Assembly: GCA_022539475.1 (NCBI GenBank)
Contig: VCMS01000008.1
Location: 1-64,000, forward strand
Source: Gracilaria domingensis
Lineage: Eukaryota; Rhodophyta; Florideophyceae; Gracilariales; Gracilariaceae
Length of the DNA stretch: 64,000 nt
Direction: 5' to 3'
Shown here: piece by piece, positions 1 through 64,000 of the stretch
How positions within the stretch are numbered: position 1 is the first letter of the stretch
How the letters are laid out: each line of letters begins with the position of its first letter
The notes under the pieces: model-generated
What the model was told of the DNA's origin: nothing
The model's input: only the letters and a program-made list of their open reading frames with translations
Databases searched by the model: none
Position numbers and translations under genes: made by a program

Positions 1-97
1 GAGTAATTCTTGCTTTGAGCCACATTCTCCGTTCTTCAACAATCTTTCGAACTGTCTCTTACGCGCATAGTTTCTCAAATCTTGGTCTCCAAGCTGA

Positions 98-2121
98 TTC
101 CATTCGAACAGGGCCAGAAAGTATATCAAAACTTCAAGAAGCATTCCGCAAAGCTTCATTCACCCCTTCCTTTACTTCTGCTCTATCGCATTGCTCGCCA
201 TCACCTTCCTTGTCGATATTGAGACGTACCGTGAATTTTCAGTCGCTCATGATGCTATCGTTAAAGGAATACGGGCCATCGTTGCGCAGTGGCCCAATAA
301 CAAGAGGCTTCGCCAATTGCTTTCCGTGCATCCCAGAATTGAACGAGTTCTTCTCAAAGCCCCGCACAACTACATCATGGGAACTGTCCGGCCTGATGTG
401 CTTTTTGCAGAAGATGGCAGCTTCAAGGTTTGTGAGATCAACTCTCGCTTCTCACTGAATGGGTATCTGGTGGCTGCAGTTAGCAATACTGTCATGCATA
501 ATCTTTCCATGCAACCGTCGTCGTTATTGGCACAGCACGGGCTTTCAGCGATCAGCTCGCTCCTATCTTTCATGCCGGATTTGAAGAAGAGACTTACTGC
601 CGACTGCGTCGACACGGTCTGGATCCTGAATGGAAGGGAGCCCGAACATGATATTGCTGCCATCAGTACTACTCTGGATGTTAACGTTCGCCATTGCAAA
701 CCGGAGCAGCTGACGTGTGGGGATAACTGTATGGGCAAGATATATTGTAGAGAGACGAATGGATGTATCACGGAAATTCGTTCTTGTGTAATTGAGCTTC
801 ACCAAGACGAGTTCCTTTCTTTGGAAGATGATGTTTTAGAAGCACTTGCTTCTCTATCATATCGTGGTCATGCGCTCAACGACTTCCGCACTATTTTCTT
901 GGCCCATGACAAACGTTTGCTCGCCTTACTCCTTTCCGACTACTATGAAATCGACTCATACACCCGTGGACTGTTGCAAAATTATCTTGTCCCACGACGT
1001 TCATCGAGAATTCGGATCTTTGTCTTGAGTTTCTGGAAGGGAAGTCACTCGTCTTGAAACCATGCATGTACGGCAAAGGTGCAGGCATTTTGATGCAGAA
1101 GAACATGACCGATCAAGACTTTCTCGACAATAGCAGGTTAAACAAACAGAAAGTCCCTCATGTTTTCCAAGAATACATCAAACAACGCCAGATGGAACAT
1201 CTTCATCCTGACGGGCAAATTTCCAAATTTAAAACGGTGGGAATCATATCTTCTATGGACGGAAAGTTTTATGGCCCAGGAATGTTCCGTAGTAATGGTG
1301 GTGATACAGTATCAATCCATGGCGGGGGCCTTGGTTCGTTTCCAGTCTTGGAAATACATGGAATTCCATCGCATACACGCTCAATGTGCTCCGAGCTCCG
1401 ATTCGCCGATTCTTCCGCAATTCTCAAATCGCTTGCCAGAGATGGAGTTGCTCTTATTGGTGTTCAGAAACGTCTCGGTGACAAGGAAGAATTCGCGAAA
1501 TTCTTGAGGGAGAAGCTCGGTGCAAAATGCCGAACCCACAGCGATCTGGACGGCGAAGTTTGGGACATAAAGCCGGTGGAGAAGTGGACTGCTCAAAATG
1601 CACGATCACACACCACCCGTCCATTTGAAATCCATACGGATGCATCATTTGAGAAGGAACCGCCCCGGTTCGTAGCAATGTCTGTAATCCATGCCGATAG
1701 GCGTGGAGGCGGCTTGTTCTCAGTTTCGCGTATATCAGATGCTGTATCTGAATTGGAAAAAGAAGATGTCAAGAATCTGATGACCATAAAGGCCAGGTGG
1801 ATCGTCCCGAATGAGTTCCGTAAGACTGGAGAAAGAGATACTTTCGCCCCGGTTTTGATGTCCCATGATAAGGCTCGCTTTCGTCAGGACAAGGTTGTTA
1901 CGGACCACTTACCCCTAGAGGAGGCGGAGAGGTTCAGGAAGTCATTCAAAGCATTTTGTGGAGCAGTTACGAAGGGGATCAGCGATGAGTACTTAGTTCC
2001 CCAGCAAACTGTGATTATCCTTGATAATCAGAAATACGCACATTGCCGAACTGAAGTGATGGACTTTGATCGCCATCTACAACGAGTACGATTCGATCTA
2101 GCAAACTGTCTCGAAATTTGA
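98..2121 (+). CDS. ATP-grasp-like / TauD-type dioxygenase fusion, one frameshift
   Basis: Two overlapping frames make one protein. The first (open from about 98, stop at 1057) carries an ATP-grasp-like N-terminal part with GTVRPDVLF and KVCEINSRF motifs. The second (to 2121) continues with LKPCMYGKGAGI, typical of the ATP-grasp nucleotide-binding lobe, and then a TauD/TfdA-type Fe(II)/2-oxoglutarate dioxygenase. That domain shows the HTD iron-binding pair (EIHTDASF, about 1630-1650) and a C-terminal histidine/arginine block (HCRTEVMDF...RVRF). Reading switches frame near 990-1000, where one missing base in the gtccc run would explain it, so this is either a decaying gene or a sequence error. 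There is no convincing ATG in the upstream part, and another frame is open from 15 to 458, so the 5' end is unresolved. Fusion of an amide-forming ATP-grasp with a hydroxylase suggests natural-product or amino-acid-derivative chemistry (inference). Confidence 0.7.
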
Positions 2122-2809
2122 GAACAAAACGATCAATAGCCTTATGACATCGAGAACTGAGTAGAAATATTGCGTACAACTCTTTTCTTCACTAAATATA
2201 TACGGAGATGAAGAGATTTCTTTTAGATCTTCTCGTACGATACATTCTTCGTCACGATTCAGTTCAGAAAACTCTGTTGTTTAAAACAGAGGTGCAATAT
2301 CCAATGAAAGGGTAGCTATTATTCGCACTTTCATCAAAATTTTGGCATGCTTCGATGAAAAAGAAGCAAATTACCGGGCACTTCAGAAGCTGGGTTTACT
2401 AAACCCCCAGACCCCAAGCGGAAGCGCTGCCATAGTTTGTTCCATTAACCCTTTTGCTACGAAGCGTTCAAGCCTATGGAATAGATATAAGCTGTGAACC
2501 TGATTGGAAAATAGAAAAATGGTTCGTTCTCAGATTGCCACTTGCCTTTTTCACTTATGTCTATCTCAATAGACATAAAAGCAAACGTACACCGATGGTT
2601 TCTACTACAATCATTACGTATCATGACCAATTACTGCGGATGTTACTGAACAGGCGTTCGCCAATAGAAATTGCTGATTCAAAGACCATGTTTGGTATGC
2701 ATACCACATTTTGTACTACTAGGCATACAACGAAAATAAGTAATTGTTCCGTAGTAGGTGTATCTTTTAATTTTTTACCTTTTCTTTCTAGAAATAAGGT
2801 GGTATACGA
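2122..2809. other. Intergenic, AT-rich, no supported gene
   Basis: An open frame at 2454-2822 has no recognisable domain and runs into the end of the hAT element. I do not support it as a gene. Confidence 0.5.
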
Positions 2810-2817
2810 GAATATAC
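2810..2817. repeat. Left 8-bp target-site duplication of hAT
   Basis: GAATATAC directly abuts the left terminal inverted repeat and is identical to 17865-17872 at the right end. Confidence 0.9.
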
Positions 2818-3155
2818 TATAGAATGGTTACTTACTTCAAGACCAAATAAAAAATGTTACTTACGTTCTTTATCTTCGTTACATATTTTATCACGTTACT
2901 TTCACGTTACTTACGAGGGCGCCAGCAATGCTCGAGATCCCGATCTGCTCATGCCTTACGAATCATCTTTTCTAGTGGCAACACTTGGCCATCACTGCCT
3001 TCATATCAAGTGTCTATGCTGATTATGAAATCTTGAAGATGGATACCAGAAAGTGACAGTCGTCGCCTTGCTACGCAAAACTCCATATTCCTCACATGCA
3101 GATAAACATCACTATTGCTTAGCAGCCATCGTTATCGACGATTCCAAAGTCTCAG

Positions 3156-3971
3156 TGTAGTGCAACGCAATTGCGGGACTCCTTCGCTGATGCGATTCAT
3201 AACATGCACGGCGATGCCGGGAGGTGGTGGCACACAGTATGAGTAACTGGTGAGATCAGCCCATTCTTGGGTATACTTAATATTAGAATTAGTGTTATGA
3301 GGCGCACGGCTTAGCCGGTGGGTCACACACGTGTGGGAAGTTTGCACCCATTAGTTGGGGTATTTTAGATGTTTATTCTAGATATTTTCGCTACACCGCT
3401 TGACAGTGGGTTGGCACTCTACACTACTTAGTAGGTTGAGCTGCACCCATTGTCGGGGAAGTAAACGGACTAACCGAGTGTTCGGCTCTGATGTTTCACC
3501 CTTGGTGACCGATATCCTCCTCCCGGAGAGTCGACACCTTGTGCAGGGTTCATCATCCGCCTCGCGGCATCATTAACACCACTACCGCTTTCGCGTGTTT
3601 ACTTTGTGTGTGTTTTCTTTATTTCTGTCCCTGTTATACAGGTAGCACTACTTGGTGTACCGGTGCATACCGTTCGTGGCTCGACACACTCGCGTGGGCT
3701 ATTACCGCTCTCGCGTGTCATCGCCACACTCGTGGGTACCGCGTGCTACGCACGTGACGCTACTGCCGACTTGTGTCGTGTGTTCTCTACCGCTGGACGC
3801 TTCTTCTTCGCCGCTTCGCTCCCTCCATTACTTGGGAAGGGTCGACCCCGGTCTTACACCCGGCATTGCCGTGTCGTACCTGTGGGAGCGCTCTACTGCT
3901 GTGCTCGCCTCTTGAGAGAGGGTCTGAACCGCCTTTGCGTGTCTTTCCCCATCGCTGGGTTTTGCACAACA
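3156..3971 (+). repeat. 5' LTR of chromovirus
   Basis: 816 bp, TGT...ACA termini, matching 14601-15416 except at two sites near the start. Short open frames inside it are repeated identically in the other LTR and are not genes. Confidence 0.95.
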
Positions 3972-3972
3972 A

Positions 3973-3988
3973 TTGGTCTCCCGACTTA
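3973..3988 (+). other. Primer-binding-site candidate and leader
   Basis: TGGTCTCCCGACTTAG begins two bases after the 5' LTR, the expected place for tRNA priming; the TGG start matches a tRNA CCA end. I could not assign the tRNA. The leader from here to the gag start at 4412 holds no other feature I recognise. Confidence 0.55.
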
Positions 3989-4411
3989 GAAGTCGCGTTG
4001 ATCCAGCAAGTTGGCTTTCTGATCAATTTCCGGTTTGCCGGTTCGTATCTGGTCGTGGAAATACACTACACAGTTTCTACTGGAAGGCTCTGCCGACAGA
4101 CGTCGTGTTGGTACTGCTTTCTTCATTTTGGGTTGTTGTTTGGACACGGTTTACTACCGGTGGCACTACCTATTTCCGTAGTGTGTGATTCCCGTCGGTA
4201 CGGTTGTTGTCACCCCGTTTGGGTTGTCTACCGTTCCCAGCAATCTGGTCGAATCAGCCCTAATTCCGTATACGGCTGTTCCCGTTGGTACGGTCGGTTC
4301 GTCCGATTTGTCGGTTATCGTCACTCGCGTGAGGACGCTACACTCATTCGAGGTTAATTTGTTGTTTTGCTTTCCTGGTCCCAGTTTTCTGGTTGTATCT
4401 CGTCGTGGACG

Positions 4412-6496
4412 ATGGTGTCGGGCAAGCGCTCGAGCCCTACGAAGTCTCGCTCCGTTGGCTCTGGCTTGCCCCCACGTCTGCGGTCTGTTCCTGAACCCCT
4501 ACAGGGTGATGGAAAGAAACCCGGAAACCGGAAACAGCCTGACAAGTCGTCTGACGCCCCAGTGGCTGGGCCCTCATCTGCTCCTTTGGAGGGTCTTATA
4601 CCCGCTGTCGCGGCGAAGGATGCGCTCGTAAACGAGTTGGAGACTCAAGTTCGTGTGCTTGAGGCTCAGACTGCTGTCATGAAGAGTTCTCATGAAGCAC
4701 TCGTTTCCGAGGTCGACACACTTCGTTTGAAGGTTGACGCAGCCCTCAACGGAGGTGTATCAGATGATCTACGTATTTTACGGAAGGATGTTAATGCCCT
4801 CTTGGAGGTTCTTCAAGGATATCCCAGTTTCACCGAGGAGGTTAACACGAAGTTCATTCGGATCCTTGGCCGTCTTGAGACGTTAGAGGCCACCATCCGT
4901 GAGGATGACGGCCCTGCTGCCGCCTCTGCGGGAGTGTCTCGTGGTACACGTGACCGGAAGTCCGGGAAGAGTCGCTCTAAGAAGAGGAATGTCGACGAGT
5001 ATGACTCGGATTCGTCACAGTCTTCTGGTATTTCAAACCGCTCGGCGGGTTCCTTGTCATCGAGCTCGTCAAGTGACGGTGAACGTCGCGCTCGTTCTAC
5101 GCGTTCGCGGAGTTCTACGTCCACCTATGGTGTTGTTGGTACCCGGAAACGGGGGCGAAAGCACTCAGGTTTGAGGGAACTGGAGCCGACGAATCCCTTG
5201 TTCAAAAGGTTGTTATCTTACCGGTATTACCGTTTAGAAGATTCAAGTCTGAACCGAACGCCCCGTGGCACGGGTAAGGTGAAGGACTGCATCAAACGCA
5301 TGTCCTTAACCTTTCGCAACCAGTTGTTCACTGGGGAGGATCCCATTCTGGTGCTTGACTTTCTTTCACGCTTTGTAGCGGAAGCTGACATCCTCGGCAT
5401 GAGTGAGGGGCAAGCTTATGTTGCCTTACCGTATTTTCTACGGGGACTCGCTGAAGATCAGTATAACTCTGTAAGAGGTTCATCTCGCGCCTCTGAAGGA
5501 GGGGTCACCTGCTGGCCCGAAGCAGTGCAGTATTTGTTGCGCTCGTATGCGACAAATACCTCTATCGAGGAAGCAATCACCGCGTTGCGGGAGACGAAAC
5601 AACGCCCGAAGGAGTCGGAAACCGAGTACTCGGTACGCCTGAATAAGGCATTCCTCCGTTGTGGCAATGTTTACTCCTCAAACGAGCGCTGTACGCTGTT
5701 TATCAACGGATTGAATCCGGCTATTCGCACTCTGGTTGCCCAGCGACGGGAAGACCGGAAGAAGACTACCTATCTGGAGTTAGTGCAGTACGCGAAGGCG
5801 GAGGGAGACGCCTTGCGCGCACGCACCGGATACCGGGTTTCAACCAAAGCGTTGCACCTCGAAGAAGGGTCGTCATCGGCTTCACTGCTACCGCAGGACT
5901 TTTCTGGCCACGATGTGGATAACTTACATCTCGCACAGGTGGACCTGGATTCTATTCCGACTACGGAGTTGCCTTCTACTTCAGAAGCCTCGTCGAAGAC
6001 GGAAGATGCGCTGCTTTACGCAAACCGTCCACGCGTTCGCGGTCCTCAAGTACCCTATTCAGGGAGTCGTTACCAGCGACCGGGTTGGGTAGACCCGCGA
6101 ACGGTGAAGTTCCAAGACCCACGGAGTTCCGGAAGACCACCCCTGATCTGTTTCACGTGTTACAACCACGGTCATGCAGCTCCGAACTGCAACCTCTCGA
6201 TGAGGGAAATGCCCACGGTTGTGGCGAATTTTGAAGCGCTGACCCCCGCCGAACAGGCGTCAGTGCCGGTAACCGCATATCTGCGTGCGAAGGCTGAGTA
6301 CCCCCGTAGGGTGTCTGCTGCAGAATTGGCTGCGTTACTGCACTCTGGTTCGACCCAGGTCAATGTTTCACCGGCTCAAGCCGTGGCGGCAACCGCTGTT
6401 GCGGGTAGTTCTGTCGCTGTTCCACAGGAATCTGTGAAGATGCCTGCTGCACAGGACGCCGTTCCCGTTAGAACGGATGGAACTCAGTTAAACTGA
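4412..6496 (+). CDS. gag: Gag polyprotein
   Basis: 694 residues from ATG 4412; the frame is open further upstream but without an ATG. The N-terminal quarter is basic and serine-rich, with a predicted coiled-coil-like stretch at about 4620-4900 and an RS/SSS-rich segment at about 4960-5160. A capsid-like region follows (about 5170-5830). A CCHC zinc knuckle, C-X2-C-X4-H-X4-C (CFTCYNHGHAAPNC, about 6148-6190), marks the nucleocapsid. The frame ends in TTA AAC TGA, which forms the proposed frameshift site leading into pol. No internal stops are seen, consistent with a recently active element. Confidence 0.92.
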   Translation: MVSGKRSSPTKSRSVGSGLPPRLRSVPEPLQGDGKKPGNRKQPDKSSDAPVAGPSSAPLEGLIPAVAAKDALVNELETQVRVLEAQTAVMKSSHEALVSEVDTLRLKVDAALNGGVSDDLRILRKDVNALLEVLQGYPSFTEEVNTKFIRILGRLETLEATIREDDGPAAASAGVSRGTRDRKSGKSRSKKRNVDEYDSDSSQSSGISNRSAGSLSSSSSSDGERRARSTRSRSSTSTYGVVGTRKRGRKHSGLRELEPTNPLFKRLLSYRYYRLEDSSLNRTPRGTGKVKDCIKRMSLTFRNQLFTGEDPILVLDFLSRFVAEADILGMSEGQAYVALPYFLRGLAEDQYNSVRGSSRASEGGVTCWPEAVQYLLRSYATNTSIEEAITALRETKQRPKESETEYSVRLNKAFLRCGNVYSSNERCTLFINGLNPAIRTLVAQRREDRKKTTYLELVQYAKAEGDALRARTGYRVSTKALHLEEGSSSASLLPQDFSGHDVDNLHLAQVDLDSIPTTELPSTSEASSKTEDALLYANRPRVRGPQVPYSGSRYQRPGWVDPRTVKFQDPRSSGRPPLICFTCYNHGHAAPNCNLSMREMPTVVANFEALTPAEQASVPVTAYLRAKAEYPRRVSAAELAALLHSGSTQVNVSPAQAVAATAVAGSSVAVPQESVKMPAAQDAVPVRTDGTQLN

Positions 6497-6518
6497 GTAC
6501 GGGAGTCTCCAATGGAGA
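6487..6518 (+). promoter_or_regulatory. Putative -1 ribosomal frameshift site, gag to pol
   Basis: GTTAAAC (6487-6493) is read G-TTA-AAC in the gag frame and is immediately followed by the gag stop TGA. A -1 slip there enters the pol frame, which is open from this point to 12027. A small hairpin TCTCC-AAT-GGAGA (6506-6518) begins 12 bases downstream, and a second, GAGGCG-TCAC-CGCCTC, lies at about 6549-6564. The heptamer fits the X-XXY-YYZ pattern in its relaxed GTTAAAC form. Confidence 0.7.
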
Positions 6519-9500
6519 GGCGCCCGAGTCGAGGTCTACGGCGCCCGAGGCGTCACCGCCTCGCTCCCAGGTCAAAATCCTTTCGAGGAAACAGACCGTC
6601 TTAGACGTGGACTCTACCACCATCGGTGTGTTACGTCGCCCGTGGATACGGTTCAGGAACAACCGGATCCCGGATCGAGTCATGGTGCTGGCCAAGCGAA
6701 ACTACAAGATATTTGCTGACCTTGGCCTATCCACCCAGTATATGGTGCGTCATCTCTCTGTCTTGGATACAGGTGCTGGCCCCAACTTCATCGTTGAGTC
6801 GTTACTACCGCCGGAAGTCCGTTGTCGAATCCGCTCTGGACCCGTCATGGACGTAACAGATGCTAACAATAACCCGTTACAAACGGCTGGAATGGTTTCA
6901 CTGATTGTCAGGATTGGTAACTGCATCGAGCAGGTAGAATTCATCGTCTGCAAGACGCTCGCTGCCCCTGTCATTCTAGGGTGTGACTTCTGCGACAGAT
7001 ATGTCGAAGCCATACGACCGCGTGCGCGTGAAGTGGAAATGGAAGATGGTTCGGTTGTACCGATTGTTCGTCGCTCATTACGCCGAGCGTCAGCTAAGCT
7101 GGTACCACTACCCGCTCCTCTACAGGATTCCTCACCTCCGAAGGAGTCGCCGAAGCTCCGCGTAGCGCGTGCAATTTCTATTCCGCCAGAATCCCAGGTT
7201 TGGGTTGATGTTACTGCCGCACCGCGTGGTTTGCGGGTTGTTCAACCATTGAACTCGTTATACGAGAAGTATCAGGTCGCGTTGGCGAACGGAGTTGTTC
7301 AAATCAACAGCGAACACCCCTTTCGGGTTATGTTGGCCAACTTTGGCAAGAAGCCCCAGTATCTGGTGAAGAACCAAGTAATTGGTACTGTCTTACCGCA
7401 CCCTACGGCGCTTATCCCTACAAAGGTGACTGCCGCCGAGATGCTCGGGCTTGCTGAAGAACGCACTGGTTTGCTTCACCCTAAGGAGGGGGAGGGAGAA
7501 TCGTCGCGCTCGTCTGCGTCGGACCCGTCCCAGACGGTTGAACACACGAATGACTCGGAAGCTAGGACCGTTCCTACGAGTTATGACAAGATTGACCCTA
7601 TCAAGGAGTTAGAAGAATTGAATCTCGGTCATGTACCGGTTTCACACCGTGAGAAGTTGCGCAGCATGTTGCGAGAGTTTACACCAATGTGGGATGGTTC
7701 CCTCGGAGAGGTTTCAACTACGGAACACCGGATTGACCTCCTGCCGGAGACCAAGCCGATTGCTCAGCACCCTTACAGGGCAGGCCCGAAAGCACGGGAA
7801 GAGGAAGAGTTTCAGATCAACAAAATGCTCCGCGCTGGCGTGATAGAACCGGCTCAGTCGCCGTGGGCATCTCCAGTTGTACTGGCTCCGAAACCCGATG
7901 GGTCCTGGCGCTTTTGTATCGACTATCGTCGCTTGAACGATGTCACCGTCAAAGACGTGTACCCCATACCTCGTATGGACGAGTATATCGACTCGCTTGG
8001 CGATGCTACTGTTTTCTCCACTTTGGATGCAAACTGGGGTTACTGGCAAGTACCAGTTAGACCGGAAGACCGTGACAAGACCGCGTTTACCTGTCATTCA
8101 GGACTATACCGCTTTAAGCGTATGCCGTTCGGGTTAACGAACGCCCCCGCTACGTTTCAGCGTGCTCTGGACATTTTGTTAGCTCGCTTCAAATGGCGGA
8201 GTTGCTTGGTATACCTCGATGACATCATCGTGTTTTCCAACAGTTTGGACGATCACCTCGAACATGTTCGGGAGATAATGACCGCTTTGCGGGATGCTGG
8301 AATTACTCTCAAATTGAGGAAGTGTGAGTTTTTCACTGACTCAGTGAAGTATCTGGGCCATGTCATACGTCCAGGACGGTTACTGATCGAGGAAGCTCGC
8401 GTGAAGTCCCTCAAAGAGGCGAAGCACCCCACTACACAGACAGAGCTACGCTCCTTTCTGGGGCTATGCAACGTTTATAGACGGTTCATTTCTCGCTTCG
8501 CGAAGATCGCGGGACCGCTCAACGAACTCCTGAAGAAGGGACAACCGCCCAAATTGGGACCACTTACCCCCACGCAAGTGGAGGCCTTCAACTCTCTTAA
8601 AGAGGCTGTTACCACGGCACCCGTGTTAGCGTTACCCAAGAACGGGTTGCCGTACACCGTGGATACGGATTCGAGCGATTACCAAATTGGCTGCGCTCTC
8701 TTTCAGACTACACCCGAAGGGGAACGCAAACCAATTGGCTATTGGTCTCGTACACTCAACGTGCACGAGCGCAATTACTCGGTATCCGAGAAGGAGTGTC
8801 TCGCCATGGTATGGGCTTTGCAGACTCTACGACCATATCTTATGGGTGTGCACTTTACCGTCAATACGGATCATTCCGCCTTGCGTTGGTTAATGTCAGT
8901 CACGGAGCCTTCCGGACGCTTAATGCGTTGGCGTCTTCGGCTTGCCGAGTTTGACTACGAGGTCACCTATAAGAAGGGTTGTTTAAACGCGCAAGCGGAT
9001 GCTCTTTCACGCCTAGGAACTGAAGGTGAAGCTTTACCCGTCGATGACGAGGATGAAGATATCCCCTGTTTCCTCATGGAGGAGGGTGATGAAGACTACG
9101 ACATCGTGTCGGACGACATCTGTGATGATTTGCTCGTCGCAGACGGTGAAGACCCGGAATCCGGTACATTCGTCCCCATTACTCCAGAAGAGCTGGTGCG
9201 GGAACAGCAATCTGACCCGTTCTGTACGAGGATACGCTCCCAAATTAATGGTGGTGCTAACATCCCGTTCGGGGTCAACACACAAGGTTACCTCGTCAGA
9301 GTGGTTCGTTCTACCCCACAGATTGTGGTTCCTCACTCCTTACAAACAAGGGTATTGCATCTCTCGCATCACTCGCGGATGGCTTCCCATCCGGATGCTA
9401 AGCGGTTATACACGACACTGCGTCGGGATTTCTACTGGCCCGCGTTAGCGTTGGACTGCTACACCACCGTGAAGGCGTGTACACATTGTGCTCGCGAGCG

Positions 9501-12027
9501 AGTTAAACAGCGTCGCCATGCGAAGAAACTAACACTTTTCCCCGCAAGGGCGCCGTTGGAGTTTATTGCCATCGATATACTCGGTGAGTTCTTGCGTACT
9601 TCCCGAGGAAATCGGTTCTTACTCGTTATTACGGATAGATTCAGTAAGCTAGTCCGGACAGTTCCGTTGAAGTCGATTACAGCACGCAGTGTTGCGGAGG
9701 CATTCGTTCGCCATTGGGTTATGGTCTACGGTCCACCGGTCAATCTCCTCTCAGATAATGGTCCGCAGTTTACTGCACGTTTCTTCCAGGATGTCTGTCG
9801 GATACTCGACGTGAAGAATCTCTTCACGACGACGTATCATCCCCAATGCAATGGGCAAGTCGAACGGTTTAACCGGACAATGCTCTCCACGTTGCGAGCT
9901 TATACAGTTGAACACCCGAAAACTTGGGATCTCTACACGGATACCGTGACGTATGCGTATAATACGCAAGTTCACAGAGTAACTGGTTTATCGCCCTTTG
10001 AGCTCGTGCTCTCACGGACACCACCGCCAGTTGCGGTTGAACCATCAGCAAAGCTGGATACGTCACCGTCAATACGGGATCACTACTTGCAATGGAAGCA
10101 GTGGTTATCCCCAATGGTACCTGTCGCCAGGTCGTCAATGGCGAAAGCACAACACGCTTACAAGCGGAACTTTGATGCCCGGGTACGGAGACCACTACCG
10201 CCACTGAAAGTGGGAAACCTCGCCTTTGTCAGGAAGGAGTACTACAACCCTGAAAAGGAGCGGCGCCACAAGCTTTCACCCATCGCTGATGGTCCATACC
10301 GCATTATTAGCGTGAATACGGACACAGTCGTACTGGAAGTTGGCGACGCTCATGAGCGTTTCTCCCGCGATCGCGTTGTGCAGGGCCCAACCGTGCACAC
10401 GGAAATAGTTTCAGATTCACAGCAGGAAGCTGGACAGACACAGAATCGAGAATTCTCGTCGCAGAACACTACACCTACTGTGGGGCTTCGCAACCCTGCA
10501 AGGGGTCTCGCAGAGGTACCGATTATATCGTCCCAAGCCGAGATATCGGAACATACACCGCTGGTGAAATCGCGTTTCACAGCGTCTATTACACCGTCAA
10601 CAGACGTGATGACTGCTCCCCGTAACGCTCCACCTAAGGAGGGGGAGGAGGATTCACGCGTCGTCGCGGAGAGTGAGTCACCGGTGTCGCTACCGTCGCA
10701 GCACCGTGATTCACGGGAAGATAATGAAGAGGAGGCGGGGTCGCCTCAGGACACCGTCGAAGACGTAGTTGCTACGGACACCACTGTCAGTGGGAAGGAT
10801 CACCCGCTGTCGCGTGTTGAGGCCGCGAAGGACGCGCTCCAGTCGGCCGCTGTCGCGCAGAACTCCGCGGAGAATGCACAACCTTCTACGAAGGATCGCG
10901 ACCTTTCTGAAGGATACCGCACGCAACGAACGGACTCGAGGTTGTCCCAGGATCTTGGTATCGCTCACCCGCTGGGGGAATTGTCGCCAGAACACGCGCC
11001 CATCGCCTCGTCGGCGCAGGACGCGGAGCATGCTCTCGTTCGCGACGTTACCACGGCAAGGCCTGAAGTTGATCAAGAACACTCGACTTCTCGGCAGAGG
11101 GAGGCTACAGCGAAGCTGGATAGTGTATCACGGAGTATTCCGGACGCGCAGTCGCCGCAAACCGTCGCTGACGACCGCCACATACCGCCTTCACGGGCGC
11201 GCACTAAGGAAGTCACGGCAGATCCCGGTACCTTAGACACTGCAGAGCAGGAAGAAGAGGAGACGCTCGCTGAAGCGAAGATCACACACCCCGGTTCGGG
11301 TAATGGTAGTGCACCGTTGCACCCAGCCGTGGGGAAGTCGCAAGTCGCACGTCATGACGTTTCGATAAGTCATGACGGCGCACCGCTCGCTGGAGATACG
11401 GATTACAGCCCTGATTTAGGGAAAACGCACACTGCATCTGCAGGAGCGCTTGCGCACCACAAATCTTGGGGTGCGCAGCGCGCGCCACACAATGGGCCAA
11501 TCACAGCTCGTGGCAGTGCCACCACAACGAAACGTCGCGTGTCGTCACGTGAACCGGCACGTGCCGTGGTGAACAATCCGCCTCCGCGTCTGCCTTCACC
11601 GTCAGGACGGGAACTACCGCGTGAACTAGCCGTTCGCGGACCCGCCGAAGCGGCGAAGCTGCTTAAAGAAGCCCGGAAACGGGAAACGAACACTCAGCAG
11701 AGGGCAAGTCTACCGCCGAAGGCGTCAGGAGAAACTCACAGCACCGCTGGTGACGAAGTTACGGCACCGCCGCGGCGCGCTGACGACCCTTCGCAGAAAG
11801 AGCTCGAGCGGGGCGTATACTCGAAAGAGTTCGTCGTAGACCACATCGTGGGACACAGTTGGAACCCGAAGGGGTATGTTCAGTACCAGGTACGCTGGTA
11901 TGGCTATCCGCCGTCGCGGGATTCGGACGAACCCGTGGAGCACTTACCCCGATCGAAGATCGTGCAGTACCATCATCGAACTAACACGGCGTTGCCGGCT
12001 AACCTACATCAAGCGATGGTCGGATAA
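6493..12027 (+). CDS. pol: Pol polyprotein: PR-RT-RH-IN-chromodomain
   Basis: The frame is open from the frameshift site; the first ordinary start-like codon is GTG 6607. Domains in order: aspartic protease with DTGA (about 6766); reverse transcriptase with FCIDYRRLN and the catalytic YLDD (8212-8223); RNase H (VDTDSSDY at about 8656, TDHSALRW at about 8866); integrase with an HHCC zinc-binding region (about 9350-9490) and the DDE residues in IAIDIL, SDNGPQF and GQVERFNR (about 9570, 9745, 9855); a GPY/F-like module (about 10285); a very long charged, low-complexity linker (about 10400-11800); and a C-terminal chromodomain with IVGHS, QYQVRWYGYP and HLPRSK (about 11815-11985). All catalytic motifs are present, so it is potentially functional. 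The linker of over 450 residues is unusual for chromoviruses. Confidence 0.95.
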   Translation: MSTGVSNGEAPESRSTAPEASPPRSQVKILSRKQTVLDVDSTTIGVLRRPWIRFRNNRIPDRVMVLAKRNYKIFADLGLSTQYMVRHLSVLDTGAGPNFIVESLLPPEVRCRIRSGPVMDVTDANNNPLQTAGMVSLIVRIGNCIEQVEFIVCKTLAAPVILGCDFCDRYVEAIRPRAREVEMEDGSVVPIVRRSLRRASAKLVPLPAPLQDSSPPKESPKLRVARAISIPPESQVWVDVTAAPRGLRVVQPLNSLYEKYQVALANGVVQINSEHPFRVMLANFGKKPQYLVKNQVIGTVLPHPTALIPTKVTAAEMLGLAEERTGLLHPKEGEGESSRSSASDPSQTVEHTNDSEARTVPTSYDKIDPIKELEELNLGHVPVSHREKLRSMLREFTPMWDGSLGEVSTTEHRIDLLPETKPIAQHPYRAGPKAREEEEFQINKMLRAGVIEPAQSPWASPVVLAPKPDGSWRFCIDYRRLNDVTVKDVYPIPRMDEYIDSLGDATVFSTLDANWGYWQVPVRPEDRDKTAFTCHSGLYRFKRMPFGLTNAPATFQRALDILLARFKWRSCLVYLDDIIVFSNSLDDHLEHVREIMTALRDAGITLKLRKCEFFTDSVKYLGHVIRPGRLLIEEARVKSLKEAKHPTTQTELRSFLGLCNVYRRFISRFAKIAGPLNELLKKGQPPKLGPLTPTQVEAFNSLKEAVTTAPVLALPKNGLPYTVDTDSSDYQIGCALFQTTPEGERKPIGYWSRTLNVHERNYSVSEKECLAMVWALQTLRPYLMGVHFTVNTDHSALRWLMSVTEPSGRLMRWRLRLAEFDYEVTYKKGCLNAQADALSRLGTEGEALPVDDEDEDIPCFLMEEGDEDYDIVSDDICDDLLVADGEDPESGTFVPITPEELVREQQSDPFCTRIRSQINGGANIPFGVNTQGYLVRVVRSTPQIVVPHSLQTRVLHLSHHSRMASHPDAKRLYTTLRRDFYWPALALDCYTTVKACTHCARERVKQRRHAKKLTLFPARAPLEFIAIDILGEFLRTSRGNRFLLVITDRFSKLVRTVPLKSITARSVAEAFVRHWVMVYGPPVNLLSDNGPQFTARFFQDVCRILDVKNLFTTTYHPQCNGQVERFNRTMLSTLRAYTVEHPKTWDLYTDTVTYAYNTQVHRVTGLSPFELVLSRTPPPVAVEPSAKLDTSPSIRDHYLQWKQWLSPMVPVARSSMAKAQHAYKRNFDARVRRPLPPLKVGNLAFVRKEYYNPEKERRHKLSPIADGPYRIISVNTDTVVLEVGDAHERFSRDRVVQGPTVHTEIVSDSQQEAGQTQNREFSSQNTTPTVGLRNPARGLAEVPIISSQAEISEHTPLVKSRFTASITPSTDVMTAPRNAPPKEGEEDSRVVAESESPVSLPSQHRDSREDNEEEAGSPQDTVEDVVATDTTVSGKDHPLSRVEAAKDALQSAAVAQNSAENAQPSTKDRDLSEGYRTQRTDSRLSQDLGIAHPLGELSPEHAPIASSAQDAEHALVRDVTTARPEVDQEHSTSRQREATAKLDSVSRSIPDAQSPQTVADDRHIPPSRARTKEVTADPGTLDTAEQEEEETLAEAKITHPGSGNGSAPLHPAVGKSQVARHDVSISHDGAPLAGDTDYSPDLGKTHTASAGALAHHKSWGAQRAPHNGPITARGSATTTKRRVSSREPARAVVNNPPPRLPSPSGRELPRELAVRGPAEAAKLLKEARKRETNTQQRASLPPKASGETHSTAGDEVTAPPRRADDPSQKELERGVYSKEFVVDHIVGHSWNPKGYVQYQVRWYGYPPSRDSDEPVEHLPRSKIVQYHHRTNTALPANLHQAMVG

Positions 12028-12159
12028 CACACGTCGTGGGAGACGGAGGCTTATCACGTACCGCGCACGAACGGTCCTACGAACGACAACACTCAATCGA
12101 GGAACACTGCGACAACCTCCAGAGGAGTATTGTACCGCTACTCGCGTGGTGAGGAGACA

Positions 12160-12370
12160 CTCTAGGGAGAGAAAAGTTGAAGTTCGAACAGTTATGCCCT
12201 CAGGAAGAGGAGACGATAGATACACTCGAAAGAGGAAGAAGACTCTATAAAGAGGAAATGAAGCTCGAAAGAGAAAGAAGAACTCTATGAAGAGGAAATG
12301 GAAACTCGTAAGAGGAAGATTACCCCGAAAGGGAGAAGTTATGAAGTATGTACCTTGAGAAAGGAAAGAA
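12160..12370. repeat. Purine-rich imperfect repeats after pol
   Basis: Several diverged copies of a unit like GAAAGAGGAAGAAGACTCTA lie between the pol stop (12027) and the end of the antisense gene (12503). The convergent genes therefore meet in a purine-biased spacer. No ORF with recognisable features is here. Confidence 0.6.
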
Positions 12371-12502
12371 GCCTTGAAGTTAAGAGAAGTCACAGTTTTA
12401 CTGGTTATCGTAACTATGTTGCGGCTCGCTACTCGAGCCCGCAACCGCCTAGCTAATGGGTATTACCCAGGGGGGGGCTCCATGGAGGAGAAGTTGCACG
12501 AG

Positions 12503-14521
12503 TTACTCGGAACTAGGCTGATTGTTCGCGAGCTGCGCAAGGAGAGCATCGCGCATTTGCGAAACGTCCCCCGACGCTGCGTCGGAAGCACCAGCCTCGC
12601 TGAGGAACTGAGCAATCACGGCAGCCCGTACTTCATCAGAGATACCCGCGTTCGCGGCTTCGTTCGGCGCAGCTGACGCCGCCATCGCAGAATGGGCAGC
12701 ACTCTCTGGAGTCGAGACAACCACTGGTGTGGGTACAGGAACCGCTTGAGGCGCAGAAGGAACATTCACCGCGCCCGACAAGGTCGCGTTAGCACCCGCT
12801 TGGGGACCTGGCACTGCTGAAGCAGGTACTGTCCCCTCCACCGGAGCTGCTGCGAAGTCGTCGTCGCCGTACTCGTCACCGTCATCGGGAGCGTCGTCAA
12901 CCATGATGTTCTGGTCCCCAACAGGGTGGAAGAACTCATCAGTTATGATGAAGCCCGTAGGGTGCCCCGGAGGGATGACTCGCTCGGCGTTCCGAAGGAG
13001 CTCCGCCTCGGCGTTGGTAATCGGCACCCGTGTCCAGGGGTCGTAATAGATGTAATCACCCGACAGTGGGGACCTGCGACCCGGAGACCGATCAATAGCG
13101 GAATCGCCTTCGTCCCGCGTGCTCTGCGAAAGAGGAACTTGACTCCAGTCAACGCCATCGATCACTCGCAAGAGGCACATGACTTCCGAGAAGTTTCCAT
13201 TACCGCCAAGCGGGATAGTGAGATCCAAGGCTCGGATGAGTTGCCGCAAGCGCGGGGGAATGAACCACAGTCGATACTGGTCATATACCTCGTTGAGGAG
13301 ATACACCGCTGTTCGCGCCGCCCACTCCGTGAGAACAACGCTCCACCATCCCGTAAACGGGTTTGTCACGAGCCTACTACCCACATACGTGAGACAGGGG
13401 GGGAGTTTCACGTAACAGCCACGGCAGACCTCCACGGACGCCCACACAAAGGGGAGAGGAACATATCTCCCACGCATGTGGCGCGGACGAATCCGGTTGG
13501 ACTCCGTGTTTTGATACGGGATAAGGTAACCCCATCGGGAGCGGGCACGTCGTTCGGGACGGATCATTGTTTGAAGGTAGTTGGACCGCGGTACGCGTGG
13601 GAGATATCGAAATTCTGCACGCAGAAGCGGACGGGTCCAGCACAGGAGATCCTGGTGAACGGGGACGTTCTGGTAACGCTCCACCACACCGGCGAGCCGG
13701 GCAAGATTCTCTCCATATTGGATTTCGCCGAGTGTTCGGAAGAAGGCCACGTCGAAACGGAAGTTTGCCGGAATCGGGCGCTCTGAGTACGTGCGAAACA
13801 TGCGCATGTGCGCTACGCGAACCATGGCCGCTCGGGCGGAGTTGTGCGACTGACCACGATGGTGGACGAGCGCGTTGGTAGGCACGGTAATCCGGTAATG
13901 CCAGTCGAACGTCACCGTCATCCAGACGTGCACGCCTCCTGGGAGGTGACCACTGCCATCGGCATACGCCTCGACGAGGGAACGATTGGTCACGCCTTGC
14001 GGATGAAACCACGGAGCCCGTAAGAACGGTGTGGGATTGCTGCGAGGGTCGACGTTGTCGAGTTCGTCATACGACGCCCACGCGCCCGCATACGGGTTGA
14101 CTACCGGTTGGACCGGAACAGCAGGAGCGATCCAGTTCCACTGCGGTACAGACGCCGGGGGCGGAAGTTGACCACCCGTCTGGGGAAGAGAAGCCGTGTG
14201 AAATCTCGGATTGACCGGTTGCGGAAACGGAACGCCAGCGGAAGACGGCTGTGAGAGAGGCACTCCAGAGGAGGAAGGGTGTGAAGGCCCAGCAAAACCA
14301 CCAACGTATTGGTTCTGAGACCCGCCAGGCGGTTGGTTGCTACCCTGATTCGGGTTCGGCATCGCGGGAAGCGCGCGAGGAAGAGACGAAAGCGCTGGAA
14401 GCGAGAGAGAAGGGAGAGCGCGCCGAGGTATCGGAGGAGACACTACCGCAGTACGCGTGGAGAGGGGTGGACCGGAGTCGCCGTTAGAAGAGACCGGGGA
14501 GGCCGGATTGGAGACCGTCAT
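12503..14521 (-). CDS. Antisense accessory protein of the chromovirus
   Basis: 672 residues from ATG 14521, on the strand opposite to gag-pol and occupying most of the interval between pol and the 3' LTR. The first ~200 residues are Pro/Ser/Gln-rich. A compact core follows, rich in aromatic and Arg residues (FRYLPR, GYLIPYQN, CRGCY, YDQYRLWFIPPR, VDWSQVPLSQS). An acidic linker (DDGDEYGDDD) and a short C-terminal helix-like segment (AVIAQFLSEAG) end the protein. I recognise no known domain. A diverged copy with the same N-to-C organisation lies in the same relative position in the second element (19646-21589), so it is a conserved element gene rather than chance. A TATTTAA-like box lies just upstream of the ATG. 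Its role is unknown. Confidence 0.85.
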   Translation of the reverse strand: MTVSNPASPVSSNGDSGPPLSTRTAVVSPPIPRRALPSLSLPALSSLPRALPAMPNPNQGSNQPPGGSQNQYVGGFAGPSHPSSSGVPLSQPSSAGVPFPQPVNPRFHTASLPQTGGQLPPPASVPQWNWIAPAVPVQPVVNPYAGAWASYDELDNVDPRSNPTPFLRAPWFHPQGVTNRSLVEAYADGSGHLPGGVHVWMTVTFDWHYRITVPTNALVHHRGQSHNSARAAMVRVAHMRMFRTYSERPIPANFRFDVAFFRTLGEIQYGENLARLAGVVERYQNVPVHQDLLCWTRPLLRAEFRYLPRVPRSNYLQTMIRPERRARSRWGYLIPYQNTESNRIRPRHMRGRYVPLPFVWASVEVCRGCYVKLPPCLTYVGSRLVTNPFTGWWSVVLTEWAARTAVYLLNEVYDQYRLWFIPPRLRQLIRALDLTIPLGGNGNFSEVMCLLRVIDGVDWSQVPLSQSTRDEGDSAIDRSPGRRSPLSGDYIYYDPWTRVPITNAEAELLRNAERVIPPGHPTGFIITDEFFHPVGDQNIMVDDAPDDGDEYGDDDFAAAPVEGTVPASAVPGPQAGANATLSGAVNVPSAPQAVPVPTPVVVSTPESAAHSAMAASAAPNEAANAGISDEVRAAVIAQFLSEAGASDAASGDVSQMRDALLAQLANNQPSSE

Positions 14522-14587
14522 GCCGACGTGCTTAAATACACTCCAGAGGAGGAAAACGAAACCGCTCGCGTGGTCGTCCCGCACCCT

Positions 14588-14600
14588 AAGGAGGGGGAAA
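14588..14600 (+). promoter_or_regulatory. 3' polypurine tract
   Basis: AAGGAGGGGGAAA lies directly before the 3' LTR, where plus-strand DNA synthesis is primed. Near-copies of CCTAAGGAGGGGGA also occur inside pol at about 7480 and 10633. Confidence 0.85.
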
Positions 14601-15416
14601 TGTAGTGCAACGCGATTGCGGGACTTCTTCGCTGATGCGATTCATAACATGCACGGCGATGCCGGGAGGTGGTGGCACACAGTATGAGTAACTGGTGAGA
14701 TCAGCCCATTCTTGGGTATACTTAATATTAGAATTAGTGTTATGAGGCGCACGGCTTAGCCGGTGGGTCACACACGTGTGGGAAGTTTGCACCCATTAGT
14801 TGGGGTATTTTAGATGTTTATTCTAGATATTTTCGCTACACCGCTTGACAGTGGGTTGGCACTCTACACTACTTAGTAGGTTGAGCTGCACCCATTGTCG
14901 GGGAAGTAAACGGACTAACCGAGTGTTCGGCTCTGATGTTTCACCCTTGGTGACCGATATCCTCCTCCCGGAGAGTCGACACCTTGTGCAGGGTTCATCA
15001 TCCGCCTCGCGGCATCATTAACACCACTACCGCTTTCGCGTGTTTACTTTGTGTGTGTTTTCTTTATTTCTGTCCCTGTTATACAGGTAGCACTACTTGG
15101 TGTACCGGTGCATACCGTTCGTGGCTCGACACACTCGCGTGGGCTATTACCGCTCTCGCGTGTCATCGCCACACTCGTGGGTACCGCGTGCTACGCACGT
15201 GACGCTACTGCCGACTTGTGTCGTGTGTTCTCTACCGCTGGACGCTTCTTCTTCGCCGCTTCGCTCCCTCCATTACTTGGGAAGGGTCGACCCCGGTCTT
15301 ACACCCGGCATTGCCGTGTCGTACCTGTGGGAGCGCTCTACTGCTGTGCTCGCCTCTTGAGAGAGGGTCTGAACCGCCTTTGCGTGTCTTTCCCCATCGC
15401 TGGGTTTTGCACAACA
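14601..15416 (+). repeat. 3' LTR of chromovirus
   Basis: 816 bp, same termini as the 5' LTR; I find two single-base differences, near 14614 and 14626. Confidence 0.95.
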
Positions 15417-15569
15417 CTGAGCCCTCCACAAGGACAAGACTTTTGTCACGCATTGATCTGAAATATGCGCCATCACACGATCCTTTCTTTCTCTTGAAGC
15501 ACAAACCCGAAAATGTGCTCTCAAAAAATACTAAAGATAATGAATAATGCTCTCCGCAGCAGCACTTTA

Positions 15570-17658
15570 TTACCCGCCGGGATCGTTTAAAATAGCCGAA
15601 TCTCCAATATCACTTATGGACATAACATGGCCTAAGACAGACTGGAGCACAAGGTCTTCCTCATCAGGCTCAGCATCATCCTGAATGGACTCTTTCAAAG
15701 TACTATGTTTATCATGTCCTTGAAATTCGCTGTTCGACTCTACATCAGACGACCGCTGAAGCGAATTAGCAATATTTTTCTGGAAACCTTCTTGCGACAA
15801 TTATCAAAAGCCTTTCTTAAGCATGCAGAAGTTATAGGAGACCGCAACTTGCTTCTCAATCGTGAGCTCTCTAGTACGCCTCCGTCGGCTCGTGAATATT
15901 CGCTCGCCAATCTTCTGATTGCGTTCCACTCCCGCAGATGTCGAAGGAGATTTGTACACTTTAACCGGTGCATCTGCCAGATCTGGCAAAGAATCATGAA
16001 CCAGACACGGATGCCATTCTTTGAGGCGTCTAAGAAGAGAGTTTTCCCACTCAAAATGTAAAAGAAAGTCATTTAAAATGCGCGTATAATGTGCTTTATC
16101 ATTGGATAGTAGGCGCAGAGCATCATGGCATTGCTCTACCATTTTTCCGTTTCTAAGTCCTGTGAACTCCTCTCCATATGTCTCTATAACATTTTAGCGC
16201 ATCCGGAAGAAGTAAAGATCACAGTAGAACGCTAACGTTAGGATTGGGGAGACTATACGGTTCCATTGGTAACAAACGCGATTGTCTTAGTGCGTAGCAC
16301 ATTCCGTTTGGCTGCCTTCTTTCAAATGGATTCTAATGTACGAGAAACAGGCATAAACGAGAGATATAGGTGCACACTCTCTCTCTCTAGTATCCCAATA
16401 CATCTGCAAATGCGATCCAAAGTCTTGTGAGCTTTGCAATCGGTGTCCCAGAAATCAGTGTTTGTGATAATATCGGACATTGCTTGTGAAATCTGAAAGT
16501 CGTTATCGATCCCCAAACGCTCTTTTTCGTGCATAGTGGCGTACGGAATGTAAGTTATCACGGCCTTTAACAATAGAAGGCGTTCAAACCCTCGATTGAC
16601 TGTGGACCATAGCGTTTTTGAGTACAAGACCATGACGTACGTTTTGGAGAGCTTTTTCGTGCATAGTCGTTCGTATACTTTTCGCAGAAGACCATTTGTT
16701 TTAATGGATCTTGAAACAAAAAGACACTTGCGTATGGCGTCGGAAAACGAGGCTTCTTTTCCAAGGTCTTCACTTAATTTATGCAAAGCATGCGTACTGC
16801 AGCCATACGAAAACTTGAAAAGCTTTTTTTCCATACAAAGTTCTCGAAGCTTCCTCATCGAGTTGCATGAATCTGTCACAAAACCTTAGCATCATTTAAA
16901 TCCCACCAGTTGTTCCACTCGCTGCAGGAGATCTTGCACTCTTACAAATAAGTTTTAAAACGTTTCCTTCTTCAGATCCGAACGAAGGTATTCGATAAAA
17001 AATGGGATTGGTGTGTGTAACACGACGTTACTCATTGATTTTGATATCACATTAGTTGCTCCATCCATGCCTAATATGCTGCCTCCTTCTACTTTAATTC
17101 TGTCAATGACGGAACACATAATGTTCTCGTATTCGGTATGGAGTACTTCGTTTCTAAGCTTACGAGGGCTAGGAGGATTCCATTTTGGGCGAGCAGCGGC
17201 CCAGAAGCGATGCCAGCTAGAGTGGTCAAAATGCTCGAAAGATGTGGCTGTGTGATGTACTGCTTTGGAAAACAACTCATCAAGTAATTTTCGTTTCTGT
17301 AGCGTGAGTGTTTCTATTTTTATGACGTGCAAGGAGCCTTGCAGTGCTTGGTTTGGCTTGCTATCCGCCAAATCGGAAGTTGTCTTATCGTTGGACGTCG
17401 ATACTTTTGTTTGGCTTTGATCGTTTGTCAAGCTGGTGTTGGTGTGAGAGCACCTATAGTTTGTGGTGCAAACAAGCAGTTGTTTAGGTGTGTTTTCAAG
17501 TTGTTTGGTTTTGCCGATAGAGTTGCACCACAATAGTTGCATCTAACGCGATGGATTTTGACTGATGCCTTCGAACACTTTGTGAAGTGATTCCATACTT
17601 GTCTGGGTTTGCTTCCTATTAGTATGAGGATGGTAATGAAACACGAACTGTAACTCAC
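15570..17658 (-). pseudogene. hAT transposase, several frame breaks
   Basis: Minus-strand fragments in changing frames assemble in order. A BED-type zinc finger (VWNHF, then C-X2-C and H-X4-C; about 17470-17640) comes first. A DUF659-like region follows with a DGATN motif (about 17060), then TDSCNSM and GCSTHALHKL (16750-16880). The hAT C-terminal dimerisation region closes it, with SAGVERN and ELTIEKQVAVSYN (about 15830-16140). Breaks occur between 16955 and 16880, 16322 and 16142, and around 15800. The segments are too broken to encode an active transposase. Together with the 8-bp target duplication this identifies the superfamily securely. Confidence 0.85.
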
Positions 17659-17864
17659 AATCTGTGAGAGGGTCTAGCTTCAGGATCTCTCGAAAGTTTC
17701 TTGACATATTGCTTTCGAAAATTCCGTCTGAACTATAGTCTGAACAACCAAATATAGCGAGATCATGTTTGTAACGGTTTTGTAATGTTTAGTAACGTTA
17801 TAGAACGTGACTTTCGTTACATACCGGTTACTTTCTTGTAAGTTACGAAAGTAACCATTCTATA

Positions 17865-17872
17865 GAATATAC
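17865..17872. repeat. Right 8-bp target-site duplication of hAT
   Basis: GAATATAC directly follows the right terminal inverted repeat and is identical to 2810-2817. The pair fixes the element ends. Confidence 0.9.
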
Positions 17873-18859
17873 CACGTCACAAAAACACAGACTACAGTAA
17901 AGAATAGTGACCACACGAGGTTACGAAAGTTGTAGCATAATAATTTTAAACAAGTGAAGATGCATAGAAATGTTGAACTAGTAGAAAAGTAAATGTGATA
18001 AGAAATGTCTCAGTATATAATCAAATCATAGATACCGAGCTCTCTTTGATTGTCAGAAACATTCTCAACCCGAAATCCCTGATCCCGATGCAACCAATAA
18101 CTTCAAGACATGTTTCCAAAAGCATCAATTTGCTTACCGCTCAACATCTAGAACAAAAGGCAAATTTACAACAATTTTGAACGTAAAACGTCGTAAACAA
18201 CTCTGATGAGGAAAAGAATTCAAACTGTCGTATTTATGATTCGTTCTCTTTTCAGAATGGTTCTTGCACTGTTTTCTTGATAACAAGTTTTCTTCTATAG
18301 ACTTTTTTAAGATTTGGCGTGTGGAACATCGCCTTGAAACAAAAGCCTAAAATTTTAGAATAGAAAAACGTTTCAGTTTTTCAGAAGAGGATATCTTTCT
18401 TATAACATTTGCAAATCTGAGCTTTCTGTTCTATCGAATGGGTTGGCGATTTGTAATACCCCATTCTTCAGGTCTTAGCTCAAATAACGATATCTCTTAC
18501 AAAAATATTGAGAATCATAAAACAGCATTAAAGGAACGAAACAATGAGGGGATAAATTTCATAATTGATACATGTGATTTCATTTCTAAGTATAATACCT
18601 CAACGTGAAATTTTGACATTTGAAGAAGAGGAAAAAATTCAAAAGCATCTTCTAATCGTGTTCTAGAAAGAAATTATTTCGGCGGTTTAACGCAACTGCG
18701 GAATGTTTTAGGTTCAAAGTATCGTTCGAATGAATTCATTTACGATTATATATTTTTATTTTGCGTGTCGTATAGTATCAGGCGACCAATGTCGGTAACG
18801 GAGATCAAGCCGCATAGGGGACAAGAAGGACATGTGGCAATCACCATTGAGGACTAACT
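17873..18859. other. AT-rich spacer, no supported gene
   Basis: Between the hAT right end and the second LTR element I see only short open frames without recognisable motifs and many A/T runs. Confidence 0.5.
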
Positions 18860-19602
18860 TGTTGTAGTGCAATGCATGCAAGCAGGAAACACCACGAAGA
18901 TGTTCGAGATCTTCCTCTACTGAGGGCAACCCAGTGAACAGAGCCTCTCTGGGATTGCACAACTAGCGGGGTGTAAGACCGGGGTCAAACCGTCAAGACG
19001 GGGCGTTGAGAGTTGGGAAGGGAAGGATGACTCACGCGGGGGTGTAGCAGCCTCGAAAGAGGGACGAAACCATAGAGTGGGGAAAGGGAAAGAGAGGGAA
19101 AGAAAGAGAGGAATAAGCGAGGTACCGCGTATCGCCGGGGTGTTCCCTATACAAGGTCGAACACAAACAACAAAGGTGAAACACTTCCCAAGTTGAGTTC
19201 TGCGGAGACGCAGGGTGGATAGCCGCACCGTGAAAACGGGGAGTCCCTTCGATAAGGAGTTGTGCACCGCCGAAGGCGAGAGTGGCTAGAGCCAAGATCC
19301 TTGATTTAGAATCACCCTGGTTGGGGAACTTTGCTGGTGCGACGGCGGCCACGCCGTCGCACTAAGTAGTGTCCTCACTAGAATTAATAAATAATATGAA
19401 CTAAACATCCCACTAATTGTGGCAAACGTCCACGTGTAGTGGCCGACCTCCGATCAGCTCCACCGTGCCCCACGTGTCCAAACCATCTCAATGGCAACCA
19501 CTAGTAACTACTAGTCATATACTGGTGTGTACCAGGCAAACCTGTGAACGGGAATTATGACTAAGTCCGGCGAAATTCCTCATATGTGAGCGTTGCACTA
19601 CA
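18860..19602 (-). repeat. LTR of the second chromovirus
   Basis: On the minus strand it starts TGTAGTGCAACG and ends GCACTACAACA. Blocks such as CCCCGGTCTTACACC and a CTACTTAGT motif match the first element's LTR, but overall it is well diverged and shorter (743 bp). Confidence 0.8.
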
Positions 19603-19645
19603 TCTCCCCCTCCTTGGGCGGCAATACAACCTCGAAGAGACCAGG

Positions 19646-21589
19646 ATGGCATCGGGCAAAGACGATAAAAGTGCGGCGCTCCCCAGTCCTCCGGTATGTT
19701 CTCCCTTTTCTCCCGTCAACGACGTGCTCCCTGCTTCTGCGGTAGTCGTACCTCCTCAGAGTACCGAACACGCTCTCGCTTCTGCGGTCAACTTTCCTCC
19801 GACACCGGAACTAGACCTCACGATGAGTGGACTTCCTCCGAACCAGCCTCCGAACCAACCACCGTTCCCCCAAGGGGGCTTCACCGGATTCCGACCCGTT
19901 CCACTCCCAAAACAGGGCTCCAACCCGTCCGCGGGGCAACAGAACAACGCCGCTGGGTCCTCTGCGCAATACGCCGCTCTCGCGGGGCCCGCCGTCGGCT
20001 TCCACCCAGGTGTGGCCTAGCCGTCCTTCAACTACGTTGTAGGGCTCAACTCGGCGAACCGGCGACATGCGAGGCGTCTCCGGCTCACGCCGTGGTTCCA
20101 CCCGACTGCGGTGTTCAATGAAAGGCTCATTATTGAGTGTGCCGATGGGCGCAACAACCTTCCAGGTGATCTTCCAGCAATGGTGACCACTTCGTGGGAT
20201 TGGCGTACGCGCATCGCGATTCCTGTCCATCAGGTTGCACGAGAGAACCAACAATCCCGGGAAGAGGCTGACGCGAACTTCGTGTCGGTGGCCTACAAAC
20301 GGCAAGGCCGGGCGCCCTTCGAGTTCTCAATCCCACCGGGGATGGACTTTGACGTTGCTAATTACCGCACCGGCGGGGAAATTAGTTACTGCGATCGCTT
20401 AGCGGAATTGGAAACCTTCGCCTGGCGAGGTATGCCCGTTGAACTGCAGGAAGCGATGTGCTGGACAAGACCGATTCTTTGGGCTGAGTTTCGCTATCTC
20501 CCGCGCCGGTCGCGGTCCAACTTCCTTCAGAACTTTATCCGCTATGAGAGGCGGTCTCGGTCCCAACTTGGGTATTTCGCTCCGTATCAGAACGTTGAAA
20601 TCCGCCACATCGCGGTGGCGCACCGACAGGGTCGGTATGTTCCTCTACCAGAGTGGTGGAGCTACCTCGAGGCGTGCCGGGGGTGCTACATCGAGTTGCC
20701 CCCGGTGTTCACCTATTTAGGGTCATACCTGCTCACGGATCCCAGAACTGGGTTGTGGTCGGTTGTCGTCACCGAGTGGGCTGTCCGCACCGCGGCATTT
20801 ATCCTCGCTGAGGCATACGACCAGTATCGACTGTGGTTCATCCCTCCCCGCGTACGGGCGGCCATCCGAAATTTGGACTTTGAAGTCCCCCTCGGGGGTC
20901 GTGCCAACAACGACGAGGTGTTGAGCCTTCTCGATTACATGGATAGTGTCGACTGGACTCAGGTGCCTCTGTCTCAGAGTGGTCGTGGTGATTCCCCAAA
21001 CTCGGGTGGTTACGGCCCAGGTCTGGGGAGAAATACCGCTCTCGCGGGCGATTTTGTCTTCTTCGACCCGTGAGATTATCGGGAGATTACCGCTGAGAAA
21101 GCGGGTGAGCTCCGTTCTGCTCCCCGGCGCGTGCCGGCCCATCACCGAACTGGGTTCGTGAACTCTGATGAGCATTACCGAGAGTACCTCTGAGGAGATC
21201 CAATGGTGGACAATCAGCCCGGGGACACGGGAGGCGACGACATCGAGATGATCGAAGAAGTCAACGCAGCCCCTGCGGGGGAGTACGCCGGCTCTGCTCC
21301 GGTTGTCGGCTCCGCCTCGGCGGCTGACTTCGTCACTCCCGCTCCGGTTCCCATTCCGGTACCCACACCGGTTCCGATTCCGGTTCAGCCGGCTCTTCCC
21401 GCTGTTGCGGCTGCTGCAGCTCCTCCCCCGCCAGCGGGTGTGAACGAAGGTGCGATCATCGCTCGCTTCCTCCGCGGCGCCGGTTTGGGTGCTAGTGCGG
21501 CCTCTGGCGACGTCACCGCTATGGTGGATGCCTTGGCTCAACGCCTTGGCGGTATGCCTCCTCAGGATGAGGGCGATGGCGACGGCTAG
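19646..21589 (+). pseudogene. Broken copy of the antisense accessory gene
   Basis: Three plus-strand segments follow the order of the 672-residue protein at 12503-14521. They are a Pro/Gln-rich N-terminus (19646-20020), the aromatic/Arg core (20111-21073; FRYLPRRSRSN, YDQYRLWFIPPR, VDWTQVPLSQS) and the C-terminal part (21203-21589; AIIARFLRGAG, ASGDVTAM). Stops or frame changes separate them. Core residues are strongly conserved although the flanking DNA has diverged, suggesting past protein-level selection. Confidence 0.8.
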
Positions 21590-21980
21590 TCATTGGGAGC
21601 CGAGCTTCCCCATGCGTGGGTAATTACCTGTTCACAGTAGTATAGCCTTGAGATAAAAGATCCTTTGCTTCATGCATGTCTTGGACGGTGTCTTCCTTCC
21701 TTACCGGCACAGCCGGCTAGTGCGATGCGATGCGATGCGCTGCGAAAAACGCACCCTTCCGAGGGGAAAAACCATGCTCATGGTGTGACCGTGATGCTGT
21801 TACCAGCAAGCTGGATGGAAAACCCTCAGGCATGAGCCTTCCTTCCGAAAATCGGTGTTCTCGCGGCGTGAGCTGGTCGAACCGTCAATGCGGCGGGCAT
21901 CCCACCAAGGTGGTATGGGCTCAATTCCCGTCGCACGACTTGTGTTACCAACATGATGTCTATCCGTTTCCACGGCAACC

Positions 21981-24900
21981 TTATCCCACTTGGGCGTTGT
22001 CCAGCGTCGCTGGTGTGGCCGTTCCCGCGTTGCGGTGGTACTGTACGACCTTCGAGCGCGGTAGGTGCTCTATTGATTCGTCAGTATCCCACGATGGGCC
22101 ATTGCCGTACCAACGGACGTGGTATTGTAAAATGCCCTTCTGGTCCCCGGAATGCCCGATAATTCGATCGACGATGTACTCTTGCACGTACACCTGCCGG
22201 CCTTGCCGTGTTATGGTTACTTCATCGGCTGACAACCCTTGCGGGGGAGTGGTTCCCGTACCGGGGGTAGCAGTGCGCGTCTGGCTCTGCGTGGCCAGAT
22301 TCCTCCGTGGAGGAGCGTTCGATATGTCGCTGCGTACCACCAGTCGGCGTGGGTCCTTCCGGTTCGGCGGTGTTGGGGGAGCGGCATGCTCGCCTTGTCC
22401 GCTTGCGGCGGGAGGCTCCACCTCGGGTGGCTTCACAACCGTGCGTGCACGTGATTGTAGCGACGGTTGGCTGTCAAGCTCCTTCGGGAGAACCGCATTC
22501 CTGTGACAGGTGTCCTCCAACGGCTGCGCCGTTGGCCCTTGAGCTTCTTTGCTCAAATTTCCGTTCTGAACGGTTACTTCCGGGTTACCGGGTTTTCGGC
22601 ACCGCTGGCGGCTTCTGATCTCGCGATCTCGGCGTGCGGCTGCACTTGCGCCGATATTTCATGCCCAGTATTTGGTGCTGTACCGTCTATGACGTGAACT
22701 CTTCCCGCAGTGCCCGGTATTCCCACGGCTGTACTGCCGGTTTCCACCCAGTCACTCGGGACTTCTCTTCCCTCAGCTCGTGCCTGCTCCGCAGGATTTT
22801 CCAGACTTTCTAGTTGTTCTGCATCGCGTCGCGCGGTGGGTCGCGATGTCGCTGCGCTTTCCCCAGTGGGGCTTCCTTCCGACGACGTCGGCTCGGTGCC
22901 GACGGCATCCTTCAACTTCGCGTTACCCAGCGCGGCTGGTAGGCCACTAGGCTCTCTTGACTTAACCGAATCTGATTCTGCGTGAGTGTTCTTACCCGGC
23001 GACGGTGTCGACTTCCCGGCAACGGGGCTGTGTGTGCGGCGCGCAAGCGTGCGTTGCGGACGCGATGCCCGCTGGCGTACCGGAACATCCGCGGAGCTCC
23101 GTACAGTCCGTGCGTCACGGTTGTCCTCACGACGCGACGTCGGCGAAGGACTCTCAGCAGGGCTGATAACCTCCTCCCGCTCCTTAGATGGAGCGGCGTG
23201 GGGAGTAACAGAATGTTCCGCATCGCGGGTAGGTGAACCCAGCGATGAGACAGAAACGGGGGTGCCATGATGGCGATCATTTTCCGACACAGTCGGCGAG
23301 GCCGACTGTATCGGGAGGTCGGTAAGACCTCGATGGGGGTGGGGCACGACGGAGGGTCTTGTCACCACATTTGTTTCCGGTGTTACCGGCGTTGTTGACT
23401 GCGTAGACACGGGCTCAGTACCACACGGGGGAACCTCAAACGAGGGTGGAGGGGCCAATACCACGCGGTCGCGGGAGATCCGCTCATGCGTGTCAGCGAT
23501 CTCGACTACAACAGTGTCCGGTGCAACCGAGATTACCTTATAAGGTCCATCCGCCACAGGCGGGAGCTTATGACGTCTGCCCTTCTCAGGGTTGTAGTGT
23601 CCCTTCCGTACGAAGACATGGTTGCCCACGGTGAGTAGTTCAGGGGTTCTTCCTCGCAAGCGAGCATCAAAATCACGCTTGCAAGCGGCTTGGGCTCTCA
23701 CCATTGACTTCCGGGCGGCCGGTACTAACTTCGTTAGAGAAGCCTTCCATTGTTGGCGATAATCACCCACAGATGGGAAACTGCCCAAGGTAGCTTGTGA
23801 TTCTAACGCCAATGGCGGGGGTGTCCGTGACAAAACAAGTTCGAATGGGGAAACACCAGTAGTCCTGTGTACCTGCGTGTTATACGCAAAAGTTAACGCG
23901 TCGGTGTATAAGTCCCATGTTTTTGGGTGATCCGCAACGTAAGAACGGCGAGATGCCAGCATCGTACGGTTGTACCGTTTAACTTGCCCATTACATTAGG
24001 GATGGTAAGTGGTCGTGAAGACGTTCTTCACGTCCATGATGCGGCATGCATCCTGGAAGAACCCGGATGCGAATTGCTTTCCGTTATCGGATATCAACTC
24101 CACAGGAGGACCGTACACGAAGATCCAGTGCGTGGCGAACGCCTTCGCGACTGTGAACGCGGTGATCCTCTTTAGAGGTACTGTCCGAACCAGTTTCGAG
24201 AACCGATCCGTGATAACGAGAAGAAACTTATCTCCTCTCCGAGTGGTAAGCAATGGTCCGAGAATGTCGATTGCCACAAATTCAAGCGGCACCCTGGCAG
24301 GGAATAGTTTCACTTTCTTCGAATTCTTTCGGAGTTTCACGCGATTTCTCGCGCAATCGGCACAGAAGCGTACCGTGGCGTAGCAGTCCACCGCCATGGC
24401 GGGCCAGTAGAAGTCTCTCCTCAAGGTGAGGTACAACTTTCTTCCACCTGCGTGGCCACCTAACTTTGCGTAATGCGAAAGGTGTAGGATCCTCGTCTGC
24501 AACGAGTGTGGTACCACAACTCGTGGGTGTGACTCGACTGTCCTTACGAGGTAGCCGATGTCGTTGACCTCGAATGGGAGGGTTGCTCCACCGTTAAGTC
24601 GGGCACGGATCGTGATGCAGAACGGGTCTCCATGTTGTTCTCGGATCATTTCTTCCGGTGATACCGGTACGAAATTTCCCGGTAGGGGCTTTACAGCCCC
24701 GGTTTTGCCTGCGACAAGCAGTTCATCAAACTCAGCATCCATATCGTCCCAGTCATCTGGCCAGTCGTCAAGCCGCCACTCCGGGGGTTCCGGTTCATCG
24801 TTGTCGACGACGAAGCAAGGAATGTCATCGTCCTCAACGACCAGAGTTTCCCCATTCGTGGGTAAGCGCGACAGCGCGTCCTCCTGGGTGTTCAGGGTCC

Positions 24901-26278
24901 CTCTTTTGTATACGACGTCGAAGTCGAATTCCACTAGGCGGAGCCTCCACCGCATGAGGCGGCCTGATGGGTCAGAGATATTCATCAATCACCTCAACGA
25001 GGAATGATCCGTGTACACGGTGAAGTGCACACCTAGCAGATAGGGACGGAGAGTGGATAATGCCCATACGACTGCAAGGCACTCTTTCTCCGAAATGGAG
25101 TAGTTCCGTTCATGAACGTTAAGCGAACGTGACCAGTACCCTATGTGTTTTCGTTCTCCCTCGGGAGTGGCTTAGAACAGCGCGCAGCCTACTTGGTAGT
25201 CGCTCGAGTCCATGTCCACGGAAAACGGTAATCCCAGTTTTGGTAACGATAGAATCGGTGCTGATGTAACAGCCTCCTTCAAGGAGTTGAACGATTCCGC
25301 TTGTGCGGGCGTGAAGGGGTCCAGTTTTGGTGGCTGACCCTTTCGCAAGAAAGCTTTAAGGGGAGCCGCAATGTCCGAAAAGTTCGGTACAAACCGTCTG
25401 TAGACGTTGGCCAGCCCTAGGAAGGAGCGTAACTCCGTTTGAGTTCGCGGTTCCTTCGCCTTGGCGAGCGACTTGACGCGAGCTTCCTCGATCGTCAGCC
25501 GTCCAGGACGGATAATGTGCCCAAGGTACTTGACGGTGTCGGTGAAGAATTCACACTTCCTCAACTTGAGGGTTATCCCTGCATCACGCAGAGTGGTCAT
25601 CACATCCCTGACATGGGTGAGATGATCCTCCAGATTACTGGAAAACACGATGATATCGTCAAGGTAGACGAGACAGGTCCGTCATTTGAAGCGGCTCAAC
25701 AAGATGTCGATGGCACGCTGAAACGTAGCGGGCGCTTTGGTTACGCCGAAAGGCATCCGCTTGAAGCAGTAGGAGCCCGAGTGTCACATGAACGCAGTCT
25801 TATCGCGGTCTTCCTCCCTGACGGGGACTTGCCAGTATTCCCAATTGGCATCCAATGCCGTGAATACGGTAGCGTCACCGAGCGAATCGATACACTGGTC
25901 CATACGAGGGATTGGGTAAGCGTCTCTTACCGTCATGGCATTGAGCCGGCGATAGTCGACACAGAACCTCCAGGTTCCGTCGGCCTTGAGAGCCAGTACC
26001 ACTGAGGATGCCCACGGCGATTGCGCGTGTTCGATGACACCTGCGCGGAGCATTTTGTCTACTTGGAACTGCTCTTCCTCCCGAGCCTTCGGTCCTGCCC
26101 TGTAAGGGGGTTGTGAAACCGGACGCGTGTTCGGTAACAAATCGATACGGTGTTCCGTTGCATTTATCTCTCCAAGAGAGCCATCCTACATTGGGGTGAA
26201 CTCCCGTAACATGTCTCTTAGACGTTCACGGTGTGACTCCGGTACATGACCGAGGTCAAGTTACTCGAGCGCCTTCCC
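21981..26278 (-). pseudogene. Decayed pol of the second chromovirus
   Basis: Minus-strand pieces cover reverse transcriptase (25172-26140; FCVDYRRLN and a YLDD-type region near 25650), RNase H end and integrase (23996-24988; HLSHYAKLGGH, IAIDIL, SDNGKQF), the rest of integrase with a GPYK module (22574-23962), a long low-complexity linker, and a chromodomain (about 22000-22170; IIGHS, QYHVRWYG, HLPRSK). In-frame stops, for example where the CNGQV motif begins near 23996 and near 24988 and 25172, make it inactive. The long integrase-to-chromodomain linker is shared with the intact element. Confidence 0.88.
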
Positions 26279-27060
26279 CATGTAAAACTCTTAATTTAAA
26301 AATTTCTTAATTTTTTCGACCGATATTTCTGTAAGTGTTCGTTGCCTGGCTGAGAGATACGCTTTGCGAAGCGGTTTCATAAATACAAAATCGAAAAGGG
26401 TACTCAGCAAAGTGCTCTTCCCATTTTCTTTCTCTCTTCAGTAATGAGCGAGTTGATGACAGTTTTAGTAAAACGTACGGAAATTATTTTTATTAATCTA
26501 CGAAGCACATCTTTTCACTCGGACTCATATGGATAAGCTACCTAAGACATACAGCAAACGTGCTTTGTTTATGGGCAATATTTATACGTCAAATATTAGT
26601 ATTCATCGAATCTGAAATGAGCTCGTATACAGAAGAAACAATTTATCAATTTACGAGACATGTCATTCCAGTCGGACCGCTACTTAAAATCTACGTACGA
26701 CATGTAAGTAAGCTTTTTTCTTCCAACGCAGGGGGCATGCGCACGATATTAGTATTCATGGAAGATCAAATGAGCTCATATGGGGCATGTGTGCGTACAT
26801 GCATTGTTCTCCATGGAGAACCATAGGCTCATATATGTAGTCTTCCTTTAATGTTCTTCATACATCACGACGTTTTTTCTATTGCTAGTAACTGAACAGT
26901 GTACTCTACTCCTTCACCCCGACTCGGTTTCCTTCTCCTTCTCCACATCTATAGCACACACCAAAGCCACAGGTCTCGCTGGATTGAACCAGACCCATTG
27001 CATAAGATTACAGAAGGCCATCTCCAGCTGATATAGGCACTGCGACGTGAAATAGTAAAG
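26279..27060. other. AT-rich spacer with a short direct repeat
   Basis: No supported gene. The motif ATATTAGTATTCAT...AAATGAGCTC occurs twice (about 26592-26628 and 26746-26782). Confidence 0.5.
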
Positions 27061-27074
27061 AACATGCCGCTAAC

Positions 27075-28140
27075 TCAGATTAGCGGCGACAATGACGACC
27101 ATAGTTCACGTACGAGATTAATGGAGCGAGCGGGTACGCAATAGAGCGAAGTATGGTTGTCATCTCCGGATGTGATTGACTCCTGATGATGGCCATTATG
27201 ACTAACATGGCCCCCTGAAATCTGAAAGAGAATGACATGTAACAAAAAGCGAAGGATACTCATTAGCACAAAATAGAATTGACAATAGAAGAAGTAGTTC
27301 AGGTTGAGGTTGCAGCAATTTACCTCGCCACAGAAGGCCTTGGTCTCAAGAAATTGTGATATTCTGTATCTGTAGCCTTCCGTCTGATTCAGAGAGGGGG
27401 GGAATGTGATACGTACATCATAATTCAACAGAGTGTTCGAAATTCCAGTATGGAAGCTAGCGGAGTAGCATAGTGCGAAAGATGTTGCGGTAGATAAGGT
27501 TAGTTGGTGTAGGCATGCAAGCGACATTAAAGATGAAGTGCGAACGCGCAACGTCGTCAGGAAAACTTTCAACGTGCTCTGCCGAGAAACGCTTGTCACC
27601 AGAAATAATGAACGGTTCGTAACTGAAGCGGGGATCTGACATAGATTCTGATACTGAGATGAATCAATCTAACATGATGTGAACTTCTCATGTCATCTGT
27701 AAACCAATGAATCTTGTGCGGATCGTGAAGAACAGAAGCAAATGTATCTCAAGATGTATCTGAAGATGGTTAGAAATGTATATACCGACGCCAAAGTTAT
27801 GTGTTTGAGACTTACTCCTCGAAGACTTTTGAAAGCCTGGTGAATGAAGCTGAAACGAATCATCTGCAGTTTGAGCATACATCGTGAAAAACAGTTAGCA
27901 AAGAGTGCGAATTCAAAGATGGCTGAAACGAGAGAGAGCGGACCCTGACCAACGCAATAGGAACACCAGAAATCATTACCTTTCTCGACATGATATAAAC
28001 GTGGTCACATGAAATATTACACGAGTTGGTACATACAAATTGTGCCGGATGAGAAAAAAGAATAAAAGATGCATCCTCGCTCACCAAGTTGGTATATGTC
28101 CATGTCATCACACCAGAGATACCTTAACCTAGATTACAAC
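27075..28140 (-). CDS. Possible short-exon spliced gene, function unknown
   Basis: The minus strand contains several good splice-site pairs: GTAATG...GGTCAG (about 27978-27945), GTAAGTCTC...ATCTTCAG (about 27815-27760), and GTAAAT...CTTTCAG (about 27321-27222) with a TAATGAG-like branch site. Reading across the last intron joins LETKAFCGE to ISGGHVSHNGHHQ and ends at a stop at 27075. I recognise no domain. Exon boundaries upstream are uncertain, and this could be a relic. Confidence 0.35.
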
Positions 28141-28990
28141 CCTGCTGCTGCGTAATGCGGAACCGAACCACCTGATACGTCTTCGAAGCCAAATACAGAA
28201 CCAAATACCCGAGTCCAGCACTCTATAAAGCCGCAATACATCAACAGAGTCGATCATTCGTGAGAAGTTGGAACCGAAATGAACACCCACGTCGATCGCC
28301 ACGGCAATGGTGCGGTAACGATTCCACTTTCTGTAAGTATCATTCAAAAGAACTGTGGCGCACCAAACTACTCTCGAGAGTAACGGACCAATGCAACAAC
28401 CTCGAACATTGCAGTGGATTAGCGAGAGCCAACGTCTGTGAGAATTGGTTACAAACAGATCGTAGCGTAGCCAGCAACATGCAAGTATGCACTGGAAGTC
28501 ACTCGGTGAGAGGATATGCGAAAAATGATGAAATGATGAAAAGAATGCAGCAACAAAGTCACGGAAGTAAGAGAGCCGATTTCCGACGCCCTACAATAGA
28601 TTCGATGCCTAGCTGCATGTCGTTGCTCGATTAAACGTCGTAAACGGATATTCACAGCACAGCGATCTTGAAAATGCCTCCATACGAGAAGATGTAGGTA
28701 GAATGCATCACGAATTTGATCAAAAGGTTGTGCAGAGCCTGACGCAGCATACGCACTCGCCCTCAACCGGGTTCGGGTATAGTGAAAATCATAACCGTCG
28801 ATTGAAAACGAACGTGGTAGGGAAACGAGTGAAAGACGGCAGCTTACTTTTCAATCGGGGAGGAGAAGATTACGAGAACGTTGCAGACACAAATACGCAG
28901 GGCAAGCTCTGTACTGCAGCTGAGAAAACATCTCTGTAGCGAAAAAATTTGAAATCTTGGAGAAAGTTTTGATATCTAGAATTGTACAAA
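28141..28990. other. No supported gene
   Basis: Only short open frames without recognisable motifs on either strand. Confidence 0.5.
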
Positions 28991-28994
28991 TAGG

Positions 28995-31866
28995 CTAGGA
29001 TAGCCCCTTCAACTCATAAGAAAGGGCATGGAAGGAAGACGGTTTCTGCGTTCGTCGGATACTTCGAGTTTTCTTCAATTGATCTACAATGTAGGTACGC
29101 TTCTGCTTTCGTGAGCCAACTTCCACGACTTGCTCGATGACAGAAACTTGATGAGAAAGAGACGAAACGTTTTCAATTGAGATCCCTCTAAACACACGGC
29201 CATCTCTTTGAAAACCGTTGCAGTAGAGCTGCATTTGCTCTCCCCGTCTAAGTCCGCTAAGAACCCAGGTGACCAAGCACTTCAAGTGAAGTTTCTGTCG
29301 AAACCTATGCTCGAAAAAGAGCAAAATCTTTCCATAATACATATTAAACTCAGCCGCTGCGGTAGTACCTTCAAACAAAGCGGCACCAACGCAATAATAT
29401 CTTGAAACATCAACGGCATTGGCAAACATTTCACAAGTGTACATAGACACAAATCCATCGTTTGCCTTCTCGTCAACCAGACGACCCCATGCCACGATAG
29501 TTTCATCATCGCCCAACTCAGAAGGATGTAAAGGTTCTTGATCGGTAGCTTTTTCAGAGACCAGCTCTCTCCTGTAGTGCTCGAAAAGAAGAGTTGTAAA
29601 GTTTTTTGAAGTTTTTCAGTGATATCGGAGAACTGGAACTTCTTCCTCGGGTGTTTAAAGACATATCCGTCGAATTGAGGCTCTGAGCTCCTTGAAACCA
29701 ATCTCTCCGACTCGTTCTGTGTCGCATCCAAAATTGGAATAGATATGCAGTTGCGACTGCAGTACATCTTTACCGCGTCCACTAGCTTCAAGTTTTCCAC
29801 TACTCTCTGTGCAAATCTAAATGTAGATATACATCCCCTGTTCACAAACCCAACAAAGCTCTCCATGCTCCATTGCGATACTAATGACAGAGGCCCACAT
29901 GCCGAAATAGAATCAGGAAGATGTAAGAGCAAGTTGTAGACATACCGACATAGATGCAATCGTTCTCGTCCGTGCTTATGATATGTAATAGAGTAATGTA
30001 GAAAGAATCTTCTTGACAATGATTGTATATCTGTTATATCGGACTGTAGTAGCCTCCAGCGACAAAGAAGCTCGGAAAGATAGACAAAAAGTTTCCACCC
30101 ATTCATAATGTGGTTTGGCAGGAGCCCATCAAGAACCACCAAACTAAGGTGTAAAACAAGTGCTTTCCACTCGCGTGCCTTACACCTCTTTCGTTCTTCC
30201 ATACTTCTCGGTTTTCGTATGCGATCGTTGAAATATCTTCCAGAATTTATCATTGTTGTGTTCAAAACTTTTTGAGACTTCTTCTCCACCAGAAATGAGA
30301 TATCTTCAGTACCCTCTACCTCTTCGAACCAGAGAGAAATCATATGAGGTGCTATATTTTCGAAAAGAAGGTGCATTGTATCGATCGGGAAACTCTGAAA
30401 CGGCCTCATCAAAGGTAGATCGGTGATAATTTTGCTAAGGTGAGGGGTTTGAAGTCCTAAAGCTTTGCATTTTTCATTGAGATCATGCTTGGAGATAGTG
30501 GACGCAGCCAGTTGAGTCTCTTTCACTGACAAGAGCAGTTCTTCTTCTTTCAACATGGGTAAAGCTCTGCAGTTCCAAAGCCTTTGCTTCTTCGGCCTTC
30601 TCGCAAACTCATTCACTAGCTCAGAAGGGTAGTAAACGTGCTTACGCTTCTTATCGTACACCCCTCTAATCTTACAGAATCTGCATGGAACGATTGCGTT
30701 GTAACCACGAAGATTGGTAAGCTTTGTCAAAGCAGCTAGATCAGATTGAACGAAAAGGAGATGTACACGCACTTTGCGAGTTACGCCATCCCACATCTGA
30801 ACACTTACCCCTCGACTTAAGATCTTCAGCTCATTGATAAGAGGGTTAGAAACGAAACAATATCATGAGGTGCTTTCGGACCAGGGATAACGGAAACAGG
30901 GAGCATATTCTTGATCTTAAAACGTTCAAATGGAGGAAGATTTAGGATCTGCATCACAACCGGCCAGTAACTGTATTCGCTCTTTTTGAAGGCGCTAACA
31001 CCATCTGTCGACATCGATAGGAATATATCGTACTTCATTGAACAAACACCGCCCAACTTTCTGACTGCATCTCTGAACAAGTGTGCAGAAAAAAAGTCTA
31101 CATATTCTTCTGATTCCTTAGCCAAGTTCTTCAAACTTTCTTGGAAGTAACTGTAGAGCCTTGGACCATTTGATGAACTCATAAGCCATGTAGCAATGAG
31201 ATCCCAAATTCTAATGTAAGCGTACTGAGATATCGATGACCGTTTATCGTGACAATCAGTATGAGCGCAGAGTTGTAGAGTACTACTATGGTCCTTCCGG
31301 AGCGCTTCATGTCCTTGAGAGCAATATGGAACCATATCGAATGAGAGAAGTGACTCTCGTATCACTGCTTTACGCAGTCCGTTCCAAGATGTGAAGGAAG
31401 TATTACGATCTCTGAGAATATCATCCATCATAGCAACGGTAACTCCTCCGTGTCTCATTACAAATCCAATAACGAAACTGTGATCTTTCATGAACTGAAG
31501 AAGACGATATCCGGCAATTCCCTGCAAAGAAATGGCACCTACATCTTCAAAACTAGAACAGTGATCATAGAGCTCCGAAAAGCATTCTCCCTCCCTTGCA
31601 GATGTTGAACCACGCGACGCCTGCAGTATATGATCTTCTTCAGAATCGTTTCCTTGCTCATTAGAGATATAGATGTCATCAGAGACATCATTGCCCTCTT
31701 CTGCCCCTAAGCACTTGGGCATGTTGTCAAAGGGTGGAGAGATCTCTTCTGCATGATAAGATTCATCGTCTGTGTTCTGCAAAGTGGAATATAGTCTGTT
31801 CGCTTTGGAAACTAAGCTAGTTTTGGGTCTATTTGGGGCGCGCGAGGGGGTAGCAGAGGCTGGCAC
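28995..31866 (-). pseudogene. CACTA/EnSpm-type TNP2 transposase, two frameshifts
   Basis: Three minus-strand frames form one transposase of the Transposase_21/TNP2 family. The first (30826-31866) has STDGVSAFK, YWPVVMQILNLPP and a GPKAPHD motif. The second (29282-30796) continues with NELKILSRG, CRFCK and the characteristic IDTMHLLFEN (about 30380), then a DUF4218-like region (WSMESFVGFVNRG). The third (28995-29516) is the C-terminus. Single-base changes near 30835 and in an A-run near 29605 shift the frame. I did not find terminal CACTA repeats with confidence, so the element ends are not called. Confidence 0.82.
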
Positions 31867-32204
31867 TCAAAAAATCAAGAAATTTTGGAATATTAAATTC
31901 CATCTCGCGCAGTTTAGTTCTTGGGTCCCCTAGTTTTTGTAGAGGTTCTACTTCGCCGCATGGTCCCATTCACTCTTTTCCGCGACCCTCTCTCAAAACT
32001 GCACTCGTGCTAGTTTGCCTTTCCATTTTCTCCCATGTTGCAATGCCAATCGCAACTCATCCCACCTCAATCATCCCATCACTTCTTCTCAGTCCACACC
32101 ACCCCCGCTATTTACCCATTTCTCGCCCATCACGCGTTCATTTTGTAGAAGTCAGGTGCACAACTCTCCCCCTTCTCGTATACCCGCCTCGCCCCAAAAC
32201 GGCT

Positions 32205-33134
32205 TCAAATCCCTCCCATCCTTCTCTCCTCCTGTCCCCTCAGAATCCGCTTCGCAGTCCGCGCTACCTCCGCCGCACTCCTAAACCCAGTCACCACCGG
32301 AGCTCCCACTCCCTCCCGCGGCACCTCCTCCACCACCTTCTTCATCTCCTTACGCCTCTTCTTCAGACGGCTCTTCCCATCCCCAACCCCACCACCCTTT
32401 GTCTTCGGTGTCACCGGAGACCCCTTCTGCACCGCCACCCTTCCCACACTTCCCTTCTCCGTCTTTCCCTCCACACCTCCTTTCACCGTCTCCTCTTCCA
32501 CCAATCTTTGCCTCTTGCACAGCTCCTTCACCTCCTTCTCCAGCACGTCCAACCTCTCGTTCAGAACCCTATTCTCCTCCCGCAACTCTCCAACCTCCCT
32601 TCCCGCACACTCCACTATCCCATACACATGATTTCTCATCTCCACTCCCAATACCGACAACGAATTCCGCAGGCTCGAAATCGCCTCAACCGAAACAGCA
32701 CTACCACCACCACTCAGCACCACACTGCCGATTTCCGTTACAATCTCCACAACTCCATCGTCCAGTTGCTCCTTCATCACCAACCGCAACATCCCCACCC
32801 TCGCCTTCATCTCCCCCACAAACCGCATCTCCCTGTCACCCTCTCCGCCCCCACTCTCTATCTGGTCTCCAACCTCTAACTGACTCAGATGCACCGCACC
32901 CCTTCTCTCCTTTGCGACCCCCTCCACGTCCAATTCTACACCCTTCTCCACCTCATCACCATCCCCTCTCCTCGCCTCACACTTCTTTCCTTCATCGGCC
33001 ACTTCCTTCTTCTGCGACATCCGACCAGCCGCCGTAATCACGTCCTCTTCCCGCTTTGGTGACGGCGTCGGCGGTACCTCCTTCCCCTCCAACAGCACCA
33101 ACAGCTCTTCATCCTTCACGTATGCGTTCGACAT
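32205..33134 (-). CDS. Coiled-coil, charged protein of unknown function
   Basis: 309 residues from ATG 33134 (the frame is open upstream). Highly charged, with a leucine-rich coiled-coil stretch in the middle (REENRVLNERLDVLEKEVKEL) followed by a SPVTPKTKGGGVGDG segment and a basic patch (SRLKKRRKEMKK). It shares the order coiled coil, PVTP, KTK, glycine-rich with the gene at 57885-58698, suggesting a small family. The opposite strand is a Pro/Ser-rich shadow. No domain assigned. Confidence 0.5.
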   Translation of the reverse strand: MSNAYVKDEELLVLLEGKEVPPTPSPKREEDVITAAGRMSQKKEVADEGKKCEARRGDGDEVEKGVELDVEGVAKERRGAVHLSQLEVGDQIESGGGEGDREMRFVGEMKARVGMLRLVMKEQLDDGVVEIVTEIGSVVLSGGGSAVSVEAISSLRNSLSVLGVEMRNHVYGIVECAGREVGELREENRVLNERLDVLEKEVKELCKRQRLVEEETVKGGVEGKTEKGSVGRVAVQKGSPVTPKTKGGGVGDGKSRLKKRRKEMKKVVEEVPREGVGAPVVTGFRSAAEVARTAKRILRGQEERRMGGI

Positions 33135-33359
33135 CTTCAGAAGAAGAAGTAGTAGTTGGATCGAAGTTTCCGCTGCGATACAGTGCAATCGAGCTAAACT
33201 GTGCTGTCCACCCCCACTGTCCAACCACACGGGCTATATCCAGCACCATGATTGTCCCTGTTTCCCTCATCCCATTTCCCGCCAAAACATCTACTGTACA
33301 CCTCCGCACCTTCCAATATTTAAGCGCCATCTCTCTGTCCCCTCTTCACATAGTCCCCA

Positions 33360-33745
33360 CCCACCTCGCCTCGACCGGCGATATTTTTCTCTTCCACCAT
33401 AACCTCACTCGATGGTTATAGCAAAACAGGAAGATATTGCCAGTGGAGGCAAGCTAGGGACTAGTGATTGTACTTAGAGTTGCTCACCCTCTGTCTCGAC
33501 TGGGGGCATGTTCTTCTTCCGTCACATCCTTTGTGGGTTGTGACAAAAAAAGAATATGTCACCACTCGACACCGGATGGGTAACAATGGTAGCACGTAGA
33601 GTAGTTCATCCTCCCTCTCAGCGTCCACTGGGGATATATTTATGGTCTCTCACATCCTTTCCCGGTTGTGATACAAGAGAAATACATCTCCAATGGAGAG
33701 GGAGAATATAGTCGTGATAACACGTAAAGGTAACAATGTAATAAA
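33360..33745. repeat. Three diverged ~120-bp tandem units with hairpins
   Basis: Units begin near 33368, 33488 and 33608. Each has a (T)CNACTGGGG-like start, a block such as TCACATCCTTTNNNGGTTGTGA that can fold on itself, and an end containing GTNACAATG or GATAACACG. The unit pattern is visible but diverged. Confidence 0.5.
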
Positions 33746-33767
33746 CAATAAATTTATGCTACTATCT

Positions 33768-34088
33768 CTAACCAACCTTTCGAAAACCAGCTATGACATG
33801 AGCTGGGTTACTCGAGCCAAAGATGGCAGATCCTGCAACTGAAATGTTTGCACCGGCCTTCACTACTCCTTTCACAGTACTCAGTCCAATACCCCCATCC
33901 ACCTGTATCCCTATTCTTGGGTACAACTCCCTTGCATGTCGCACCTTGTCAAGAACACCCTCCATAAACGCCTGTCCTCCAAACCCTGGCTCCACCGTCA
34001 TCAACAATAACATGTCTACAACTCCTTCGTTCATAAGTGCTTCTACGACCTTTATAGACGTATTCGGGCGCAATCCAACTCCATCCTT
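33768..34088 (-). pseudogene. Ribulose-phosphate 3-epimerase, C-terminal half only
   Basis: The frame encodes the second half of a class I ribulose-5-phosphate 3-epimerase of the cytosolic type: VDMLLLMTVEPGFGGQ, IQVDGGIG and VAGSAIFGS (the phosphate-binding end of the TIM barrel). Upstream the frame is closed by TAA at 34089-34091, and no N-terminal half (with its metal-binding residues) is found up to the next gene. An AG just before GATGG could be a splice acceptor, but no matching upstream exon is seen before 34486. Most likely a truncated copy. Confidence 0.75.
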
Positions 34089-34485
34089 TTAATTATGGCA
34101 ATCCAAGTGAAGCTATAGAACCCGTTCACGTCATTTATGAAGCCAAAATGGCTCCTTTCATCCTGTATTCAAGCTCCCCGTAACTCGTACTTTACAACTA
34201 CTTTACAACTCAGGTTCGAAATCAGTTTCATTCATTGCACACTTTCTACTCTTCCACCTACCTTTCATAAAACATCATCACACTTTGTGGCTTGTCGTCT
34301 CATACAAGCCCTATCATTCATTCAGTACAAGCACATATCATACATTTCGCTCACTTTCACAAAGTGAACCATGTTCCCGTTCTGCGCTTCCTAACCGTTT
34401 TTACTTAAGTATCACTCTTTACCCCAGCAGTTCTCCGCCCCATCTTCCATTTCTATCGTCACACAAAAACATTCGAACACTTGCA

Positions 34486-35388
34486 ATGAACTCCCAGTGC
34501 GACATGCCTCCCACTCCACCTCCGAGTCCCAGATACTCTGACGTCCCTCAGGCCTCATCTCCCGCCCGAAGGACTCGGGCCGTTATTGTTCGAAGGGGGC
34601 GTATAGGTACCATGCTGGCGAACGAAGAAGATACGGTCATTTCCGCACACGAATTCTGCAGCATGGCTGCTACCTCTCATCTTTCTGATGTACCGATACT
34701 AGTTTGTGGAAGAACGAACACCCTGGAGACCGTAATTCAGGCTTGCCCTTATTCGCTCAGAGAGAATCTCGTTTTCTTCCAGAATGGAGACATCATACCA
34801 TTGGTTTCGAAGCTCGGTGTGGACACATGTTCAAAAGTTGTCCTATACGTTGGTGTCCCCTCAAGAAACGCAGCTCCGCAGGATGGTGTCACTCCTCAAA
34901 GTCCGGATGGTCTCACTGTCGCAACAGGAAAGTGGGCCTCCAACGTTGCAGACAGGTTTAGGTCTATGGGTCTCACTTGCGGGGTTGTCGACGAAGACAC
35001 ATTTCTCGTAAGCTATTATGAGAAGCTCGTGTGGCTATCAGCGTTCAACATCGTCGGGGCCTCAAGAGGTTTCATTCCTATGGACGTAGTCGCTACGGAG
35101 TGCAGTACGGTTGTGCTCACAATAATGAAAGAGCTGTTGAAGATAGTTTCGCTTAAGACAGGTACTACTTTCAACCTGGAAGAGACCGTTGGGCGACTTC
35201 TTGCATATGGGAAAACTCTCGTTGGCTTCCCTACTTCTTTCTCCGACTTTCAGTTTAGGAACGCGTACTTCTACGACTTTTCCCGCCAAGAAAGAAACAT
35301 TGTAGGCGGCGACCCCGCTCCTTTTCATACAAACTACGTCAACGTTGTTAAGGAAAAGTTATCCCCCTCCCCATTCCCCCAGCTTTGA
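34486..35388 (+). CDS. NAD(P)-binding, 6PGDH/ketopantoate-reductase-like protein of plant/algal type
   Basis: 300 residues from ATG 34486; the open frame extends upstream but without a good start. A Pro/Ser-rich N-terminus precedes VRRGRIGTML, a glycine-motif nucleotide-binding loop. LVCGRTNTLE, ENLVFFQNGD, PDGLTVATGKWA and YEKLVWLSAFNIVGA follow the order of a conserved family of plants and algae related to ketopantoate reductase and 6-phosphogluconate dehydrogenase C-terminal folds. The substrate is not established. The frame is intact with no introns. It is divergent from the epimerase fragment on its left. Confidence 0.65.
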   Translation: MNSQCDMPPTPPPSPRYSDVPQASSPARRTRAVIVRRGRIGTMLANEEDTVISAHEFCSMAATSHLSDVPILVCGRTNTLETVIQACPYSLRENLVFFQNGDIIPLVSKLGVDTCSKVVLYVGVPSRNAAPQDGVTPQSPDGLTVATGKWASNVADRFRSMGLTCGVVDEDTFLVSYYEKLVWLSAFNIVGASRGFIPMDVVATECSTVVLTIMKELLKIVSLKTGTTFNLEETVGRLLAYGKTLVGFPTSFSDFQFRNAYFYDFSRQERNIVGGDPAPFHTNYVNVVKEKLSPSPFPQL

Positions 35389-35609
35389 GGTTAGAACACA
35401 TGACTTTTCGGTGTTGTAAACCTTTTAGAGATAGTTAAACATAAAAGTTACTTTATCGAAATGACCTGTTCCCTAACTTCACGTACAATGGACTGTCGAA
35501 GTGAAAACCGGAAGTTATCCACAATTTCGCAACTTTTATCGCCGGGATAGATAACAAACGCATCCATCTTCTGCAACAGGTCTCCAATAGCAGAATCCAC
35601 TTCTTCTCT

Positions 35610-36566
35610 CTACTGCCACAGTTTGTTGTACACGAAATTGGAATTGAGGTTCACCTTTGGTACCTTCTGACGAATTCGTCTGTACGTCTTGCTCCGAGTA
35701 GGTGTCCCTTGTGTTCCAGACCGCTCGCCAGAAACACTTGAACGTGCCATTCTTGCGGACAGAAGCACAACGTCATCGTCCTGCTGCTCCGCAGTTTCTG
35801 GTGCAGTTTGGGGTACAGATGGACCAGCTCCTTGTGCGGATTGCGCATCCGCGTCTGGAAGGGGACCTTTTATGATCTTATCTTCCTCCTCTTGCACAGC
35901 CGTCCCCTGCTGAACCGTCTGTTTCGACGCAGAAGATCCCCTTGTGTCGACGGTTTGATTCATCGCAGGAGAAGCCCTTTTCGACGCAGTGGGCTTCGTA
36001 ACGGAGGTAGACTTTGTTTGACCTGTCCGCTTCGTAGCTGGGGATGCTCTCGTCTTCATAGACCGCTTCGTAACAGACGACGGACCTGCCCGTGGAGGTG
36101 CTACTGATGCGCTACCTCTCGGTGTTGATGAACTTCGAATTGGCTCCGTGCGGCTTGTCGGCGTCATCACCTCACTCATAGCGCTCACCGTTCCTCGCTT
36201 GGACGCCGGAATGCTGGCTGCCACCGGTTCCATCATTTTCCCATCCCAAGGAGCGGCCGTCCGGAGATCCTGGATATATTGTGGAAGATCCAGGCCCTCC
36301 GCCCGGTAAGGGTAGAACGTCTGACCGCTTCGAATGATGAGAATATTATGAACCATCAGAAGACCTGGGTCCAATTGCTTCCCGAGCAACTCGCGGCGTA
36401 GAACACTTCAAATTCCATGCAAAAACGCTTACCCCACTATCACCTTTCCTTCATTCTCAATATCCATCTGCAGAGAAACCCGCATTCCACCTTGCAATAA
36501 TCGAGTGCTCCGCCGAGTGCGAGGAGTCACGCTTTGCGTACGCTTTCGAACACGAGTTGGCTTCAT
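35610..36566 (-). CDS. Basic, low-complexity nuclear-like protein, one predicted intron
   Basis: The first exon from ATG 36566 encodes a basic stretch (RVRKRTQSVTPRTRRSTR) ending near IENEGK. A short intron starting GTGATA and ending near 36375-36390 joins it in frame to QLDPGLLMVHNILIIRSG. The rest is Ser/Thr/Lys-rich with repeated SPATK/SVTK-like motifs and a basic C-terminus (SKTYRRIRQK). The final residues NSNFVYNKLWQ lead to the stop at 35610. No domain recognised. The exon structure is inferred from frame continuity only. Confidence 0.4.
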
Positions 36567-36669
36567 GTTGAACAGCTATTGCAGTGAAAGGTGTATATCA
36601 ACAATACGTTCGCTCTGGACGATACAAGAACGGATGCGAGCCTTTTAAATGGCGACTTACGCTGGGCAC

Positions 36670-36907
36670 CCCCGCTTTCGGCAGCTCCTCCCAGCGCACT
36701 GCCAGTCTCGTCCGTGTCCTGTCCGTGGCCGCTCGCACGCTGATTGTACGCTTTAGAGTCGTGGAGTTCGCGCAATGATGACTCACGCGAGCAATGGTCG
36801 CGCTCTCTAATCATGCTCTTCAAATGCTTTGCATAGTAGTCAAGAGAACATTCATTTACTTCCATGTACAGCCTACTCCCGCGAATACACGTGGACAGCA
36901 ACGCCAA
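36670..36907 (-). CDS. Candidate upstream exon
   Basis: Open minus-strand frame with a charged segment (HLKSMIRERDHC) ending at a strong donor (CAGC|GTAAGTCGCC). The matching acceptor would be TGCAATAG near 36582, just before the ATG at 36566. The phase does not join cleanly to the downstream frame, so this remains a candidate exon of the same or another gene. Confidence 0.25.
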
Positions 36908-36922
36908 CGTACCGGCGGCCGG

Positions 36923-37852
36923 GTGTAGCGAAATAACTGCGGGGCGGCGTGTTTTGGGAGGTCCCGGGAAGGCGCCAAAATGTGGCCAAAACGTGCCCGC
37001 GAGCGGGGAGGGGTCGGTCGTGTTAGGGTACCTACCCTAACACGACCGGACCCCCCCCCGCGGGCATAAAATCGCACATTTTTCAAAAAATCGTCCAAAA
37101 CGTGCCCGCGGGCGGGGGGGTCCGGTCGTGTTAGGGTAGCTACCCTAACACGACCGACCCCCCGCGCCCGCGGGCATAAAATCGCACATTTTTCAAAAAA
37201 TCGTCCAAAACGTGCCCGCGGGCATAAAATCGCACATTTTTCAAAAAATCGTCCAAAACGTGCCCGCGGGCGGGGGGGTCGGGTCGTGTTAGGGTAGCTA
37301 CCCTAACACGACCGACCCCCCGCGCCCGCGGGCATAAAATCGCACATTTTTCAAAAAATCGTCCAAAACGTGCCAGCGGGCGGGGGGGTCCGTCGTGTTA
37401 GGGTAGCTACCCTAACACGACCGACCCCCCCCGCCCGCGGGCATAAAATCGCACATTTTTCAAAACTTCATTCAAAACGTGCTCGCGGGTGGGGGGTCCG
37501 GTCCTGTTAGGGTAGCTACCCTAACACGACTGACCCCCCCCGCCCGCGGGCATAAAATCGCACATTTTTCAAAAAATCGTCCAAAACGTGCCCGCGGGCG
37601 GGGGGTCCGGTCGTGTTAGGGTAGCTACCCTAACACGACCACCCCCCTCCGCCCGCGGGCATAATATCGCACATTTTTCAAAACATCGCCCAAAACGTGC
37701 CCGCGGGCGGGGGGTCCGGTCGTGGTAGGGTAGCTACCCTAACACGACCGACCCCCTCCGCCCGCGGGCACGTTCTGGCCACATTTTGGCACCCTCCGGA
37801 GACCTTCGAAAGCACTCCTCCCGGCTCTTCTGGCAGTGATTTCGCTGCACAC
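36923..37852. repeat. Foldback element filled with a hairpin satellite
   Basis: Inverted ends (GTGTAGCGAAATAACTGC at the left, its near-complement ending at 37852) extend inward over about 80 imperfect bases to the motif CAAAATGTGGCCA. Inside are seven units of about 110 bp plus one internally deleted unit. Each carries a palindrome around GTTAGGGTAGCTACCCTAAC flanked by C/G-rich arms (CGACCGACCCCC, CCCGCGGGC) and an A/T part (GCATAAAATCGCACATTTTT). It interrupts the C-terminal coding part of the Plavaka-like copy to its right. Confidence 0.75.
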
Positions 37853-40800
37853 GCCGTGCACACATATCAAACTAGAGAAAACTAGCGCTTCACACCCACT
37901 TGATCCGCGACTTTTAGCACAATACGCGACCTTTGCAATAGCTCCGAATCGCGACGCGGCCGACATCAGAGCGACTACCTGGGCAACCCAAGTCTCTGAA
38001 TCTTCTCCGCTTACCAATACAGTGGAAAACTTTGGCTTTCTACTGGGACCAAATGCTGGAGAAGCGAAGACACGTTGGATGATGGGGTATTTGGGTCGTC
38101 CCAGCTTAAGTGCCTTAGAAGACGAATCGAAGTGTTCAAGAGTCGGAACGAAACCGCCTTTCACGAGGGCCGAATTCACCAGAGTTATCCTTGTCTTTTC
38201 TGGGAAGTATGTAATAGAGTGCTCATCCAGTGTTTCTTTCACGAGACTGAGGAAAGGAGGAAGGGCCTGTTCACCAATCTGATCAAGAATCGACCTTGTG
38301 TCCGTACTTGAGAACATCTCTCTAACAGCAGTCCATGTTTTTGAACTGGACATACTTGAAACACAATGTTGAAGAGCTCGTAAAGTGAAAGAACGCCTTT
38401 AATTGCAAACCGAGGAAGCTGTGTGGAAGTTCCTGGTAAACCTGGATTACGCTGGTAAGGAGTATTGCCATTTCATTGCTTTCTAACATGTCCGTGCTCA
38501 ATGGAGCGAATAGTCTCCTCCACAGCCGTTGCTGTTCTTCTGGACGTCTTTTTGTAGTGTCTCTTAAATAGCAGGTGTGCATGTTCGTATGTGCCTGCGT
38601 CGTAGTACTTGATACTTCCCAGACGGCGAATATCGTCCACGAGATGATCGAGAAGATGAAACTTCAGAGTTCCCAGTCTGGAGGGATGAAAATCCGCCAG
38701 AGTCTTTGTTGCGGAACGCTTGAAGGCTTCAATCTCCGAACTAAGACACAGGAGACAGCTTTCAGTCCAATACGGGTCACGATTGTATCTGAATAAGGTC
38801 GAGAGCAAGTCCGAATACTGAGAGAAAACGGTTGTGATTGGGGCAACGTCCTGTTCTCCACAGCATATGTCAAAGAATGCTCCTATGAAGGGAAAGACCA
38901 TGTCAAGTGCTTTGTAGTTTTTGGCCTCCAGCATTCCACGGAGACCGTCTTTCGTGAAGATACCATTCAAAGATTTGCCTTTCTCCTGCGTGGAGAAATA
39001 GATATGTAAACCTTTGGCAGGAGAATCGCGTTCTATGGCAGCTAGAATTGCGTTTGCATGGTTGAGGAGTTGGGTGCGTATCGTTCGAAATGAACGCGAT
39101 GCAGATGTTCCTATTGTGGTGCACAGGGTGTCTGACTGCACTCTCTCGATTGTGGCCGTTTTTATCAACTTTGAGATGCCGAGATGCAAGTTGTGTAATG
39201 GTTCGAATGAGAACAGACTGTATGGAGACAATCCCGGGATCATTCCAAGGCTTACGGAAGTTTCGAGGAACGAAGGAATGAGAGATATGGAATTTGAACG
39301 CATCAGAGTATCCGCTTGAGATCTCCTCTCCCTCGCACGACGTGGACGTCTTTCCGCCTCGTCTTTTTGTGCATGTTGCAAGATAGCTGTGTATGTCTTT
39401 CGGATGCTTTTCGTGTGCTTTTGAGAACGTCCGTTGAATGAGGTGGGAATAGGACTGCATAAAGATGAGGGAGGGGCTTTGCATCTATGACACGGGCTTT
39501 CCGTTTTGGTCCCATGAAGAATGGACAGAATGTCCTTAGCCTCAGGAATATCCGCACAGTAACTTGCAAGCAGAGGATGGCACACTCGACTTAGTTTGTC
39601 TTCCCCGATGAACTGAAAACCTTTCTGCGTGAGATTTAGAATGGGCTCCAGGACTTGACGAAGAGATTCTTGAAGGATTTGCATCCTGGACTCGCGTAGA
39701 GACTTGCTAGAAACAAATGGCATTGCGTCTGCTTCAGATGCGGAAACCTCGATCAGTGTGGTAGGGAAGTATGCCACTACTGTGAGGTCATCACGATACA
39801 CTTACGGCGAAGATCGTCGGAGAAGTTGAGAAATATGAGGTGAAGAGGATAGGCGGTAACCGATGTTTGCTTTAGAGTTGTTGAAGACTTATCGGTGTAT
39901 ACCTGCAGAAGACCTACGAAAGATTCACTGTAACTTATTTCTTGGGAGTACCACACTATTCTACTATCCAAAGAGCCCATGACCATTTCCTTAAGTTTTG
40001 AGGTGGCGTCTCTTGCGAGAGAGCCGGACATGGGGTGAGATATTTTCGTGGAGTGGGTCTGAGGTATAGGGTGGAAGAATGTGTTTTCGTTGTTAGCCAA
40101 CTGGAGCTGTTTCACAAGTGTCTGAACGGGGTCTCTCGTGTAGAGGGTGGCGCTGAACTTACATCCTTCTGGCGAGGCAGTTCTGCGATTGAAACCGTCC
40201 TTTGAAGCGTATCGTTCGAAAATGGCGTTCTTCAGTTCTGTACAGCGCTTGGAACTTGTTATGGTCTCGTTGAATCGCTTTTGCGAGAATCGCGGGTCCC
40301 GAAGTAGCCCAATTAGCTCGTCCGCCTCACGATGACCAAGGTTGGAAGCTACTGAAGCCAGACAAGCCGTGAGATAATCCATATGCAAATCACCAAGGGC
40401 CTCCTCAGAAGGCACTGGGCGGGAACTGCTTCCGTGTTCTCGCTCTAATGACGCGGGACCCGGGGAAGGAGAAACACAATGCGAAGTGTCCGGAATGGGA
40501 GGGGCGCACGGAGTGGGGTCGACGATGTCCTCGGACACTGGAGGCTCGGGAAGGCGACAAGGGGCAGTGACCGTTTCGGAAGATGCGGGCGCGGGCGCGG
40601 AAAGCTTGAGACGCTTGCTTTCTCGAATTGGCCCGGCTANGGGGCGCAGGGAGTGGGGTCGACGATGTCCTCGGACACTGGAGGCTTGGGAAGGCGACAA
40701 GGGGCAGTGACCGTTTCGGAAGATGCGGGCGCGGGTGCGGAAAGCTTGAGACGCTTGCTTCTCCGAATGGGCCGGCTATTGTCGTCTTCCAGCGCTGCTT

Positions 40801-40903
40801 TCAGACGAAACGGGCAATGGTTGACATGCTGTTGAAGGGATAAGACTCCTCGGCGAGTAACGAAGGGGCACCCACGCTTCTTATGTGTACAGTAGTAGAC
40901 CAT
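37853..40903 (-). pseudogene. Plavaka-like (CACTA superfamily) transposase, copy A
   Basis: The minus-strand frame starts at ATG 40903 with a zinc-finger-like C/H pattern (YCTHKKRGCPF, HVNHCPF). It continues in shifting frames: 39777-40700, 38473-39801 and down to 37853. Motifs include VAYFPTTL, CHRCKAPP, FEPLHNLHLGISK, DMVFPFIGAFFD and KFHLLDHLVDDIRR...HAHLLF. Breaks are a one-base shift near 39790, a stop near 38473, the satellite foldback insertion at 37852, and a duplication next to an N near 40640. The family resembles the Plavaka/KDZ-like transposases of fungi and algae. It is certainly inactive. Confidence 0.75.
40500..40780. repeat. ~140-bp tandem duplication around a single N
   Basis: The segment starting GCACGGAGTGGGGTCGACGA (about 40506) is repeated at about 40647 with few differences. 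The join carries the only ambiguous base in the window (40640). Either a real duplication or an assembly join. Confidence 0.8.
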
Positions 40904-41272
40904 GGGAAGAAGAACTGAACGAGAAACGACGACAAAGACTGCAAGGGAAGGGCGTCCGAAGGGAGAAGGAGGTCGAGCGACAGTCAATATCGACGTGTTG
41001 CTCAGAACGGAGAATATATTTTGAGTTTAAATCACGTGCTTTCGTTCAAAAAGGAACGTAGGTACACGTCGACCTCAACACAAGGGTGTACTTCTCGTAT
41101 TATCTACCACTAGTTATAAACCTGTGGTTTCCCAACGTTGTACGCTGTACACTTGTCCAATCTCGCACAGAAAAATAAATCTCTTCCCTTCGCCGCCGCC
41201 GCCGCGCCTCCGACGTCCGAACTTCCGTTACCGTCGTGAGCCATGCCATCGATATCATCGCGTTATACTCCG

Positions 41273-41347
41273 CTCCGTCGTACTTTTTCCCGCCCTCCAC
41301 TTTATGGAGGCTCCATAAAGTAGAGGGCGGAAGAAAGTAGGACGGAG
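41273..41347. repeat. Inverted repeat hairpin
   Basis: CTCCGTCGTACTTTTTCC...CTTTATGGAG pairs with CTCCATAAAG...AAAGTAGGACGGAG, arms of about 37 bases and almost no loop. Could be a MITE end pair or a small foldback. Confidence 0.65.
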
Positions 41348-41625
41348 TCATCCGTATCTCAGGGATGTATTCCGTGCAGTCTTTTCGTACGTTCTCCCAT
41401 ATCCTTCCACGTATCTTTGCTCTAAACTAACCAATCCTCACCGCGTTTCTTCGCGCTCTGCGACATGGAAACGGCAGGAAATAAGCTAATCACCCTCAAC
41501 TTCTTCTATTTGTTCAAGATATAGAACGAGTTGAAGGGTGAAAACGGGAACCCGGTAACCCAAACTGACGACTGTAAGTACGCGACCAATAGTTCATTTC
41601 GTTGCGCCATAGGCTCTAGCTCTGC

Positions 41626-42375
41626 CTGTTCGGGATAGGCGATTCTGGTACTTGGTTGAGACATAGGTTTCTGTCTCGTTTATCGCATCTTGCGGTATGT
41701 TTGCTGCATGGGCATTCTCGGTGTCGTTGCTTGTGAGTTCTTGCTTCGAGACCTTTCGCGTTTTACGATGAATGGTGGGCTGGTAATCTAACCGATCACT
41801 TTCCTTCTTCTTCTTCCTTTTGCGAGTTACTAGGTCCCTCGACTTTTCTAGGGCAACGTTTCTGTTTTGCTTTATCAATGGTACGTTCCATCGCAATTCA
41901 AATGTTTCCAACGGAGCATTGACTAACCTATGGATACTTTCTGCTTGCGTATACAGGTAAACGACCAATTTTATTTCATCTCTCCAGATCCATCATCGAT
42001 CTTGAGAGACAAAATGAAATTGGTCGTTTTACTGTCTGACTGTTCGGGATAGGCGATTCTGGTACTTGTTTGGGATATAGGCTAGATTCTCGTTTATCGC
42101 GTCTTGCGGTATGTTTGCTGCATGGGCATTCTCGGTGTCCTTGGTTGTGAGTTCTCGCTTCGACACCTTTCGCGGTTTACGATGATATGGTCGGCTGGTA
42201 ATCTAACCGATCCCTTTCCTGCTTCTTCTTCCGTATGCGAGTTACCAGGTCCCTCGACTTTTCTAGCGCAACGTTTCTGTTTCGTTTTATCAATGGTACG
42301 TTCCATCGCATTTCAAATGTATCTAACGGATCATTGACTAACTTATGGATACTTTCTGCTTGCGTATACAGGTAA
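41626..42375. repeat. Tandem 335-bp duplication with hairpin spacer
   Basis: Copies at 41626-41960 and 42040-42375 start CTGTTCGGGATAGGC and end TATACAGGTAAA, with scattered differences. The spacer (41959-42030) is itself an inverted repeat, AAACGACCAATTTTATTTC pairing with GAAATTGGTCGTTT. Open frames inside are charged and similar to each other but not recognisable as genes. Confidence 0.75.
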
Positions 42376-42417
42376 ATGACTTTTGATGCGGACGTAGCTC
42401 ACGAGTTGCAGGTGCAG

Positions 42418-42570
42418 GTTCCTCAAGTAGGGAACCATGCATCTGGGCATGGTTCCCTACATGAGGAACGGAGAGGATGAGGCGCTTCGCGCCTCATCCT
42501 CTCGGAGTGCGTATGTGTTCTACCGATCCAGCACTATGGTGAAGGTGCAGTCTGCGGCATCTGCCGCAGA
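42418..42570. repeat. Cluster of three near-perfect hairpins
   Basis: First, 42418-42469: 23-base arms (GTTCCTCAAGTAGGGAACC...) with one mismatch and a six-base loop. Second, 42471-42503: perfect 15-base arms (GAGAGGATGAGGCGC) around a three-base loop. Third, 42551-42570: TCTGCGGCA pairing with TGCCGCAGA. They follow each other within 153 bases and lie in no gene. Confidence 0.75.
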
Positions 42571-42869
42571 TTGCGCCTACACCCGCTCCATTATGGGGAA
42601 ATGGTACCTGTAATATAGCGAAGTAGTGGTTAGCAAAAGCGGTCGATAGAAGAATAGATACGAATAAAACGGTATGATTTCATAATGGGGATCATCTGTA
42701 CTAGCACTAGTATTCCATGCGTTGCAGGGTATCATTCCGCAGAAGGTATCGTGTAATGTGCACCTCAATGGAAACTGAACCTAGACTTCGCAAAATACGG
42801 TTCAGGTAGCCCTCGACTAAAGAACTAGCACGAGTGGAAAACCCCCCAGTATTTACTCCACAGAGATTC

Positions 42870-42985
42870 TGGACGACCCAAGCAATTATCTGCAAATTTT
42901 GAAATAATTGATCTCGATATTTTTTCAAAAAATTTACTGGACGACCCTTGCCAATTTCTGGACGACCCTCGCCAAAAACTAGCAT
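42870..42985. repeat. Short direct repeat CTGGACGACCC, three copies
   Basis: The motif occurs near 42870, 42933 and 42957 just before the copy B transposase frame opens. Confidence 0.6.
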
Positions 42986-43009
42986 CTGCAAGAGACAGAC
43001 GACACTTCC

Positions 43010-44560
43010 GTGGGCTGCAATGGATCCTCCAGGTCGTTTCGGTCCATCAGAACATCTATTCTTACTCACGCCAACTCCATCCTAGCTGACATCGAACGCT
43101 CGTTTCCGGCTCCAGGGCTTCATATTGATTTCTCGACATCAGAAAAGGGTAAGTCTCTCAACGGCTTCTTCACCACTGACGGAATCAGAGGCATGCTAGA
43201 AGCAAAGGACTATCGCGCCCTCGACATGGTCTTCCCCTTCATCGGTGCATTCTTCGACCGTTGCTGCGGTGAAGTATCTCCCGCCCCAATAACCACCATT
43301 TTCACCTCTTACGTCGATCTCGTCAATAACGTTCTTCACTACCACACTGCCCCAGAATGGACTGATGATCGCTTACGCTCTTTGGAGACTCTCATCAAGA
43401 ACTTCAAGACTCAAACTGTCTCAGTTTTGGGTCCATACCAGGCCTCCAACTTTCGTACTCTCAAATTCCATCTCCTGGATCACATCATTCCAGACATCCG
43501 TCGATACGGGGGCCCCCATTTCGGTGATGCAGGTGTGTACGAGCACGCGCATCTCCTCTTCAAGAACCACTACCGCCGTACCTCTCGCAGAAGATCAACT
43601 GCGCATAAGGAAACAGTGGACTCAATCCAAGAGTCGCAGGATTTCTTACACTCCATCTCGGTAAGGAAACACTTCTCCATGTCTACCAACTCGGCCAGTC
43701 GTTTGTCGCAGCGGTGTCCCTCCATGGTTCGTGATGGTAGTTCATTATCCCTCTTCGACATCATCACGGCCGACAAGTATCTACGGTCCCATCCAAACGT
43801 CCCGTCATCTGCTCTCACAGATTTGTTCTCCAAAACTACATTGCAGTCCATCAACCAAATCTCTCGCGACGCCCTCTCTTCCTTCCGTACCCTAAGCTTA
43901 GAAACTCTTCAACCGTTGGACAACCCCCATGACATCAAAATCACCGTCGTTAACTCCGCTTACATTGTTTCTGGATTCTGTCCCTCGCTGGATGACTACG
44001 ATCGTCACTTTCAATGCATTAGACTGCGAGAGCCGGAGGTCTCTTTGTGTGAACGTATTTTTGCAACCACTTCTTTCGGCCCTTCCAAGTCCCCAAAATT
44101 CTCTACCGTCCTGGTTAATGGAACTCCTCCTCCCGGTTTTGACTTCCCGACCGCATGGGTATGCAAAGTCTTTGCCCTGGTTCGCTTTAGCAGATGTAAT
44201 CAAAGCAATTCCGATTCTGAATTTGCCTTTGTTCGCTTCTTCGAGGTAACGGAGCCGTTGGATAACATTGACGAATCTTTGAACTGCATTTCCCTCCGCT
44301 GGGCCACGGATGACGAGGAAGATCGCACATTGCAAACCTCCAATTCTCTAAAACGGTCAACAACTGCATCTGTATCCCCATGGTTCGGTCTCGTCCCATT
44401 CTCTTCGATCAAAGGCTCGGTACACATCCTCCGACAAAACTATCCCGCACGCCCCTTTTTCCCTCCATTGCACTGGAAGTTCCACCGATTCTACATTAAC
44501 AGATTCTATCGCAATCCCCGAGCTCGTTTACACTACCATCCAATCACCAAACTTTCGTAA
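43010..44560 (+). pseudogene. Plavaka-like transposase, copy B, N-terminally truncated
   Basis: 516-residue open frame whose first 200 residues align with the end of copy A: SFRSIRTSILTHANSILA, KSLNGFFTTDGIRGMLEA, DMVFPFIGAFFDRCCG and KFHLLDHIIPDIRR. The remainder extends to a C-terminus (FCPSLDDYD, SFGPSKSPKFSTVLV) that is partly preserved in copy A. The zinc finger and the catalytic N-terminal half are missing, so the initial ATG is incidental. It ends 16 bases before the convergent gene at 44577. Confidence 0.75.
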
Positions 44561-44576
44561 CGTAAACCATAATGCA

Positions 44577-47115
44577 TTAGTGACGTTCTATCCAATTCTC
44601 CTCATGTAATCCTTCTTGCACAGACCTTTCCCTCACATCCCTCTCTGCAGTTATGTCGTAGAACATACGGTCTCCCCGACTGCAGCATCCAACATAGCAA
44701 TCCAGTACAGCTCCGAGCTTCTCAGAGATCTCTCCCATAAACACATCTTCTCGGACAGCAAGGTACATTTTCCTTTTCGACGGAATCCAGTAAACCACAG
44801 TGCCCACCCGGTCATCATTTCCATGCCGCGCATCTTCAGCATTCGATGGGCCATTTCTGAACTCTGTTGGATAACTCTGCTGCATGCGGACCCTCACGGT
44901 CTTCAGTATACTCTCAAGTGCCAGTGGTAGATATTTCCCGAACAAGTTGGAGAACAACACTTGTCTCTTACCACCTCTCCCTCGTTCAGACTCTGTCGCG
45001 CGAACAACGGACGCTATCCAGACATCAAGACGTGCCAGATGCATAATTGTTCCATCCACTGGATCCCTCTCTTCGGTATTCCTCGAACTTGTTTGTAAAA
45101 CGTCGTAGCCCATGAACTCACGCAGCACCTCCAAGCTCAGGCTGTTCCGAAAAAGCAAGTCACATGGTTCATCTTCGGTTGCATGATATGGGTTAAAGCC
45201 CGAGAAACATATATCTTCTACCTTCTGAGTTCTCCACGACGACAGAATCTCACATCCATTTGCATCTTTGGGTAGGAGTTTTTCACGTACCTCTCTGGTT
45301 TGTATTTCATACTTGTTCTGCTCCCTTTCATCATTTTTTATCGGGGCCCTTACAAGCATGTCGTAACCTAGTCCCATCAATAACTTCTCCTTCGCATGGC
45401 GTTTTCGAACACCTATTGCATCACTTAAAGCCTGTTTCAACCTTCTGCGCAAACAAATGTCGTGCGTTAACTGTTTCACACAGTCATCTTCCATTTTCAT
45501 TCCTCGGATAGATTCCCAACGGGGCTTCATTACCTCCGTCTCCACAATTTGCATCAACAAATGGTCGCCTCCACCACGTACGAATGGCGTGTACGCCCTC
45601 ATCTCCATGGCAAGATCCATTGGGCACCGTGGCACTATCTCCTTCCCATCAACAACCAGCACACTGTCGTCTTTCTCAGGTCCAACTGTCTCACTTCGGT
45701 TGCCCCAGTTCCTTGCCGGTATACTCATCTCGAAGCATAGCTCTCTTGTCTCGTCTTTGGCGTATTGAAGTATGGAGTCATAGACGGTCTTCGCAACACC
45801 AACAAACTCGTCGTTCACGTCAATGTTGTACCGCTTCCTGCTCTTGTTACTGTCATGTTCGTTCCTTTTCCCTCCACTTCTGAGAGCCTCTCTCAAAGAG
45901 TGTATGAGAACCTCTTGTTCTCTGACCTTAACCTCCAGTTGCTCTATGTTCTTCTAAGCAAGTCGTACGCTCATTTTCAGACTTTGCTTGTCCTCTATTG
46001 TACGATACAGATCTCCCTTCAGTTTCCCGATCTATTCCAAAAGCTCGTATCGCGGAGTAAGGGATTCATCTTCATCTTCTTCCATTGCACCATGCAGGGA
46101 AAAGCTCCGTGACAAAGCACCACGATCAACATCTTTATCGTTCTATACTTCTCTACGGGCGTTTGCTATGACAGGTTGCCGATCGTTCCCCACCCGTCTA
46201 TTCTCATTTCCATGGTTCGTCCTTCTTCTGACCTGATTGAACCTGTTTCTCTGTGACTCACCTGTGACTGGTGTCGGTTGTATCTCGTCTTCGTCTTCGT
46301 CTTCCTTATGTCTGGACCCAATATGAGGGACGGAATCATGCCTGCCTTCGATGGGAGCCATATGCGTTGCATTTCCGGCGTCCACGTTATCGTTCGCCTC
46401 CACATTATCCTTGTCCTCGACGTCACTTGGGATATCTACTGCGTCCGTGGACTCCCGCTCCTTTCTTCCACTGCCTTTCTTGGCACGAGAGACACTCTCA
46501 TTCATTTTCTCGTTCCTCTTCACTTTTCTCGAATCATAACTGTTACGTTCTGTTCCGGCAGCGCTTCTGGGTATCTCCCTATCCCCAGGTTCGGCTCTAG
46601 GTTCGGCTCTCACGATGGCGCAATCCACGGTTTCCATCTCCGCATTGTCATCCGCAGTTCTCACCTTGTCGAAACAATCATCGATACGAGGACCTTCTGT
46701 TCCTCCACTGCCTCTTGTCCTTCTTACATTCTGACGTACGGCCGTTCTTCTCTTATTTCCTTTCATCGCTTTGACATCTACATTTCCATCATCACTGACC
46801 CTTGGCTCTTCCATTGCAGCCATGTGGCGTGTAACAGGCCCACGCATTGCACTATCCTTGGCTTGAACGGTTTCACTTACTGTGCGTTCCGTAGCGCATG
46901 TGGAAGCTCCTGACCTCCTTCTCGGTTTTACTTCCGATACTGTAGATGAAGATTTGGTTTGCGAAGTCCAGCACGAGGTGCTCGGCCTCGGCTACCTCTC
47001 CCATTAGTAGCACTACTTCGTGAGACGACCGCGCTCCTACGTTTGGCCACCCTAGTATCCCAGCGCTCCGGCGGTACCGATGCCTTTCGCAGTTTACCAC
47101 CTGCATGCTCCGCAC
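44577..47115 (-). CDS. Probable multi-exon gene, charged coiled-coil protein, unknown
   Basis: Three minus-strand coding stretches appear to belong together. The last (44577-45955) is open from a good acceptor (TTGCTTAG just upstream of 45955), begins with a coiled coil (KNIEQLEVKVREQEVLIHSL) and encodes about 460 residues without recognised motifs. The middle (about 46143-46847) is highly charged and disordered (KEDEDEDEIQP). The first (about 46884-47101 from an ATG) encodes a more structured segment (VVLLMGEVAEAEHLVLDF) ending at the donor ACA|GTAAGT. Exact joins are not proven. The convergent copy B transposase ends only 16 bases away. Confidence 0.45.
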
Positions 47116-47128
47116 GTTGAGGGGCCAT

Positions 47129-47592
47129 CCGAGATCCTTCGGCCTTCGTGCGCGGTAGTATTACGGAACAGATATAGAAACGTGAACGATACTGAAGGTA
47201 TATGATTGAGAGTGATATGTGAGGGTCACGTACTCGGTGTGCAGGACTGATATGTGAAGGGGAGGGGAATTTAACCTCGTACTGCATATATGGCGAAAAG
47301 CATTCTGCAGCATTTGTGGCGGATCGGCATTCAATTTTTGGACCTTTCCCGGGTCCATATTCCGGACTTGGTCCGATTTTCCCGGATGTTGCGCCCTGCA
47401 TATACAAGTACGGCACTTTCAACGATCTTTCATACCACTATATGCATCAATATGTTACACAGTACAGCTTGAGTGTACATATGAGTAGTATTTCTGCAAT
47501 CATAGCACAAGTGTTCAATACAATTTACTTCAACAAAAAGCTTTTCTCACTACATTGAGCCCATACGAAGTTCAAGGACATTGTCTGAGAAC
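47129..47592. other. Intergenic, no supported gene
   Basis: Contains several short palindromic bits (GGACCTTTCCCGGGTCC) but no gene I can support. Confidence 0.5.
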
Positions 47593-48744
47593 CTAGGTTA
47601 ACCTTTCCCAAGGATATGTGGGTCCATAGTCAACGTAAATTTCGTCGTGCTCCTCAATGTCCCTTGAGGCCGTGACTACGAGGAGTCTGTAGTTCTCCAA
47701 AAGCCCCAAAGTTGTAGCCTGATACTCTGTGGGCCGGCGAATGAATACATTTGGTTTGTGTGCCATGTTAGAATCCATTTCTTCCAATTCCTTGTCCTCA
47801 TCACCTTCACGATATGATGCGTCATTGATATAGCCCGCTACACAGAAAGGAGCAGGAACTATCCAGGCATGACCAGCGTTGACTTCAGTATCATAATGCG
47901 GGAGAGTGTTGTACATTTGCCCCTTCACCCTCACTTGCATGCAATACTTCCTGAACCGAGATGCAGTGGCCCCCAGCATTCCGTCTCCATACGTCAAATG
48001 TGTGGTACTGCGTCGGCTTAGATCATGATACACCAAGGTCCCATAAAAGTATCCAATAACCTCCCCTTCGGAAAACGCCCTACTCGTAAATACTCCATTT
48101 CCACTTGCTGCATGTTTGATATTCGACTTCTTCACATAGAGCCATAGCGATGTCACCTCGACAGAGAGTAAAGTGTGACTGTCCAACGTAGTCATCTTCC
48201 CTTGTAAGGCAAGTGGCCACTCATGGAACGGTTTCTCTTTGTACGTAGTGATAAGACCAGGTTCATTCCAATAGGTGGATAGGTACGAAATGATATGGAA
48301 TGGGAAAGATTGGTACGATGGGAATCCCTTGGGTGCATTCCATATAGTCGAAGTCTTTCGTTTCCGTTCAGGAAATTTGGCATCCACCACATAAGACGCT
48401 TGAACTACCTCATTCGTAACCGGTTCTTTCATCTTCAATTCATTACGCCACACCTTTCTTGCGTAATGCACAATAGCATTGTGCTTGGCATGAGAGAAAC
48501 ACTGCTCATCTTGCTCACATCCAATGAAACGCCGAGGCCCCTTAATATCCATACATGCCAGCGCGCACGAGAATGTCCCGGAGTAGAGATCAACCACAAC
48601 ATCCCCGGGTTTCGAGAACCTCGCTATCAGCTCCATCAGTAGCTGCCTCGACTTTTGTTCTGGACGAGCCTTCGCGGTTCGAATTCTTCTACCACTCTTC
48701 ACTCTCCATCGGAGACTCCCCCAGGCGTAAGATTTGGAACCTGG
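47593..48744 (-). CDS. Methyltransferase C-terminal motif region plus SET domain
   Basis: The frame is open from 48744 and overlaps the end of the upstream methyltransferase frame in a one-base-shifted register; there is no good ATG at its start. The first ~70 residues (ARPEQKSRQLLMELI, SKPGDVVVDLYSGTF, CEQDEQCFSHA) match the KPE...LL...PGD-V-D-F-G-G segment that follows the DPPY motif in beta-type adenine or cytosine DNA methyltransferases. A SET domain follows: FTSRAFSEGEVIGYFYG, AGYINDASY and EHDEIYVDYGPTY (about 47610-48110). The usual NHS of SET domains reads NDAS here, so lysine methylation activity is uncertain. It is probably the second half of one polypeptide with 48699-50759. Confidence 0.65.
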   Translation of the reverse strand, partial: PGSKSYAWGSLRWRVKSGRRIRTAKARPEQKSRQLLMELIARFSKPGDVVVDLYSGTFSCALACMDIKGPRRFIGCEQDEQCFSHAKHNAIVHYARKVWRNELKMKEPVTNEVVQASYVVDAKFPERKRKTSTIWNAPKGFPSYQSFPFHIISYLSTYWNEPGLITTYKEKPFHEWPLALQGKMTTLDSHTLLSVEVTSLWLYVKKSNIKHAASGNGVFTSRAFSEGEVIGYFYGTLVYHDLSRRSTTHLTYGDGMLGATASRFRKYCMQVRVKGQMYNTLPHYDTEVNAGHAWIVPAPFCVAGYINDASYREGDEDKELEEMDSNMAHKPNVFIRRPTEYQATTLGLLENYRLLVVTASRDIEEHDEIYVDYGPTYPWERLT

Positions 48745-50759
48745 TCAATGATAGAATAGTGCCCAGGATAGCGAGCTGAAACGTAGTTGAAGTTCTGATA
48801 GTTCACAATTACCTTCTGTTCCGCGTACGAGTTTCCATTCCTCACGCCATGCACGGCGTACTCCGTCGCCCCAAACAGGCGAGTAGTATTACGCGCAGGT
48901 TTCTTCAAGGGGTTCGAACGAGAACGAATGAAGTTCATGGGCGTCGAATCCACTAAGAATGATGCGGTTTTCTTTCCGCTTGCGTCCTCCGACTTGTGCT
49001 CTCGCAAAATCTCTTCCCAGTCTCCAAACTGGTCGATACTGCAGAACAAAACGAAATGTCCTCCTGGTCGAAGCATGGATGCCATGATGTCCGCAGTATT
49101 GTCCATATCATCGTCAGCCAATTCGTCGTACTCGCTGTCGCGGATGCCATATGGTGGGTCTGTGAGCGCGAACTGAACGTTGCATTCCAAAGATGTATCC
49201 GATGGGAAGATAGTACCATGGGCCTCCACCAGTTCGTCATATCCGACACAATGCATTGAGAATTGCTTCTCCATGCTTCCTCGCACCACATCTAGAGCAT
49301 TTAACGTGCGCGTGTCATCAAAGTCATGAGGGGGGAGAACCCCATCTGGAACGTTATCTTTCGCCCCAACAGAGGCACCAGGTGTATCACCTTCTTCATT
49401 GTCGCTATCGAGGATGACGATGACATCGGAGTTAACCGATCTTTTCCCTGCGGCGTTCCTCTTGGAGGAGCTCGGAATCTGTATCGAGTCCTCAACCTTA
49501 ACCGTGACGGTATTACTTCCTCCATCCTGCCCTGAAGGAGCGGCCCTAGGGATAAGTCGAGATGGTTGGAAGTTATGTACAGACATCGCTTGACGAATAG
49601 GAGACACGTACTGTTCGGAGAATACATTGAAACGGGGTGGTACTCGTGCGGGGCGGCCAGGTCTGAAGCTTTCCAACAAATTCCATCTTGACGTTGGGGA
49701 CATTTGGTATAGGAAGCCATTCAACACAATCTTGCTGAAATCTGCCAAGAATTCCTTTGCCAACTCCTGTAAGTTGGCGTCGATAGTATCCGGAAGAGTA
49801 TGAACCCAAGAAACGGTGTCGTTCATATCCAACGTGGGTTTCAGTTCTTCCCCCAACGTATGAAAAGCTGACTCCGGACTGTAACCAACAGAGCGGGATT
49901 CAATGACATGGAACCCAAGCGACTTCTTTTCTACAAGCAGGTATGGCAGCAACATCTGCTCACCATCACCAAAGCCTAAGGTTGAGGCAAAGAAATCCCA
50001 TCCCTTACGAATCGTTTGCACTGCATGTGCCATCCGTCTCCCGTGCGTCTCATTCGAAGCTATGTAGCCGTCGACGAACTGCACAGCTCTATGGGTTCCC
50101 TTCCCGGTCCTTCCTCTCTTCGCCGCTGGGAGATTTCTCTCCGAAGTTATATGCTTCACGAAAGAGAGATAGAGTAACTGCTGAAAACGAGTGGGAGGCC
50201 CAATCCTGAACGTAGTTCTCTTCGTCTGCTTACTGCCTGGACCATGTCGTTTGAAAAGGTCATTCCAGAAAGCCCGTTCTATGAACGAGTTACTGTTGTC
50301 GACATCCTTTTCAAGACTCCAGGTAAACAAATCTCTCACGCGCCGATCAGAATTCTCGTCGTCTAGATCAGTGATACGCGTATATTTGTAGACCCTGCTC
50401 AGAAAACGCACGTCCAGACAGATCTTCGTGAGTTCTTTTGCGGAGTAGTTTTGGAAAGGACCCTTGACCGCAGTGGTGATGAACTCTCGTGCACATGCCA
50501 GGTGTTCACGGTTTGATAAAGCGTATTCCACAACTTCCGTGTACCCAACTTCACGCGGATTACCAGTACCACTTCTTGAAGCGGCATACGCATCTCGCAA
50601 CTCAATGAACAACCCCCAACATTTCAAGAAACGCGTTGCCATGCTGGCTGAATCGAACGACGCGCTAGAGGATGCGCTAGAGGATACCGTGCAATGGTTC
50701 TCATCGGCCAGCACACTCTGCTTAACAGTCAGAGGAGCGTCATTTCCGGTGGACGCCAT
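48699..50759 (-). CDS. DNA N6-adenine/N4-cytosine methyltransferase, DPPYG part
   Basis: 686 residues from ATG 50759 (ATGG context; the frame is open upstream). The N-terminal ~500 residues show no domain I recognise. An acidic Ser-rich segment with VIVILDSDNEEGD resembles a SUMO-interacting motif (inference). The catalytic part near the end holds the DPPYGIRDSE motif (about 49140-49165), ADIMASMLRPGGHFVLFCS and a FNYVSARYPG segment. The AdoMet-binding motif expected after the DPPY block in beta-class enzymes is found only in the next, one-base-shifted frame (47593-48744), so the two frames form one enzyme. A missing base in the G5 run at about 48718, a small intron, or frameshifting could link them. 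Confidence 0.7.
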   Translation of the reverse strand: MASTGNDAPLTVKQSVLADENHCTVSSSASSSASFDSASMATRFLKCWGLFIELRDAYAASRSGTGNPREVGYTEVVEYALSNREHLACAREFITTAVKGPFQNYSAKELTKICLDVRFLSRVYKYTRITDLDDENSDRRVRDLFTWSLEKDVDNSNSFIERAFWNDLFKRHGPGSKQTKRTTFRIGPPTRFQQLLYLSFVKHITSERNLPAAKRGRTGKGTHRAVQFVDGYIASNETHGRRMAHAVQTIRKGWDFFASTLGFGDGEQMLLPYLLVEKKSLGFHVIESRSVGYSPESAFHTLGEELKPTLDMNDTVSWVHTLPDTIDANLQELAKEFLADFSKIVLNGFLYQMSPTSRWNLLESFRPGRPARVPPRFNVFSEQYVSPIRQAMSVHNFQPSRLIPRAAPSGQDGGSNTVTVKVEDSIQIPSSSKRNAAGKRSVNSDVIVILDSDNEEGDTPGASVGAKDNVPDGVLPPHDFDDTRTLNALDVVRGSMEKQFSMHCVGYDELVEAHGTIFPSDTSLECNVQFALTDPPYGIRDSEYDELADDDMDNTADIMASMLRPGGHFVLFCSIDQFGDWEEILREHKSEDASGKKTASFLVDSTPMNFIRSRSNPLKKPARNTTRLFGATEYAVHGVRNGNSYAEQKVIVNYQNFNYVSARYPGHYSIIDQVPNLTPGGVSDGE

Positions 50760-50992
50760 GTAAGAACTGAGAATCGGAAAGGACGCGAAGTAAACGAGTA
50801 TTGTGAAACGGTAGAAGTTTCGGAGATGTTTGAATGGGTGGGAAGCGTCGGAAACGTCGGGAAGCGTCGGAAACAATGGTGGAGAGCGCGGTTGCGACGG
50901 ATTACCGAGAACTGAGCGGGTAATGAAATAGAGAGACGAGAGTGGGATCTAAACACATCAAACCGGTGGGGCACCTCAGTATGTGCAGTGCA

Positions 50993-51388
50993 TTATATGT
51001 CTAGTATGTAAAACCAACGTAGAAAACACTGGGTTCGTACATCTTTGAACATCGCCCGAGCGCCGTGTGGGAACCGCGGTTCGCCGAGTTCATAGCCGAG
51101 ATCATAGCTATGATCTCGGCTATGAACTCGGCGAACCGCGGTTCGGGCACGGCGCATCTGAGGAAACGCCACGTGTATACCGCCGAAAGGACCCCCCCTG
51201 AGGACCCCCCTGGAGGACCCCTTGCTGGCGTTTATGTGGGCAGTGACGTCGAATAAACGGGAGAGCGATGGAGACGCGGATGACACTTCGGACACATTGT
51301 GTAGCAAGCGTAGAAGATGGAGGGGAAGGGCTTGAGGAGGAGAGACGATGCGGTGGGAGCGGAGCAGCGCACGGAGGGCGGCGGCCAT
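50993..51388 (-). CDS. Presequence-like ORF inside the foldback element
   Basis: 131-residue frame from ATG 51388. Its first ~50 residues come from the unique centre of the foldback (MAAALRALLRSHRIVSPPQA...), basic and alanine/leucine-rich like an organelle presequence. The rest reads through the inverted-repeat arm and is not protein-like. Best seen as a captured gene fragment, not a functional gene. Confidence 0.3.
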   Translation of the reverse strand: MAAALRALLRSHRIVSPPQALPLHLLRLLHNVSEVSSASPSLSRLFDVTAHINASKGSSRGVLRGGPFGGIHVAFPQMRRARTAVRRVHSRDHSYDLGYELGEPRFPHGARAMFKDVRTQCFLRWFYILDI

Positions 51389-51672
51389 CGACAGGGCGTC
51401 ACTTATTCACTGCCCACATAAACGCCAGCAACACCACCAGGTAGTGGTGGTGTGGGTGAGAACAGGTGCTTTGGTGCGCATTGTGTAGTAGAAGTGGTTT
51501 CCAGGGGGTCCTCAGGGGGGTCCTTTCGGCGGTATACACGTGGCGTTTCGTCAGATGCGCCGTGCCGGAACCGCGGTTCGCCGAGTTCATAGCCGAGATC
51601 ATAGCTATGATCTCGGCTATGAACTCGGCGAACCGCGGTTCCCACACGGCGCTCGTGCGATGTTCAAAGATG
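51040..51672. mobile_element. Foldback (Pack-MITE-like) element with nested palindromes
   Basis: Inverted arms 51040-51212 and 51501-51672 are almost identical (start CATCTTTGAACATCG). Each arm contains its own near-perfect palindrome of about 76 bases centred on ATAGCTAT, with arms such as GAACCGCGGTTCGCCGAG. Inside, a second inverted repeat (TGCTGGCGTTTATGTGGGCA at about 51222 and its complement at about 51413-51432) encloses a unique core. No target duplication is obvious. It lies between the divergent methyltransferase and ParB-domain genes. Confidence 0.85.
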
Positions 51673-51922
51673 ATGAAAGGCGGGGACAGTGGTCAACCAG
51701 GACGGAATCAGACATTGATCCAACCATTTATAACCATCAGGAACTGTACCCACACTGCTCACGTGGGCATTGCAGCCGTTTTGAACGTGAGTGGTTGCGT
51801 TTATTGTGCTCACGCGAGAAAGGGCGGAGATTCGAACACGAGCGGTTGCAACTTCACGGGAGCAAACGTACGATTTGAAGAACACCAGGACTCGTGTATA
51901 TCACACACACTGGCACCATATA

Positions 51923-54730
51923 ATGGATATGAGGGGACTGGGAAAGGGTCAAATGAGACGCTCTCGAAAGGTGAGAAAGCCTCGACGAACCATGGCACCA
52001 CAACTTCGGAGCGGGACCAAAACTGCTGAACCGAACGCAGCGACGGGGAACGCATCCACAGCTATGAAGTCGAAGCCCGCACCAGGCGAAGAAGTGACCT
52101 TGTTGTTGGGAGGGGCAGGAGGGAACAAAGCAGCGATTGGGAAAGCTGTTCTCGTTGAAGTGGACGCTGGTGGAGGGAAGACAACGTTCAGAAGGGAAAT
52201 GCATGGACATGCTCTGCAGGGAAAACCAGGGGAAGATGTAGTTGGCATATGGCGAGCGAAGATATCTCACGAGCTTGACACTCCCTATCTCTATCCCTTT
52301 AAGTGTACCGATGAAGATTCTGTTCCGAAGACATTGAAGGACATGAACAGGCCCGGTTTCTACGCCTGGGACCTGAACTTAATATCTAAGGTGGGTGACG
52401 TCGTAAGCGCTGATGAAGGGGACAAGGGTGCTCCGAGTTCCAAATTCGTCGCCCCTGAGAAGCCATCGAATACTGCTGGGAAACGGGTGCGAGTGGTAGA
52501 ACCTAAAACTCCATCCAGTGCCCAAAAGCGAATGCAGATGAAAGTGGCTCATGTGAAAACCCCGTCGAATGCTAAAAATCCCCAAGGCGGGAAACAAGCG
52601 CCAGTACCAAAGCTGAAAACACCATCGAACGTTCACGGTGGTGGAAAGCAGATGCAAGAATTCAAGATGACCACGACCCCAGAGAGTGCTGTATCGGCAT
52701 TTCGTGAACAAACTGCTACGATTGTGCAGTCTGGAGCATCGAGGAACAGCACTGTGGAAGCTATTACTCAGGCTGGAAATCGCAGTGGAGTGACAATGGA
52801 AGTGATTGACGTGGATGAAGACGAAGACGTGGTTCTAGTGAAGGAAAGCCTTGGAAGCAACGTCAATGAACTCTTTGATGAAGGTGATGTGATACCTCCT
52901 GATGATGTCGATACGAGTTTAGCGAGTTTGGTATTTGACTTAGATCATTACGAGTATGTGTCTGTTCAAGTCGATATTGAGCTCATTCAAGTTCCGGAAA
53001 TGACTGTGAGAGGGTTGTTCCGGAATCATGTCGAGGCTCTGAAAGAAGAGATTGGACGCAAAAGCTTCTTACAGGCACTTGGGACCATGAGCATTGCTGT
53101 TCTGTCTCAGGATGTGTCCGAGAAGGACATAGTGCAGAACAATCGCTTGAAAGTGAATTGTGTGCTGATTGATGGAGCTCATCGTCATGTAGCACTCAAA
53201 GAGCTCTGTGAATCTATGCCCAACATTAGGAATCTATGTGGAGGTCTTTCTGTTTCGCTGTGGAAGAGAAAAGATGGACAGAAGATGATCACGAGGGAAA
53301 TCTTGAGCCTTGGCAATGTGCTAAACGATGGATTGAAGCAAGCTCGTCTTATGGGTTTTGCTGACAAGGTGCATTCTATTGTGTCATTTATAAGGGTCCT
53401 GGTTGAGGAAGAGAAGAAGGACTTGAGCAAGATGACGAGGACCTCTGTCGCAGGTGCACTAAGTGTTTGCGGTATCATTGGCCAGTACAATATCAAGCAT
53501 TTGGCAAGATTTGCAGAGATGGGGTTGAAGGTGGCGAGAAGTCCTGGATTGCTGGAACATTTGGAGCGGATTTGTGGGGACTACCATGAGATTGGAATTT
53601 CTTGTATATCAAGTGATGAATTCTTTACCATGGATGAGCATACAACCCACTTCACGCTCGACACTCTGGTTGCATACTTTTCCAGGAGGCGAGTGTCGAA
53701 ACTGACGGGTCGTTTCGAAGACGTACGCAAATACTTCTTTATCTGCTGCAGGAGGCCTCAATCTTTGGCAGAAAAGCTTTCGAAGAAGACGAAAGTTACA
53801 TTGGCAGAAGCGTATGCCATGAAGGTGGAATTGACAAAGTTTGAAATGCGCACCGTTCGTGAGTACCTTGCAACACAGGCAGCACGAATTGAAGTACCTT
53901 CGAATAAGAAGCTCTGGGAAGGAAGGATTTCGAGAAGAGTCTGGATTGCTCGTGATAAGCTGGCAAAGAGTTTAGGGGTGGATATGTTGAAACCTGCCAC
54001 TGGTACCACGCCGACTGAACCACAGTCTGAGACCAAAGCGGTAGACGAGTCTACAACGCAGAGAATGGCCACACGTTCGGCAAGTAGGAAGGCCAAAGCG
54101 CCAGTGCGTAAGGGCTCTAAGGACTCTGATGTAGAAAGTGAAGAAAAGATGCCATCGAAGACAAGAAGCATGAGGAGTTCAAGACGAAGCCGTCGACGAA
54201 GGAATGCAATGAGAGACGTGAACCCTAATCAACGGAAGAAGTCAAGGACGGAGGGTATTCAATCTGTTCAGGATGAAGTTATCAGTCATCTGCGGAGTCT
54301 TGGTGCGAAGGGGGTGAGAAACGTGTTGAAAAGTCATCAGATATCCATTGGCAGCGACACAGACTCAGATGGAGTACCAATTGTGGTCTCACAGGCAGAG
54401 AACACTGACCCGTTCGATGACACAGTACCGCAGGTGTTGGCGCCAGGTCTGAAGAAGGCTGAAGAAGTAGCATATGAAGGTGACGATTCGTGGCTAAAGT
54501 TGGTGAAGACCTTACCATGCAAGTGGCCGACTGGAGTGGAGAATGTCATTAAATCTGTATACCCGTGGATGGATGCGATACATCTCCAGAAGCAACACCG
54601 AGGCCACTTGTTGGACCCCAAGGACTTTGAAAGTGTGCACCATGCAGTCTTTTGGCATGCAGCGTATCATGGCCATAAACTCCTGAACGCGGCAATGGGA
54701 GGCATGGAGGTCGACGAGAAGACGTTATAG
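51923..54730 (+). CDS. ParB-like-domain protein, ends in TAG
   Basis: 935 residues from ATG 51923; an alternative start at 51992 has a better context (ACCATGG). The N-terminal ~300 residues are basic and low-complexity with repeated PKTPSS/KTPSN motifs. A central domain contains VLIDGAHRHVALKEL (about 53163-53210), the DG-HR signature of the ParB/sulfiredoxin-like fold, preceded by a NNRLKVN strand. It continues with helical segments resembling the helix-rich region that follows ParB domains. The C-terminal region has a basic cluster (SMRSSRRSRRRRN). The stop is TAG at 54728-54730. The same frame continues open to 55765 and encodes an oxygenase-like domain. Divergent from the methyltransferase across the foldback. 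Confidence 0.7.
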   Translation: MDMRGLGKGQMRRSRKVRKPRRTMAPQLRSGTKTAEPNAATGNASTAMKSKPAPGEEVTLLLGGAGGNKAAIGKAVLVEVDAGGGKTTFRREMHGHALQGKPGEDVVGIWRAKISHELDTPYLYPFKCTDEDSVPKTLKDMNRPGFYAWDLNLISKVGDVVSADEGDKGAPSSKFVAPEKPSNTAGKRVRVVEPKTPSSAQKRMQMKVAHVKTPSNAKNPQGGKQAPVPKLKTPSNVHGGGKQMQEFKMTTTPESAVSAFREQTATIVQSGASRNSTVEAITQAGNRSGVTMEVIDVDEDEDVVLVKESLGSNVNELFDEGDVIPPDDVDTSLASLVFDLDHYEYVSVQVDIELIQVPEMTVRGLFRNHVEALKEEIGRKSFLQALGTMSIAVLSQDVSEKDIVQNNRLKVNCVLIDGAHRHVALKELCESMPNIRNLCGGLSVSLWKRKDGQKMITREILSLGNVLNDGLKQARLMGFADKVHSIVSFIRVLVEEEKKDLSKMTRTSVAGALSVCGIIGQYNIKHLARFAEMGLKVARSPGLLEHLERICGDYHEIGISCISSDEFFTMDEHTTHFTLDTLVAYFSRRRVSKLTGRFEDVRKYFFICCRRPQSLAEKLSKKTKVTLAEAYAMKVELTKFEMRTVREYLATQAARIEVPSNKKLWEGRISRRVWIARDKLAKSLGVDMLKPATGTTPTEPQSETKAVDESTTQRMATRSASRKAKAPVRKGSKDSDVESEEKMPSKTRSMRSSRRSRRRRNAMRDVNPNQRKKSRTEGIQSVQDEVISHLRSLGAKGVRNVLKSHQISIGSDTDSDGVPIVVSQAENTDPFDDTVPQVLAPGLKKAEEVAYEGDDSWLKLVKTLPCKWPTGVENVIKSVYPWMDAIHLQKQHRGHLLDPKDFESVHHAVFWHAAYHGHKLLNAAMGGMEVDEKTL

Positions 54731-55765
54731 GGGGATGGACTGAAGAACGACTCTCTTGCGTATGTCTATTTTGTGAAGAAGAACGTCGAGCTTCGAGACA
54801 GAGGTTTCTGTATTCTGGACGGCTTTGCATCGGATGGAGAGTTGGTGAAGCTGATAGAGAGTTTGAGCAAGCTCATTGACGGGGATGTTAGTGTGGAATT
54901 ACTGGACTTCTTCCGAAAGGACTTCGAGAGGGCTCCAGACCTTAGGATACCAGAGAACCGAATCACATGGATACCGATCATCAACGCAGATGGTGGGAGG
55001 TACATGACTACGAGAAGAGGCATAGTGGATGACATGGAGGCAGCCGTAGAAAGACATGTGCTTGTGAAGAAGAGAGCTTTACTGGATGCCCGACTGGGAC
55101 AGATATGTGCTTTAATGGGTTTAAAAGATAATAGGGTGGAAAAGGAGAGGATGTATGCGCCGAAGACGGGGGGGAGGGTGTTATGCACTGCAGTTGGATG
55201 CAAGCGGCAGCAGTTACATACGGATTTCCCGACCTTGGCGAATGAGGATAAGCTGGAAGAAAAGAAGAACCCGGGGTACTTTATGATGGTGTCCGGAAGT
55301 GTGTCGTTTCCAATTGGGGTATGTGAAGGGTCTCATACACACTACGTAGTTACTCCCAAGGCATTTGAAGGTTTGGCACGGGGGATGTTTGTGAGGAAGA
55401 TTTTCGTTCCGCCTAAGTCTATATTTATTGGAAGAGGTGATGTGTTCCATGCAGGCGCTTCAAATGAGGATGGAAGATTCCCCGAGATTCCCTTGTCTCG
55501 TTACCACATGTACATGGTACCTGAGAAATACAACCTCCCGGATGCGGTACACCTTAACCCACACTTTCGACCTCAGTTCAAGGAGGATGAAGACCTGGTT
55601 AGTATGAAGGAGAAGAGGAAGAATCCAGAACCGTCGAATTTGGAGGAGGAGAATGATGAGGTGATAGTAGAGGAAGGGGAAGAACAGTATGAAGAAGATG
55701 ACGAAGATGAGAATTATGAAGTGGAGGAGATTGAAAACGATCTTGAGGATGGCGAAGAGGACTGA
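54731..55765 (+). CDS. Fe(II)/2-oxoglutarate oxygenase-like region, in frame after TAG
   Basis: This frame is in register with the ParB-domain gene and separated from it only by the TAG. No ATG lies near its start (GTG 54773 at best), and the residues just after the TAG (DGLKNDSLAYVYF) already look like protein. The fold signature is LRDRGFCILDGF at the N-terminus, QLHTDFP (the HxD iron ligands, about 55210), GRGDVFHAGAS (distal histidine, about 55434-55465) and SRYHMYMVP (the arginine that binds 2-oxoglutarate). The last ~80 residues are a Glu/Asp-rich tail. The substrate is unknown; related enzymes oxidise nucleic acids, proteins or small molecules. Confidence 0.65.
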   Translation, partial: GDGLKNDSLAYVYFVKKNVELRDRGFCILDGFASDGELVKLIESLSKLIDGDVSVELLDFFRKDFERAPDLRIPENRITWIPIINADGGRYMTTRRGIVDDMEAAVERHVLVKKRALLDARLGQICALMGLKDNRVEKERMYAPKTGGRVLCTAVGCKRQQLHTDFPTLANEDKLEEKKNPGYFMMVSGSVSFPIGVCEGSHTHYVVTPKAFEGLARGMFVRKIFVPPKSIFIGRGDVFHAGASNEDGRFPEIPLSRYHMYMVPEKYNLPDAVHLNPHFRPQFKEDEDLVSMKEKRKNPEPSNLEEENDEVIVEEGEEQYEEDDEDENYEVEEIENDLEDGEED

Positions 55766-56042
55766 GTGAATATGTGATGAAACTTTGTAGTAATCTATGT
55801 GTCGAATATAGTTTCGAAGTAAATGATCTTGTGAATCGAGAGAAAGTTTAAGAATTGTGGAAGCGACGACTCTACCCAAGATTGAAGGGTAGGATAGGAT
55901 ACCATACCAAACACTTCAATCCTGGAGAGCGTCATGAACAAGTGGGAACTATGTTTGTAGAGAAGAGATTCTGTTTAGTTGAAACATGTATCAGTTATGT
56001 ACTTATGTTCGTATACTACTTGTCTCGCACTTGGTGAATACG

Positions 56043-57245
56043 TCAGCCAGAAGGCAGTAGATGTTGTGTCGGGGGTCTAGGGTGCTCACCAATGGCGCAC
56101 AAGTATCGCTTTGCGTTGATTCTTGGTGCGTGTTTGACGACTCCGGAGCATACAAGTAGTACAATGAACAAGGTGTTTGTGAGGAGGGGTGGGATACCTC
56201 TGTACGAACCAAAGGATTCGGGGTCCAAAGACTCGGAGAGTGTGTGTGCGAAGAAAACTGGGACCACTCTGTTCAGAAAAAGTCTGATAGAAAGCAGGAA
56301 ATCCTGAAGGAACAAAGCTTTCCGGAACGAGTTTAGAATACAACGGCAGTACGGATTAAGCCCTCTTCGCCGGTATACCACCCAATTGGAGAGCGGAACT
56401 ATGTTGTTGAACGTATGTTTTGTAGAGAAATAGATCCCAAATGTGTTGATGAGAATGGTGAAGAAGCCGAAGAAGAAACCGCCGGGGAAGAAGGAAATAC
56501 ATGCAGTTTTGAGAGAATCCATGACATCGATTGGAGGAGGACGGAGCTGATAGGTGACGAAGATAGAGAGGTTGAGGACGATAAGCCCACCGATGCCCAT
56601 GCCGAGGTATTTATTCCTCAGTGCCAAAACGGTGCTGGATGTGTGCGACGGAGTCATTGGACCATATGCGAGTCTACCATACCTTGTGGCGTGAAGAGAG
56701 AATGCCAATTCAAACAGAATAATGTGAAACATAGTTTCGAGCATGCTGTACAGGATGGTGAATCCCAGTTGTGTTTGGCGGTAGGAGCGATCGTAGAGAA
56801 GAGCGTGTGTTGTGAGAGGCTTTATAATCCCATAGAGAGCTCCTATGGCTACTGAAACGAAGAGGGAGAATGCCAAGAGAGAGGATAGCGAGAGCATGTT
56901 CAGGGGATTATGTGAATAAGACCGAGCCTCTGACATGTAGTTGGGTAGCTCTGAAAGATTCCCAATTGTGTGGAAGAAGGGAGGATGTTCAAGGATTCGG
57001 TCATGAATTGAAACTTCGTGAAGTATGTCATAAACATCACTGAGTTCATCCAGCAGTTCGGGGGATAAAAGGGTCTGGACTCCTCGAACCGTGGCTTCCC
57101 CGGTGTCAACGTCGTACTTCAGTTGAAGGCAGTCGTCGAAGGTGATGTATGTCCTATGGGGAAATGCGTTGAGATGGATAGGTATGAGAGCAGTTTGGTT
57201 GCGAAGCTGTACATGCGATACCTTGTGGGTGTTTTGGAAGGCCAT
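56043..57245 (-). CDS. Multi-pass membrane protein, unknown
   Basis: 400 residues from ATG 57245, no introns needed. A soluble N-terminal ~130 residues are followed by about five hydrophobic segments (LLAFSLFVSVAIGALYGII, TILYSMLETMFHIILFEL, LIVLNLSIFVTYQL, FFPGGFFFGFFTILINTF, TNTLFIVLLVCSGVV). I recognise no family. Convergent with the oxygenase-like frame, 277 bases apart. Confidence 0.6.
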   Translation of the reverse strand: MAFQNTHKVSHVQLRNQTALIPIHLNAFPHRTYITFDDCLQLKYDVDTGEATVRGVQTLLSPELLDELSDVYDILHEVSIHDRILEHPPFFHTIGNLSELPNYMSEARSYSHNPLNMLSLSSLLAFSLFVSVAIGALYGIIKPLTTHALLYDRSYRQTQLGFTILYSMLETMFHIILFELAFSLHATRYGRLAYGPMTPSHTSSTVLALRNKYLGMGIGGLIVLNLSIFVTYQLRPPPIDVMDSLKTACISFFPGGFFFGFFTILINTFGIYFSTKHTFNNIVPLSNWVVYRRRGLNPYCRCILNSFRKALFLQDFLLSIRLFLNRVVPVFFAHTLSESLDPESFGSYRGIPPLLTNTLFIVLLVCSGVVKHAPRINAKRYLCAIGEHPRPPTQHLLPSG

Positions 57246-57884
57246 TGTGAGCTCTGCTGCCTGTGAGTAGGTAGGAAAGAGGAGAAGAAATGAAGAAAGA
57301 AGGGGCGAGGAGAAGATATATTTATTGAGAACGAAACGAGCAGATATTACCTATAAAGAGGTGTATCGAAGGAGCTATATCTATGTTTTGTTTCCTTTAA
57401 GGCTTGTAAATTTGAAGTGAAGAAGGTGTTCATAAACGAGTGGCGAACTTAGCTTCTGTGATGGAAAAGCTATGAAGAGACGGAGTACATGAAGAGTAAA
57501 ATGTAGGGCGATGAAGAGGACGGAAGAATCATGATATGATGGTAGTGGTAGGATTTCATTTCATATACTACTGGCATGAACCATGTATGAAAAGGGACGC
57601 CCTTCTCGCAACGGTTGGGAGAACATGGAGAATGAGAAGCATAGAGAGTGTTCAAAAGTGAAGAATTGTGCTAGTAAATATGAAAATAATTGCGATGCAG
57701 AGGTTGGACGGATATGAGCGGGTGCGGCGGTACTACAGTGTCATGGGACGAAAGCGTCTACCCTTGTACACCGTGATCGGTTTGCGAAGGGACGATCAGC
57801 GAGTTCTGTTCTTTTCGGCTTCCCTGATTTCTCTTCTTTCGATATCCCTTTTGCTCTTCTACCAGATCTTCTACCAACGCGACC

Positions 57885-58698
57885 ATGAGCGATGACGATT
57901 CGCGTTCGAACATTAGGTGGCCGTGGGAGTCAGACGAAGGGGTACGGTCGCACAAGAAGTTAAAGAGTGTGTTCGAGGAGGAGGAAGAAAAGGACGAGCT
58001 GGACTGGTGGGCCACTGTAGTGCTGGGGTGTGCCGGAGCGATGGGGACGCGCATGGGAGAGGACGTGGGTCGACTGACGAAGAAGGTGGCAGGGTTCGTG
58101 GTAAGGGAACTGAGGGGGATGAAAGAGGATCAGAAGAAGATGATGAAACGCATTGAGAATCTGGAGGGGAGCTCGAAGGAGGTGAATGGGAGGAAGAAGG
58201 GGCGGGGTAGGGGGTGTGGAGGGAACGCCGGTAACTCCGGCGCCGAAGACGAAGATCGTGAACGGCGTTGGGGTAGGAGTGTGCATCGGAAGCGAGGACG
58301 AGGATGCGAGAGACTTTGTACCGGCGACGGATAGTTTTGGGGCGGATGAGGTGATGGAGGGAGAATTGGTGAGGAAGAGAGGTCTGAAGAGGAAGGTTGG
58401 CGAGAAGAGGCCGATCCAACCGAGGAGTGTGGGGGTAGAAGAGGATGAAATTCAGCCGAAGGTGGAGAACAAGAAAGGAAAAGGGGATAGTAAGAAGAGG
58501 ACACGGGTTGGGTTCAGGACTGTTCCGAACCCGGTGTGGAAAGGGAGCAGTGTTGTTGGATACGAGGAGAAGTGGAGCTGGGAGGATGTTGTGGAGGATG
58601 AGGAGGAAACCGTTGAGAATGATGATGGGAAAGAATTTCGTACGCTATCATTCGCGGATCTGGAGGTAGAGGAAGGAGATGAAGGTGCTTTACTTTGA
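57885..58698 (+). CDS. Coiled-coil charged protein, one frameshift
   Basis: From ATG 57885 the frame encodes an acidic start, a WWATVVLGCAGAMG segment and a coiled coil (LRGMKEDQKKMMKRIENLE). It then changes frame near 58190-58200 in a G-rich run and continues as EGTPVTPAPKTKIVNGVGVG to the stop at 58698. The coil-PVTP-KTK-glycine order matches the gene at 32205-33134. The frame break may be a sequence error, a small intron or decay. Function unknown. Confidence 0.5.
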
Positions 58699-58699
58699 T

Positions 58700-59160
58700 T
58701 GAGGTGATACAGTAGTTGCCGGGTTGATGGAGGTAGAAAAGCGGTGCGGGAATGAATGTGCGCAACTACCATTTCATGAATGTTGTACTAGCCAGAGTTA
58801 GTTTACATTCATTATTTGTGTTTATTTGCAATCGACAAGTATGCAAGTGCCGTTGGTAGCTTCCAGATCGAGCTACCACCTAATCCGTCTGAGTATACTA
58901 GGTACAAAAACTTTCATGCCATGGAGGTGAACTAGCAATTATGTCCGCTTTCACTCATTCTACAAATTCTGTAGTATTGCTTGAATAAATGAAAGTATGG
59001 TATCCAAAAAAATTTCTTTTTTTGGCTTGCACATAGCCGTACATTCAATTCTTTGCACATTTTTTAACGATTCAATCCACAAAATAGCATTCTAGCCTCT
59101 TTACATAGCGTTCCGGAAACACAGAGGCACGTGTCGTGGTACTCCCTTCTCCGCTCCACC
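58700..59160. other. AT-rich spacer, no supported gene
   Basis: No gene-like frame or recognised repeat. Confidence 0.5.
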
Positions 59161-59164
59161 TTTC

Positions 59165-59325
59165 TATTTCAACTCTCATCGCCCGTCGTGACCGTTTGGC
59201 CCCGGTCTTACACCCGGCTCGTTGTGCCATTCCAGAGAGGCTCTGTTCGCTTCGCTACCCTCCGTAGAAGAAGATCCCGAACGTCTTTGTGGTGTCTTTT
59301 CCCGCTCACGGGTTGCACTACATCC
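59165..59325 (+). repeat. LTR fragment of the chromovirus family
   Basis: Matches the 3' part of the LTR at 18860-19602 (in reverse): CCCCGGTCTTACACCCGGCT, CCAGAGAGGCTCTGTTC and a GGGTTGCACTACA end. It is diverged and truncated at its 5' side. Confidence 0.75.
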
Positions 59326-59564
59326 GCGGCCAAGTCATCAGCGCCATACCCTATTTTTTAAAGTCTGCAGACTTCACGTGGTCTACGTGGCCACGTAGGA
59401 GGACGAAACCGCCACAAGACCAACACTCGACTGCCACGAAACCGTCGGATTGAAATCTACAAGACGTTTTCGCGCGATTTTGGTGAAAATCAAAAACGAG
59501 TCACGCGACCCGAGAGGCCTTGAAGGATGCTCCGGCACGACATGCTTTCAGTGTTCACAGGACA

Positions 59565-59710
59565 TCGCCGTGACAACTTGCAATAACAGCTTGTTACTGC
59601 CACGTTGTAACGCTTCATTGCAACATCATGCTGTCACTGCTACGTAGCAAGGCCTTGTTGCAACGTATTGTTGTAACGACGTGTAGCAACGTTGCGATCA
59701 GATATCTTAG
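59565..59710. repeat. Short interspersed GTTGTAACG/GTTGCAAC motifs
   Basis: About eight degenerate copies, in both orientations, within 140 bases. No gene recognised in the wider 59330-60640 spacer. Confidence 0.4.
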
Positions 59711-60649
59711 ACGTGCAGTTTCCCGCCTGAGGGATAGAAGTAGAAGCTCAGCGCCCCGAGAGGACGTGAGTAGATTTACTTAAGGAGCTCCGGACTCGCT
59801 TCCGTCTCCATCTCCTCTCCCCCATCCTTTCAACCCACGGCACTGAAGAGTGGTAAAGACGAAAGCGCTCTGCCCATCGTTGTCTCCTTTTATTCTACCG
59901 CCCCCCTTTCTATCTTTCCCTTTTTTTTGCCTTTCGTTTTCCGAGGGCTCTGTAATCCTGAGGGGTCTAACACTGAGCTTAGCTTCGACACCTTTCACTA
60001 GTATTACCGCAATTCTTTTTAATGTCTCCCCTCACAAACTCTATTTTTCTTCATAAGACGTGCTCCACATTGCCCGTACATACATGACTTTGATCCTAAA
60101 CATTGATGTAATCAACCTTTCCAGGTCTGTCACGGTTATTTGTAGATGGTAATAGAAGGTGGTCGGTGCTATCGGTATCCGAAATAGATCGGTCTGGAAG
60201 CAGTTGCACAAGTGCATGAGTTCTTTGGTGTGATGGAAGTAGCACCATATATCAATTCCGATTTACGGAACGATCATGGACTTCTATCACTTCGGCACCA
60301 CTTTGCATAACAGTCTGAGATCAACTTGAAGCAGAAACAGCCAAATATGGGGCTAATCAAGTTGTATTGAAACGAAGAAATTCAAAAGCGAGCCTGAAAA
60401 AACTTTTTGGTGAGTATCGTCTTACCTTATTGCAGTTGTAGCGGTTTAGGGCAGGAGTACCAAAGCCAGACAGGCGTCATCCTGACGGAAGAGGGGTCTG
60501 TCCCTCCAACTCTTGTACGACGGTAGCGACAATTCAGTAAGGTTTCCGCTCTTCGCAAGCATCACGTTCAGACTGCACATCGTATGATGGTCATAAGCGA
60601 CCTTGGCACCTGGTTGGATATCGGGCAACCAGTTGGTTAAACCAAAACG

Positions 60650-60710
60650 GTAGCCTGCTGTGATAGCAGTGCTGTGATTGCAGTGCTATGATAGCAGTAG
60701 AGTCTGTACG
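60650..60710. repeat. Minisatellite, ~15-bp units
   Basis: Three to four copies of a GCTGTGATAGCAGT-like unit. Confidence 0.6.
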
Positions 60711-60862
60711 AGAGCAAGTCTATTTTTAGTATTTTTGTCCCCCCTTGGCGTAAACCGCCGACGCCTTCACCAAAATGGCGTTTTCAGGTATCTACTGTAC
60801 CCCATAAAAGTTGCCGGGGGATAACATAATATGTTATGCTTATTCAAATGTGGTCATGCAGC

Positions 60863-60985
60863 ATGGCAGACCATGTGTATGAAGATGACGTTGGCGAAGC
60901 AAAGGAAGAGAGCAACGAAGAAGCAACGGCGGACGTGCAGAAGAAGTTGGCAGAGAAGCGCGTGAAGGGCGAAGACATAGAATAG
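60863..60985 (+). CDS. Small acidic ORF, 40 residues
   Basis: Starts at ATG 60863 (an in-frame ATG also lies at 60848) and ends at TAG. It is strongly charged (EEATADVQKKLAEKRVKGED) and lies at the edge of the GC-rich gene island, convergent with the RsmI-type gene. It may be a small protein or one exon of a larger gene; no homology recognised. Confidence 0.35.
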   Translation: MADHVYEDDVGEAKEESNEEATADVQKKLAEKRVKGEDIE

Positions 60986-61117
60986 TAAAGATAAACACAC
61001 ACGCATTGCCTTTTGGCTTGCTTGCAATACTGGCGTGAACGGCGTGAGACGACGGCTGCTAGTCGCGATCGCGACTCCAGCATTGATAAGATGGTGGGAA
61101 ACAGGGGTTTAAGGATG

Positions 61118-62158
61118 TCAAGTGTGATCGGCGTCGTCAGTGCACAACATGTTTTGCTTGAGCTTTGTGGCATATGCGTAGACGAGCTTCTTCGGCACAT
61201 CGCACGCCGCCGAGACAGCCCTGGCAACGGCGCTGACCGGAATGCGTTCCTTGAGCAGGCTCTCAACCAGCGCCGGCAGCTCGATCGGCGCGGTCGGATA
61301 CGTGCTGAGGTCATGCTGAAGGAGCGGCTGCACCGGCGACGGCGCCAGCACAATGGTGTACTCGCCCCTCGGCTTGTGCTCGTGGTTTGCGTAGAAGTCG
61401 TACGCATCGGCCACGGACTCAAAGCGCAGAAACTGCTCGTACTTCTTGGTCATCTCCCTCGCCAAGCAGCATGCCCTGGCGCGCGGCTGGCCGTTCGCCA
61501 GCGCTTGCAGCGTGGAAAGCAGCCGATGCGGCGCCTCGTACAGCACGACGGTGGACTGGATGGCGCACACGTGCTGCAGCGCGCTGCGTCTGGCGGCGCC
61601 GGCGCGCGGCAGAAAGCCCACAAACGTGAAGCTGGGCGCCGGCAGCGCGCTGGCGACGAGCGCGGACACGGCGGCGCACGCGCCGGGCAGCGGCACGACG
61701 GGCAGCCCGGCGGCCACGACGGCGCGCACGACCTGCGCGCCCGGGTCGGACACGCACGGCGTGCCGGCGTCCGACACGAGCGCGACGTCGCGCCCGCGCC
61801 GCAGCTGCGCCAGCAGCGCGGGCAGGCGCGCGCGCCAGTTGTGCTCGTGGCACGACAGCAGCAGCTGGTGCGGGGGCCGCGCCAGCGGGCGCAGCAGCGC
61901 GCGCGCGTTGCGCGTGTCCTCGGCCGCCACCACGTCGACGGCGCTCAGCACGTCCACCGCGCGCAGCGTGATGTCGCGCGCGTTTCCAATCGGCGTCGCC
62001 ACCACGAACAGCCGCCCGCGCCGCGCCGCGTCGTCCGCCGGCGGCGCCGCGTCCGCCGCGCGCGCGCGCGCGCCGCGCCGCGCGCACAGCGGCGCGCGCG
62101 GCGCGCCGACGCGGCGCGCCGACGCGCGCAGCGACAGCGCGAACGCCAGCGCGCACAT
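61118..62158 (-). CDS. rsmI: RsmI-type 16S rRNA 2'-O-ribose methyltransferase, likely organellar
   Basis: 346 residues from ATG 62158. The start was chosen because it begins a basic, Ala/Arg-rich presequence-like stretch directly before the conserved domain; the frame is open further upstream through low-complexity sequence. Tetrapyrrole-methylase-fold motifs are all present: VVATPIGNARD, AEDTRNARAL, VSDAGTPCVSDPG (AdoMet site), LPGACA, FTFVGFLPR, LYEAPHRLL and LAREMTKKYEQF. In bacteria RsmI methylates C1402 of 16S rRNA. A nuclear copy with a presequence would act on chloroplast or mitochondrial small-subunit rRNA (inference). Divergent from the Pkr1-like gene, 277 bases apart. Confidence 0.88.
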   Translation of the reverse strand: MCALAFALSLRASARRVGAPRAPLCARRGARARAADAAPPADDAARRGRLFVVATPIGNARDITLRAVDVLSAVDVVAAEDTRNARALLRPLARPPHQLLLSCHEHNWRARLPALLAQLRRGRDVALVSDAGTPCVSDPGAQVVRAVVAAGLPVVPLPGACAAVSALVASALPAPSFTFVGFLPRAGAARRSALQHVCAIQSTVVLYEAPHRLLSTLQALANGQPRARACCLAREMTKKYEQFLRFESVADAYDFYANHEHKPRGEYTIVLAPSPVQPLLQHDLSTYPTAPIELPALVESLLKERIPVSAVARAVSAACDVPKKLVYAYATKLKQNMLCTDDADHT

Positions 62159-62435
62159 GACGCGCCGTCGAGATAGCCGTCGACAACGCCACCCCGCCCG
62201 CGGCGCCACCCCGCCCGTGGCGCCGCGCGCGCGCGCGCGCGCGCTCGCGATCCGCGCGGCGCGGGGGCGAGCTCCGGCGTGACGCGCGCGTGACGCGCGT
62301 GAGGCGGCGGCGCGCCGGCAGCGCGCGCACGTGACGGCGCACGTGGCGCGCCCGCGAGCTGCTTGTTTTGGTGGTCGGCGCGATGCGCGCGGCGCGCGGC
62401 GGCGGCGGCGGCGGCGGCGGGCTGCAGGCGGCACC
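62159..62435. promoter_or_regulatory. Divergent promoter region, extreme GC and GCGC runs
   Basis: 277 bases between the two divergent starts at 62158 and 62436. It is made largely of GCGCGC runs, with no TATA-like motif. Confidence 0.5.
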
Positions 62436-62506
62436 ATGTCGTCGGCGTCGACGAGCGCTTCGTCCGCGCCCGAGCCCGCGCCCGCGCCCGCGCCCGCGGC
62501 GGGCGC

Positions 62507-62537
<31 letters not shown>

Positions 62538-63007
62538 GCGGCGGCGAGCGAGGCGAGCGTGGCGGCGGAGATTCTGCGCGCGCTGCCGGACTGGCTCAAG
62601 CCGGGCGTGAGCGGCGGCACGCACGTGGTGCTGCGCGCCGTGCTGCTGCTGCTCAACGTGCTGCTGCTGTCGTTCGCCGCCATGCGCGTGCTGTCGCCGC
62701 ACTTTGAGATCATGTGGCTGCTGTGCGCCGCGCTCACCGCGTGCTACTTTGTGTACGTTGTGCGCGCCGCCTTTGATGCGCAAGCGCGCGCGCGACGCGC
62801 GCCGATGCTGACCGCGTTGCGCCGATGCGCGTTTGCGCGCCGCACAGGTTCATGGCGGAGATCGCCAAGCTGCACAAGCAGGCGGCGCCGGCGCGCGGCG
62901 ACGGCGCTGGCGCCGGCGCGGCCGCCGGCGCCAGCAGCGCCAGCAGCGCCGCCAGCGCGCCGCCGGCGCCCGCCGCGCCGACGCGCGACGACAAGAAACA
63001 AAACTAG
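62436..63007 (+). CDS. Pkr1-like V-ATPase assembly factor, one intron
   Basis: Exons 62436-62752 and 62848-63007 give 158 residues. The intron 62753-62847 (95 bases) has a strong donor GTACGT and acceptor CACAG, and splicing joins CYFV to FMAEIAKLHKQ in frame; unspliced, the frame turns into Arg-rich noise. An Ala/Pro-rich N-terminus precedes the conserved part: ILRALPDWLKPGVSGGTH, then two membrane segments (VLRAVLLLLNVLLLSFAA and FEIMWLLCAALTACYFV). That arrangement matches Pkr1/SMCO4-like ER proteins needed for V-ATPase assembly in yeast. The low-complexity C-terminus ends in DDKKQN. Confidence 0.7.
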
Positions 63008-63252
63008 GCGCGCGCGCGCGCCACTTTTTGAAATTTGGCCCACCCCACCGTGCGGCGCCCGCTTTGAACTTGCCCGATCCAACAGCCGCGCGCGCGCGCA
63101 CGTCCCCCTCCTGCCCGCGCCTCCCCCCCCCTCCCGCCCTTCCCCCCCCCGCGCGCGCTCGCAATGGGCGGCGGCACCACGCACGCGCGCAAGCACGCGC
63201 CGCCGCCGCGCGCGCAGTCGCCCGCGTGGGACACGCAGCGCCCGTACCTCAC

Positions 63253-64000
63253 GGCGAGTTCTTCATCCGCCGCGACGCGCGCTACATGCGCGCCACGTCG
63301 GCCAGCAGCTGGGAGCAGCGCTTCTCCATCAACCGCGACATGCTGCCCGCCTTCCTCGCCGAGTTCGCCACCACCGTGCTGCGCGCCGGCAAGTACCTCA
63401 ACGTGCTGCGCGAGTGCGACGTGCGGCTGCCGCCGCTGCCGCCCGCGCCGCACCAGTCGCTCACCGCGTGCGCGCCCGACCTGCTCGCGCCGGACGCGCG
63501 CCGCCGCATCTCCGCCTTTGTCACGCGCGCGTGCCACAGGGCCGCCGCCCACCTCATGCGCCACCTGTCGCAGACGGTGCGCATCCGCGAGCGGCTGCGC
63601 ACCTTGAGGGCGTACTTTCTGGACATTGCGCACGTGGAGCTGTCCAAGCCGCGCCCCATGGTGTCGAGGAGCCGCTTGGCCTCGCTGCTTGACATCTGCA
63701 TTCGCGCCGGCGTCAACCGCAACGATCAGTTTGCGGACGACGTCACGTGCGTTCTGGCGGACGACCATCTCGCTGCGGAGATTGCCAACGTGGACAACCC
63801 GCGACACCGCGACAACGGCGACGCCATCTCGGGCTACGAGGCGTTTGCGCGGGATTACAGGCTGGAGTGGCCGCTCAGCCTGGTCGTCTCCGAGACGGAG
63901 GTGCTCAAGTACCAGTTCTTGTTTCGCTACCTGTTCTACCTCAAGTACATCGAGCGCGAGCTCGAGCACTGCTGGAACCTGCACATGAGGGCCAAGCGAT
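63253..64000 (+). CDS. Gamma-tubulin complex component 2 (GCP2)-like, partial
   Basis: The frame is open from GEFFIRRD (63253) to the window end without a stop. It aligns with the middle of GCP2/Spc97 proteins: SWEQRFSINRDMLPAFL, AGKYLNVLRECD, LRTLRAYFL, WPLSLVVSETEVLKYQFLFRYLFY and ERELEHCW. GCP2 nucleates microtubules as part of the gamma-tubulin small complex. The 5' end is unresolved: an ATG at 63164 is out of frame, the first in-frame ATG is 63286, and the N-terminal several hundred residues of the family are not visible before the Pkr1-like gene. The conserved GDF-x-x-H-F block that normally follows RYFL is also absent. The 3' part lies outside the window. Confidence 0.75.

Follow-up and report, generated by a model that had tools for sequence, protein, structure and literature searches.

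Giant Plavaka DNA transposons have reportedly been found in the red alga Bostrychia moritziana, by Petroll et al. 2025 (Curr Biol). For red algae, PMC12477816 (citing Petroll et al. 2025) mentions giant EnSpm elements that have several accessory genes; it also describes Sola1-1 of Ectocarpus, a 21.5-kb DNA transposon whose accessory protein combines ParB and N4C/N6A methyltransferase. According to Kojima 2025 (PMC12730594), fungal Plavaka and KDZ transposons encode TET/JBP dioxygenases and are associated with 2- or 3-bp duplications, and the transposase pattern given there consists of C(2)C and H(3-4)H with an acidic residue after them. Term searches of two further papers find neither ParB nor a red alga (PMC12695648) and none of Plavaka, CACTA, and methyltransferase (PMC12502185).

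The locus described here lies in a 64,000-nucleotide stretch of Gracilaria domingensis DNA (contig VCMS01000008.1, positions 1 to 64,000; hereafter the window) and represents one copy of a giant cut-and-paste DNA transposon, of Plavaka type, that this red alga carries; we term this transposon family 1. The locus is organized as follows, in window coordinates.

43002..59127, plus strand: left-truncated family-1 copy; full copies are about 20 kb and reach about 3.8 kb further left
43010..44560, plus strand: C-terminal half of the Plavaka transposase; the full ORF has 1023 aa in copy C202
44577..46847, minus strand: accessory gene (ORFs 44577-45896 and 46143-46847), inside the shared repeat
47593..50876, minus strand: DNA methyltransferase-SET (MTase-SET) gene (ORFs 48699-50876 and 47593-48702), broken here by a frame change near 48700; the product has an N-terminal helical region, a predicted beta-class N6/N4 DNA methylase with a DPPY motif, and a SET domain
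51040..51672, no strand: palindromic center of the divergent promoter, a larger inverted repeat with 158-nt arms
51060-51155 and 51557-51652: two spacerless 96-bp palindromes, 497 bp apart, within the larger inverted repeat
51791..55765, plus strand: ParB-like/oxygenase-like (ParB-oxygenase) gene (ORFs 51791-54730 and 54773-55765), with an in-frame stop at 54730
56043..57245, minus strand: accessory gene of 400 to 435 aa, membrane-protein-like by eye, no Pfam match
58186..58698, plus strand: short ORF near the right end, part of the repeat in those copies (8 of 10) whose match extends to the right edge
59113..59127, minus strand: right terminal inverted repeat (TIR) CCGGAAACACAGAGG, one mismatch to the 15-mer CGTCTGTGTTTCCGG

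Ten other copies align with the window by blastn in blocks of mostly about 98% identity (89 to 99%) within 43002-59128; the left edge is reached by 5 and the right edge by 8 of the 10, and several contain internal gaps. Homology of copies C202 and C120 extends 3.8 kb leftwards to the 15-mer, the inverse of the right end, and copy C12 spans 19,977 bp from TIR to TIR, with the transposase, MTase-SET, and a piece of the oxygenase in between. The window keeps only the C-terminal transposase half because its copy is truncated at 43002, flush with the end of another element. The genome contains the exact 15-mer 73 times and the reversed control once, and a 2-bp target duplication is present at 6 of the 12 end pairs read, where chance alone predicts about 0.75 (12/16); the six pairs without duplication may be old, rearranged, or wrongly paired. 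The 1023-aa transposase ORF matches PF18759 (Plavaka) with an E of 8.9e-24, passing the cut-off, and contains CHRC at 383, HLLDH at 661, and E at 685, which correspond to CxxC, HxxxH, and the following acidic residue as a pattern match, not a catalytic assignment. Plavaka transposons are recognized by the transposase domain, the C(2)C/H(3-4)H/acidic pattern, and TIRs with target duplications of 2 to 3 bp, and all three features are present. Plavaka matches occur at 123 places in the G. domingensis genome and in none of 14 control genomes, and the family-1/2 transposase gives at least 50 match rows, of which 45 loci were scored. The termini, CGTCTG..CAGACG, match neither the PlavakaA (TGT..ACA) nor the PlavakaB (CATCA..TGATG) fungal lineage.

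The preliminary description of this DNA had considered the gene pair as possible cargo of a large element, to which flanking genes at 44.6-47.1, 56.0-57.2, and 57.9-58.7 kb might belong, and had proposed a search for further copies with shared boundaries, terminal repeats, and target duplications. All of these were found, and the transposase and the three flanking regions lie together with the pair inside one repeat unit. Copy C273 has a 570-aa ORF across the equivalent of about 45.7-47.4 kb, with no Pfam match above the cut-off, and, of the 10 right-hand stretches that were retrieved, 8 have an ORF of at least 416 aa for the gene at 56043-57245. A pair of cellular genes is ruled out by the common boundaries and TIRs of the copies. 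On contig C200 (locus L030), the right end of a family-1 copy runs directly into sequence that shares 92% identity with the family-3 terminus at position 31767 of the window (see below), apparently a chimera or a nested insertion.

In the ORF listing of the window, MTase-SET and ParB-oxygenase are transcribed away from each other with about 0.9 kb between them, and the divergent layout proposed earlier is borne out. Both cargo genes are broken in the window copy. MTase-SET is one stop-free open frame of 1118 aa in copy C12, and ParB-oxygenase is a stop-free open frame of 1326 to 1327 aa in copies C434, C140, and C61; each ORF pair in the window therefore represents one protein. The same genome contains at least 122 oxygenase and at least 119 MTase-SET match rows among the best candidates scored, some rows being pieces of one copy, which indicates that the gene pair is not due to chance. 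The nearest named protein is FGB62_128g110 of G. domingensis, whose two parts match contig C128 of the window's genome with identities of 99% and 97%.

Both domain calls made earlier for the minus-strand gene hold. Copy C12 matches the DNA methylase profile PF01555 with an E of 1.3e-14, and the SET domain matches PF00856 with an E of 2.7e-7, above the curated cut-off. The methylase combines the profile match, a DPPY motif followed by the SAM motif, and the expected fold, which are the marks of the beta class; on the basis of profile and predicted fold, it is a beta-class enzyme fused to SET. Its fold matches include both N6A and N4C enzymes, which share the same fold, and we infer that N6-adenine is more likely than N4-cytosine to be the methylated base. 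The SET fold is matched by SET7/9 with an E of 5.1e-5. Canonical SET motifs are NHxCxPN and a catalytic tyrosine; the aligned site reads N-[DE] in 14 of 14 sequences, instead of NHS, and a tyrosine occupies a D-Y-G-like site in 13 of 14. Relatives that match the methylase part only account for 3 of 56 stretches in viral contigs and 5 of 98 in prokaryote genomes.

The calls for the plus-strand gene stand on other ground. Its product may include a ParB-like domain, as suggested by a match of the family-3 homologue to phrog_3264 "ParB-like partition protein" (E 0.0014) and by a D-G-x-H-R motif common to the family-1 and family-3 proteins; the ParB-like protein has no Pfam ParB match, a protein search with the ParB region returned none at an E of 0.001 among 7984 candidates scored, and GmrSD_N matches the family-3 protein weakly (E 0.12). 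The putative oxygenase is called from its HxD...H motif. The 2-oxoglutarate/Fe(II) dioxygenase motif is HxD...H...R, and the oxygenase-like residues are H149 (5 of 6 sequences), D151 (6 of 6), H226 (6 of 6), and R243, the putative 2-oxoglutarate arginine (4 of 6), with no profile match. Searches of this protein against Pfam and NCBIfam and against solved structures gave no credible sequence match; its profile hits 16 PDB chains with a best E of 0.06, antibody chains where named, and its structure model is poor (pLDDT 34). No Pfam family, TET/JBP included, appears at E up to 10 for the proteins queried, and none of the 9 stretches in viral contigs or the 17 in prokaryote genomes was confirmed as an oxygenase relative. 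The missing database matches and the poor model would be expected if the second gene encoded a fast-evolving transposon protein of another kind with motif look-alikes; against this stand the phrog_3264 match and the retention of D-G-x-H-R and, with exceptions, HxD...H across distant homologues, and we regard such a misreading as unlikely.

The arrangement recurs in three families with one gene order, in which the transposase and ParB-oxygenase point rightwards and MTase-SET, between them, points leftwards. Among the matches listed, the oxygenase falls into identity groups: 24 other near-full-length sequences at 93 to 97%, a second group mostly at 62 to 71% but including a few lower values, and a further, large group near 46%. 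Linkage was counted from best-match lists, so that the counts are lower bounds, with same-strand and downstream placements as controls. For families 1 and 2, 122 oxygenase rows were reduced to 80 loci (36 family-3 rows and 6 pieces dropped), 119 MTase-SET rows to 97 (11 family-3 rows and 11 pieces dropped), and 50 transposase rows to 45 loci (5 pieces dropped). At least 45 of the 80 oxygenase loci have an opposite-strand MTase-SET 2 to 12 kb upstream, compared with 0 on the same strand and 1 downstream; the other 35 have no partner among the matches listed. A convergent MTase-SET accompanies at least 29 of the 45 transposase loci, 27 of these at 3.0 to 3.9 kb. For family 3, all 84 main oxygenase rows were used, whereas 15 of 150 SET rows (other SET types or families) and 45 of 123 Plavaka rows (families 1/2 or weak, chosen by eye) were dropped. 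At least 18 of the 84 oxygenase loci are paired with an opposite-strand SET (same-strand 0, downstream 1), and for at least 24 of 135 SET loci there is a convergent Plavaka match, in 21 cases at a distance of 4.46 to 4.50 kb. Independent scattering of the genes, which the preliminary description had named as the observation that would speak against a module, is contradicted by the linked order in both sets of families.

Family 3 is abundant, with 478 exact left ends and 493 right ends genome-wide (controls 0). Pairing of the first listed places (91 left against 100 right ends, with 9 left ends beyond contig C63 left out) gives at least 46 end pairs of 6.4 to 24.3 kb (median, 13.6 kb; mean, 14.3 kb), of which 10 are at least 19 kb and 12 are 10.1 to 10.9 kb long; the many short pairs indicate that shortened derivatives are common. 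All 5 family-3 end pairs read have a 2-bp duplication. Family 3 may make up some 9% of the 78-Mb genome, as a rough product of 478 left ends and the 14.3-kb mean of the 46 pairs. One derivative abuts the family-1 copy in the window:

31767..43001, minus strand: shortened family-3 derivative, with TIR ends at 31767 and 43001
35643-36575: start of the ParB gene, 97% identical over 983 bp to the family-3 ParB gene
36977..37787, no strand: array of about 109-bp units with long palindromes and the core GTCGTGTTAGGGTAGCTACCCTAACACGAC, upstream of the family-3 ParB gene
37739-40700: transposase remnant, with a Plavaka profile match in 38473-39801

Its flanks (...AT / AC...) show no 2-bp target duplication. 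No MTase-SET gene was found between 31767 and 43001, indicating that MTase-SET is not needed in cis. The derivative also contains a 367-aa ORF (34285-35388), reductase-like by eye and with no Pfam match, which does not match the family-1 accessory gene; the accessory genes of the two families are mutually unmatched. The minus-strand translation of 33740-34120 resembles, by eye, the C-terminal region of a ribulose-phosphate 3-epimerase and is apparently a piece of a host gene that the element has captured. Elsewhere in the window, gag-pol type ORFs at 4367-12027 and 22574-24988 look by eye like Gypsy-like LTR retrotransposons, a TauD-type dioxygenase ORF (1054-2121; PF02668, E 6.3e-11) lies outside the elements, and an RsmI-like methylase gene (61118-62737; PF00590, E 4.6e-30) lies near 62001-64000, where G+C rises to 75%, the window maximum.

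The apparent epimerase fragment indicates that capture happens, and the cargo could likewise consist of captured passengers of no use to the element. Comparison of families 1 and 2 gives dN/dS values of 0.08 (oxygenase), 0.09 (MTase/SET part), and 0.10 (a piece of the transposase). Each value comes from a single pair of copies, and the ratios are rough, since pS, at 0.63 to 0.72, is near saturation; pN/pS is 0.20 to 0.25. By these sequence comparisons, cargo and transposase are under similar purifying selection, which, together with the gene order conserved in three families, contradicts the passenger explanation and leaves it highly improbable. Within family 1, the window oxygenase compared with that of C61 gives a pN/pS of 3.7 on very few changes, as for a decaying copy, and says little on selection.

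A scan of the whole window for spacerless palindromes (half-arms of at least 15, up to 6% mismatch) returned seven, all in the family-1 promoter or the family-3 array, upstream of ParB-oxygenase genes, and 20 first-order Markov resamples of the window gave no comparable palindrome. All 10 family-1 copies fetched have at least one exact palindrome center, and 5 of the 10 have two; in copies C25, C200, and C20, precisely the sequence separating the two palindromes is missing, as though two direct palindrome copies had recombined. Across the genome, 110 sites fit the family-1 core with no more than 3 mismatches and 272 sites match the family-3 core exactly, with 0 for either control; the family-3 palindromes differ in sequence from those of family 1 but mostly have the same TAGCTA center. 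In family 1, the palindromes show no greater conservation than the sequence beside them (2.3 to 2.9% versus 1.5%). Among the first 50 of the 272 sites, the family-3 core lies within 13 of 30 end pairs, 4.6 to 5.8 kb from the transposase-side TIR, namely, in 13 of 23 pairs shorter than 19 kb versus 0 of 7 pairs of at least 19 kb; an 18-bp core, for which the first 50 of 384 sites (as far as C35) were considered, adds, by eye, two shorter pairs and again 0 of the 7 long ones. The palindromes are linked to the ParB gene by their position in family 1 and in the derivative, where they are candidates for a ParB site. Trans-acting enzymes could serve the many shortened derivatives, as they might if the cargo were directed in trans at genes of the host or at competing elements, for offence or host manipulation, and not at its own element; in the window, however, palindromes are confined to the elements, where they precede the ParB gene, and paired element ends enclose 31 of the 50 family-3 cores listed, so we hold action on other targets to be very unlikely.

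We consider it probable that the cargo of this Plavaka-type element marks the element's own DNA and chromatin, keeping its promoters open against silencing; in this sense, the cargo may be the modification system that was suggested at the outset. The ParB-like protein would bind the long palindromes in the central divergent promoter and spread or recruit from them, thereby aiming the fused putative oxygenase at the element, and the MTase-SET partner would methylate DNA bases and use its SET domain on histones or another protein. The element would probably gain from this by keeping its promoters open against host silencing and so staying expressible. A more elaborate, tentative version is a partition-like epigenetic system, in which the ParB-like protein would load on palindromic "parS" arrays in the central promoter, spread along the element, and bring a DNA oxygenase, while its partner would write DNA-base and histone methylation and short derivatives would be marked in trans; if true, we know of no earlier case in which a transposon has a self-contained system for marking both DNA and histones. 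The main rival accepts the same element and supposes that the cargo times or limits transposition: methylated ends and palindromes would couple excision to replication, and the ParB-like protein would autorepress the divergent promoter. Dam methylation controls some bacterial transposons in a comparable way. The palindromes do lie in the shared promoter, as operators would, and with very many coexisting copies self-limitation could pay; the SET domain or the oxygenase, however, is not explained by timing alone, and we judge this rival rather unlikely. For the preferred reading, that the cargo marks its own element, the hundreds of element ends and the defined candidate binding palindromes make self-marking directly testable, and the locus offers a concrete, sequence-defined system for asking if DNA and histone marks on transposons are written by the transposons themselves.

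The Bostrychia moritziana elements reportedly resemble those of Gracilaria in coming from a red alga, in their Plavaka/EnSpm-type transposase, in giant size, and in having several accessory genes; the host differs. Compared with CcrM, M.BceJIV, M1.HpyAVI, and the bdelloid N4CMT, the Gracilaria MTase-SET has a similar predicted fold and DPPY motif, whereas its methylase is fused to SET and a long N-terminal region and is the cargo of a eukaryotic transposon. Sola1-1 (PMC12477816) is likewise an algal DNA transposon with ParB-like and DNA-methyltransferase domains, a gene opposite the transposase, and the same proposed role. It belongs to another transposase superfamily, however, and its ParB and methyltransferase are in one protein; unlike in such algal ParB-methyltransferase transposon proteins, the two do not share a polypeptide in Gracilaria, where they are encoded by two divergent genes and partnered by oxygenase-like and SET domains. 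Fungal Plavaka elements (PMC12730594) share the Plavaka transposase, a putative DNA-directed dioxygenase, and 2-bp target duplications; the fungal Plavaka and KDZ enzymes are of the TET/JBP family, whereas the Gracilaria elements have no TET/JBP profile match, other termini, and in addition a methylase, SET, and a ParB-like domain. The literature searched, with Petroll et al. 2025 and Iyer et al. 2011 outside its scope, contains no report of SET, oxygenase, and palindromes together. Giant red-algal Plavaka elements and ParB-methylase proteins in algal transposons are an already known kind, and what appears new within that literature is the SET fusion, the ParB-oxygenase partner, the conservation across three families in Gracilaria, and the palindromes. 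With these elements, Gracilaria joins the red algae that have giant Plavaka-type transposons.
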